Assembly: GCF_023973825.1 (NCBI RefSeq)
Contig: NW_027122924.1
Coordinates: forward strand, 269,001-333,000
Direction of reading: 5' to 3'
Length of the DNA stretch: 64,000 nt
Origin: Plasmodium brasilianum
Lineage: Eukaryota > Apicomplexa > Aconoidasida > Haemosporida > Plasmodiidae
Both the position numbers and the translations under genes were made by a program. Positions 1 to 64,000 of this stretch are shown piece by piece. The notes under the pieces were generated by a model that was not told the origin of the DNA, searched no databases, and saw nothing but the letters and a program-made list of their open reading frames with translations. Within the stretch, counting starts at the first letter, position 1; every line of letters starts with the position of its first letter.

Positions 1-115
1 TTTATACTTATTTTTATACCTATTTTATACTTGTTCTTATATACCTATTTTATACTTGTTTTTATATACCTATTTTATACTTATTTTTATATTTTTTTTT
101 TAATTTTATTTTTTT
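1..115. repeat. Degenerate tandem repeat of about 27 bp in a probable intron
   Basis: T-rich units built on TATACTTATTTTTATATACC-like sequence repeat about four times and run into a long pyrimidine tract that ends at a consensus acceptor (TTCTTGCAG, ending at 146). This fits an intron interior of a gene entering the window from the left. Confidence 0.6.
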
Positions 116-146
116 TCTTATTTTATTTTTTTACTTCTTCTTGCAG

Positions 147-415
147 TTGTGCGAGTTCTTCCCGAAAATATACGCTCTCACAAAATGTGCATGCAGTAAG
201 ATACATGCTACCGTAAAAATAGACCACAAATTATTGGCTCTCAAAAATTTGACCACTTCTCTTTTTTTATATATACACATTATTTTATTTTGTAATTCAC
301 TATCCATTTTTCTAATAGCCAATTTGTGGAATCCTCTTATCAACATGTGATAACTGTGAGCGTTGATTTTATCGTGCTACGATATTTATGCTCCATTTTA
401 TTTTTAACTTCCTAG
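147..415 (+). CDS. Possible 3' terminal exons of an unidentified multi-exon gene (partial)
   Basis: A strong polypyrimidine tract and CAG at 144-146 precede a 49-base stretch (147-195) that ends at a consensus donor GTAAGA (196). A second acceptor, TTTTTCTAATAG, ends at 318. Joining 147-195 to the sequence from 319 gives an open frame to a TAG at 413-415, through residues such as LPENIRSH and YQHVITVSV. Two other frames are also open across the 49-base exon, one ending at a TGA just after NPLINM, so the frame is not settled. I do not recognise the product. The splice signals are what is seen; the gene itself is inferred, because its upstream part lies outside the window. A non-coding reading is possible. 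Confidence 0.35.
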
Positions 416-929
416 CACAACTACTCACTACAAATGTAATTTAAAAAAAAAAAAAAAAGAGAAAAAAAATATTTATACATAAATAAAATAGTACTTTGTT
501 ATTTTTGAAATAACTAAAAAGTAAAAGAAGAAAATTTTATTTTATTTTTTATATTTTCATCCTTTTTATTCTTTTTATTCTTTATTCTTTTTATTCTGTT
601 CATTCTGTTCATTCTGTTTATTCTGTTTATTCTTTTTATTCTTTTTATCCTTTTTATTCTGTTCATTCTTCTTACCCTTTTTATTCTCTGCAATTTTGAA
701 AAACAGTTTTATGTAACAACATTGGTGTATATCACTGCCAGCATAACAACACCAAAAAAATTTTCATTGAAATTATACGAATAGTAAATAGTAGCTATTT
801 GCTATAGATGTACGTATATATATTTATATGTGTATGTATTTTTCTTTTTTTTAAAGTAAATTCCAGTAAAATTAACAATCTTATTTACAGTTTTCGTAGT
901 CTCAACTTTGCCTTTTTTCTTAGTACAAA
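416..929. promoter_or_regulatory. Intergenic/5' flank of the ETRAMP gene, with a TTCTGTTCAT-type repeat
   Basis: AT-rich intergenic DNA. From about 560 to 690 it holds a tandem 10-base pyrimidine-rich repeat alternating TTCTTTTTAT, TTCTGTTCAT and TTCTGTTTAT. The segment next to the ATG at 930 is the likely promoter and leader of the ETRAMP. No defined element could be recognised. Confidence 0.45.
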
Positions 930-1400
930 ATGAACGTTTTAAAGTTTTCAATTTTTTTGATAATTCTGTTAATCAGCTTGATGGAATGCCGATCTTCACA
1001 AGAGTTAACCCCAAGTCAAAATGTAAACAGAGTTAAGGTTTTTGAAGAGAGGATGAAAAATCTTTCGAAAAAGAAGAAACTAGTAATAGCAGCTACAGTT
1101 TTAGGAGCATGTCTGTTGGTAGGAAGTCTAATTGGTGGTGTTAGTTACGGATATATAAGGCATAAAAGAAAAAAAGATATGGAAGACGAGGAGTTTATAC
1201 ATATAGAGAGTCCTGTGAGAAATAGGGATAGTAGAACTGATAATGAAAAAAAATACAAGGGAGAAAAAATAGTACACTTTTATGAGGGTCCACCCAAATC
1301 AGGCACAATAAAAAAAGATCAGGATATACTGGGGAATGCAGACATTCCAAAAGAATCATCAGCTTATGACTTAGATGAAGATATATTTGTAGACGCATAA
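930..1400 (+). CDS. Early transcribed membrane protein (ETRAMP family)
   Basis: A 156-residue single-exon protein with the classic ETRAMP layout. It has an N-terminal signal peptide (hydrophobic residues about 5-18), a short lumenal part rich in charge (KNLSKKKK, 43-50), one transmembrane segment (about 51-75) with small residues such as GSLIGG, then a basic stop-transfer stretch (IRHKRKK, 76-82) and an acidic, highly charged tail. ETRAMPs are small integral proteins of the parasitophorous vacuole membrane made early after invasion, and some act at the host-parasite interface. The start is the first ATG, directly before the hydrophobic core, and the length fits the family. It stands alone here, followed by 4.4 kb without a gene. 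The family call is firm; which ETRAMP it is cannot be told from sequence alone. Confidence 0.85.
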   Translation: MNVLKFSIFLIILLISLMECRSSQELTPSQNVNRVKVFEERMKNLSKKKKLVIAATVLGACLLVGSLIGGVSYGYIRHKRKKDMEDEEFIHIESPVRNRDSRTDNEKKYKGEKIVHFYEGPPKSGTIKKDQDILGNADIPKESSAYDLDEDIFVDA

Positions 1401-1469
1401 AAACACACAGTCCTATAGACAAATGAAATAAATAAGAAAAAAAAAAAAAAAAAAAAAAAAACTCGCACA

Positions 1470-1494
1470 TATATAAATATATATATATATATAT

Positions 1495-1525
<31 letters not shown>

Positions 1526-1552
1526 TATAGATATATATAGATATATAGATAT
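1470..1552. repeat. (TA)n then (GATA)n microsatellite
   Basis: ATAT runs followed by about eight GATA units and ATATAGAT variants, just 3' of the ETRAMP stop. Its translation creates spurious minus-strand frames rich in Ile, Tyr and Ser. Confidence 0.9.
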
Positions 1553-2984
1553 TCCCCACTTACACATCCAATTACGTACCTACGCCGCACGCCAACATGC
1601 ATGTAGACATAATAGTAGAGAGAATATAATTTTTTACGTGAAAAATCATATGTATGCTCATCATATAAGACAAGTCATTTAATTAGGGAGAAGTTTATTA
1701 CGTATGACAGGGCAATATCTTTTTGATGTAAAGTGATACAAAGTGATACAATAACACTAGACGCAAAAAGAAAATTTGCATACAATTATTAGCAACTAAT
1801 GAATGAACTGTGAGTCAACTGTGAGTCAACTGTGAGTGAATTATGAATAAATTATGAATAAATTATGAATAAAAGGTGTGTTAAATAAAATTTAATAAAA
1901 TGAAAGGAAAACGAAATTCATGTACTTGTAAATTGTAAAGCAACGCCAGACGTGTGTTCCCATATGTAGTACAATGGTCCGAAGTGATAGAACATAATTA
2001 AAAGAGGCGTGTTAGTATGCGTGTACGCATGTTTGTATTTATGCACGTGCGTATGTATGTATATATTTATGTACATACATGTATGTACGTATTATGGTAC
2101 AAGGCAGGCACTTATATGTGGACTCATCTTTCGTGTAAACATAAGAAAACAGAAAGAATTTCGCTATTATTATTAAATGCCACATGATACTGTAACAGTT
2201 CGATGATAATTATGCAATTGGGTGTATAACTTAGAAGAATTATTGCAATATACAATTATTGAGAAAAAAGTATATGCCCTGAAAATGAATGATATCCCTT
2301 ATGTTAGAGTAGCGAAGGAGAAGAGAAAATCGAATCACAGACGATGTGTCATTGTGTACGTTTTATAAGCGTATATATACATATATAACATTCTATAGAG
2401 ACTGCTAATAGCTGTACGTTCATATATGTATTTGTTTGTACGTATATATACATATATATATATATATATTTGAATAGCGGATAAAAATTTTTGCAAATGT
2501 GATCCAGTAAAAGTACATTTTAGTATCTCATGAACAGTACTTTTATATATTTGTAAACGGTACGAATAAATTACGTAATAACAGTTTTCTACACTACTGA
2601 ATAAGTCGCATTAAAACAGAAAAAAGAAAATTCTTGAGCAAAGTTTACATTTTTTTTTTAATTTTATAAGGCAAACATAAATTCATAATTCATAATTTGC
2701 AAGTTATAATTTTAAGTTTGTAATTAAAATGATATATCATATGTCAGTATAAGATTGTGAAGAAAAGAACAATTCTCATTGTTCCGTTGTACAACTATCA
2801 GCAAAATAAGCATTGAACATAAGAGTTATCACTTCGCTTTACCATACATGATCATAAAATTGGCAGTTAATTTGAGCGTTAAGACGTGCACGTTAAACTT
2901 GACATGATTGTGAGCATTTAAAATTAACATTTTTTGTGGGCAGTTAACCAGAATTAAGAAGAACATATACACATGTATATGCAT

Positions 2985-3045
2985 GCATGCATACATATAT
3001 ACATACATACATACATACATATATACATACATACATACATTTATA
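2985..3045. repeat. (CATA)n microsatellite
   Basis: Repeated CATACATACATA interrupted by TATATA. Low-complexity frames on both strands arise from it. Confidence 0.9.
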
Positions 3046-3231
3046 CACATTTTTTACACAATTTTGTACACCCTTTTCACTGCCAGACATGTATATATAT
3101 ATATATGTACGTATGTACATTTGAGCTTCATTAAAACAGAGAGAGCCTCAGCACTTCCACGTATTTGTGTACCTTTTTTTTTCTTTTTGTAAAATTGTTA
3201 TTAAACTTAAAATATTCTCCTTAAAAAGAAA

Positions 3232-3270
<39 letters not shown>

Positions 3271-4893
3271 TGAACAAATCATTCGTTTTGTTTAGTTTTT
3301 GCGCCAAATTTTCATTCTATACTTTGTGTCTATTTTCAAACCAGCTTTTTTGTGTTAATTCGTTGTATTTTTTCGTTTGTTGTGTCGACTATATTTGCAT
3401 GTTTGCTCGTTTGTTTTTTATTTTACTTTATTTTATTTTCCTGCTAGTACGCACTTTTAGAGGACGTAAACTTTATTCTGAACTTTTTAAATTTTGTATC
3501 CATACATAAATAGAGATCATTGATCATAGCTAGATGGAACGAATAAATAAAAAAATGCAAATACAAAAACGAACGAACTAAATTAAAAATATTAACATGT
3601 ACATAAGTAGCACTAATGTGCGTTATGTTGTAAGTCAAAACAGAAACTGTTAGGAGCGCAATGAGGAATATATGCGGACGTTCTTAAACTAAAAAAAGAT
3701 AAACCTTTAGAGGTTTGCGCATATATGTAATGACCTGATATAGCATTATTTCGCTCAAATAAAGCTTTATTATTATCTTTCCCCCTTTAATAACTGTTAC
3801 TATATTTTACTACATTTCTTCATATTAGTTTGCACACAGTATCGTATAATACTATATTTTTCTCTCTCTTTGCCATTTATTATTAACGTGCATTTTACAA
3901 AATAATGTATATATTAAATGCAATTAAGAACAAAACAGTTGTTACTAAGTGACAAGTAGTTGTTCGTCCTAAATCGATGTAGCACACATTTTACCTATTC
4001 ATTAAGCAAGAATTATGAATGATTCGCGCAGCGCTTATAAATACGTACACGAAAAATACATATACATAGGTGTGTACCTACCTACATGCATATATTTTAA
4101 TATATGCACAGCATATAACCTTCTTTTTAAAAATAGCACGAACGTTTAAAGGACTTTAATATACTTGTAAAAAAAAAAAAAAAAAAATATAGTAGCCAAA
4201 GTGGTCAATATAGCCAAAGCAACCATAGCAAACAAAACAAAAAAAAAAAAAGAAGCAATTATTTAATCCTACTACGTTTTAGGCTTACAATTAGACACAT
4301 AATGAATTCAGAAAATTTCTGGAATAACGCGGATAAATGTACTATTAACGTAGCTTATAATATAGTAAAATTAAAAATGTATCAAAAAAAAAAAAAAAAT
4401 AAATAAAATAAATAACAGTCTGTTCATAATAATTTTTTAACGTGGGACTTGCACTTAAAAATGGCATATAAAAATATATGCAAATGAATAAACAGTGCTA
4501 CTTAGTTGATAACACATAATTAAATAAAAGCCTACTTTAATCCTCTCTTAATTTCTGTTTTTATATTGCTATATATATGTATATATATATACATAGATAT
4601 ATAAATATGTATATATGTATGTGGAGTAAACATATTCCTCTTTTTGAAGCCTTATTTTTATAAACACTTATTTCGTATCTAGTTCCGCTGCTAAGTGGCT
4701 TTCGTTTACGTGTAAAATAAACTCAAGAACCTCAGAATGTTTCGTTAAAATATAGGCATTTATATTATTACAGTTATGTATGTTTATATATATATAAATG
4801 TAAACATAGATATATACATATAATATATATATATATCTTTTTGCTTACTATTATCGGAAAAGGAAAAAATGCGCTGTTATTTAGCGCTTACAT

Positions 4894-4926
<33 letters not shown>

Positions 4927-5169
4927 ATAAACTAAATAAAAAAAAAAAGGTATATAATACATACATATATATATTGTAATATTTTTTTATTATTTACATT
5001 TTACTATATAGAAAAAGAAGCATAAAGTACCGATTGAACATTGAATATTCTCAGTTATTTTCCTGATAAACCAGCAGAATGTTTATTTCATGATTTTAAC
5101 GTATTACTATTTTTTCTTAATTTCTTTTATAAAGGTGAAAATAAAACGGAAGAATTGCAAAATTGTAAA

Positions 5170-5329
5170 GCTGATAAATTGTAATGCTGATAAAATGTAA
5201 AGCTGATAAAGTGTAAAGCTGATAAAGTGTAAAGCTGATAAAGTGTAAAGCTGATAAAGTGTAAAGCTGATAAAGTTTAAAGCTGATAAAGTGTAAAGCT
5301 AATAAATTATAAAACTGAAAAATTGTAAA
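5170..5329. repeat. 16-bp minisatellite, about 10 copies
   Basis: The unit GCTGATAAAGTGTAAA repeats without gaps about ten times. Inner copies are near-perfect and the copies at each end have drifted. It lies in the intergenic DNA upstream of the first PHIST pseudogene. Confidence 0.9.
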
Positions 5330-5847
5330 ATTATAAAATTAAAAAAATCTTATCAGTTCAATTTGTACGTTCATTTGGGGGGAAAAAATATATTCATAAA
5401 AATATATATAAATTCATTTTCGGTGTTACTGTATGAACAATTTTTTGGTTGTATTTTATTTTAGCTTACTAATATAATTTTTTTTTAGCACTTTTGGTTG
5501 ATAATGTTTTTACTGTCTCATTAGGCCGCACATTCTTTTCACTCAGAAGAGAAGGATCTAATGAGATAATCATATATATATATATATATATATGTATTAA
5601 CCGTATGCATATGTATTTTCATGTATTTGTATACATGTATATTCCGCTTTTCACGTAGAAGATAGTATCACCAAATAACAGTAAGTAAAAACAGTAAGTA
5701 AAATTAGTGTTATTTTATTTTTCATTTTATTTTATTTTTTATTAAAACATTGTTAAGTCATAAATCTTACCACATAAAAATTAATGAGAAAAATGAAAAA
5801 TTATAATAAAAAAAATGTATTATCACCAAATTGGTCATTAAATACCT

Positions 5848-6986
5848 AGGAGAAAAGTAGGAAATATTACTTTACAAATTTGTTAAATGGGAAAAATAAA
5901 AATGACAAAAGAGGTATTTTAGATTTCCCCTTCTTCAAACTTGGCAGAACACAGTTTGTCATACTACTACTTCTATTAATACAAATAAGATAAGAATAAA
6001 CATCGAAGTGATATATGATTGTACATAGTAAGTCTCTTCGATGTACGTTCTCATCGTTGTTCCGTTGTTCATCTCTTTTTTGCTTCTTCGCTTCTTCGCT
6101 TCGTCGCTTTGTCACTTCGTCGCTTCTTCTATTCCCCTCCGTTGTTGCGCAGTACCATATCCCCGCTGATATTTCCCACTTATTTGTTAAACATTTTTTT
6201 TAAAATATGTTCAGCATAAATATGTACATACATGAAGACAAAACAGAGGGAAAAGTAAACGTGTCTCATATGGCTCATAGTAGATGCCTACGAAAAGTGG
6301 ATAATTATTGTTTTAGAAATATGAATAACAGTGTGAGTACTCAAGTAAAAGAAGAAGAGGAAGATAGTCATTCGAAGATTCAAAATAAGGATGACGATTC
6401 GGATGAAATGTCAAACGCTGTTAATGATGTAATTGAAAAAGAGTATGGAAGTGGGGCAATAATTCCTTAAAGTTGTATATGCCCAGATTTTTTGAAACAA
6501 TTAATAGGAGATGAATATTATAAAATGATAAATAATTTATCAGATGATATAAATGTTTATAGTCTTTATAATATATGGGATGAAATACATTCATGTGAAA
6601 AAGATTAATTTATAATAGTTGAGAGAGGGTCGTGGAAGCTTTGTACAGCAATAACTGAATTATATGATATTCTTAAAAAAATAAAATTTTATGTGTTGGT
6701 AAAAATATATCAAGAATTAAATAATGATATAATAAGAAGAGAAATAAGAGATTTAAATGATTTCATTAGTTTTTTAGATAAAGATTCATTTAGTCGTTTA
6801 GATTTTACTCTTTTTATTTATTTTAAGTTAATATCCTGACATTCATTTAAAATAAATCTTTTTACCAAATGGAAAAATAAGCTAATAGATATATTTAAGG
6901 ATTACCTTAAAAAGGAGATGCAACAGGTGCACTTGCAGGAGCATGAGAAGGAGTCTTCATCATTTTGCTGGTATATTTCGTTTTGA
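5848..6986 (+). pseudogene. PHIST-family pseudogene, full length but with four in-frame stops and a lost splice donor
   Basis: An exon 1 remnant ends in a hydrophobic segment (FVILLLLLIQ, to 5984), just as intact PHIST first exons here end in ...LLFFILQ or ...LYLFIQ at a GT donor. Here the next bases are ATAAGA instead of GTAAGA, and no in-frame ATG precedes the remnant. After a T/C-rich intron with CTTCGTCGC repeats, an acceptor (TTGCGCAG, to 6152) opens exon 2. A single frame then runs to 6986, broken by TAA at 6201, 6468 and 6606 and TGA at 6837. The translation still shows a PHIST-like helical region (YSLYNIWDE, KIYQELNNDI, DLNDFISFL, FTKWKNKL). There is no frameshift across about 780 bases of exon 2, which suggests relatively recent inactivation. 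An arginine-rich SRCLRKV may mark the former export motif. Confidence 0.75.
6083..6130. repeat. Intron minisatellite with 9-bp CTTCGTCGC-like unit
   Basis: CTTCTTCGC, CTTCGTCGC, TTTGTCACTTCGTCGC variants repeat about five times inside the presumed intron of the PHIST pseudogene. They give spurious open frames in several phases. Confidence 0.75.
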
Positions 6987-7486
6987 AATAAGAGACTAAA
7001 GAGCGAAAGAGAAAAACTAAAATTAATTAAGTTATAATAAGGAAAAACCAAATGCAGAAAAACAAATTAAATTAAACGAAACGTTAAGTTATGTAATTTC
7101 TGTGTTGACGTTTGAATGGATTCATGTGTACTTCATATGTGTTGGCATACATTTTTATGTATAATGTAAATTTGTGCCATGGGAAATGACAAGGAATACC
7201 CACTTGGTTGGTTAGTTAACTTGTACAGTGGGTAAAAGGAAAGTAAAAATTAGCTAGTTCATCTGTTATTTAAATGAAGAGCATATATCATATGTTATAT
7301 TTACATTGCGGATAAAACCTTTGAACATTTGTAAAATGTAATAAGGATCTTAAAAAAAGATGCTTATCCGAATTTTGGAAGCTATTAGGAGAAGGATCAT
7401 CCGAAAAGGTGGAACTGTGGGAATAACGCTGTAGCGTAAAATAATTGCCATTTTCAGTACTCACTATTCGACATCCAATACTGAAT

Positions 7487-7565
7487 GTTCATTGTTCATT
7501 GTTCATTGTTCATTTTTCATTGTTTATTGTTCATTGTTCATTGTTCATTGCTCAGTGTTCAATGT
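7487..7565. repeat. TGTTCAT(T) tandem repeat
   Basis: About nine copies of an 8-base unit, TTGTTCAT with TTTATTG and CTCAGTG variants. The translated frame starting at 7492 is purely repeat-derived. Confidence 0.85.
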
Positions 7566-7717
7566 TCAATTTTTAATTAATTTTTTTTTTTTCTGTGAAA
7601 TTTTAAATATAAAGAGACATTCTGAGGTTGGGCCAAACTCCAGCCGCCGTTCAACACGCCATTTTTTCTGTGGGTGTTCAAAATTTATTATTTTCATAGA
7701 TATGTTAAACGTAATAC

Positions 7718-7754
<37 letters not shown>

Positions 7755-8177
7755 ATTTTTCTGATTTAATGATCATAAATTTCTTTTCGCGAATGGACTT
7801 AATCATTTTTGTAAAATCATTTAACCCGTCATGAGGATATATATGGACTTAACGCTTTGTTAAATACATTTTGTAATATTCAACAGCGGATATAAAATTA
7901 AAATAGGAATAAAGTTTGCGAGAATGGAGAAAGTTTAACTTCACCTATTCGTCGTATTTGTTGAAGATTCCATGTGCATACATACATACACACATAGATA
8001 CATGCATATATATGTACATATATATATATATATATATATATGTGTTGGGTATATGTGTATATATTTTAACATAAATTCATATTTCTGTGTGTTTTCGTGT
8101 TTAACCACGTTTGATGATAAAAAATATGTTACAAGAATTCGTTTACATTTTCATTATTTTGCGCCATTTTTCATTAT

Positions 8178-8320
8178 TTTATTTTAATTTAATTTATTTT
8201 AATTTAATTTATTTTAATTTAATTTATTTTAATTTAATTTATTTTAATTTAATTTATTTTAATTTAATTTATTTTAATTTAATTTATTTTAATATAATTT
8301 ATTTTTATTTAATTTAATTT
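8178..8320. repeat. 15-bp minisatellite (TTTAATTTAATTTAT), about 8-9 copies
   Basis: A nearly perfect 15-base unit encodes a five-residue repeat (NLIYF) in one frame. With no other gene signature around it, it is treated as non-coding. Confidence 0.9.
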
Positions 8321-10099
8321 CATTTCATTTTTTTTATTTTTTCAGTTGCAATTTTTTTAAAATAGTACTTCAACACTTTAATTTATGTTCACGTAGTTAA
8401 TTTAAGAGTTTTTCTAAAAAATTAATCTGTTCATAATAGTTCGAAAGAAAGTGGAAACAATGAAATACTTGACTATGTGTACAATTATGTTACATGTTAA
8501 TGGTTGCAAGCGAAAAGGTAAAAAATAATTACTATATTAAGAACACAACCCAGGTTTTAATTTTACATCTATATGAACATGCACATATGTATGGCATATT
8601 TTAAGGAAATGGTAAATATTTTATCGATCAAATTTTTTTTTGTGCATTAATTATTATATATATATATATATATGTTCGTATATACATACGTATGTGTATT
8701 TTTTATCAAAGTTATATTCTGAAGTTAAAATTTAAACCTCCTCTCTTAATTTTTTTAATAAAAAAAAAAAAATTGTAAAATCGGAGGAGTCTTTTTTAAG
8801 ATTTGATACATCAATCAGAAGGAAGAAGGGAAAAAGTACGCGCACAATTTTTTTTTTTTTAAAACTGCACATGTAAAATAATGTTATTGAGGCTGTTTTG
8901 ATCAGTGTTTTTATTTCCAAACTAATGTAAACCATATAAGGAATTTATGTAAATACTTGGATAATTTTTTAAATGAATGTACAAATAATTGTAATATTTA
9001 ATTTACCGTAAATACAGAAGTAAATTTTTTTTTTTTTTTTATTTAAAAAATTACAAAATAATTTTAGCAGTATGCTAATGGTGGAGGCTTCTATAAGGTG
9101 GTGTGTATGCTCTTTTACAATTTAAAAAAAAAAAAAAAAAAAACTTTCCAACTTAAACTCACAGTGATATTGCTAAAGGTGAGAATAAAATGTACCGGTT
9201 GACATTCAAATCATTTAAAATTTTTATTAAATTTATAAAAACAAAATATTAGCGTACCGATGACATATATATATATATATATATATATATGCATAAATAT
9301 ACATATTGTTATATCTTCTGCAAAGGACAGGCATGTTCCCCTATTGTGTATTAATAATTTTTTTCGTTGAATTTTGAAAAATGAGTAACAATATTTTGGT
9401 GTGATAAAATGTTAGTCGTTAACTATAGCCATGACAAGTTTTTAAAAAATAATTAAATACGTGCATGTAGGAAAACTATATTATAAAGGAGTTATAATTG
9501 TACGTGGAATTTATTACTCTACGTCCAGTTTTGTATCACATTTTATCTGTTTACATTTTTATGTATGCATAATTTTTTTAACAATTTATTGAATTTTCAC
9601 TTGAGAATTAATCTTGCAACTGTTCTTGTAAAAAAGAAAAAAAGAAAAACATACATATATATATAACATTCTCTGAATATTTCTAGTATTTATTATTTTA
9701 TTTTTTACTATTTTATCGTGAGAACAGGTTAAGAAATATAAAAACAAAAAAAATGGTTAAAATTTACAAGTACAACGTATTTTATTTGTACTTCAGATAA
9801 ATATTAATAACACCCTGGCAAAAAAATATTACTTTGCTTATGGCCTTTGTACTACGAATATAATTCTAAGGACCTTGAATAACGCTAGCTGTGTTGTGTA
9901 TATATACATATATGTATATAATAAAAATATACCTAAAACTATAAAATATAACATGTTAGTATAAATATAGAATACGTTATAATTTCAGCCTAACAGTATG
10001 TATTTTTTTTTTTTTTTTTTTTTTTATATAGTTACCATATAATAATTATTAACAAATGATTAATTAGAAAATGGAAGCTTCATCTGTTTGTTTTGCCAT

Positions 10100-10200
10100 A
10101 TTATTATTTTGCTATATTAATATTTTGCCATATTAATATTTTGCCATATTATTATTTTGCTATATTATTATTTTGCCATATTATTATTTTGCCATAGTTT
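10100..10200. repeat. About 18-bp TTTTGCCATATTATTA repeat, about 6 copies
   Basis: Units alternate TTTTGCCATATTATTA and TTTTGCTATATTAATA and end in a long T tract. Confidence 0.85.
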
Positions 10201-10883
10201 TTTTTTTTTTTTATTCTTTATTTTTAATTTTTTACATTAATTTTTTTAATAAAATGTTTTGAAAATAGTAATGATGTTTCAAGGAGAAAATTCCACGATC
10301 TATGCAACATTCTTGTAGTTATATTTAAATAATTGTTAGTTTATCCATTGTTGTAATAATACATATATATATATATATGTATATATATGTAACATTTAAA
10401 AAAAATATTTTATAGAATACAAAAGTATTTCAATAATTATCCTTTTAAAGAAAATTAAAATTTTCGATATGCTCGTATGAGAATTACATTATTTTGATTT
10501 TTCGGTGACGTTCCCTTTTTTTTTTTGTTAAGATTCAATTTGTTCTTCATTTTTAGAAAAATATTATATACGCCCACTGATTTATATATAATATAAAATA
10601 CAATATTATAATACATATATATATATATAATACGTATTAAAATAAATATATGCTACTATCTTGTGCCTTTTTTTCTAGTTCACTTATATATAACGTTATT
10701 TTTGAAAAAGAACTTTTTTTTTTATTTTATTATTTTTTTTTTTTTTGCAAATAGTTGATTTTATAATTTTTTTATATTTATTATCATTTGTGGAATCTTC
10801 AAAAATTAGCATGCATAACAATTTTAATCCCTGAACAGTTTTTAATAAAATTTAGGCATGCCTACTATCCGTTAATAATAGCT

Positions 10884-10915
<32 letters not shown>

Positions 10916-11035
10916 TATTCTGTATCCCGTTCTTTTTGGCATTAACCACTGCCATGTTCAGCACAGAAGAGAAAAAAAACAAATTTTATTTTATTTTTAT
11001 TTTGTAGTATTTTTCTTAATAAAAAAAAAGTGAAA

Positions 11036-12342
11036 ATGAAATATACTGATGTTGAGAAAATAGAATCGAGGAATATACTTAGGAAGGGATTCATAAAATT
11101 TATATGCCACCATACAAAACCGTTCAATGTATTGTTTTTTAGTGCCTTATATTTGTTCATTCAAGTATGTTGAATATTTTGAAAGGGCCTCCAAAAGAAC
11201 TGCATAATGTGTGGTTCACGGTGCGGGTTCGTATATACGTATGTAAGTATATGCGTATGTAAGTATATACGTATGTACTTATATCTGAAATAACCATTTA
11301 AATGTGGCTTATTTTCAAATGTGGCTTATTTTCAAATGTGGCTTATTTTCAAATGTGCCTATTTTCAAATGTGCCTATTTTTAATTGTTCTTATTTTTAT
11401 GTGTACCTATTTTAAAATATCGCTTTATAGTGCATGTGTACGTATGAATGTGTAACACCGGAAATGAATTTATGTAACAAGAGAAACTTGAGAAACCTAT
11501 CAGAGTTAATTCTTAAAAAGCTAGAGCAGTTTATTGAATTTAATGACCAAAGGTTGTTAGAAGTTACGAGAGACATGAGGGTGCCAAAAACTTCTGGAAC
11601 TGTGGATGAGGATGAAAAAACCAAGTTCATGATGAGACAATACGAAAGGGGGAATATCAGCTACTGTAACAACTGCGGTAACTGTAATAACTGCAGCAAT
11701 AGCAGGAACAGTAAAAATGTAGACAACAGCTGTGAGGATAAAGATAACAAAAGGATAGATGAAGAAGAAAAACAGGACTCTATCGAGTCCGAACTTTTGT
11801 ATGATTGGCAAAATTTTGAAGAATTAACAGAGGAGGAGTTTAATAAAAGAATTATTAATTTGAGGGGTTATATAGATCACAATGAGATGTTTGTTTTATG
11901 GAATTATGTATATAATAAGGGGAAAAAAAAGTATTTAAATTTAAAGGAAGAGTTATGGAAAATATGTGAAAAATTATTAATGCAATATGATATATCAGAA
12001 GATTATATTATGAGAGAATGGAAAAAATTAAATACATATTTAAAAGATGAATTAATGAAAAAACAAAGAGATGATTTTATGGAATTAAAAATGTTTATAG
12101 ACTCAAATGATAATCTTCGTTGGGAATATGTAGCATTTATAATAGATAAAAATCAATCATGGGATGTTATAAAACATATGACAAAAGATAAACTGCAAAA
12201 TAAATTAGTTGAAAGCTTTGAGAAATATGCAGATCAAGCTCAAGAGAGGGAAATTGAAAAAACTCCAAAAACTGGAGCTAGAAGTGGTTCAGCAAACAAT
12301 AATAACGACGAACGTGAAATATTAGTGAGCAATGTATTATAA
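11036..12342 (+). CDS. PHIST (RAD-like) exported protein, two exons, 346 aa
   Basis: Exon 1 is 11036-11164 (43 codons) and ends in a recessed hydrophobic signal (NVLFFSALYLFIQ) at donor GTATGT. Exon 2 is 11431-12342, after acceptor TTTATAG, in phase 0. A canonical PEXEL, RNLSE, sits at residues 64-68, about 20 residues after the signal, as expected for plasmepsin V cleavage and export to the red cell. Residues about 173-320 form the PHIST domain (LTEEEFNKRI, FVLWNYV, conserved Trp of MREWKKL, RWEYVAFI, final helix LVESFEKY). Residues 121-130 carry an odd CxxCxxCxxC run, apparently from an AAC/TGC codon repeat. PHIST proteins act in the host cell, many at the cytoskeleton or Maurer's clefts; the specific role here is unknown. 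Closest by style to P. vivax fam-e/RAD. The intron holds a 17-bp minisatellite. Confidence 0.85.
11300..11382. repeat. 17-bp intron minisatellite (AAATGTGGCTTATTTTC)
   Basis: Three full copies and two shortened copies (AAATGTGCCTATTTTC) lie inside the intron of the 11036-12342 PHIST gene. Confidence 0.9.
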
Positions 12343-15300
12343 TAAAAATTAGGTAATTTTATGAAAAATTTGCATAAACGTTTTTGACATGAGTACATAT
12401 AGGCCGTTTGAAAAACTTAAAAATTTACGAATAACAGAAATGCATAAAATTGTAGCTATTTGGCGTGTGTTGTTGCTATACGTTTTTGTATGCACCCGCA
12501 CAAAATTGAGAAGATGAAGAGCTCAAAATGGAAAAAATTAATTTCTCCATTTTGCACTTACCTAGTATGTCCATTGCACTGAACAATTAAAAAGAAGAAA
12601 AAAAGAGAAAAAATAAAGACAAATTAAGGTAAACTCTTACGCATTCTTTTTTCTCAATTGTTCAATGCGTGCTTTTTTGTAATTTTTTGTATTTTGTTAA
12701 TTTTGTTGATTTGTTAATTTTGTTGATTTTGTTAATTCTGTTGATTTTATTGATTTTGTTAATTTTGTTCATTTCGTTGTAATTTTTTTTTTTTTTTTTT
12801 TGCTTCTTTTCCGTGTGGTGGAAATTGCGTTTCTTTAGAAAACAGAAATATAGATACAAATTTTACATTTTTTTTTAAAATTATTAACAAATATATAGTG
12901 GCATATGCTTGTATATGTATACAATATCATGTATGTAAACAAACGTACACCCTCAAATGAGAGAATATGTATGTATGTGCGTGAAAAAATTTATGTTAAT
13001 ATTACTCGACCCTTAAAGCTTTTCATATTAACAGTTAATAATGTTGCATAGTAAATTTGGTATAATCACCTGACTTATTCATGTGAAATGTGCCTTTTTA
13101 TATATTAATTTGCAGGAAAATATAATATTAAAGTAATAAATCAAGCACTTTTTTAAGTTATAAAAATGAGCTAACTGTTTTTTTGTCATATTTTTTAAAA
13201 TTTCTTACACAATTAATAATTACACAAACTGTGAAACTGCAATAACGGTGTATTTTGAGCAAACATATATATTATATATATATATATGTATATATATGTA
13301 TATATATGATTATGAAATTTTAGTAGTGTTAAATATACACTACTTTGCATGTGGGGATAAATTCGTTAAAAATATTCTGAACGTTCAGGTGAATAAAGAA
13401 TTGTACTAAAATATTTGTCATTAATCGATTAATATTTAATTTTCATTTTGGACATGTACTAACATCTAATGGGATATTAAAATAAAAAAGCCTATTCTGA
13501 GTTATTTACACCATTCTAGGAAACTTTTTTTTTTTTTTTATCCCTTGAAAAAAGGTTCTTTTGATTTAAAAATGAGGGTTATTAATAAGAAGGAAGAATA
13601 TGAAAAAATTAAAAATAAATATAAAGTAAAACAAAATAAAACTAGTATATGGTTTATCAGAATAAAAAAACAGTTATATATTATCACTACCTGTTAAAAA
13701 AAAAAAAAAAAAAAAATTTTTAATTAGGACAAGGAATTACACATGTGTTACAAACTCTCACTATTTTATGATACAAAAAAATGGTACATGACACCTATGT
13801 ATTTAACAAAATATAATATTATAAAATGTAAAAAGGGATGAAGAAAGAAATACTGAATTTATTACAACTGATTTGCTAATTCATTCTGAAAAAAATGGCT
13901 TTTTATAGTAGTATATTCAGGCACTATCGATATAAAAAAACTAATATGAAATATTAAGATAAAATTATACAACCTTTGTTTATAAAACTGTTGCTATTCA
14001 AAAAAAAAAAAATAGTAATAAATAATGCAAAATATTTCTGAATAAAATAGTTAAAATAATTTAAATATATGTTATTAACTTATTTTGGTGATAATTTTTT
14101 GTTGCAAATTTTATTGTACATTTATATCAATCTTGCAAAAGTGTAACTACCAATATTTTCTTCATGAATTTTTAATTATAAATAAAAAAAAAAAAAAAAA
14201 AAATAGGAGTAACAGAATAAAAAGGTTATCCCAGAAAATTTAAAAATATTTTCCAATACTTTTTATTTGTTTAGTAGATAAATGTTATGTGCTAAGGTTT
14301 GTTATTTTTTTTTCATGGGGATATTTGAATGGGGAGGAAGTAGAATTGTTCTAAAAAAAAAATTAAAATAAAATAGCGGTATAAATCCTTTTCATGATAA
14401 GCACATTGTTATGCTTAAAATTTATATGAAGGTTTGCTTGTATGAATGTATATATATTTATATGTATGTATGTATATATACATAATTTTTTTTTAATTTA
14501 GAAGAGTTATATACATTAAGAGTTCAAATATTTTTACTTTTTCGTAGCCGGAATACACAATTCACAGTGGCTTACAAACAACAAAGGTATTTGTAAAAAC
14601 ATAACTTGAAGTTGTAGTCATTCATGACTTCTTTTTCGTTTTATATTAATTTATTTATTCATTTTATTTTAATTAATTTTATTATTTTATTTTATCTTGC
14701 ACAATATTTTTATGGTGCTTCCAAATATTTCAAAAAATATTGCACGATAAATATACAATTTTTTATGAATTGTGTAATAAAGGAAAACTTCTACTTTTTT
14801 TAAGTGTATTATTTTGTATGTTGCATTCACTTATTTAAGAATGCAACGCACTATATTGTACAGCTTCGTTATTTTCGTGTGTATATATACACCCACACAC
14901 ATGTATTTACTATTATAATTTTTAGTATGCTTTTTATAAAGCTAAGATACATAATAATATAGTTTGACCAAGCAGAATTAACGATAACCGTATGTATATA
15001 TATATATATATATGTAATACGTAATCACTTATTAGTTTAAAAATTAAATAAAAGCTAGAAAAAAAAAAAAAATTTATTAAACTGCACTCAGGATAATAAC
15101 TTTTTATTGTAAAGAAGCTCTTACAAAAAGATTTTAAAATAAAAAAAAAAAAAAAAAATATATGCAAAAAATATAATAAAATAAGCAGGAATTTTCATCG
15201 AATTGGGAAAAAAATACATAGATTTGTAACTATATAAAAATGTTAAAAAATTTCGTTAACGTCGCTAGCCATATTTTTTTGTAATATTGGAAAAATAGTA

Positions 15301-16587
15301 TGAAAATTTTGCTTTACGTAAATATTAGTAACACCCAAGAAAATAATACAACTTATTAGCAGAAAAGGGAGAAAAACATATATATAAGCATTAAGTATAT
15401 ACATGCATATATATTTATATATATAAAATTTATGTGTGAGAGTATATGGGTATACGTACAAATATGTGCATATATATAGGCATTTTGTAGTTCATGTAAC
15501 TTCGTAGTTAATTTTTTATTTTATACAGTGAAATTAAATAGTCCGTGAAACTTAGTTTTATGAATATACGTTTATCTAACGGCTCTTTAATTTTTAAAAA
15601 TTTAACAGTAAGAGCCCTTCACATTTTGTTATTTTATTTTTTAAGGTTGAATGAAGATATATAATTTTGATTAGTTTAAACTAGAAAAAAAAATTTTTTT
15701 TTAATTTATTTCATTTTTTTTTTAAATACTTGTTTTTGAAATTATGATAAATGTGTATATTTATATATGTATAAAGCGACAACAAAACAGTAAGTATTTA
15801 TAATTGTTAAATCATTCATTATGTATAAAAATATACGCTGTAGAATGGAAGAATAAAAATAAAGAATATTGTTGTTCTACAAAACAATTCAAGCATTAAT
15901 ATTATTCTTTTAATAAATACAGTTTACTAATTTATGATGGTCCTATAAAAATGATGTTTTTTATTTAGATTTAAGGTTCATTTAACTTTTTCATAGTTTT
16001 ATCTTAAATTAAAAAAAAATATATATATAATTATTCTAAAAAAAAACTTGAAGAAAAGGATTTTTTTTTTTAATTTTTTTTTTATTTTATATATACATAT
16101 ATATGTAGTATATATTTATATGTATATTTATGTTTATGTTTATGTTTATAACTATATATAATTGCGTATATATATAACAATGCATATCTCAAAATTTTTA
16201 ATAAACACTTGATGGTCATTTTTGTTCTATTTTTGTTTTTTTAGGCACAACTTTTGGCTAATAATTTTAGTGATAATAATTAAATTCTTATGAACCTTTT
16301 TTTTTGGATTAATATTTTTTATGTTTTTTTTTTCCTCCTAAGGAGGGCATTTTAACTTAATTATTTTGATTATAATTGTTAAAAAATTTTTAAAACAACA
16401 CCCCTGTTATTTGATTATTGTAAATGTAGAAATATATATATATATATGTATCAATAATCTTAAATATATATTATATACTATATAATAGCTTGAATAAATC
16501 GCCCCTTTTCTTGTTATTTTTAAGATGAATTAAAAAAAAAATAAAAAACTTAACAATAAAATAATGCATCAACCTATTTATTAAAAT

Positions 16588-16618
<31 letters not shown>

Positions 16619-16645
16619 GTGAAAAAAGTAAAAGTTTTTAAAATA
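12343..16645. other. Intergenic region between PHIST genes
   Basis: No gene supported. It contains a TTTTGTTGATTTTGTTAA repeat (about 12690-12775), many poly-A/T runs and TA repeats. A 41-codon ATG frame at 13572-13697 starts after a T tract like an exon 1 but has no donor or partner exon, so it is not called. Confidence 0.55.
12690..12775. repeat. TTTTGTTGATTTTGTTAA-type repeat
   Basis: Alternating GTTGATTTT and GTTAATTTT 9-base units, about nine copies, followed by a poly-T tract. Confidence 0.8.
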
Positions 16646-17891
16646 ATGTCATCATATTGTAGTGATAGAAGAACGAGGTTTCTTTTTCTAAAGATACCTG
16701 TAACGTTAAATAGTATGATTAGAAAAAACTCTTTTGCAAGCACTTTAGAGGAGAGTAAAAAAAAAAAGGTTAATAAAAGGAATATGAGTAATAATTTAGT
16801 ATTTCTATCTATTTTTAACATATTGCTTTTTGGGTTATTATTTCGTTTAGAACAACAGGTAATATAGAAAAGGGTAAAAGGATAGAGCATACTTATGTTG
16901 CACCACAACGATGTTCGCGTTTTGTGCGTCTATCTTTGAGTAAATTATTATTAGTTAGTTGTAAGGTGTGAGTTATGAGTTGTGAGTTGTAAGGTGTGAG
17001 TTGTGAGTTGTAAGGTGTGAGTTGTAAGTTGTAAGTTGTGAGTTGTGCACTGTGTATTGTTAATTTTTTAATTTTTTTAATTGTTTTATTTCCTTTTTTT
17101 TTGTTGGTTCCTCCCTCATAAACATCCACATCTGCGCATTACAGGATAAAGATTTCAAGGAAAGCACTGAAAGTTTCAAAGCAGCGTTTAGCAATTTCAT
17201 TGGTTCAAGGAAACTGTCTGATAGATTTTTTGGAAAAACTGTGGATAACGAAAATGGTAACTTAGAAGAAGAGGAGGACATAGTGTTAAATAATAAGTTA
17301 GAATTAAAAGAACATAAAAATTACTATGTGCCATTAAATTATATAAATAATAATCTTAGTGAAACGTTTGAAGATACACCGAATTATGAAACTGTTAGAA
17401 AAAATGAAAAACAAAAAAAAAAAATTATAAATAATTGTGATTATGAACATTACGATGTAGATAATTTAGAATATCTTAGTGAGCTAACAGAAGATGATGT
17501 AAATAAAAGAATAATAAGTTTAGGCGAATATGTAGATGTTAAAGATATGTTTGTATTATGGAATTATACTAATGGTTTTGAGAGAATAAAATATATTAAC
17601 ATGCAGAAAAACATAATACAATATTGTGAAGATTTAGCAACTATTACTAATATACCAAGAAAAGTAAAAACTGAAGAATGGACAAAAGTTTATTATTTTA
17701 TGAAAGATGAACTTTTCTATAAAGAACGAGAATTCTATAAGGAATTTTATGATTTCCTTCAAAATGGTCCTTGTCAGACTAAAGTATTTGTTCAATTTAT
17801 AAATGATATGAAACTCGAATGGAGGAATTTTAGGAGGGGCATTAATAGTGTATGTATGGAGATGATAAATTCGGAGTTCAATTGCTACTAA
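16646..17891 (+). CDS. PHIST (RAD-like) exported protein, two exons, 319 aa
   Basis: Exon 1 is 16646-16858 (71 codons). It has a long basic N-terminus (MSSYCSDRRTRF, SKKKKVNKR) and then a recessed hydrophobic signal (LVFLSIFNILLFGLLF), ending at LEQQ and donor GTAATA. Exon 2 is 17145-17891, after acceptor CATTACAG. A PEXEL-like RKLSD (RxLxD) lies at residues 93-97. The PHIST domain covers about 183-315 (LTEDDVNKRI, FVLWNYTNG, EEWTKVYYFMKDEL, KVFVQFINDM). An ATG slightly upstream is absent; a GTG-started extension at 16619 is not a credible eukaryotic start. The protein probably enters the host cell after plasmepsin V processing; function unknown. The stop follows the last PHIST helix with almost no tail. 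The intron has a GAGTTGTGAGTTGTAAGGTGT repeat. Confidence 0.85.
16955..17050. repeat. Intron minisatellite (GTGAGTTGTAAG-like)
   Basis: GAGTTGTGAGTTGTAAGGT units with a 7-base sub-period (GAGTTGT/AAGGTGT) fill the middle of the intron of the 16646-17891 PHIST gene. Confidence 0.85.
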
Positions 17892-17980
17892 CATGCAGTT
17901 ACCAGGTGAGACAAGGGAGAATGCATTGGGGTGTTCATGTGCATATGGATGTATACATTTGTTCGTACGTACGTATGTAT

Positions 17981-18075
17981 GTACATATATATATGCTTGT
18001 ATTTGTACATATATATATGCTTGTATTTGTACATATATATATGCTTGTATTTGTACATATATGTACATGCTTGTA
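17981..18075. repeat. 24-bp minisatellite just 3' of PHIST gene
   Basis: Four copies of a unit containing GTACATATATATATGCTTG and TATTT; the last copy has drifted. It begins about 90 bases after the PHIST stop. Confidence 0.9.
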
Positions 18076-18337
18076 TGTATATTTAAGTGACAATAAGAAG
18101 AATGAATTTGAGTAGTACCCCTTTAGTTATTTTTTTCCATTTAGAACACTAAAAGAATTATTAAGATTTGAAGTTATACAACTGAGCCTGTAGTGGCAAG
18201 GACGCTGATATGTAACCCGGGGTACAATGCATACGTGTAGGGGTACTATATATGCATACCAACATATATGGTACATATGTGCATGAATGCATGTTGCCTA
18301 TTAACATAGTCATAAATGAAAGGCTTAATTTTTTTTT

Positions 18338-18428
18338 TGTTTATTTGTTTGTTTGTTTGTTTGTTTGTTTGTTTGTTTGTTTGTTTGTTTGTTTGTTTGT
18401 TTGTTTGTTTGTTTGTTCATTTGTTTGT
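18338..18428. repeat. (TTTG)n microsatellite
   Basis: About 20 uninterrupted GTTT units with one CATTTG variant near the 3' end. Translation gives FVCL or NKQT repeats, which are not genes. Confidence 0.95.
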
Positions 18429-20509
18429 GTGTTTATTTTCCTGATTTTAACTTCTCTATACTGTGTAACAGAAATTAAGAAAAAAAAAATTTCTTTACCA
18501 CTTTTTTTTTTTTGCAATATTTGTAAAAATGTTTGGACCTCCAACATATATATCTATATCTATATCTATATATATATGACCCAATTATAGGAATAAATGC
18601 TAATATATAAGGATATATAATTTGCTTTAGCTGGTTATGTCGCTCCGCATCATTTTCAAATTTTCGTTTAAGCTACATTTTAATCTTTTGCTTTAACTGA
18701 CGTAAAACATAACAGACATTTATTGTTCCTTTTTAACACTTCTTATAAATTAATGCGTAAACTGTTGAAGTGATACAAAATATACTATCACTGTTTTTTA
18801 CTGTATAAACAATGTTAAGGTGTGTTTTTGTATGTGGGAAAGGGGGGGGGAATTGAAAATCTGCAATTTTAGGTTCTTTAGATGTTTTTAATGTAAGAAA
18901 AATAGGCTTATAAAACGATATAAAAGTTGAGCATGTGCAGTTGTATTTTCAAATAACAGATTTAGCGAAATCATGTAGAATAACCATTCATTTGTGAAAA
19001 GAAAGAATTTTGAAAAGGTATTATTTATTTTCATTTTAAGAAGCAGTAAACTTGCTAATTGGGGGAAACACATAAATTATGACTTGCTTGAAGAGAGCTA
19101 CAGGTTTTTCTACATATATAGACGACTTAAGTTATCAGCTGAAAAATTTTTTAGCTCGAATAATGTGTAAATAGGAAATAAGCATATGACTACATGGTGT
19201 AACTTGTAAAGGTGAACCCATAGGAAAGGCACCTCATTATCGAATGTTTTAATGTGGTATTATGCATGAATAGATATACGCATGTACACATATACATACC
19301 ATATATACATATACGTATATATTCCCGCTCATTGGACACTTTGTGAGCCAAATATTTTGATAATGAAATATATGAATGCAAAATGGAGTGTTCACACAAC
19401 CCCTCGACTGACCCAAAAAATTATACCTGTGTTACTAAAGTGATAAGAGAACATTAACTAAGATCGTTTGAGGTACTATATGAAATTGTGATTTCAGGAA
19501 TAAATAGAAATGTACATATGTATATAGACATATGTGTGTCCATACGTGTCGAGCGAAAAATAAATAAGAAAAGAAAAAAAGGAAAACTCATTTTTATGGC
19601 ATTTAACTGCATTCAGCGCTTCTTCTCCCAATATTAGCGCATGTTTTCTGTTTTAAATTTATATAAGTACGCGCAAATGTGGGGACTCAAGTGTATGTAT
19701 AAGTGTATGCATAAATGTGTGCATTATTTATTTATTTTATTATTTATTTTTTTTTTTTTTGGAGGATCATGATAGGATGATACTGAAAAGATATGTTCAT
19801 TTTTAGTTTTTTTTCCTTTACCAAAAAATACGATTTACTCGTTTGAAAGATATGGGTAAAATGAAAAATAAAACGTGAATTGCAAAGTAGGAAATTATAT
19901 TCTTCATTTTAATTAAAATGATGATATTGCCTCCTTTTTCTCTCGGTTTCACTTAGAATATATATATAATAATATACATATACATATACATATAAATATA
20001 TATGTACATATGTATATACATATATAATACATATATATTATCTATTCAAATTATTCTATGTACTAGAATAATTTGTTATTTCTGGTAAAACAAAAAGTAC
20101 GCTTATCTAAATTATATGTGATATATATTTTTATATATCATTGCATGTAATTAGTAAGTCTGAAAATACACAATTATTCAAGGGAAATAATCTTATATAA
20201 AAGGTTAAGCCTGTATATACAGGTCGTACCCTTTTATTAACTCTTTGCGTGCATATTCGCTTATGTTTCGAAAAAAATGAGTATGCTAAATATGGTTTTC
20301 CAAAAAATATATATGGGTAGATGAATTTTGCGTGCACACCAGTCAGTCTTGGTGTTACCCTTACGACATAGTTCTTTCTAGGAGATTTGTGAAATTGATG
20401 TTTTATCTTTAGTTTATTTCAGTTTGCCACATTTGATTACATATGGTACATTGTGCTATTTTTATTTATATTTTTTTATTTCTGGAAATGTAAGCTAATA
20501 TGAATACAA

Positions 20510-21330
20510 TTATTTTTTTACGATGGTATAATTTTTCCTATATGAATTTGTTTCTTTATATCACGGCATTTTTCCCAGCATTGTAACTATATTTTGCTTA
20601 GTTTACCTGAAGATGATAACTAAAAAGTATGTTATGACAAAACCTGTAGGAACTAAGGAGTGTTTGGGGGAGGTGTATTAGCTATATCTCTGTACATTGT
20701 GTAAAAACGAAAGTTTTCCATAAAATAATTGACTTCTTTTATAAACAGTGTTTGTTTTGTTTTTTTGTTTTATTTTCTTAATATAATAAGTAATTCGTTG
20801 CATAACACTTCATAGTATAACCTATTTTAAGGTAAAAATATAAGCGGAATGACAATGAAAGAAAAATATGACGTATCTTTGTAAATAATTTTTTCGTTGT
20901 TTTGTCCTGAGTTGCCTTCTGTTGTTTTATTTTATTTTGTTGTATTTTACTATATTTTGTTTTAATGTATTTTATTTAGATTTATTTTTGTTTTATTTTG
21001 TTTTGCTTCATTTTGTTTTGCTTCATTTTGTTTTGCTTCATTTTGTTTTGCTTCATTTTGTTTTGCTTCATTTTGTTTTGCTTCATTTTGTTTTGCTTTA
21101 TTTTGTTTTGCTTCATTTTGTTTTGCTTTATTTTGTTTTGCTTCATTTTGTTTTGTTTTATTTTGTTTTGTTTCAGTTCGCTTTGATTTATTTTGCTTTA
21201 ATTTGGTTTGCTTTGTTTTACATCTCTTCCATTTTATTCATTTCCGCTTCACTATTTTTTAACTAGTTTGAGTAAATTTTTTAAATTAAAAAAGCAAGTC
21301 AAAATGAACAAAAGAAAATTAAAAATTTCA
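20510..21330. repeat. Segmentally duplicated upstream block (copy 1)
   Basis: Shares ordered landmarks with 24160-24760: TTACGATGGTATAATTTTTC, then ATGTTATGACA, then TATAGT and TTTTAAGGTAAAA, then a T-rich repeat array and an A-rich end. Both copies sit about 1.7-1.8 kb upstream of an intact PHIST gene (22331 and 25868), which fits duplication of gene plus flank. Confidence 0.5.
20995..21180. repeat. 15-bp minisatellite (TTTTGTTTTGCTTCA), about 12 copies
   Basis: Highly regular pentacodon-length unit with C-to-T drift at the 3' side. It is open in two plus frames only because the unit has no stop codon there; no protein is inferred. Confidence 0.95.
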
Positions 21331-22330
21331 GACCCGTTACTTTAGGAATGTAGACAAAGAGTAAAGATTTTGCAAGGCTAACGAAATTTTGTTAAATCAA
21401 AAATATTGATGATGGCACATTGATGACAAATTTGTAATTATTTTGCTTATTGTGCACTATATTTACATAAAAGAGAATATATATAAAATTGAAAACATAT
21501 AAAAAAAAAAAAAAAAAAATGAAGATTTTTAAGAGTGTTTATTTTTTTTTATGATAATAAAATATTCCAAAGTTAAGACACATTTTTACACTGAAATATG
21601 TAAGGTCATTTTATTTATTAGTTTGCTTGATTCTCTTTTTTTTTTTTTTTTTTCTTGTTTTTAATTATAAAAAGAAAATATAAGTTTCAAGGTTTTATGT
21701 AAATTGTCGGCCTTTTTAAAGGGTTGAAATGTTCATCATAAAATATGTTTGTATGTGTGTAAGTATTTATGCATTTAAGTTTTTACGTAAGTATTCACGT
21801 AATAAACTATGTATGTGTATCAATGAAAAAGTCCCTACTCTATTTGAAATAAAAAGAAAATAAAAGTTTGTATTTCTAATTTAACTGAAAAAAATGAAGG
21901 GGAACTGTTCTAAAAAAGATATAAACTTCGCGTTAGTTATGTAAAAGTACACGTAAATTTTGAAGGTTAATACCATCATGTATCTATGCGCCCTTGCATT
22001 ATTTTATTTGCAGTAATTGCATGTTTAAAAATGTACATATATATATATATACATATGAGTGAAACTCTTTCGTAAATTTTTTTTTCTTTTTTTCGTTGAT
22101 ACACAGAATTTAATTAATTTAATTTGTAAAATAAATTAATTTAATTTTTTTTTTTTTGTCATTTTGAAAATTTAAGGAGTAAAATTTTAATGATTGTGAT
22201 AATAAATTTATTTTTGTGTTACAAATTTCCTAGTTGCGAAGAACACAAGAAAACTAAAAAAAAAAAAAAAAGTTTTACTTTTCAACTACTTCAGGAATAG
22301 GAAATAAATTTTACGAAGGCTAAGAAAAGT

Positions 22331-23650
22331 ATGATGAGAAATTTTTTCTTTTCAAGACCTTTTAATTATACATTATTATGTCAAGTTTTATTATTTTTTT
22401 TACTACAAGTAAGAAGATAAAATGAAAAAGTTCATTCCTGCAACGTAGTTTCCTTATTTTCTTTTTTTCCATTAAATTACAGTGTGTTTATAATAGCACG
22501 AATGAGGGGGAAAAAATAGAGAAAAAAATAGAGAAAATATTAGAGAAAGAAATAGAGAAAAAAATAGAGAAAATATTAGAGAAAAAAATAGAGAAAATAT
22601 TAGAGAAAAAAATAGAGAAAAAAATAGAGAAAATATTAGAGAAAAAAATAGAGAAAAAAATAGAGAAAAAAATAGAGAAAAAATAGAAAAAAAAGAAAAC
22701 TGTTTTTCCATAATTTTCATACCCCTCTATAGATTAAACATATAAATGATCATATTGTAGCTGTAAAGTCATATCACAGCGATGTATGCTCAAGGAATTT
22801 AGCCCATTACAACCCCTTGAAATTCTATGAATTACAAATAAGCTCTTCCGAGGATGAGAATGAGAATGATGACGAGGATGAAGACCAGGTTGATGATGGC
22901 AATAAAGGTGATAATGTCAATAAAGGTGATGATGGCAATAAAGGTGATGATGGTAACAATGGCGATGATGGCAATAAAGGTGATGATGGTAACAATAACA
23001 ATGTTGATGAATTATTATTTAGTAAAGAACAACATGTATACCCTAGCTACTACGATAACAGAAATTATATGACATTTGATGGTGCTTCGAGGGTGTATGA
23101 TGTACCATATAATAAATACTTTAAAATGGCATGTAAGAACACTGGTAGTAGGAGAAAAAACTCATTTGGACGTAAAAATGATCATTTAATTTTACATTTG
23201 TTGGAGAAGTATATAGCAAAAAGGATAAAAAATCTAGGTGAATATGCTGATGAAGGGGAGATGTCTATTATATGGAATTATGTCCATAAGCATGAGAAAA
23301 AGAAATATTATAAAATGAGGAAAAAGTTGATGAAATATTATAAATGTTTAGCTTTTGTATGTGATATTCCGAAGGATGTTGAGAGGCGTATATGGTTGAA
23401 AATTACGGAATACATGTCACGTATATTTTTACGTTACGATAAAAACTTTTGTAAAATTGTGTATATTTACTTAGAAGATGGTAGAGCTGAGCGCTGGAGG
23501 TTTATGGAGTTTATAAATAAATACAGAGTAACACATATCAAATTCAGAATGATAATGTATAATTACTGGAAGGATAAAATAAATAAAAATTTTGAGGCCT
23601 ATCAAGAGAGGTGTAAGCAAATGGGGTTGAAAACTAGGCGCATTTGTTAA
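22331..23650 (+). CDS. PHIST (RAD-like) exported protein, two exons, 331 aa
   Basis: Exon 1 is 22331-22408 (26 codons), little more than a hydrophobic signal (LLCQVLLFFLLQ) ending at donor GTAAGA. Exon 2 is taken as 22733-23650, after acceptor CCTCTATAG, phase 0. An earlier acceptor at 22480 (AAATTACAG) would read into a Lys/Glu/Ile repeat that meets a TAG at about 22687, so the repeat is placed in the intron. The expected PEXEL position has RNLAH (47-51), lacking the acidic fifth residue. Residues about 77-115 are an acidic Asp/Gly/Asn/Lys repeat (GNKGDDGNNGDD), a species- or copy-specific insert. The PHIST domain spans about 182-325 (YIAKRIKNLGEY, MSIIWNYVH, RRIWLKI, RWRFMEFINKY). Function unknown; export is probable but less certain than for its neighbours. 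Confidence 0.8.
22506..22690. repeat. Intron minisatellite, 12-bp GAGAAAAAAATA / GAGAAAATATTA units
   Basis: About 15 purine-rich 12-base units alternate two versions inside the intron of the 22331-23650 PHIST gene. The last unit has six A instead of seven, which brings a TAG into frame if it were translated. Confidence 0.9.
22890..22998 (+). repeat. In-frame coding minisatellite (GGTGATGATGGCAATAAA)
   Basis: An 18-base unit encodes the six-residue GDDGNK repeat in PHIST exon 2, about six copies with NNG variants. It lies upstream of the PHIST domain. Confidence 0.9.
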
Positions 23651-24028
23651 GTAAGGATGATAAATTAGTCCATTTTGGTAGGTGGGTATGAGTAAGTACA
23701 TGCTGGAAAGTTAACTTAACGGATAAGTGAGAAAGACATATATATAGAAATGTACATAAATTGTGCAATTAATCATTGGATTGCATGCTGTGTTATCATT
23801 CGTGTAAATCGTCTTATACTTATTATATTGGAAGCTTACCGAGTTGTTCCTACTGTTTATGAATTATTGCTTACGTTTCGAGATGGAAAGGTTTATAAGC
23901 TCATATGGTCTTTAAAATATGAGGAAAAATGAGCATAACGTATAGCCATGTGTAAGTTGCAATGTTATTTCTATAGGAGTTGTCTTTTTTATGTGAACTA
24001 TTTATTTTTATTTTATTTTATTTTATTT

Positions 24029-24071
<43 letters not shown>

Positions 24072-25867
24072 TTTCATCTAGTTATATAAATTTTGCTTTG
24101 TCCCATTTTGTTGTAATTTTTTTTTTTTTTTTTTTCGATTATTCTTGTGGATATATTTATTCTTACGATGGTATAATTTTTCTATTTTACATTCATATTT
24201 TTACCGCACAATATTTTTTACAAAACTGTGCTTACATTTGACAAGAGGCGGTCGCTATAGTATTTTTTACTTGGAATGATGGAGTGGAAAAATATGTTAT
24301 GACATAAATTTCATGTATAGGGAGAGATGTGTGTATGATATTCCTAGTTCTTTGGACAAAAGTGAAGAAAGCTGTCCATACAATGATGGACTGTTTTTGT
24401 AAAACGTTCTTTTAATAAATTGTGTAATGATTTATACATCGTTTTATAGTGTAATCTGTTTTAAGGTAAAAGTTAGAGTTGGGATAGAACGTCAAATACA
24501 AATTTTGACGAATGATTGTAAGTAATAGTCATCGTTTTATTTTATTTTATTTTATTTTATGCCTTTGAGTTTTATTCTACTCTGTTCTATTCTTATCTCT
24601 TTTGTTCTTACCTGTTTTGTTATTATTTGTTTTACGTTTACCTGTTTTGTTCTTCTCTATTTTCATTTTCTTCCTTTTTAATAAATTAGAGTACATTTTT
24701 TTTAAAATAAAAAGGGCACACTATATAAAACAACGGCAAATAAAAAATTTTAAAGAGGCATGTTAAAAAAAAAAAATTTAAGACCAAAAAAATTTGGCAA
24801 GGCTTATCAAATTTAGTATATTAAAAAAAAAAAAAAGGTAACACATTTTTTTTTATTCTTTTTATGTACAATAAAAATTGAAAACATAATAAAAAATTTC
24901 AGCCCCAAACTAGAGTAATAAAAAGCAAAGCAAAAAGATATAAATTTATTTTTTTTTGAAACTTTCATCCTATTCTCTGTTGCAACTACTTGTACAATAA
25001 TTTTTTTTCAACATAAAAATTTATTATTTGTTCATCGTTATGTTACGTCACTTACGAATTAACCTTATTATCATGATATTATTATTTTCACTGTTACATT
25101 AATACTAAAAAAACAAAAAATTTTGTAAAATGTAGTAAGTATATACATAATTATTTTTACGAAAATGTTAACTGTTGGTGCTACAAAATTTTCGTGTTCA
25201 TTAGTACACGGCTACCTTATATTTGAATTTGTTTGGGCAAAATTATTTTGAATTTAAAAAAAAAAAAAAAAAAAAAGGCATAAAAATTTCGCCATTTGCA
25301 TAGAAGTTAAAATTTTTGTTCTATTAAATTATTATTTTTTTTTTTTAAATATATAAGAAAATTTTATTATTTTGATATTTAAAAAAAAAAAAAAAAAAAA
25401 AAACGAATAGAATAAAATAAAATAGAGCACAATAGAACATAATAGAATAGAACTGTTCAGGATTATGTTACTGGCAAAACTTACATATTTGATTGTCATG
25501 TTATGTAGAAAATGTAACACTATAGGCTTTAGTCTATATTTAAGTGATAATTCCATTTTTTTTTTTTTTTTGCATAAATATTAATTTTTTGTGTCGCTTT
25601 TTTCAGTGATATACGTAGTAATTTAGTGGCAGTAGTAAATATTTACAAGTTTATATGGTTATATGGTTATATGGTTATATGACCATATGTATATATGTTT
25701 ATAAGTTTATATGTTTATAAGTTTATATATTTATTTATTTGTTAATTTATTTTTCCTCTTTATAAGATGTATAGGAGTTAATGGCATTGATTTTTTTTTT
25801 TTTTTTCCTATTAATGGCATTTACTATTTTTTTCCTTTTTTTTATCTCAAACATATAAGAATTCAAT
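23651..25867. other. Intergenic region between third and fourth PHIST genes
   Basis: No gene supported. It contains a long poly-T (about 24030-24070), the second copy of the upstream block (24160-24760), long poly-A/T runs (24758, 25255, 25325, 25380, 25556) and TTATATG repeats near 25655. A 60-codon frame at 23750-23932 has no family signature. Confidence 0.55.
24160..24760. repeat. Segmentally duplicated upstream block (copy 2)
   Basis: Second copy of the block described at 20510-21330, shorter because the 15-bp array is replaced by a few TTTTATTTTA and TTTGTTCTTACC units. Confidence 0.5.
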
Positions 25868-27127
25868 ATGATATTTTGTTACAAAAACTTTTCTCTATTG
25901 CGAAAAGAATTTATACAGTCTAATAAGAAAATTAGCAAAAATAATTTTACATCTTCTTTAGAAAGAGGAAAAGGAAAAAAAATTATTAAAAAGAGTATTA
26001 GAAATAAGTTTATACATCTAAAGTTGAGTGAAGTGCTCTTTGTTCTTCTGTTTTTTATACTACAAGTGAGATAAATTTGAAAGAATTAGTCTACACAAAT
26101 GTACGTGTGTCTCTTGGCATAACACTCTTTTTTCTCCCATTTTTTGTTCATTTTTTCTCCCATTTTTTGTTCTTTTTTTCTCCCATTTTTTGTTCATTTT
26201 TTCTCCCATTTTTTGTTCTTTTTTTCTCCCATTTTTTGTTCTTTTTTTTCTTCCTTTATTTCTTCACCCCTTTTGTAAGTTTAAATTAAAACGTTTACTA
26301 TTTTAAAAAAAAAAAAAAAAATTTCTGTTTGTTTCCTTAATTTTTACCTATGACTGCAGAACAAACATATATACGAAAGTTGTGTATGCACCAAATTAGA
26401 AGGAAATAAAAGAGGCTCAAGGAAATTATCAAATTGTATAAGGAAAATAAATCGGCTATGTACAAGAATTAAGGAGGATGTAAAACATAAAGGAATATTC
26501 AAATATCTTGAATCAAAAAATATTAAAGGTGATGATAATGAAAAGGACAAGATATGTACTCCTATGGATAGTAAAAAGATAAACGAAAATGGTAGTAAAA
26601 TATTTAAAACGAATAAATCGACAAGTAATTTAAAAAGAATTCCATTCGGTTATAGAGGTTCTGACGAAGCTGAGAAGTTAACAGAAGAAGAAATTGGAGA
26701 AAAAATAAATAATTTAGGAGATTTGGTAAGTGTTAAGGAAATGTATACTATATGGAATTATGTACATAACAATGAAAAAAAAGTGTATATCAAAATGCAG
26801 CAGGCTATTAGAACGTATTGTGAATATTTAGCATCTATATATGGTGTACCAAATAAAATGAAAAATGAAGAATATATGAAAGCCTGCAAAAAGATGACTT
26901 ACAAATTTTTGGAAAAAGAAAAAAAGCTTCGCAAGAATTTTTATGATCTCCTTAAAAACGGAGCAGTTGATCGTGCGAAATTTATTAGTTTTATTTTTGA
27001 AACAAAAAAAATATGGTGTATAAATAGGAATAAAATGAAGAATTTTTGGAATATTATGTTAACTAAAAAGTCAAAGCGATTTTGGAATGATATTACGCAG
27101 TTCAGGAAGGTACGTGCAGGAATGTGA
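25868..27127 (+). CDS. PHIST (RAD-like) exported protein, two exons, 321 aa
   Basis: Exon 1 is 25868-26065 (66 codons). It has a basic N-terminal region (LERGKGKKIIKK) and a recessed hydrophobic signal (EVLFVLLFFILQ) ending at donor GTGAGA. Exon 2 is 26360-27127, after acceptor GACTGCAG, phase 0. At the PEXEL position is RKLSN (87-91), matching RKLSD of the 16646 gene except that Asn replaces the acidic residue. The PHIST domain spans about 171-318 (LTEEEIGEKINNLGDL, MYTIWNYVHN, KFLEKEKKLRKNFYDLL, KFISFIFETKKIW). The close agreement with the 16646 protein in motif, length and exon plan suggests they are paralogues. Expected to be exported to the host red cell; role unknown. The intron carries a TCCCATTTTTTGTTC repeat. 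Confidence 0.85.
26137..26262. repeat. Intron minisatellite (about 21 bp, TCCCATTTTTTGTTC core)
   Basis: Six units of TCTCCCATTTTTTGTTC plus a T spacer of varying length fill the centre of the intron of the 25868-27127 gene. Confidence 0.9.
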
Positions 27128-27256
27128 ATTCACTCCCCCATGGAAAAAAAGCGAAGTGGAAAGAAAAAGAGAAAGAACACCTATACTTGAACATATACGC
27201 ACATAAATACATGTGCGCGCGTTGTAGCTCCCTGTATAGATAAAACTTTCGTATAA

Positions 27257-27387
27257 CCTGAACCAAGCAAAGAAATAAAATTACCTGAAGAAATATTTTC
27301 CGAAGTTAAACACGTAATATATGTTCCAGTACTAAAACTAATTTGTGCTATATGGGACTATAAAAATGCTCTAGTTAAGAAGGGTTA
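27257..27387 (+). pseudogene. Short PHIST-domain relic
   Basis: A 43-codon open stretch, starting after a TAA at 27254 and ending in TAA at 27385, reads LPEEIFSEVK, then VPVLKLICAIWDYKN. It lines up with the opening of PHIST domains next door (LTEEEIGEKI ... MYTIWNYVHNN), including the invariant IW(N/D)Y. No signal exon, export motif or downstream helices were found, and the downstream sequence quickly degrades. It is probably the remains of a third-generation copy lying 130 bases after an intact PHIST stop. The match is short, so chance is possible. Confidence 0.5.
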
Positions 27388-27917
27388 ACATAAATATTTA
27401 ACTCCCTCACAAGGCTGTACAGTGGACGCGTTCATTAAATTAAAAGAATAATTTTCAGTAATTCGCTTTTCTTTTTGCTTAGTTTTATTTTGTTTAGTTT
27501 TATTTTGTTTAGTTTTATTTTATTTAATTTTATTTAATTTTATTTTATTATTATTTTATTATTATTTTATTTTTATTTTATTATTATATTATTATTATTT
27601 TATTATTATTTTTTTTTTATTTCTGTGAAGTGTAGTGCAGCAGGTAGAAAGTTTAACTTATCCCGTACTCACTTTACTTACATTGTTCATGCAAAAGTTG
27701 GTAACCCCCCGCAAGCACGTACTTACGTACGTGTATATATATATATATATATATGTACAAACATGTGCATATTAAACTATTTATAGCCTATTAACTACAT
27801 TGGCATTTTAAATGCTCCAATGCAAATTCTCTACTTGTTTTTTGTCATAATTTAACATGACGACAATATATTCATATTTTTGTGTGTTGATTAAAAAATT
27901 GAATCTTTGTATGTATA

Positions 27918-27959
<42 letters not shown>

Positions 27960-30760
27960 TATGTTACATTTTTTTTTTAACTTATGTAAAAGGTAGACAT
28001 GTACAAAGAAAATTTGCAAGTGCACTATATACAAAAAAAAAAAAATAAACATGTATAATATATAAAATAAAGAGGGACACCACGTTGATATGTCTTAAAT
28101 GGAGTTAATTTGTACATACATACATATATACAACATGAACGTGCATAAATTTTTTGTATGAGCTTTTTACTTAAAAAATTTTTTCTACTTATATATGTAA
28201 TAATTTTGAATACATTTAAGCAGATAGAAAATTTATGTCAAATTTTTGATATATTATATAAGTTAATAGTTATATATCGATTTAGAGTATATTCTATGTT
28301 GTACATAAATGTTATACAATAAATTCTTTGTTGACTTTTATATACTTTAAAATTAAACATTGTTAATTTTTTTTTTGTTGGTGAGGTTCATATATATATA
28401 GAGAATATTATTTTATAATTTTTTTTTTTTATTATTATATCATTTGAATATGCTTTCATAAAACATAACATGGAAAATGTACTTTTTAATTGCGAGTATA
28501 CTATGTCAATCGTCAAATATATATATTTTACAAATAATATTATTGGCAATATTATGATAATATTATATTAATATGTTGATAACACCACAGCACGTAATAA
28601 CAATATATGGGAGATACTCAACAACTCCAATTGCTCTCAGTTTGTGCATCGCTATATAGGTATTTCTTTGTTAAATAGATTTATTAATATTGGAGATACA
28701 AATTTATACAGCATTCACACATTTAGTTATGATGTTCCACTAGAATATTCTATTTTTTAGTCGATTTGGCGTTTTATATATTCATATATACATAATACGA
28801 AATATTTTTACGTAAATACGTGGAGTGTCATTTTTACCATAAAATTTACCCCTCTAAACCTTTGCATTTTAATATAAAAAAAAAAAAAAAAAAGTCTAAA
28901 ATTTAAGAAGGGCAGTAAAATAACGCTCCACTATATTATAAAGACATAACAATTTTTTATATGCAAAGATAGTTGAACAATTGTTTCATTTTCACCGACA
29001 GTTATATATTTATAGTAATAATAAGTGGTATCATATATGAAAAATTAAAAATGTCATTTAGTACGAAGTAAAATGGAAAATTTCAAATAAAAGTGTTTTA
29101 AAAAAATATATTTTTTGTAAGGTTATTAAATATAGCATCGAGAGACAACAATTTTTTTTTTTTTTATTTATTTTTTTCTTCTCTCACTCTGCCCATTGAC
29201 ATATTTCTGTAGATTTGTCCATTTTATTAGCAAATATATAGCTAATTATTTAATCAGATACGAAAATAAAATAATTTGTTCATATAATAATTAAAAAAAA
29301 TATAAGAGAATTGATTATTAAATGTACCCATAATTATATTCATTTCGTATAAATATTATTTGTATTTAAATAATTTTATTATAAATTAACGATGACAAAA
29401 TAATTATTTTGCACAATTCAACTAGTAACCTTTTAGAAATATACGATGTGTTACATTATACATGTATTCAAATTAATGACCACCATCATTTTTTGTTTCG
29501 AGCATTTGTTTTTTCTTAACACTGCTATCAAATTTAATATTAGGCAAAATGAAGAGAACTAAAATGAGCCCCCTCAAATTTTAAATACTCCAAAAAGCTA
29601 ATGTTAAATGGATTAGTGTCATTTACTTATATATAGATATATTTGTACATACACACGTAACTATCAAAAAAAAAAAAAAAAAAAAAAGAAAAGCAGCATA
29701 CGGGTGTTTCGTTTAACTCCGTAAGAGTACCCTTGTAATGAGGAGAATTAAAGGGTAAACATATAATAAAATAAATCTATTTATATTTTCTATCAAATAA
29801 TAAATATATAAACATAAACATATACATATATATATATATATAATTTTTTGTAGAAAATAATGAATAAAAAATATATATATACATATTTATAAAGTCGCAA
29901 TTTTATTTTTTAATATTATTATTTTATTTACATGTATTAATGCAGTGGAAGTAGTTTATTGCAGTAAGACTAATGCACAATGTATTACCCGAAATGTAAA
30001 GCATAACATTAAATTAAAAGGATTAAACTAATAAACTTTATGTGAGAGAAAACTTTATTAAGTACAACAAAAAAAAAAAGAAAAAAAAAGATATATTTGC
30101 AGAAGGGGAACGGAATTTTATCATTTTATTATTCTTTAATATTACTTCATTTTATTCAATATTTTTTTTTTTAAGTATGAAAAAATAGTCAAACCATTTA
30201 TGTATTATTTTGTATATATAATTATTACTATAAAAAATGAATATATTTTTTTTTTTTTCTGTGTAATTTCATAATATTACTCACTAGTAAAAATGGTTTA
30301 GAAAAAATATTTTTTTCGAAATTTTTTATGAAAGAGATGAACAAATATAACTCTTAAGAAAATGAAAAAAAAAGGAAATATAGACCTTGATAACCTCTTA
30401 ATAGTGTATTAAGTATTTATAATATCCATATGGTTTAGTTATTAAAATAAATAGTTGCTGAAGGATGGTACCGTTAGATGAAGAGTTCTTAACATGTATT
30501 CAATTAAGTTAATACATGTATAAGTATATATGTATGTACATATATATTTATGTATGTGAATATGTACATAGTGACATATATGAATATGTGTTCTATTTTT
30601 TTTTTAAAAAGGATAGATGAGAATTTGATGTGTTTATAAACTTCTTTTTCGGTATATTTTAAATATTAAAGAATTAACAAGTAATGTTTTTTTTTTTCTT
30701 TTTCTTTTTTTTTTTCATAAGAGATTTACCCTTTTTTCTCTTAATTTAAAAACTATAATT
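27388..30760. other. Intergenic region upstream of the last PHIST pseudogene
   Basis: No gene supported. TTTTGTTTAG, TTATTATTTT repeats (27480-27615), (TA)n tracts (27735, 27920) and homopolymers dominate. One plus-strand stretch at 28571-28762, free of homopolymers, is open for about 60 codons without a start (contains NNIWEILNN and NRFINIGDT); it is reported under findings rather than called. Confidence 0.55.
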
Positions 30761-32151
30761 ATGAAAATATTCAATAGACAGAATTTTTCTACGCTAAAGA
30801 ATATACTATTGGGAAGTAAGAAAAATGATATATATTACTATCAAGGAACTGTGAGAGGAGGAAAAAAACGAAATAATAAGAAGAAAAGTATAATAAATTT
30901 TTTGTTTTACAGAACTTTTAATGCTATGCTTATTGTTCTGCTTTTTTTTTGGTTGCAGATAATATCATCTTGAAAAATTTTGAGCACATAAGTACTTTTT
31001 TCGCACTTTTTACTCATTCGTGCACTCGTTCATTCGTTCATTCGTTCATTCGTTCATTCGTTCATTCGTTCATTCGTTCATTCGTTCATTCGTTCATTCG
31101 TTCATTCGTTCATTCGTTCATTCGTTCATTCGTTCATTCGTTCATTCGTTCATTCGTTCATTCGTTCATGATTTTATCCTTTTTTTTTTTTTTTACTTCT
31201 TCATTCACCCGTTTTTTCTTATTTTTCATGTTTTTATTCTTCTCTTTAATAATTTTTCCCCTCTTTTCAACTTCTTTGTTAATGCATTTATTTTTCCGCG
31301 TAGTATCGCTTAATTTATTTTATTTTCCTCTTTCACTTCAAGTAAAAAGTTTAACTACACAATGAAACTAATTCCCAACGTACATGCTTTTTAAATACCA
31401 TTATAGAAAGATCTATGTACATGTGAACCATATATGCACTCAGCTTTAATAATAAAAAATAAATATTCCCAAAATTTTGATAATTTTAAGCTTGAGACGA
31501 AAAAGAAAAAACCTCATATCTTAGTTTCAAGGTGTAAAGATATTTTTAAGAAGGATAATAAAAAAGGAAAAAAAACAAAGAAAAGGAAACTTACAATGAA
31601 TTAAAAAAGATCAAAGAGAACAAGTGTACGAAGTTATATAATAACAAAATGAAGTAGAAAGAGGAAAATGTATAAACAAAAAATAGGATAAAAAAAAGGC
31701 TTGTTGATTTATACAATTTAGATGCAATGAAAGATTTAAAAGAAGATGAAGTTTATGAAAAAATTAAAAATATGTGTGGTTTTGTAGGTGTTAGTGTGAT
31801 AAGTAAAATATATGGGACACAATATATAAAAATGTACGGGAAAAAATTTTTTATAAGGAGGAAAAAATAAGGGAATATTATGGAAAATTAATAAAAAGAT
31901 ATCATATATCTAAGGAAAAAAAAATTGATATATGGTATAAAATTTATTACATTATAAAAGAAGATTTAACACATATAGAAAAAGATGATTATAAAACTTT
32001 ATATAAATTCAATGATAAGTGTTCACATTATTATGAAGATTTTATTAACTTTCTCTTTTTTGAAATAGCATCACAAAAAAAAAATATGAAAATAATGAAG
32101 AATAAATGGAAGTATATATTACATAATTGTTTAAAAGTTTCTAAGGCATAA
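30761..32151 (+). pseudogene. PHIST-family pseudogene with lost splice donor, early stop and TA insertion
   Basis: Exon 1 (30761-30958, 66 codons) looks intact: basic N-terminus (RGGKKRNNKKK) and recessed hydrophobic signal (AMLIVLLFFWLQ). The next bases are ATAATATC where the paralogue at 16859 has GTAATATA, so the donor GT is AT. The presumed exon 2 starts at 31407 after TTATAG and stops at TAA 31602. Further on, the PHIST domain is recognisable in two frames: DLKEDEVYEKI...SVISKI, then shifted two bases at about 31808 to IWDTIYKNV, EEKIREYYGKL, IDIWYKIYYIIKEDL, YYEDFINFLFFEI, ending with TAA at 32149. The shift is explained by one extra TA in an ATATAT run. No PEXEL is visible. The intron holds a long 8-bp repeat. 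Confidence 0.75.
31018..31169. repeat. Intron minisatellite, 8-bp (CATTCGTT), about 18 copies
   Basis: A near-perfect octamer array in the intron of the PHIST pseudogene. Because eight is not a multiple of three, it reads as an RSFVHSFI-type repeat in several frames; these are artefacts. Confidence 0.95.
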
Positions 32152-34556
32152 TATCTTCCATATGTAAGACATACATAATCAGGCATAAGAAAAACTTTCT
32201 TACATGTGGATAATTTTAAAGAGGTATAATAATGTATGGGTCCCACCATTATGTAGTAGCACATGTTTGTGCTGACATGTAGAACTACATTATTTTGTTT
32301 TATTTTATTATTTTTGTTTTATTAGTTTTATTTTATTTTATTATTTTTGTTTTATTAGTTTTATTTTATTTTATTATTTTATTTATTTTATTTTATTTTA
32401 TTATTTTTATTATATTTTTTTATTTTATTATTTTTATTATTTTTTTTTATTTTATTATTTTTTTTTTTTTTATATTAATTTTATTTCATTTTATTTTATA
32501 TATTTTTGTTGTTCGAGCTTCAGAAAAATTTACATAATAAATACGTATGCACATACAAACAAATAATTAAACGGATGTACAAATATAACAGCCATTCACC
32601 ATATTAACATCATCTGCCTTTGGCACCTGTCCATTGTATTATTTATTAAAATAACATTTGAACACTTTCTATTTTGTTTATTCAAGTCTTGTATAAATGT
32701 ATTGCCCCAGTAAGATTACCACAATTTAGAAAGATTTAATGTTCATTTGATTTCTTCATTTTTGTTTTAAAATTTGAGTGGAATTATGTAGGTGGTACTT
32801 ATATATACATGGATCGTACATACGTGTGTGCTTTCATATAAGTGTATATATACATATATATGTGTACTATTGTACAATTGCACAATTGTACATTTTTTTT
32901 TTTTGTTTTTTTTTTTGTTAAATATATAATGTGTTTTATAATATACTCCTTACGACTGAATAGTTGTTAACTGACAATTATTTGTGTTGTATAGTAAGTC
33001 AATTGTTAATCACCAAAAGATTTTAATTTTACCCCAATTATTATTCCATCTTTTGAAATAATATATTTATATTTTCTTCGGTAGTTATTTTTTATTTTAC
33101 ATAATTTTTATATTTTTATTAATTTCTTTTTTTATTTTTTTCTTACCATACACATTTTTACATTTGTAATTTCAATTAGTAGCTTTTATTGCAAACATTT
33201 CATTCGTTTAGCTACTTTTTTTAAAAACATTTTGCTCAAAATATAAAAGAATTTATTTAATTAAAAAAACAGAAAAAATAAAATATAGAAATATTTGCTC
33301 GTAAATTTGTACTATTTACGATATGTACAAATATTGATAAACATAAAGGAGTAAAATCTTTTTGTAAGGAATTTCATACAGAGATAGCAGTAAAAACAAA
33401 TATATACAAAAACACAAGATAGATACAAAAACAAAATAGACATATAAACGAAATAGACGTAAAAACAAAATAGACATAAAAACAGAAATAACGTCAATAA
33501 TTTACATAAAAGTTTAAATAAAAAAAAAAAAAAAAAAAAAACATTAAAAAATGTCAAAATAGGATAAATACGGTCGAAATAGGCAAAAGAATAATAAAAA
33601 TATCACGTGAGGACACTTATCACCGTGGGAGATACTACTACTTTTACGTTTCTATTTCCCTTTAATAATTCCCTTTAAAAAAATTAAATACAAAAGCATT
33701 GAACAATTAAAAATTTAGGAAATTATCATGAACAACGGGGTTGGTTCATGTATTTATAATAAAAGAAAAGAAAATTTTAAATATTACATGAGTTAAAATA
33801 ACTTCACTTTAATAATAAAAATAAACCTATCATAATTAATGTATTTTCTAAAAAGACACTAACAACTAAGAAATTATTATGTTTAATTTAAAGCATATGT
33901 AACAAAAGTTTTACATATATATTTAAAAGAAACGAGACTTACCTGTTCATAAATACATGGAAAGGGGCTTTTTTCAAAAACTATCTAAATATATATATAC
34001 ATATAATAACTTAAGGAAAAAATTAACATTTCACTAATTAGCTAAAAATGTATATATATAATTTTCCCCACAAAACATTTTTTGCACTTAATTTTCGTGC
34101 ATTAAGGTATATATAAGGATATACACAGAATGTGCATAAAAAAAAAAAAAAAAAAAAATATTTACTTAAATTGATAAATCACGAACAGAAAAATCAATAT
34201 AAAAAAAAAAAGAAAATAAATAATAAATGCACATAATATTCACATATATATATATACATATATTATGTACATAATTTTAATTCTTGAATTCTTAAATTTT
34301 TAAAAACAATGAATGTTACATGTTTTTGCATTTCACATTTTACACATTTAAACAGAATTGTACTTGGAAAGAAATAATAAAATGTGTATTAATTTATTAA
34401 TTCTTACAATAAAATTTAACAATTTTTCAACGGACAAAACTTTTGCAAAAAAAAAAAAAAAAACAATAAATGAACTTAAAAAATATATACGTGCATATAA
34501 ACATATTATATATATATATGCACGTTCATTCCCATGTACATTTTTTAGTTTTTCGC
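32152..34556. other. Convergent strand-switch region without genes
   Basis: All called genes to the left are on the plus strand and all to the right on the minus strand, so 3' ends face each other across this gap. It holds TTTTATTATTTT arrays (32290-32490), ACAAAATAGACATAAAA repeats (33405-33490) and many poly-A/T runs. No gene seen. Confidence 0.6.
32290..32490. repeat. TTTTATTTTATTATTTTTG-type low-complexity array
   Basis: T/A array with longer periods of about 33 bases (TTTTTGTTTTATTAGTTTTA) repeated at its start. Open plus-strand frames rich in Phe, Ile and Tyr are artefacts. Confidence 0.85.
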
Positions 34557-36549
34557 TTAGAAGTTAATTTGAAATAGATTACGTATCAATTTCATTGGAG
34601 ATCCATATAACAGTTTCCCCGCAAGGACGTATGAAAGAAATATTCCAATAACAATAGTAAAAATAACAAATAAAGACGGAAAAGAAAAAATTTCAAATAC
34701 TTCCAATAGAATTAGGAATGTTATATTTACTATTAGGACAATTAACGGTATACAGAAAAAGGCACGTTTAACACTTCTTTTAAGTTTGGAATTAAGATAT
34801 TGGGTTTCTTTTGCATGTTTTTCTTTCATATCTGATATATCATTTTTAACCTTTTCAATTTTATTTAGTAACGCATGAGCAATTAATGCAGTATTATTGT
34901 CCATGGTTTTATCTATTTGTTCTCTAAGGTCCTCCATTGATTTTGAACTACTATTCTTTGTTTTCAATAACACTATTAAATATTTTTGCTTAGGATAAGA
35001 TGTTTTTTTTTTTCTTAATACTGATTCATCTTCTGAACTACTATCAATATCCCGTCTATCTTTTTCACTATTATATTTTTTTTTTAATATATTACTAGAG
35101 CGAGTTTTAAATTTCTCTTGGACTTCTTTCTTATCCAATGGATTTACATCATCATACATATTAGAATCTAATACTTTTTGTAATGTTTTTTTTTCCTTTT
35201 CTTTCAAATTTTTTAAGCATTCTGATACAACTTCCTTATGATTTAAATGATAGTTATACTTATCTCTTTGATTATATTTATAATTAAGCAAAAATCCTGG
35301 GAAATTCATATCTGATTGTTTTTTTACTGAACTGTTCTCTTTTTTGTTATTTGTTAATACATCTCGTTCAGCTAATTTATCTCTTAATATAACTTCATCA
35401 ATTTTATCATCTAATTCATCTTTATAATTGCGTTTCGTTTTTTTGTTATGTCCGTTATTCTTTTTACTATCATTACAATATTTATCGAAATATATACCAA
35501 GATTTTCCGTGCTACTACTTAAACTACTCTTACTATCAAACAATTTTTTTCTGAATTCACTGTCCAATCCATTAACTTCATTATGTTTTTTTGTTACATT
35601 TTCATTCTGTGTTATTTTATAATTTGTCTTTTGGCTGTTTTTATTTTGATAATTCTTCAAATTTTGCTTGACATTATTATTTGAGCCATTCTTATTACCA
35701 CGCTTATTAAAAATATCATTAGAACTATCTCCTAATGATTCTACGGATGAATTATAAACATCTGCATATGGGTTTTTTACCTTTTCAAAATCTTCATCAT
35801 CATCATTTTCCTCATCATCATCATTTTCCTCATCGTCATCATTAACATTTTCATAACTATCTACACGTTCTTTATAATTCTTTCCATACTTTTTGTTACC
35901 ATTATTACTGTTCGTACCTAATAAAGATATAGTACTACCATGACCATTTGAACTATGGATGCGATCCAATTCGTATAAAATTCTAGAAACTCTCATACCT
36001 AGTTTAATGTGTAGTTCATTCTGCTCAACATCACATGTGTTATTTGAATTACACTAAAAGGGGGAAAAAGAATTATTAAAAATGTACAAAGATGCAGAGA
36101 TGTACAAAGATGCAGAGATGTACAAAGATGCAGAGATGTACAAAGATGCAGAGATGTACAAAGATGCAGAGATGTACAAAGATGCAGAGATGTACAAAGA
36201 TGCAGAGATGTACTAAGATGCAGAGATGTACTAAGATGCAGAGATGTACAAAGATGCAGAGATGTACAAAGATGCAGAGATGTACAAAGATGCAGAGATA
36301 TATAAAGATGTAAAAATCGTACAAAAGTGTAGAAAAAATAAAAATTATTGTTTTACTCATAATATGGTAATACCCATGAAAGTGTAATTCTAACAGTATA
36401 TAAAAAACAAAAATGAAAAATAAACTAACGACAACTTAAAAAATATATACATATATTTAGATGCAATATACATTGATAATCCTTACATTTTTGGTATTTT
36501 CCCTTTCCCAAATAAGGAAGGTAAAAATAAAAGCTTTATAATGTACCAT
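34557..36549 (-). CDS. Plasmodium exported protein, fam-d-like layout, two exons, 519 aa
   Basis: Exon 1 is 36549-36487 (21 codons) with a short hydrophobic signal (AFIFTFLIW) ending at donor GTAAGG. Exon 2 is 36053-34557, after acceptor CTTTTAG, phase 0. A canonical PEXEL RILYE sits at residues 45-49, so plasmepsin V cleavage and export are likely. The central region is Asn/Asp/Lys-rich and low in complexity, with an acidic repeat (DDDEENDDDEEN, about 93-112). A lysine-rich segment follows, then two closely spaced C-terminal transmembrane segments (about 452-473 and 480-500) and a short tail. The exon plan, the FTFLIW signal and the C-terminal membrane pair match the small genes of the array that follows. 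I do not recognise a characterised orthologue; fam-d-like is an inference. The intron contains an 18-bp minisatellite. Confidence 0.75.
36079..36313. repeat. Intron minisatellite, 18-bp (ATGTACAAAGATGCAGAG), about 13 copies
   Basis: Near-perfect array in the intron of the 519-residue exported gene; two units carry a TACTAAG variant. It has no stop in long frames on both strands (MQRCTK on plus, CIFVHL on minus), yet lies between a clear donor and acceptor and is not coding. Confidence 0.95.
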
Positions 36550-39157
36550 TTTAAACTGAATTTATTATGTTTTTTGCGTTAGCAATTTATGACTAGGTAA
36601 TTTTTTCGGTAATTTATATTTTCTTATAATTATATTATATCCTAAAGGTATATTTTCCTAAAATATTATATATGCATAATTATAAAATATGCATATATAT
36701 AAATGCAATGTATATATAATATATTATATTATATATTTGTTTACAATTTTTTATTTGTTATTATTATTTTTTTCTCTTTTTATTCATAATTAAAATAAAA
36801 GATAATATAAAATGTAAAATAAAAAATTAATAAAATATTAGTACATTTTTTCTAAAGTAAATTATATAATGTATAAGTAATAGTAATAAAAAAAAAAAAA
36901 ATTTCTAGAACATTTTTGCAAAATTAGAAATATATATTTTTGCATGTAATATATATATATATATATAATAAAATATATCCTATAATTCACGTATAATTCA
37001 CGGTTTTCCATATTTTTATGCGGGGTAAAAAATAATATTATTTTAAAAATATAAATAAAAGAAAGATATTTATACATGTACTACTGGAAAAGATATAACA
37101 GGGTGAATTTAAGCATTTTTTTGCAATGAAGGGTTATATAAGTACATATATATATTTTGCAGTAAAAAAAAAAAAAAAAATTAGTTAAACTATTTTTTAA
37201 TTCTATAGAAGAATTTAAGATATTATTATACATATATTATATATATAAATATATGTATATTTTGTACAAAAATGTAAACCACATTTTATGTACATAAATA
37301 ATGGAACAGTTTATGTACTTTTTAACTATATGACGATTAATGTATCATTAAAAATATATATTGAATAATTTACAATGAATAATCTTAAAGGGTATATAAT
37401 ATTAAAATCTATGTATACATGTAAAATAACATACATAAAAAAATATGTACTTATAAAAATGTAATTTATACTTTTTTACAATATGAAAAAATATAAATAT
37501 TACATTTATTATGTTATATACAATAAGAAATATTTTCTATAATTTTCTACCATTTTATATAATTACATAAATTAAAAAAGATACAAAAACTTACGGAACA
37601 CTATAAAATTTTAAAAACAAAAAAAAAAAAATTAATCCTTTAACACTGAAAATTTTTCATGGAAAAAAATGTTATATTAGTATTTTTTTTTTTTTTTTTT
37701 GTGTAAATTTTTCAAAAAAAAATGTAAAATAAACAGATGACACATAAATATAAAGTGTAGCAATAATCATTAAGTTATATAATACTCTTTGTCTGACATA
37801 ATATTTATGGTAATATAATAAATTATTTTATTTTTAATATAAAAATAATACAATATATATATTATATATATATATATATATAAGTAATGTTAAAAATGAT
37901 GTATGTGTAAGTGAATATGTTTTAATGTTATGGAAAAATAAAATTGCCCTTTATGTTACCCTCCTTTTATTTTGAAAACATATCAATTTATAGAACTTTC
38001 TTAAGATATTTTACAATTTTATTGCGTTACTGTAATATTATTATATGTCCACAACTAGCTAAATGATATGTATAAATTTTGCTTGGAAATAAATAATTAT
38101 ATTTTTAAACATGTGCGAAGGAAAAGTTTTGCTTCTTTATAAAATTATTACATTTATAAATAATAATTTCGAAATGAAAAATATATACATATTCTATATA
38201 TGTATTTATATAATACAAACAAAGCATAAAAATGGTAATTATTTCGTAAATATTATTATTATATAAAATAGTATTCACAAGTATTTTTTTGATTAAATGA
38301 TAATAAAATGGGTTCAGTTAGATTTTGTTCCCTACTTTTATCCCCCTCCAAAAATAATTTAACCTATGAGGTTGTTATTTACAACGCAAGCACATAAGAA
38401 ATGCTTAATGTGAACATGTTCTATATTAAAATTACTCTTATTCGAAAGAAATTGACATTGAAACATGAGTCGTTTAAAAATATAATGTAATATTAACTGT
38501 TAATGAGTTTTATGGGCAAATGAAGCTGTACTTGGAATAAAATACTAGTACATTTACCAATTAATGATACACTTAAAGCATTTGCCCGTACAAATATAAA
38601 TATATAAATATATATATATATATTTATTTATTTATATTTATATTTACATTTTTTTCAATTTTTTTACATGTTTTATTTGTATCCTTTTGTAGTATCCTTT
38701 ACGGGATATATTATTTATTTTGTTTGCTATACAAAAGAGGAGTTGTATTAGCTTATATATAGGGTTAAGACAACGGACTTTTTTTAAAGGTACGATGTTC
38801 TTTTATTTTCATGGCATAAGAATATATAATATATGTGTAAATGATATATGAAAAGAGAAAATCATTGAAAAAAAATTATATTCTCATAATAATTATTTAA
38901 GTACGAATAATTTGAACAAAAAAAAGTCATGTATTTAATATATATTGAACACTTAAATTAGGTGGTATATATAATCATATATCAAATTATTTTTTAAGAC
39001 AAAATGATAAAAAAAAAATATATTTCACGTAATTTTTTTTATACATAGGTAATATAATACATAGGATGTACAATATGGAATACATGAAAAGTTTTAAGAA
39101 TAATCCATTATTTTCTTCAAAAATAATGAATAATGGATGTAATTTTTGTCGTGTACG
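36550..39157. other. Very AT-rich intergenic region
   Basis: 5' flank of the 519-residue gene and 3' flank of array copy A. Poly-A/T, TATATA and ATATTA tracts only. A block at about 38735-38860 (AAAGGTACGATG ... TTTTCATGGCATA) is repeated downstream of each array gene. Confidence 0.6.
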
Positions 39158-40003
39158 TTAATAGTCATATTTCATCTGTATCTTTCCTTTTGAATTATAA
39201 ATTTTTTCTTTTCTAATTGCTTTTACATAACATTTTACAAATTTTTTCACAGTATATAAAATAGATGCTATAAAAACTAAAAATGGTAGAAAAATGCGAA
39301 TAAATGTTGATGTAAATAAACAAAAACTTATGAATGCATACATAATCGATAGAAGAACTGGAGTACTAATTTGGGCAACCTTGCTAACTATAAACTGAAG
39401 GTTATATACATTATCATTATTTCTTCTATCATCAATGTAGAAAGCACTCATTACTTTATCCTCATACCTCTTATCATATTTCTTTAAAGTTTTACCAATA
39501 GAACTTAATAGAGTTTTTCTCTTTTTTCTTTTATATAAATTTTTTCTTGTTTGTTCATGTAACCTTTCAAAACTATTATAATTGCTATCTTCACCATCAT
39601 GATAATTATAATAATCATATTCGCTATTACCATATTTTGTTGTCAATATTCTACCCTTTAAAGACGAATTTGCATTTCCTTCTCCGCATAATGCTCTCAT
39701 AACATTTGTATCTACGTGGCAATTATTGTTGTTCTGATTATTCAATGATGAATTAAAGGCAGATGTCTACAAATTAAGAAAAATGTAGAATATAAAAAAA
39801 AAAAAAAAATTATTTACTTGATATATTAATATAGTTCCCATATTATTTAAAAAAAAAAAAGAAAAGTTATAACAAAATATTAGGGAAAATAATATATTCA
39901 TTTTTCATATTACGTTATCGAAATATTTCCACATCCATACTAAAAGGGTAAGGGTAAAAAATTTAGAAAAGATGATTTTTTTATTTGATTTTTCTATCAT
40001 CAT
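39158..40003 (-). CDS. Array copy A: small two-TM exported-type protein (fam-d-like), two exons, 232 aa
   Basis: Exon 1 is 40003-39914 (30 codons): a Lys/Asn start followed by a hydrophobic signal (FFTLTLLVWMW), with donor GTAATA. Exon 2 is 39766-39158, after acceptor ATTTGTAG, phase 0. Near the start of exon 2 is RALCGE (54-59) and, exactly 15 residues on, RILTTK (69-74); both resemble relaxed RxLxxE export motifs, but the second has Lys in the last position. An acidic Tyr/Asn-rich stretch follows, then a conserved core (SFERLHEQTRKNLYK, KKYDKRYEDKVMSAF, about 94-139) shared by all copies. Two adjacent transmembrane segments span about 166-185 and 187-203, with a basic tail after. Function unknown. 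Best described as a Plasmodium exported protein resembling P. vivax fam-d; the family name is an inference. Confidence 0.75.
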
Positions 40004-42873
40004 TTTTTTTTTTTTTTTTTAAGTTTTTATATAATAAGGGTAATATAAAAATTATGCCTACGAAAGTATTAATGTTTCTGTTTATAATTCAGTATTATTA
40101 TTTTTTATTTAAATTTTAAGAGATCTAATATTTTATCAAAACATAATATATTTTATTTATTCTTTAATTAAAAATAATTATTTTATATAAAGAAAATTTA
40201 AAGAAAATTAATAATTCAGGAAAATACATCAAAATAATATGTTTTTTACGCAAACTTTTTATACATAATATTATCAAAATAAATACTTCTTAATAACTCA
40301 AGCGATTTTAGTTCAACATAATTTAACTTAAAAAAAATGTAATTGTAATATAGAATAATAATTGTTTAATTTAAAAGCATTATATAAGTGAACAATTTAT
40401 ATATATATTTTTTTATTTTCATAGTTATTAATAAAATTTCTGTATTATTTTGTTAGTATAGGAAATTTGGTAAAATTTTAATAAAAAAATAGTAGCTTAA
40501 ATTTTTGCAAAAAAATTCATAAAAAGAAAAAAAAAAAAAATTAAATATATATCGTACATTTGGAATATTGTGGATTTTTTAAAATTTATTTAACAATATA
40601 CAACATAATTCTTCTTAAAAATATATAGATTAACAAGAAAAAGAAGAGTATTCATAATTTATGTAAACATGACGGAAAATTGAATGTGCAAATTTCGAAA
40701 ATATATGAATTTAACAACTTGTTTAAAATTATAAACACAAAAAAATAATTTATCGATTAAATTTTATATATTCTCTTATTTATTATATATTAATAGATAT
40801 CAATTGCAGTTCTATTTTTACTAAAAATTTTTAAATAAAAAAAAAAAAAAAAATTATGCTTTCATATATAGTATACAATTATGTGTACAAGTAATACATA
40901 AAATTGTATTATTTAATATTATGTATAAATGAAAATATATTAAAGCTAAAAATTGGTACAAATCAAAATATTTTTATTTCATAAATATCCTCCATATTTT
41001 GTTTAAAGAGAAGAAAAGAATGTGTAATAAATTATAAATAGGAATAATATAAAAAAGATAAAAAAAAAAAAATAATAAAATAAAGGTAACAGTTTTAATG
41101 TACAAATAGGATTAAAGCATATACAGGAATTATAATTTTACAAAAAAAAAAAAAAAAAAAAAGAAAAGATAAGATAAGAAAGTGTTCATATAAAATTACT
41201 AATTTTAAAAATGATTTGTGAATTATTATTAGTGTGAGCTTTAAAAATAAGTATGTATTAAAGGATATCGTAGCACTTTGTTTTATATATATATATATAT
41301 ATGTATATTTTGTGTTACAGAATAAATCTTTTTTAATATTTTATTTTGTTTTATCATATAAATTATTTATAAAATCCCCCAATATGGTACATAAAATATG
41401 AAGTGTATTTTCTAATTATGCCACCTTTATTATAAATCATGGAAATGAAATTTTTTAATTCGTTTCACAAGTTTCTACTTAACATAATGAATTGTAAATT
41501 GCAGCTGAAATAAATATCACATATATTTTTTTATCATATATATATATACATAAAATAAAATAGGCGCAAGATATATCAGAAAATATATCTAAAAAAATAG
41601 TATATAATAATTGTATTGCCTACGAATAATTAGTTTAATAAAAAAAAAAAAAAAAAGACCCATCCACAGATATTTGAAAAAAAAATTGTTCATATAAAAA
41701 ATTTTTTATCCAAACATTGTTTTGTATATATTATTATTTAAATAAAATTAATTTTATTTTATCATTTTTCTTAAAAACTTGTCCATAAACATATATATGT
41801 GGTTTTCCATTTAAAACGTTTTGAAGTACTTCTGTTTTAAATTGTGCTGGAGTAGTACAGTTAAAAAACTACAAGATATTTATGATGTTTATATATACAT
41901 ATGTGCATATATATGTATGAAAAACTTATATGGAGTATATACATTATATATTTCAAATAATAAACTACTTCATAATATATTTTTTGTAAGCGTGTTTGAA
42001 CGTGCATTTGAAAATATTTTTTTTATAATGTCTGTATTGCTTTTCATCAATTTACTAGAAATTGTAGATATATTTGAGCATTATTTAATCATAATAATAG
42101 TAATAACAATAATAATTACAATAGTAATAATAATAATTTTGTCCTTTTATATTTACTAATTGTGCATAAATAAGGTAATCTATAATATTATGATATATAG
42201 TAGTTTGCGGTTATAGTATTATTACAGGTAAAATTTGAACATAAAATATTTAAATTTACTGTTGCTTTAATATAATACATTTTATCTTCATATGTATGAA
42301 ATACAAATAATTTAAAGAACGTTTACAAAATATTTTACACAGATTATATTATAAAATTTTATTAGTCATAATATATTATATTATATATTGGTATTAGATA
42401 ATATATTAAAAGCCTGAAAGTTGAGCACAGTTCATCAATAAGTCAGTCGACCAGTCAGTGAATGATTCATTTGCTTACATAATTTTAGGGTAACTTCCTT
42501 TTTCTGAAAGGTATGACTGTTTATTTATTTTTATGGCATACACATATAATGTATGTATAAATGATTTTCAAAAAAGAAAATTACTGAAAACAAATAATAT
42601 TTTCGACACAATTATGTAAGTATGAATAATTAAAACAAATAAAAGTAATGTATGTAATATATATTGAATACTTTAATTAGACTATATATAAAATTATATA
42701 ACAAATTATTTTTTAAGATAAAATATTGAAAATAATATAATTCGAGTATTTTTTTTACACACATGCATAATATAATACATGCAACGTACACTATAGAATG
42801 CATGAAATTGTGAGAATAATCTATTATCTTATTCAAAATTTATGAATTATGTGTGTACTTTTTATCGTATAAG
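40004..42873. other. Array intergenic region A/B
   Basis: No gene supported. A plus-strand frame at 41821-42159 ends in an Ile/Val microsatellite translation; counterparts in other units are broken, so it is not called. The TAATAATAGTAATAAC tract lies at about 42086-42138. Confidence 0.6.
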
Positions 42874-43709
42874 TTAAAAATATTTCTCCTTTATATTTCC
42901 TTTTAAATTATATTTTTTTCCATTGCTACTTCCTTTTAAATAACATTTTACCAATTTTTTCACAGTGTATATAAGTGCTACTGTAAAAACTATAAAAAGT
43001 ATCACTACACGTAAATATGTTTCTGTAAAGTACGAAAAACTTACTATAAAGTACACAAAAGCTGCAAGAGATGGAGCAATAACTTTTTAAATGTGCTTAG
43101 CTGCAGATGAACAATTATTTGAACCACTCATAAATTCATTATCATTAATGTAAAGCGCATTCATTACACTTTCCTCATACTTTTTATCAAATTTCTTTAA
43201 AGGTTTACCAGTAGAATTTAGTAGCGATTTTTTATTTTTTCCTTTATATATATTTTTTTCTGCTTGATCATGTAACCTTTCAAAACTATTATAACTGTTA
43301 TCATGAACATAATAATAACTATCAAATATATTATAGTCAGATTCTGTTTCCAATATTCTACTCTTTAATGACGAATTTTCATTTCCTTCTCTGAATAATA
43401 TTCTCTTAATTTTTGTGTCTAAATGGTAATTATCGATGCTTTGATTATCCAATAATGAACGAAAAGTTTTTGACTAAATATTAAGAAAAATGTAGAAGAT
43501 TAAAAAAAAAAAAAAAATTATTTACTTTATATACTAATGTAATTCTTATTTTATTTAAAAAAAAAAAAAAATGCATAACAAAATATTAGGAGAAATATTA
43601 AATTTAATTTTTATATTACCTGATCGAAATATTACCATGTCCATACTAAAAGGGTAAATGTAAAAAATTTAATAGAAAACGATTTATTATTGAATTTTCC
43701 TACAATCAT
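42874..43709 (-). pseudogene. Array copy B: fam-d-like gene with one nonsense codon in each exon
   Basis: Exon 1 (43709-43620) and exon 2 (43473-42874) align with copies A and C and keep normal splice signals (GTAATA donor, ATATTTAG acceptor). Exon 1 has TAA at 43634-43632 in the segment WTW-stop-YFDQ, where copy A has Lys and copies C and D have Gln. Exon 2 has TAA at 43089-43087 (AAKHI-stop-KVIAPSL), where copy C has NIFKVISPVL. Apart from these two stops the frame is intact to its natural end at 42874. Twin motifs are RILFRE and RILETE at the array's standard 15-residue spacing. The two C-terminal membrane segments and a basic tail remain recognisable. A nonfunctional copy is the simplest reading. 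Confidence 0.75.
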
Positions 43710-45499
43710 TTTTTTTTTTTTTTTTTTTTTTGAAAGTTGCTATATTATTAATGTAATAAAAAGAATTTTGTTTATAAAAGTTTTTCTTTAAAATTCAGTA
43801 GTAATATTGTTTATGTATATAATTTAAAGAGCTCAAAAAAAGTTTTATCAAAATTTAAAATAGTTTTTATTGTTTAATTTTAAATATAAAATTATTTTAT
43901 ATAAGTTAAAGTAATAACCCAGTATATGTATTAAAAGATAATGTTTTTATGCAAACATTTTATAGAACAATACTAACAAAACACATACTCCCTTGCATTT
44001 TTATATGACGTGGTTTTAGTTCAATATAATTTAACTTCAAAAAAAAAAAAAAAATTATATTATCAATATAATAATTGTATAATTTAAACACATTATTAAC
44101 ATTTTATTTATATATATTTTGTATTTACATAATTAGTATTAAATTTTGACTTTATTTTTTTAGACATACGAATTTGTATAAAATTTAAATAAAAAAATAT
44201 TACCTTAAAAATTTCCATAATATATTATGAAAAAATAGGGAAAAAATGAAAAAACTTAATTTATTTATTATAACAAAAACAATATCGACTTTTTATAATT
44301 TATTATCGTTATGTATGTATTTTAAAAAAAAAAAAAATATTATATGTTAACAATGAGAAAACGAATTTATAGAACATGTATTATGCATGATTTAAAATCC
44401 TAATAATGAACTTGCATTAAATAAATATAGCAATACCATATCTTTAAAATTGTTAATAATGAATGTTTACAATAAGATATAGATTAAATTTTTTTTTTTA
44501 TGTTCTTGTTTATAGTTTATTAATACGTATAATTAATTCTAGCTGTATCTTTTTTAACAGCATTTAAATAAGAATATGCTCTCATAAATATGTCTTATGC
44601 ACTTAGGTAAGAAGTAATATGCATAATATTATATTAATTAAAATTATTTATAATATTAAAAAAAATACATGAAAACTATAAATTAGAACAGGATAAAATA
44701 TTTTTATTTTGAAAATAAATTATTCATATTTTGTTCTAAGTAAAAACAAGAAAAAGCAACTAACAATTTATGAATAGTTCGTAATATAATAAAGATGAAA
44801 TAAAGAAAAAATCTAATAAAAATATATTTTATTTTGAAAATAGATTTATCCAAGTTTAAGAATTATAATATGACAACAACAAAAAAAAAAAAAAAAAAAT
44901 GAATATTAAAAGAAATCCTAATATGTCATATATATATTATATATTACGGAAATTTATTTTTTTTAATATTTCATTTTGTTTTATTATATAAATCACATTT
45001 CAAATTCCCAAAAAGGTATATAACTATGAAAAGTATTTTTATATAGTACAACCACATAAATAAATATATAAATAAATATATATATATATATATAATATAT
45101 TTGTTTTTTTGCTATTTCTTAGATAATGCTAAATTGTAATTTATTATTTTATTTAATGCATAATTTACATAGTCTTACATTAAATGTATAATTTTCAAGG
45201 AACTATATGTTTTTTAAAGATTTTCTGCTCATATGCATTTATCAGATTTATCTTTTTTTATAATTACATTAACATATACTTGAATATATCGACTAAATAT
45301 ATCATTTATCTTAATTATTCTTTTTGTATCTTATAACGTCAAATTGTTCTGTTTGATTAGGTGCCTTATAATTTATTATAATTGATTAATCAATAATTTA
45401 TTATTAGCACATATGTTAGGAAATATATTAAAAAAAAGTAAATAAAAATAGTGGAACTTCGACATGTAACAATGAGAATATATATTCATATATATGTAC

Positions 45500-45544
<45 letters not shown>

Positions 45545-46483
45545 AAAAACTTATATACATTAAATATTTCAAAATATAGATTCTTTCATCTTATTTTTTT
45601 TTACGAAGATACTTGAACATATATTAGAAGATATTATTTTACACTGACTATAATCCTTTTAATCAATTTGTAAAAAATTGTGAAGTATTTGAGCATTATT
45701 TAATTATAATAATAGTAATAACAATAATATTTTACCATAGTAATGATAATATTAATTTTGTATATTTATATTTAATAATTGTACGTAAATATGGTAACCT
45801 ATAATATTATGATATATAGTACTGTGTATTAATGATATGATTACGGGTACATTATGAGAATGAAATTTTAAAATTTACTGTTTCTTCAATATAATACATT
45901 TTATCTTCTTACGTACGAAATACAAATAGGATATAAATGTTTACAAATAATTTAGACAAATTCCATTATCAACTTTTATTAGTTCTAACATAATATATTA
46001 TATTATGTTATATTATATATTAGTATTATATTACATAATATATTAAAGGATTATAAATTAAGCACAATCAATCAATCGGTGAACGATATATTTGCTTATA
46101 TATTTTTAAGGAACCTATTTTTTTTTTTAAAGGTATGATATTTATTTATTTTCGTGGGATACAGATATAATGTATGTATAAATAATTTAAAAAAAAAAAA
46201 ATAATTGTTCAAAAAGAATTATTTTTTCGTCAAAATTATTTAAATATAAATAATTTGAGGAAACAAAAATAATGTATATAATATACTTTGAATTCGTAAA
46301 TTAGGTGATATATAAAATCATACGACAAATTATTTTTTAGGACAAAATAATGAAAAAAAAAAGAATTCAAGTATTATTTTTATACTTACATAATATACAC
46401 TACAGAATAAATGAATTTTTAACAAAATTCCATTATCTTATTCAAAATATACGAATTGATGAGTGTTACCTTTATCACATCAG
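43710..46483. other. Array intergenic region B/C
   Basis: Homologous to the other array spacers. It carries a (TA)n tract at about 45502-45535 and a degraded version of the microsatellite block at about 45690-45740. No gene seen. Confidence 0.6.
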
Positions 46484-47318
46484 TTAAAAATATTTTTTCT
46501 CTAGCCTTTTTTTTAACATATATTTTTTTTCATTGCTAAGGGTTTTAATATAACATTTTGCTATTTTTTTTAGAGTATAAACAACTGTAAATATAAAAAC
46601 CATAAATGATATCACTAAAAGGATAGGTATTGATGAAAAATATATACAACTTGTAATGAAGTATACAAGTACTGCAAGTACAGGAGAAATAACTTTAAAA
46701 ATATTACTAGCTACAGATGAAAAGTCATTTGAAACGCTTATAAATCCTATATTATTACTGAAAAACGCATCCATTACATCTTCCTCATACTGTTTATCAT
46801 ATTTCTTAAGAGTTTTTACTATAGAATTTAATAGAGATTTTTTATTTTTTTTTTTATATATGTATATTCCTTCACGTTTATATAACTCTTTAAAATCGTT
46901 ATAATTATTAGTATAATCATCATAATAATTAACATATGGTCTATAATAATATTCTGTTTCCAATATTTTACCATTTAATAACGAATTTTCATTTGATTCT
47001 CCGCGTAATATTTTCATAATTCTTTTGTCTAAATGGTAATTATCATTATTTTGATTACCTAATGATGAACCAAAGGCAGTTGACTAAAAATTAAGAAAAA
47101 TGTAGAAGATTAAAAAAAAAAAAAAAATTATTTACTTCAAACATTAATATATTTCATATTTTATTTAAAAAGAAATATAATACATAATAACAAAGAATTA
47201 AGAAAAATATTAACTTTAATATTTATATTACCTGATCGAAAAATTGCCACGTCCATACTAAAAGGGTAAATGTAAAATATTTAAAAAATAAGTTTTTGTT
47301 ATTTGATTTTTCTACCAT
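46484..47318 (-). CDS. Array copy C: small two-TM exported-type protein (fam-d-like), two exons, 228 aa
   Basis: Exon 1 is 47318-47232 (29 codons): MVEKSNNK start and hydrophobic FTFTLLVWTW, donor GTAATA. Exon 2 is 47083-46484, after acceptor ATTTTTAG, phase 0. In this copy both export-like motifs have Lys in place of Arg: KILRGE (53-58) and KILETE (68-73), which should abolish plasmepsin V recognition if Arg is essential, as it is in known PEXELs. The conserved core (NDFKELYKREGIYIYKKKN, KKYDKQYEEDVMDAF) and two C-terminal transmembrane segments with the tail KKIAKCYIKTLSNEKKYM are intact. So the reading frame survives but export may not. Function unknown; family assignment as for copy A. 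Confidence 0.75.
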
Positions 47319-48523
47319 TATTTTATTATTTTTTTTTTTTTTAAAGTTAATTTTTAATAAATGTAATAAAAAAAATATGTCTACAAAATAATTTGATCAA
47401 CATTCCATAGTATAATTTTTTATTTATATTCTAAGAGCTATAACGTTTTATTAAAATATAAGGTATTATACATATATTTTAATAAAAATTATTATTTTAT
47501 ATAAGAACAAGTAATAATAAGTGAATTTACATTAAATAAAAATCTTTTACATAAGCGTTTTACACATCAATATTAACAAAAGGTATACTTTTAATAACTG
47601 ACCTGATTTTAGTGCAACATAATATAACATAAAAAAAAAATATAATTACAACAAATAATAATTGTATAATTTAAAAGCAATACGTATATCAACAATATAT
47701 ATGTATATGTATTTTTCATTTACATAATTATTAATAAATTTTTCTCATCATTTTATTAGGTGTTTATGAATTCGGTAAAATTTAAATAAAAAAAGAGTAG
47801 CTTAAAAATTTGAATAAAAATCTATGGATAAAAAAGAAGAACGAAAAGAAAAACATAATTCATATAGGAATAGAGTACAAATGTTGTATAATTTATAATG
47901 CTTACTTGATAAGTTACAATTTAATTCTTTTTAAAAATATATATATTATCAATTAGAAAAATAATGTATGCAACATATACACGTGATAGAAAGATGTATG
48001 CATGAACATTGAACATACATGAATTTATTAATATATTTAAAATTTTAAACACAGAATAATAATTTATAGATTAAATTTTATGTACACGCTTATTTATTAT
48101 ATACTAATATATATTAATTGCAGTTTTATTTTTATCAGAATTTTTTAAAAAAGAGTATCCACTTATGTATTGCATACACCTAATTATACAGTGATATATA
48201 TTATTCTATTGATATTCTGTAATCATAAAAATAAATTTAAACTAAAAATTAAAATACGGTAAAATATTTTTATTTTACAAATACATTATTTTGTTCTAAC
48301 AGTAGAAAAGAAGCAATAAAATATTAATAGGAATAATAAAGATGAAAAAAAAATAAAAATAACAATTTTATTCTGTGAATCGAATTAAGACATCATGAAA
48401 TTAAATTAAAAAAAAAAAGGAATAAGTGCAAATAAAATTACTATTTTTAAAACTATTGTATTAAAATATTTTAAGGATATTCCTTAAAAATCATTTAATA
48501 TTAAAGGAAATCCTGACAAAATG

Positions 48524-48566
<43 letters not shown>

Positions 48567-49473
48567 TTATGTATTGTGGTTATTTATCTTTTTTAATATA
48601 TTATTTGGTTTTATTTTATAAATTAATTATAAAATTTATTGAATTGGTACGAAATATGAGGAGTATTCTTTTATAATATCATGTATGTATACATATATAT
48701 ATATAAGTTAAAAATATGAGAATTAATTTTTTATTTTATTTCACAAGTTCCATCTTTCATAGTGGATTATAAAAATAACACATATATTTAAAACAACTAT
48801 ATATAAAAAATAAAACAGGTACAAATAGAAATTAAAATGTTTTTAACAAAATAGCATATATAACAAAAATATTGTTTATGGATATCTATTTTGATAAGAA
48901 AAAAAAAAATATCCATCCGTAAATATTTGAAAAAAAAAATTAACTATTTAAAATTTTATATCCAAATATTGATTTGGTAAATTATCATTTAAATAAAGTT
49001 AATTTTATTTTATCATTCTGTTTGAATACTTGTCCTTAAAAGTATATATACGTCTTCGCATTAAAAAAGTTTTGAAGTTCTGCTTCATATTGTGATTGAA
49101 TAGTACATTTTAATAAGTACGAGATTTTTATGATATACATATATATGTATATATATAATAATCTTTGTTATTAGTTTATAAATAAATGATACTTTTGTAT
49201 TTTTTTTTAAACTATTTTCTAAAGGCAGTTTTATCATTATCTATGATTGAAGTTTGGGGAATATTTGGATTTTCATTTTTGATTTTCAGAAATAACGGTT
49301 CATTTAAAGCATACGTTTATTTATTTTACTTAAGAGAAGGATATATAACTAAGGAAATGTTTCCGTTTTGTAAATTCTTTTAACTATATATATGTTTCAA
49401 ATTTAAAGGTATTTTCATAGGCTTATCAATTTAATCATTGAAATAATTTATATATACACACATATCTATATCT

Positions 49474-49522
<49 letters not shown>

Positions 49523-51088
49523 ATTTTTTTAGTACAGCTAGATTATAATTTATTATAATATTTAATGAATAGTTTATATAAACATATATTAAATATATTA
49601 TTTTCACGGTACGATGCGTTTTTGAAAAAATTTCTGTTTATTAGAATTATTGGCATTACGATTTTTCAAATAAAATAGTTTTCTAACTATGTTTACAATA
49701 TATATATGAATATCTCAACTGATCTACTCCACTTATCGAAGGTGTTCTTTTAATTTTTTATAATATCATATTGCTGTTTTTATTATGTGAATTTCGATTT
49801 ATTTTAATTGATAAACTATGAATTTATTATTAGTGCATATATTGAGAAATTTATATAAAATAAAATAAAATATAAGTGCTGGAATCTTAGTATTTAACCT
49901 TGAGTATATATATGTATGAAAAATTGATAAACAGTATATACACCAAATACTTCATTATAAGGACACTATCTTGCTATTTTTTTTGATAAAGATGTTTGAA
50001 CATACATTTGCATATGTTTACTTCCCGTAACCGTAATATTTTTCAGCATTTAATTAAAAAATGCGATATATTTGAGAATTGTTTAATAATAATAGTAATA
50101 GTATTAATAATAATAGTAATAGTATTAATAATAATAGTAATAGTAATAGTATTAATAATAATAGTAACAGTATTAATAATAATAGTAATAGTATTAATAA
50201 TAATAGTAATAGTATTAATAATAATATTAATAGTATTAATAATAATAGTAACAGTATTAATAATAATAGTAATAGTATTAATAATAATAATAATAATAGT
50301 AATAATAATAATAATAGTAATAATAATAATAATAATAGTAATGATAATAATTTTGTCCTTTTAGATTTGCTAAATTTGAAAAAATATTATAATCATTAAA
50401 AATATGATCAATAGTACTATAAGGTTCTAGTATTATTACGCGTGAATAGTAAACATAAAATATGTAAATTTAATGTTTTATTAATATAATACGTTATATC
50501 ATCATACGTATGAAAAACAAATAAGATATGGAATAATTACAGACAGTCTAAAAAAATTCTAATATAAAATTTTATTAGTTTTATTATACGATAGTATATT
50601 ATATTATGTATTTGTATTATATTTCAAAATACACTGAAAATCGAAAAGTTGAGTACAATCAATCAATTATTTATTGAATGTTCCATTAGTTTATTTATTT
50701 TTAAGGAATGTATCCTTTTTTAAAGGTATTATGTTGATTTATTTTAGTGGAATACCTATACAATGCATGGGTATATTGTTTAAAAAAAAAAATAATTGTT
50801 CAAAAACAATCATTTTCTCATGACAATTATTTATGTAGGAATAATTTGAATATATAAAAATAATGTATTCTAATATATTTTGAATACTTAAATTAGGCTG
50901 CATATAAAATCATAGAATAATTCACTTTTTAAGATAAAATATTGAAAAATATATAATTCGAGTATTTTTTTTATACACACAAAATATAATTCATATAACA
51001 TATGCTAAAGAATAAATGAAGTTTTCAGAAAATTTTATGATCTTATTCAAAATTTATGAAATAGTGAGTGTTATTTTTATCGCATAAG
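47319..51088. other. Array intergenic region C/D
   Basis: No gene supported. It holds (TA)n at about 48528-48562 and 49495-49516, a CTATATCTATATCT repeat (49465-49495), and the largest AAT/AGT microsatellite of the array (50083-50352). A 65-codon plus frame at 49186-49383 has homologous DNA at 53830 and 58700, where the frame is broken, so it is not called. Confidence 0.6.
50083..50352. repeat. Expanded AATAATAGTAAT trinucleotide microsatellite
   Basis: About 90 trinucleotides, AAT with AGT and ATT interruptions that form longer periods (TAATAGTATTAATAA). It occupies the same position as short TAATAATAGTAATA tracts in the other array spacers. It yields poly-Asn/Ser and Ile/Val frames that are artefacts. 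Confidence 0.95.
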
Positions 51089-51926
51089 TTAAAAATATTC
51101 CTTCTCTAGCCTTTTTATTAACATATATTTTTTTTCATCGCTTAGTCCTTTAACATAACATTTGGCTATTTTTTTCAGAGTATATACTACTGTTACTATA
51201 AAAAATAAAAGTGGTATCACTATACAAAAAAATGGCGATGAAAATAACTGACTACTTAGAATAAAGTACATAAACCCTACTAGAATTGGAGTAATAACTT
51301 TAAAAAAATTCTTAGCAACATATAAAAAATTTTCTTTGCCTCTTAAAAATTCTTTATCATTTCTGAAAAATGTATTCATTACATATTTCTCATACTGTTT
51401 GTCATATTTCGTAAAACCTGTAACAGTAGATTTTAATAATGATTTTTTATTTCCTCTCCTATATAAATTTATTCTTGCCTGATTATATAACGCTTCAAAA
51501 TCAATATAATCGCTATCAAAATTATCATAATTATAATTATATAGACTAAAATCATCTTCTGATGCTAATATTCTACCTTTTAATGATGAATTTACATTTC
51601 TCTCTATACGTAATGATCTTATAATATTTGTATCTAAATGGCAGCCATTGTTACACTGATTATCTAATGATGAACCAAAGACAGTTAACTAAAAATTAAG
51701 AATATTTAAAAGACTTAAAAGGAAAAAATTATGTACTTTATATATTAATATAGTTCTTGTTCTATTGAAAAAGAAAAAAAATTATACATAATAACTAAAA
51801 AATTAAGGAAATTATTAACTTGAATTTTCATATTACCTGATCAAAATATTGCCACGTACATACTGAAAGAGTAAATGTAAAATAATTAAAAAAAAAGTTT
51901 TTATTATTTAATTTTTCGACTATCAT
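51089..51926 (-). CDS. Array copy D: small two-TM exported-type protein (fam-d-like), two exons, 229 aa
   Basis: Exon 1 is 51926-51837 (30 codons): MIVEKLNNK then FTFTLSVCTW, donor GTAATA. Exon 2 is 51688-51089, after acceptor ATTTTTAG, phase 0, with no stop. The first ATG inside exon 2 is far downstream (51379), so an ATG-based scan misses the first 103 codons. Twin motifs RSLRIE (54-59) and RILASE (69-74) both keep Arg, Leu and Glu, the best RxLxxE pair in the array. The conserved core (FEALYNQARINLYRR, TKYDKQYEKYVMNTF) and the membrane pair with tail KKIAKCYVKGLSDEKKYM close the protein. Function unknown; expected to be exported if relaxed motifs work here. Confidence 0.75.
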
Positions 51927-54900
51927 TATCTTTTTTTTTTTTTAAAGTTGCTATTTAATAAATATAATAAAAAATATATGTCTACAAATGTTTTTGATTA
52001 ATATTTAATAGTATTGCATTTTATTTATAATTTAAGAGCTAGAACATTTTATCAAAATATACGATAGTTTATATATTCTTTAATTAAAAATAATTATATT
52101 ATATAAGCACTAGTAATAATCATAGAAATTACATTAAATATAAATGTTTCACGTAAACGTTTTACACATCAATATAAACACTACTCATACATTTTATAAC
52201 TGACACGATTTTAGTTGAACATAATTTAATATTAAAAAAATATAATTACATCATATAATGGGTTTATTATTTGAAAACACTATATGTCAAAAATTTATAT
52301 ACATATTTTTTATTTACATAATTGTTAATAAAATTTTCATATTATTTTATAGTATAGAAATTTGATAAAATTTATATAAAAAAAGAGTAGCTTAAAATTT
52401 TACATAAAAATTTACTGAAAAAAAAAGATAAAGAAAAAAGTTTAATTCTTATAAGTACAGAGTACTAACATTGTGGTTTTTTTAAAATTTTATAATCACA
52501 AATTAAAATATAAATCTTTTTAAAAATATATAGATCAACAATAAGAAAAAGATTGTATTTAACATATAAACGTGCTAGAAAGTTCTAAGAGTGAACATTG
52601 AAAAAATATGAATTTAATAATATACTTAAAATTATAAGCGCAAAATAATAATTTATAGATCATATTACATTTATTATTATATTTATAGATTAACAGTTAT
52701 TATTAATTTCAGTTTTATTTTTATTAAAAAATTTTAAATAAGGGTATCACCTTATAAATTGTATACACTTAAGTATACAGTAATTCATAAAATTCTATTA
52801 ATTAATATTATATGCATAATAAAAATATATTAAAACTAAAAATTAGAACAAATTCATATATTATTATTTATTGAAACTAAAAATTAGAACAAATTCATAT
52901 ATTATTATTTTATAAATATCCTTACTTTGTTCTGAGAAAAGAAAAAAAGAAGCAACAAAATATAAATAGTAATAATGAAAAAAAAAAAAAAAAAAAAAAA
53001 GCAAGGTAGCAATTAATTTTATTCTGCAAATAGAATTAAGCCATATTTAGAAATTATAATTTAAAAAAAAAAAAGAAAAGCAAAAGTTCAAATAAAATTA
53101 CTAAGTTTAAAACTATTATATTAAAATATTACTAGGGTATACTTTAAAAATCATTGAATATTAAAGAATATCCTAACAATATGTTTTATACATATGTATT
53201 TTATGTATTACAGTTATATTTTTTAATATATTATTTTGTTTTATTATATAGATTAATTATATAATTCAATGAATGAGTATGGAATATGAGAAGTATTTTA
53301 TTATAATATTATATATATATATAACTTAAAAACATGCGAATGAAATTTTTATTTTATTTAACAAGCTTCAACAATATATGGTGAATTATAAATTGCATTT
53401 GAAAAAAATTACATATATATATTATTTCATCTATATGAAAAAAATAAAATGGGCACAGATAGAACTGTATATATTTCTAAAAAAACAGAATATATAACAA
53501 AAATATTGTCTACGAATATCTATTTTGATATGAAAATAAAATACCCATCGGCACATATTTAAAAAAAAGAATTGGCTATTTAGAACATTTCTTATGCCAA
53601 CCTTTCTTTGTATACAATATTATTTAAATAAAATTTATTTTATTTTATCTTTTTGTTTAAATACTTGTTCATAAACATATATATGGGGTTTTGCATTAAA
53701 AATGTTTAAGTTCTTCTGTTTCATATTGTTCAGTAGTACGTTAAGTACAAGATTTTTATGATATAAATATATATGTATATATAATCGTTGCTGTTATGTG
53801 ACTATAATTAAATAAACTTTTTATATATATATTTTTTTAAATATTTTCTAAAGGCGGTTTTACCATTTTCTATAAGTTGAAGTTTGGGAAATATTTGAGT
53901 TTATATTTTTGGTTTTCAGAAGAAACAGGTCATTTAAAACATACGTTTATTAATCTTTCTTAATAGAAGAATGTGCAAGCAACTAAGGGAAAGCTTCGGT
54001 CTTGTAAATTCTTTTAACTATATATGTTTTAAATTTAAAGGTATTTTCATAGGCTTATCAATTTAATCATTGAAATTATATACATACACACATATATATA
54101 TTTTTTTTTTCAATTTTTTTATTAGAGATATATTATAATTTATTATAATATTTAATAAATAATTTATATAAACATATATTAAATATATTATTTTGGAAGA
54201 ACTATGCGTTTTTAAAAAAATTTCTGTTTATAAGCATCAATTAATTTCGTATAAATAGATTTTCCAACTATATTAATATATATGTGAATATCTCGACCAA
54301 ATTATTCCATTTATCTAAGTTATTCTTTTTAAATTTTATAAGAACATATTGTATTGTTTTATTATGTGAACTAATATTTAATGTAAATGTCAAATAATGA
54401 ATTTATTTTTAGTACATATATTTGGAAATATAATAAAAAAGAGAAATATATAATATTAGTGCAACTTCGATGTGGAACATCGGATATATATATATATATA
54501 TATATGTATGAAAAAATAATAAACCAGATATATATTTAAAATTTCAAAATATGGATACTTTCTTCCTATTGTTATTGACAAAGATGTTTGAACATATATT
54601 TGCAGATATTTGTTTACAATGATCATAACACATTTCATCAATTTATTTGATATTGTGATATATTTTCTCATTATTTAATAATAATTATAGTAATAATAAT
54701 AATTTTGTCCGTTGCGATTTGCATAATTTAAATAATTATGAAAATCCATAAAAATATGATAAATAGTATTAAAAGGTACTGGTATTATTACGAATATATT
54801 GTAAACATAAAATATTTAAATTTACTGTTTCTTTAATATAATACATTTTATCTTCATATATATGAAATATAAGTTAGTTATAAATGTTTAAATATAATTT

Positions 54901-55300
54901 AGGTAAATTCTATTATCAAATTATATTACTTTTATTATAATATATTATATTATATATTAGTGATATAGCTTATAATATATTAAATGTTTAAAAGTTGAAC
55001 ACATTCAAACAATCATTGGTTAAAGATAACGTCTTATATGTTACATGGTATTTTGCGTTTTATTTTTTTGAAAAAAATAAAGCGAAGTGAAGAATTTTTT
55101 TTCCTTAGTAAATCTTTTATTGTATATTAAAATCAATAAACATATAATAACAAATTACTGTTTTCGTATTAAGCCTTTTTTAATACTAAATATTTTTTTA
55201 AGTTATATATAATTATACGCCGTTTAATTAGTCCATATTTTAATTAATATAATTTGTATGCTTCTATGGAAGAATTTTTTGTAAAATGATGAATATATAT

Positions 55301-55352
<52 letters not shown>

Positions 55353-55465
55353 TTAACAATATCATAATTACAATTACTAAGTTGAAATCCACTATTAGAT
55401 TAAGTGTTCTAAAATTTTTCGAGTGTTACCTTACTTTTTTTTAATTATGCATTCACCTTCTTTTA

Positions 55466-55512
<47 letters not shown>

Positions 55513-56079
55513 TTTTTTTTTCTTTTTTTTTTATATATTTATTTTTAGCCTCTTATGGCTTACCTTTATCGGAAAAATTATTTTTTATTTCTTGTTATAA
55601 AAAAAGAGTGTTACAGTAGCTTATACAATCTTAAGAAAATGTACCTTTTTTTAAAAGGAATAGGTTTCAACTAGATTCGTGCTACATGGAAATAAATTAA
55701 TGCGTACAAAAAATTTAAAAAGAACGTACAAAAGTAAAAAAAAAAAAATTGTTCTTAAAAATGTATTTCCTTCTAACATTTACTAATTATAAGTAATTTA
55801 AACATATTGGTGTGTTGTATAAATTACTCTGGATATTTTTATTAGGCGGAATAATAATATAATATTACAAATTATTTTTTGAGACAAAATGATGAACAAA
55901 ATAAATTTCGAGAATCTTTTTGAACTTACAAAACTTAATACATATAAAGCACACCATAGAATACGTGATATTTCAAGAATATTCGATTTTCTATTTTAAA
56001 ATTAATGAATTGTGGGTGTAATTTTTATCATATAAAATTAATAAAATTCAACCTTCTTTTCATTTAAATTATTATTTTT
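51927..56079. other. Array intergenic region D/E
   Basis: No gene supported. It includes a duplicated ACTAAAAATTAGAACAAATTC segment (about 52827-52908), the block at 54500-54780 nearly identical to 59360-59640, and long (TA)n tracts at 55306-55347 and 55468-55506. The last about 100 bases belong to a conserved 3' tract shared with copy F. Confidence 0.6.
55306..55347. repeat. (TA)n microsatellite
   Basis: About 20 uninterrupted TA units; a second similar tract lies at 55468-55506. Confidence 0.95.
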
Positions 56080-56866
56080 CTAATTATTAGATCTTTTAGA
56101 ATAACAATTTCTCCATTTTTCTCAAGTGTAAATAATGTATCACAAAAAAATTAGAGATGATACCTCTAAACGAGTAATTTGTTCTTCTAGAATAACCAAG
56201 GACAATAGAATAATGATAATGAACGCTAACAAAAATGGAGGAGAAAATATAAGAATACTAACTAAAGGTGAAGAAATGTTTCTACTTCTTACATGTCCAT
56301 CATTACAGCTTACTAAGCTCATTATAATTTCCTCATGCTTTTTATCATATTTCTTAAAACATTTAACAATAGAATTTAAAAACGATTTTTCATTTTTAGC
56401 TTTATATATATTTATTTCTGCATTTTCATGTAACCATTCGAAGTTATTATAATTATTTGTATCATAATAATAATTTCCATATACTATAAAACAATATTTT
56501 GTTGTCAATATTCAACACTTTTATAACGAATTTTTATTTTTTTCTCTACATAATGTTCTAATAACTCTTGTGTCTAAATGGAAATTATTGTTGTTTTAAT
56601 TATCCAATAATGGAAAAAAAGGCAGTTAAATAAAAATTAAGAAAAATATTGAAGATTTAAAAGGAAAAAATGATATACTTCAAAAATTAATATAATTCCT
56701 ATTTTATTGAAAGAAAAAAAAAAAAAAAAATACGTAATAACAAAAAATTAGGGAGAATATAAAATTATTTTTTTATAGTATATAATAGAAAAATTGCCAC
56801 ATTCATACCAAAGCGATAAATGTAAAATATTATAGAAAAAAAGGATTATTATTTGTTTTTTTAAAA
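56080..56866 (-). pseudogene. Array copy E: heavily broken fam-d-like gene
   Basis: Most of exon 2 aligns with copy F but is broken many times. The acceptor AG is AT (base 56630), one base is inserted after the T run, and in-frame stops occur at 56598-56596, 56523-56521, 56514-56512, 56142-56140 and 56124-56122. The TGA at 56514 replaces the Arg of the second export-like motif (stop-ILTTK). The exon 1 remnant (about 56866-56793) has no clear start ATG and no donor, and contains stops within the former signal (FFL-stop-YFTFIALV-stop). The core (FEWLHENAEINIYKAK, KKYDKKHEEIIMSL) and the E/F-type tail (EKWRNCYSKRSNN) are still readable. It is non-functional. Confidence 0.85.
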
Positions 56867-59800
56867 ATTTCTATATAATTCAAGTAATCAAAAAATTTGC
56901 TCACAAAAGATTTTCTCTAATATTCGTTGTATTGTTTATGTATTTTTTTTTTGAAATCTAGAATATTTTATATTTTTAAATTAAATGTATTTAAGTTATG
57001 TTAGTAAAAGTAATAATCCAAGAGAATGCATTAAATAGAATGTGTTAGGTAAAGATTTTATAAAGCAATGTTAATAAAAGATGTACTTTTTACAAATGTC
57101 GTTATTTCGGTTGAACATAATTTAAACATTAAAAAAAATATAATTATATATATCATATAATAATTATATAATTTAAAAGCATTGTGAACAATTTATATAT
57201 ATATATCTTTATTTACATAAATGATAATAAAATTTCACGTTAATTTATTGGGGGTATAAGAATTCTGGTAAAATTTAAATTAAAAAAGTTGTATGTTAAA
57301 ATTTTTAATAACAATTTATGAAAAAAAAGAAAATATAAGGGAAAAAATTTAATTCATTCATTAGGGTAGAAACGATTTAAGCTTTTAAAAATTTATTAAC
57401 ACAACTTATAGCATACATTTTTTTAAAAGTATATGTATGTTATCTACGACAGAAGGAACGTATGGAACTTGTAAGAACGATGGAAAATTGTAATCGTAAA
57501 TTTTGAATATAATAATACGTTTAAAATTTTAAATAATAAATATTAATGACAAGTTATATATTATACTTCTTTTTTTGTTCTCCTAATTATAGTTTACTAG
57601 AAATTATTAGTTGTATTTTAAAAAAAAAATAATTTATGTAAGATTATACTCTCCTATGCATTGTATTCACTTAAGAATACAGTAATACATAAAAATGTAT
57701 TAATTAATAGTATATATATAATAATAATATATTAAAGCTAAAAATTGGAAAAAGGTAAAATATTTTTATATTATAAATATCCTTCTTATTTTGTTCTAAA
57801 AGAAGTAAAGAAAGAACAAGTAAAAACATATATATAGGCATATAAATAAAGATAAAAAGGAGAGAGAGAAAAAAAAGATGACAACTAATTTTATTATGAT
57901 AATGGAATTAAGACTTAATCTGGAGATATAATTTTACAAAAAAATAAAAAAGAGGAAAATGTGCAAATAAAATTGCTAATTTTAAAACTGTTATGTAGAA
58001 TATTATACGTGCACTTCAAAAACAAAAAAGATGGATACTAAAAGAAACTTTAAGAATATGTTTTGTATATATAATATATATAACTGTATTTTAGTTTTTT
58101 TAATGTATTATTTTATTTCATTATATAAATTAATTATAAAACGTTTTACAGTGGTGCGGAATATGAAGAGAATTTTTTCATAATATATATATATATGACT
58201 TAAAATCATCTGTTTGAAAATTTTATTTAGTTCAGTGAATTTCATCTACATATGGTAGATTATAAATAGTAGTTGAAAAAGATAACACTCACAATTTTAT
58301 TTTATTTATATATATAAAATAATAGGCACAAATAATATTGAAAATATTACTAACAAAAGAGCATATAGTAATAATACTGTCTACAAATATTTATTTTATA
58401 GAAAAAAAAATTATCCATCCTCAGATATTTGACAAAAAAATTGACTGTTTAAAAAATTTTATATTCTAACAAGGTTTTGTATATATTACCATTTAAATAA
58501 AATTAATTTTACTTTATCATTTTGTTTGAAAACTTGTTTATAAAATCTATTTACATTATTTTCCTTTTAAAATATTTCGAAGTTTTTATGTTTCATATTG
58601 TAATGGAATAATATAATATATAGAAGATTTTTATGATGTATACATGTATGTATATAATCGCTTCTTCTATTAAACTATAATTAAATGCACCAGTAATATT
58701 TTTTTTTTTAAAAAAATACATTCTAAAGGTATTTTTACTATTTCCTAATATTAAAGTTTAGGTAATATTTGAGTTTTCTTTTTTGATTTGCAGAAATAGC
58801 AGGTTATTAAAAATATAAGTACATTTATTTTACATAGGTTAGGAATGTATATATAACTAAGGATATGTTTATATCTTGTAAATTTTTTAAACTAAATATA
58901 TTTTAAATTTAAAGAAATTTTTATAGGTTTATCGATTTATTAATTGTAATTATATATATACATGTATATATTTTGCTATTTTTTTAATAATGCTAAATTA
59001 AAATTTTTAAAAATAGTTCATAAATATTACGTATTAACTTATATTAAATATATTATTTACTTCGAACTATCCGATCTTGTGAGAATTTTTGTTTAAATGC
59101 ATTTATGTGCATATTATGATATTTTATATAAGAAGGTTATATAATTCTATTGAAATATATATAAATAACTCAACCAAATTATTTTATTTGTAGTAGTTAT
59201 TCTTTTTATATTTTTCAACATAATATTGTTGTTTTATTAAGTGCACATTTATTACTTACAATTAACTAACCATGAATTTATTACTAGTGCATATATTGAG
59301 AAATATAATAAAAAAAAAATAAATAAAAATAATGGAACCTTAACATGTAACCTTGAGCATATATATGTATGAAAAAATAATAAACAACATATATATTTAA
59401 AATTTCAAAATATGGATACTTTCCTTTTAATGTTATTGACAAAGATGTTTGAACATATATTTGAAGATATTTGTTTACAATGATCTTAACACTTTTCATC
59501 AATTTATTTGATATTGTGATATATTTTCTCATTATTTAATAATAATTATAGTAATAATAATAATTTTGTCCTTTTCGATTTGCTTAATTTAAATAATTAT
59601 GAAAATCCATAAAAATATGATATATAGTAATATAAGGTACTAGTATTATTATGGGTATATTGTGAGCAGGAAATATTTAAATATACTGTTTCTTTAATAT
59701 AATACTATTTTTCTTCAAATGTATGAAATACGAATCCATTATAGAATATTTACAAATTAGACAAAATATATTATCAAATTACATTAGTTTTATTATAATA

Positions 59801-60927
59801 TATTATATTTTACTGATATATCTTGTTTTATATTAAAAACCTAAAAGTTGAGCAAAATCATTCAGTCATTAGTTAAAAATAATGTCTTATATATTTCTTG
59901 ACATTTTGCGTTTTTTTTTTTTGAAAAAAATAAAGCAAAGGGGAGAATTTTATTTTATTTTATTTTTTGTATATATAATTATTTGATCTATATTTGTTTT
60001 TTCTGTTTTTTTTTTCCTTAGTATATCTTTTATTATATATTAAAATTATTATACATATAATAACTCATTATTATTTTTATATCATTCCTTTCGTGATAAT
60101 AAATATTTTTTTATGTTATATATAGTTATTCTTCCTAAAAAAATTCCGTAATTTAATTAATATGCAGCATATCCTTGTATAGAAGAATATTTTGTAGCAT
60201 GATATATATATATATATAATATAATATTATATTATTATAATTTTATCTTAATTAACATTATTATGAGGTAGGAATTTATTATTAGACTGAGCATTTTGAA
60301 ATTTTAGTAGAGTTTCCTTCCTTTTTTTTTTTTTTTTTATTATTCATTTACTCTAATTTATTCATATATATAAATATATATATTTTTATTTATTTATTTT
60401 TACCCTTTTGTGGCATGCCTTTACGGAAAAACTCTTTATGTTTTATTTAAAAAAAAAGGTGTTGCATTAAATTATGTATTCTCAAGATAATATACTTTTT
60501 TTTAAAGGAATGCGTTTCAATTAAATTAGTGGCATGCGAATATAAAATAATGTTTTGAAGAAATTTAAAAAAACTTACAAAATTAAAAAAAAATAATGAA
60601 TTGTTCCAGGAAATACTTTTTATTCTAACAATTACTAATTACGAATAATGTAAACAAATAATTGTAATGCACATATTTTGGATACTTAAATTAAGTAGCA
60701 TATAATAGTATACAACAAATTATTTTATAAGATAGAATGATGAAAAAAATAAAATTTGAACATTTTTTTAAACTTACAAAACTTAATACATATAAAGTAT
60801 AATACAGAACGCATGAAATTTCAGGAATATTCGATTTTCTACCTTAAAATTAATGAATTGTGGGTGTAATTTTTATCATATAAAATTAATAAAATTCAAC
60901 CTTCTTTTCATTTAAATTATTATTTTT
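56867..60927. other. Array intergenic region E/F
   Basis: No gene supported. Closely related to spacer D/E: the 59360-59640 block and the segment around 59880-59960 match 54500-54780 and 55020-55100. The final about 100 bases before 60927 are nearly identical to those 3' of copy E. Confidence 0.6.
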
Positions 60928-61708
60928 CTAATTATTAGATCTTTTAGAATAACAGTTTCTCCATTTCTTCCAAGTGTAAACGAATGATAATAAAAAAAAT
61001 ACAAATGATAACCCTAAGCGGGTAGATTTTTCAACGGGAATCACGATAGAACATAAAATAATGAAAATGAACGCTAACATAATTGGAGCAGAAATTATAA
61101 GAATACTAACTAAAGGAGAAGAATTATTTTTACTTCTTCCATGTCCATCATTACGGCTTAATACCTTCATTACACTTTCTTCATACGTTTTATCACATTT
61201 ATTAAAGCATTTAACAATAGATTTTAATAACGATTTTTCATTTTTGGATTTATACATATTTTTACCTGCCATTGCATGTAACCCTTCAAAGTTATTATAA
61301 TTGTTACCATCATTATAATAATTATCATATATATTATAATCATATTCTGTTACCAATATTCTACTCTTTAATGACAAGTTTTTATTTTTCTCTGCGTATA
61401 ATGTTCTCATAATATTTACATCTAAGTGGTAATTATTGTTGTTTTGATTATCCAATAGTGAAAAAAAGGAAGTTGACTAAAGATTAAGAAAAATGCAGAA
61501 GATTAAAAAAAAAAAAAAAGAATTATTTACTTTATAAATTAATGTAATTCTTACTTTATTTAAAAAAAAAAAATGCATAACAAAAAATTTGGGAAAATAT
61601 TAAATTTAATTTTTATATTACATGATCGAACAATTGCCACATCCATACTAAAAGGGTAAATGCAAATGATTTAATTAAAAAGGGTTTATTATCCATTTTA
61701 TTGATCAT
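60928..61708 (-). CDS. Array copy F: small exported-type protein (fam-d-like, E/F subtype), two exons, 204 aa
   Basis: Exon 1 is 61708-61622 (29 codons): MINKMDNKPF then hydrophobic SFAFTLLVWMW, donor GTAATA. Exon 2 is 61476-60928, after acceptor ATCTTTAG, phase 0. An ATG four codons in would also serve as a start. Twin RxLxxE motifs are complete: RTLYAE (53-58) and RILVTE (68-73). The conserved core (NFEGLHAMAGKNMYK, KCDKTYEESVMKVL) is present. The C-terminal part differs from copies A-D: a membrane pair (ILIISAPIMLAFIFIIL, SFVFFLLSFVY) and a shorter tail, KKWRNCYSKRSNN, seen elsewhere only in pseudogene E. This is the intact member of the E/F subtype. Function unknown; family as for copy A. 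Confidence 0.75.
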
Positions 61709-64000
61709 TATTTTTTTATTATATATTAAACGTTGCTATATAATTGATGTAATAAAAAGATTTTGTGTACAAGTGTATTAGTTTAATATTCAGAAGTATT
61801 TTTCACGTATTTTTTAAGAGGCAAAATATTTTATCTTCTTTAAATGTAATTATTTTATGTGAGATGTAATAATATGAGGAAATATATTAAATAATTATAA
61901 TTTAGGAAAATGTTTTATACAATAATATTGACAAAACATATACTTTTTATAACTAATGTTATTTCGGTTGAGAATTATTTAAACATTAAAAAAATATATT
62001 TATATATATCATATAATAGTTATATAATTTAAAAGAACTATCAACAATTTATAAATATAACTATACTTATATAACTATTAATAAAATTTTACATTAATAT
62101 ATTAGGACTATAAGGATTTTGTAAAATTTAAATAAAAATATATTATCTAAAAATTTTTAGTTAAAATTTATGAAATAAAAAAAAAAAAATTTAATTCATT
62201 TATTAGAGTAGAAACAATGTAAACTTTTTAAAATTTATTATCACAAATTATAATATAAAGTTTTTTAAAAATATATGTATGTTAACTTATGAGATAAGGA
62301 ATGTATAGAAATTGTATACATGATATAAAACCGTAAAACCATGAAGTACGAATATATTAGTATAATTATATGTTTAAAATTTTAAATAAAAAATAATGAT
62401 GTATAAATTAAATTTCATTTATTCTCCTATTTATAGAATAATAGATATTATTAATTGCAGTTATATTTTAATTATAAATTTTTTAATAATATTATCCTCT
62501 TATATACGATTTATACTCAAGTATACAGTAATATATATAAAATTCCATTAATATTATATATAAGAATAAACATACATTAACTACAAAAGGTGTAACGGGG
62601 CAAAATATTTTTATTTTATAAATATCCTTTTTATTTTGATATAAAAGAAGAAAGGAAAAAGCAAGTAACAAGTATAAGTAGGAATAATATAATAAATATA
62701 AAAAAAAAAAAAAAAGAATTAAGCAGTATATATTTCATGATGTTATATTAATGAAGAACAAGAATTAATATAATAATTTAATATTTGTAATAACTATAAC
62801 GTTTTAATTTTTTGCATATCAAAATTTGCTATCTTAATATATTTAACTATACATAAAATATGAGCAGTTAGCTATACAGGCTATGACCATTATGTTATAT
62901 ATACATATATATATATATATATGTACGTGATTGAAAGCAACAAAAGAAATAACTGGAACACTTACCCGTAAATAATATTAAAATAAAAGAAATAAGAATA
63001 AATGTTTATTGTTTTCTTGCTTTTAAATAAAATATCTAGTGTTAAGTGATTTATGACTGAGAAACAAATGAAACATAAAAAAATTTTATATGGTTATTTT
63101 TAATGATTATTATATCATAGACGAAAAATGAATCAACAAAAATATATTTTCATATTTCGATGAAAATTTATTAAATATATTATATAAATTCCTTTTCATT
63201 TAAATTTGAAATTATATTATTTTGGCGATAGAAATGTAAAAAAAATTTTTTTTTTACGTATACATTTTTTTTTTATATAATTAACTGCAGTGCTATTTTA
63301 AATATTTTTTTATTCAAAACTTTTAACAAATCGGTTTCTTGTTTTACAAATATTTTTATGTTCACAGGGTAAAATAATATACATGTTACCAATATGGAAA
63401 TGGAAATAAAAAGGTTAAAAAATAAGATTTAGCTTCTATTTGCACATAAAGGTGAGAATTTCAAACTACTATTTTTCAAACGTAAGTTGTAAAATACTTT
63501 GATTAAATCTGAAAGGAGTTTTTTTAAAATAAATTCTTTTTACTATTTTAAATAAAATTTATTTATGACATATTTTATATTCATACTAATATACAGCGTT
63601 TTTCTTTAACTCATCTAATTTTTATATGTGTTATATGCAATTAAGTAAAAATTGTAAAATTAGTTAATGTATTTATATTGTTAAAAAAAATATATATAGG
63701 GATAGTATAATACCTTTTAGAAGCTCAGAACTATGATATTTTAGGTAAAATATATTTTTTTTTTTAAAATAAGATAGTGATAATAATCAGAAAATACCCT
63801 AAAAATTGAAATAGGAATAGTATATAAAATTTTCAATGCACAATAATTTTTATAGTTGTGCTAATTAAAAAAAAAAAATTGTTCTATTATATATCATTCG
63901 AATAATTATACATTAATTGTTTGTTAATTAAATATGCTGCCAGAATCATTTTTTTTGATAGTATATTAAATATTAGTTGACGTACTATATTCGCAATTTC
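61709..64000. other. AT-rich 5' flank of copy F to the window edge
   Basis: The first about 1 kb resembles the 5' flanks of the other array copies (AAAATTTTTAGTTAAAATTTA, and the TATCATATAATAG segment near 62000). Beyond about 62.8 kb this resemblance fades. No gene is seen on either strand before the window ends. Confidence 0.55.

What the first reader, a model, noticed from the sequence alone, without database searches (positions are those of the whole stretch)
39158..61708. Two RxLxxE motifs at an invariant 15-residue spacing in every array protein
Counting from the exon 2 splice site, all six copies have a motif at residues 24-29 (A RALCGE, B RILFRE, C KILRGE, D RSLRIE, E RTLCRE, F RTLYAE) and another at 39-44 (A RILTTK, B RILETE, C KILETE, D RILASE, E stop-ILTTK, F RILVTE). 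None is a canonical PEXEL (RxLxE/Q/D), but RxLxxE has been described as a relaxed PEXEL in some exported proteins such as RESA. Conservation of spacing through strong sequence drift suggests selection on a duplicated signal or a dual cleavage site. Copy C has Lys for Arg in both motifs.
Basis: partly seen in the sequence, partly recalled or inferred. Interest (0 to 1): 0.75.

Follow-up and report, generated by a model that had tools for sequence, protein, structure and literature searches.

The report
Malaria export tag, probably single
A row of six related malaria-parasite genes (two of them broken) keeps one slightly unusual version of the parasite's known protein-export tag; the second look-alike tag noticed 15 residues on is most likely inherited family sequence and not a second export signal, so the find is largely ordinary.

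Summary
The six genes are a diverged tandem subfamily of Pv-fam-d-type proteins in what is almost certainly a Plasmodium brasilianum (P. malariae group) subtelomere. Motif 1 (exon-2 residues 24-29) reads [RK]xLxxE in 6 of 6 copies. It sits where 18 of 21 aligned P. malariae-group paralogues carry RxLxx[EQD] (often RLLYGE) and where the neighbouring gene carries canonical RILYE. It is best read as one relaxed PEXEL, a described variant. Motif 2 (39-44) is weaker than claimed: [RK]xLxxE in 4 of 6 copies (copy A, intact, ends in Lys; broken copy E has a stop in place of Arg). None of the 21 paralogues has it 8-30 residues after motif 1. It aligns with the family's LKxRI block, whose next residue but one after Arg is Leu in 0 of 10 other-species pieces. 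The constant spacing needs no special selection: the readable copies have no indel in their first 53 residues. Two PEXELs in one protein are already in print (CSP, PbMLFK). Intact copy C has Lys for Arg in both motifs and is predicted to be poorly cleaved. Dual cleavage is not excluded but has no positive support beyond the motif itself.

The parts
39158..39766 (-). Copy A exon 2 with stop, intact; exon 1 39914-40003
   Evidence: database protein P0003 is 100% identical over all of this exon
39680..39697 (-). Copy A motif 1 RALCGE
39635..39652 (-). Copy A motif 2 RILTTK (does not match RxLxxE)
43087..43473 (-). Copy B exon 2 up to its in-frame stop; pseudogene (exon 1 also has a stop)
43387..43404 (-). 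Copy B motif 1 RILFRE
43342..43359 (-). Copy B motif 2 RILETE
46484..47083 (-). Copy C exon 2 with stop, intact; exon 1 47232-47318
46997..47014 (-). Copy C motif 1 KILRGE (Lys for Arg)
46952..46969 (-). Copy C motif 2 KILETE (Lys for Arg)
51089..51688 (-). Copy D exon 2 with stop, intact; exon 1 ends at 51837
   Evidence: database proteins P0001 (MKS88_000062) and P0002
51602..51619 (-). Copy D motif 1 RSLRIE
51557..51574 (-). Copy D motif 2 RILASE
56497..56559 (-). Copy E (pseudogene, several stops): motif 1 RTLCRE at 56542-56559; a stop codon at 56512-56514 stands where motif 2 Arg would be
60928..61476 (-). Copy F exon 2 with stop; open, but ends 17 residues before C and D; exon 1 61622-61708
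61390..61407 (-). Copy F motif 1 RTLYAE
61345..61362 (-). Copy F motif 2 RILVTE
34557..36053 (-). Neighbouring gene, exon 2 (498 aa): canonical PEXEL RILYE at residues 24-28 of exon 2 (35970-35984), no second motif in its first 110 residues

Best explanation
Each intact copy makes a small two-exon protein: a recessed signal sequence in exon 1, one relaxed PEXEL (motif 1, [RK]xLxxE) 24 residues into exon 2, a short spacer of low model confidence (probably flexible), a variable middle and a C-terminal helical domain, probably with two membrane spans (inferred; no membrane-span program was run). Inferred mechanism: plasmepsin V cuts after the motif 1 Leu in the ER, and the new N-terminus plus the spacer hand the protein to PTEX for export into the red cell. 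Motif 2 lies in that spacer. It is most likely what is left, after a roughly five-residue deletion and drift, of the Pv-fam-d family's conserved LKxRI block: its Arg-Ile match that block and its Leu and Glu are array-specific. It need not be a second cut site. Shown here: gene anatomy, family relationship, motif 1 conservation, absence of motif 2 in the relatives aligned. Inferred: cleavage, export and the role of the spacer.
For: Motif 1: 6 of 6 array copies [RK]xLxxE; 18 of 21 aligned P. malariae-group paralogues RxLxx[EQD] at the homologous column, 19 of 21 counting Lys; the neighbouring gene has RILYE at the same residue of exon 2. The gap from the most hydrophobic stretch to the motif is 31 in P0002 (P. 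malariae twin of copy D), against 28-35 in five P. malariae-group relatives; PMC4740378 (passages) gives PEXEL 15-30 residues after the signal sequence. RxLxxE is described as a relaxed PEXEL in RESA-type proteins and LISP2 (passages of PMC1431722, PMC11252984, PMC8016102). Motif 2: 0 of 21 paralogues have it 8-30 residues downstream. Profile comparison of the N-terminal pieces, realigned by hhalign, places array SLKGRI on the family LK block with a five-residue gap; 0 of 100 column shuffles reach the score against either of two profiles. Other-species pieces have Arg at the motif 2 Arg column in 9 of 10, and Leu two residues on in 0 of 10. The C-terminal domains are homologous (hhalign 96.5%).
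Against: Motif 2 as a six-residue block is well conserved inside the array (mean BLOSUM 3.05 against 2.47 for the first 110 columns, and above 1.72 for the whole motif 1 block), and four of five readable copies matching there is marginally more than column shuffles give (3.3%). In the array's own-group paralogues the motif 2 Arg column is Arg in only 2 of 21 (Lys in 11) and the next column is Ile in only 2 of 21, so 'inherited Arg-Ile' rests on the other-species sequences. Motif 1 is not universal in the wider family: in other species 3 of 10 pieces are RxLxx[EQD], 2 of 10 canonical, 5 of 10 neither, including two P. ovale proteins with no PEXEL-like site. Four of 10 other-species pieces have a Lys-type [RK]xLxx[EQD] match 22-23 residues after motif 1, which I read as chance. 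The structure model has pLDDT below 50 over residues 27-92, so it says nothing about the fold of motif 2.
Confidence: 0.8

Rival explanations
1. Tandem PEXEL: both motifs are plasmepsin V sites, used redundantly or one after the other, and the 15-residue spacing is selected.
For: Both motifs have R/K-x-L in all five readable copies, and an acid at position 6 in 5 of 5 (motif 1) and 4 of 5 (motif 2). [quoted passage not shown] DNA identity at a lag of 45 bases is above the median of other lags in B, C and F.
Against: Motif 2 is absent in 21 of 21 paralogues; intact copy A ends motif 2 in Lys. Motif 2 lies 15 residues beyond motif 1, which is itself 31 residues past the hydrophobic stretch in P0002; PMC4740378 quotes 15-30 residues from the signal sequence, a slightly different measure. 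Lag-45 DNA identity is at the median in D and below it in A, and is the top lag only in C.
Confidence: 0.06
2. Motif 2 is kept because the 13 or so residues after the PEXEL must hold hydrophobic residues for HSP101/PTEX to grip, so Leu36, Ile40 and Leu41 are selected as spacer, not as a cleavage site.
For: PMC10952997 (abstract and passages): a 13-residue spacer with four hydrophobic residues supported export and their mutation reduced it. The array has 3-5 VILMFWY in that stretch, the 20 paralogue loci 2-5.
Against: No control for composition was run, and the count does not single out the array; it does not by itself explain Arg39 or Glu44.
Confidence: 0.3
3. Motif 1 is not a working export signal either; the proteins stay in the parasite or vacuole, and both motifs are leftovers in a decaying array.
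For: Two of six copies are pseudogenes and F is shortened; copy C has Lys for Arg, a change that both P. falciparum and P. vivax plasmepsin V cut poorly (PMC4077696 passages); processing by plasmepsin V does not always mean export (PMC10900883, start of abstract and passages).
Against: Four copies have open frames, and motif 1 Leu26 and Glu29 are unchanged in all five readable copies while positions 25, 27 and 28 vary freely.
Confidence: 0.1

Closest known systems
Relaxed PEXEL RxLxxE of RESA-type proteins and LISP2
   Same: Same spacing of Arg, Leu and acid; for the RESA type, a recessed signal sequence; the two-exon, phase 0 layout is the usual one for PEXEL genes (PMC1431722 passages)
   Different: Copy C has Lys for Arg; cleavage here is untested
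Pv-fam-d / Plasmodium exported protein, unknown function (P. vivax, P. malariae, P. inui, P. fragile, P. cynomolgi, P. ovale)
   Same: UniRef calls the P. malariae twins of D and F (P0002, P0004) Pv-fam-d; homologous C-terminal domain (shown against the P. malariae-group paralogues), N-terminal LKxRI block and motif 1 position
   Different: Array copies are about 200-230 residues and lack the NEDDxxFGxRLN stretch seen in other-species members and the five residues before LK; genome searches with copies A and D gave strong matches only at this locus
fam-l / fam-m (PF12420)
   Same: Weak PF12420 match on copy A (27 bits, cut-off 34); R-x-L early in the second exon
   Different: Below the curated cut-off; the eight fam-l/m-type loci looked at read R-x-L-x-K
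Two-PEXEL proteins CSP and PbMLFK
   Same: Two PEXEL-like motifs in one protein
   Different: There both motifs were shown to work in an assay; here the second is missing from the relatives aligned and from one intact copy

Membership tests
Relaxed PEXEL | RxLxx[EQD] at a set distance after the signal sequence | tested here: met
   Motif 1 strict in 5 of 6 copies (C has Lys); gap 31 in P0002 against 28-35 in five P. malariae-group relatives
Relaxed PEXEL | Signal sequence in exon 1, motif early in exon 2, phase 0 intron | tested here: met
   P0002; expected pattern in PMC1431722. Signal sequence judged by hydrophobicity, no signal-peptide program was available
Relaxed PEXEL | Cleavage after Leu by plasmepsin V | not testable with these tools
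   Needs peptide assay or mass spectrometry
Tandem PEXEL (second site, motif 2) | Motif present in all intact copies | tested here: not met
   Intact copy A reads RILTTK
Tandem PEXEL (second site, motif 2) | Conserved in paralogues and orthologues | tested here: not met
   0 of 21 P. malariae-group paralogues; in other species Leu at the homologous third position in 0 of 10 pieces. The nearly identical P. malariae twins of the copies do keep it
Tandem PEXEL (second site, motif 2) | Cut by plasmepsin V | not testable with these tools
   Not measured
Pv-fam-d type exported proteins | Sequence homology to named members | tested here: met
Pv-fam-d type exported proteins | Full N-terminal block LKxRIxxLLxEDDxxFGxRLN | tested here: not met
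   Only the LKxRI part is recognisable in the array; several P. malariae-group paralogues lack the block too. Hence 'diverged subfamily'
fam-l / fam-m (PF12420) | PF12420 above its curated cut-off | tested here: not met
   27 bits against 34 for A; no match for the exon 2 of C, D, F or the piece of E. The protein database lists PF12420 for P0002 and P0003
Exported proteins | Presence in the infected red cell | not testable with these tools
   No expression or localisation data were looked for

The most novel reading that the evidence does not exclude
The array is evolving a second plasmepsin V site out of an inherited spacer helix, so that some copies are cut twice in succession, 15 residues apart, giving two alternative mature N-termini with different export behaviour.
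Probability: 0.05. Interest if true: 0.55.

Novelty: new member of a known kind. Interest (0 to 1): 0.2.

Why it matters
It settles which of the two motifs is worth testing first. It also shows that the relaxed RxLxx[EQD] form dominates among the Pv-fam-d-type genes aligned here from the P. malariae group (18 of 21); PMC1431722 states that ExportPred, as published, did not model this form, so such genes may be under-called as exported. Copy C, with Lys in both motifs, is a natural test of how strict the Arg requirement is.

Tried and rejected
Duplication of motif 1 as the origin of motif 2: DNA identity at a lag of 45 bases against the median of lags 30-60 is A 0.23/0.29, B 0.43/0.31, C 0.42/0.34, D 0.33/0.33, F 0.40/0.34; it is the top lag only in C, so not consistently raised; no shuffle control was run. 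Structure: AlphaFold2 model of P0002, mean pLDDT 60.6, residues 27-92 below 50; too weak for a fold search, none run. Spacer hydrophobicity as a distinguishing feature: the array does not differ from paralogues. PF12420 as a family label: below cut-off. Selection tests (dN/dS) were not run; I expected silent sites to be saturated at about 42% protein identity. P. malariae against P. brasilianum copies were set aside as nearly identical by eye.

Rows dropped before the counts: of 53 matches, 30 were made loci and 19 used, plus L058 and one P. malariae protein (P0011), making 21. The other 11 loci were left out because the N-terminus was broken, missing or outside the long open frame, L059 and L060 (full of stops) and L061 were left out, L061 although its N-terminus can be read. 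Three dropped loci show the site: L048 RILKGE (fits), L054 ISLHGQ (does not), L061 RSLCLA (does not); with them motif 1 is 19 of 24 strict. L037/L040 and L043/L044/L047 look like near-copies and are counted separately; L040, L044 and L047 were left out of the profile (17 of 20 loci used). The second profile, called other species, held ten other-species pieces and P0011. Other-species sequences: eight proteins cut into ten pieces.
Full report
Place. The window is bases 269001-333000 of contig C17 of a 31.37 Mb genome in 43 contigs. The database protein that matches copy D over all of exon 2, MKS88_000062 of Plasmodium brasilianum (P0001), lies on a contig of 393,469 bases, the length of C17, so the window is almost certainly from that P. 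brasilianum assembly. P. malariae twins exist for A (P0003), D (P0002), F (P0004) and part of B (P0007); a piece of C (P0005) has no named source but sits on a contig as long as that of P0002. Names given by the sources include 'Plasmodium exported protein, unknown function', 'Pv-fam-d protein' and 'hypothetical protein'.

Anatomy. Six copies lie on the minus strand, exon 2 starts about 3.6-5.0 kb apart (the start of E is approximate). Exon 1 codes a recessed hydrophobic signal sequence and ends in frame (phase 0); exon 2 carries the rest. A, C and D are intact; F is open but ends 17 residues before C and D; B and E have in-frame stops. The database model of F (P0004) joins the exons from an earlier donor. 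Searches of the whole genome with copies D and A gave strong matches for these six alone; the others were weak, at E 4.8e-5 or worse (all 16 and 22 first-look candidates were scored, but a first look can miss).

The observation. Motif 1 is [RK]xLxxE in 6 of 6 copies, with Arg in 5. Motif 2 is [RK]xLxxE in 4 of 6, with Arg in 3; intact copy A has RILTTK and copy E a stop codon in place of Arg. The spacing is 15 in all. The first 53 columns of the array alignment (five readable copies) have no gap, so constant spacing is expected without a constraint on spacing. In column shuffles a place as good as motif 2 appears outside motif 1 in 3.3% of trials over the 110-column stretch and in 0.3% within columns 30-55. 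Because the pattern was picked after the fact, I call that marginal. The three key columns of motif 1 rank 8th of 97 such column triplets for conservation and those of motif 2 rank 21st; as whole six-column blocks motif 1 ranks 77th and motif 2 34th of 94 (which prints ranks counted from zero).

Relatives in the same group. A relative found with copy D (L016) was used to search the genome, giving 53 matches. Of those with a readable N-terminus, 21 were aligned with the array (20 loci, one of them, and one P. malariae protein). At the motif 1 column 18 of 21 are RxLxx[EQD] (two of these also canonical), one more has Lys for Arg, and two do not fit (RLLYGK, RLLYRT). None of 21 has [RK]xLxx[EQD] 8-30 residues further on. 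At the place where motif 2 should be, those that keep the block read like LKEKAMKIV, LKKNALKIV or LREQLMGML; the motif 2 Arg column is Arg in 2 of 21 and Lys in 11.

Relatives in other species. Eight Pv-fam-d proteins of P. vivax, P. inui, P. fragile, P. cynomolgi and P. ovale, cut into ten pieces, show RxLxx[EQD] in 3, canonical RxLx[EQD] in 2 and neither in 5. Their conserved block reads LKKRINNLLNEDD and the like. Arg stands at the array's motif 2 Arg column in 9 of 10, and Leu two residues on in none. Four of ten have a Lys-type [RK]xLxx[EQD] string 22-23 residues after motif 1, within that block (KILLDE, KKLLDE, KTLLDE, KVLLDE). Over all 36 aligned N-terminal pieces the pattern occurs 44 times in 4640 residues; 27 of these are motif 1, so it also turns up elsewhere.

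Alignment check. Because the joint alignment could force the match, the N-terminal pieces were compared again as profiles. hhalign aligned array motif 1 with family motif 1 and array SLKGRI with the family LK block across a five-residue gap, with scores of 23.0 (17 own-genome loci) and 25.0 (ten other-species pieces and P0011) against maxima of 16.2 and 16.0 in 100 column shuffles each. The pieces had been cut around motif 1 using the joint alignment, and the match probabilities themselves are modest (41% and 56%). The C-terminal domains of the array and of nine paralogues match with 96.5% probability.

The neighbour. The next gene in the window (34557-36053, minus strand) has an acceptor site at 36053 and RILYE, a canonical PEXEL, at residues 24-28 of exon 2, with no other [RK]xLx(x)[EQD] string in its first 110 residues. 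Residue 24 of exon 2 thus looks like the usual PEXEL place here.

Mechanism. The simplest account is a single relaxed PEXEL. PMC4740378 (passages) puts PEXEL 15-30 residues after the signal sequence and finds co-translational cutting. In P0002 the gap from the most hydrophobic 11-residue stretch to motif 1 is 31, and 28-35 in five P. malariae-group relatives; motif 2 would be 15 further. RxLxxE as a relaxed PEXEL is in PMC1431722, PMC11252984 and PMC8016102 (passages). Plasmepsin V of P. falciparum and P. vivax cuts Arg-to-Lys peptides poorly (PMC4077696, passages), so intact copy C is predicted to be poorly processed; against this, PbMLFK motifs starting with Lys were reported active in an export assay (PMC5172157, passages). 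Lys at P2' strongly reduced cutting of two test peptides (PMC10952997, abstract and passages); that is one residue earlier than the Lys of copy A motif 2, so it is suggestive only. The stretch after motif 1 would serve as the PTEX spacer; its hydrophobic content is like that of the paralogues.

Known or new. Paired PEXELs are in print for CSP and PbMLFK, and rodent LISP2 has several. A search for papers holding both 'Pv-fam-d' and 'PEXEL' found two; in the one I looked into (PMC3747859, passages) no passage shown discusses a relaxed PEXEL in Pv-fam-d. PMC2850316 was seen only as a listing. So the family and the motif type are known; the array is a diverged set of members, and I found no support for a new dual signal beyond the motif itself.

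Noticed in passing
L001-L008 (fam-l/fam-m type loci of the same genome): All eight loci looked at (the best PF12420 matches) read R-x-L-x-K, for example YRLLAKCK or YRLLAKYK, at the PEXEL-like site: a basic residue where the acid should be. Published test peptides with Lys there are cut poorly (PMC10952997), so how these large families are exported looks worth a check.
   Followed up: no
window 36082-36310: An 18-base tandem repeat, 12.7 copies at 98% match, lies just upstream of exon 2 of the neighbouring gene, apparently in its intron.
   Followed up: no
window 11431-27127, plus strand: Four open frames there match the PRESAN (PHIST) family, bits 84-122; the R-x-L strings at their starts differ.
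   Followed up: no
P0021, P0022 (P. ovale Pv-fam-d): The homologous site reads GLFKGG or GLFKEG, so the PEXEL seems lost while the following block is kept.
   Followed up: no
L045 (C17:350167-350925, about 17 kb beyond the window end): A Pv-fam-d type paralogue with RILIGE (MKS88_000064, P0009) lies on the same contig near the array.
   Followed up: partly
copy C, 46952-47014: Both motifs start with Lys (AAA) in an otherwise intact copy; a database protein piece of the same gene (P0005, source not named) has Lys in both too.
   Followed up: partly
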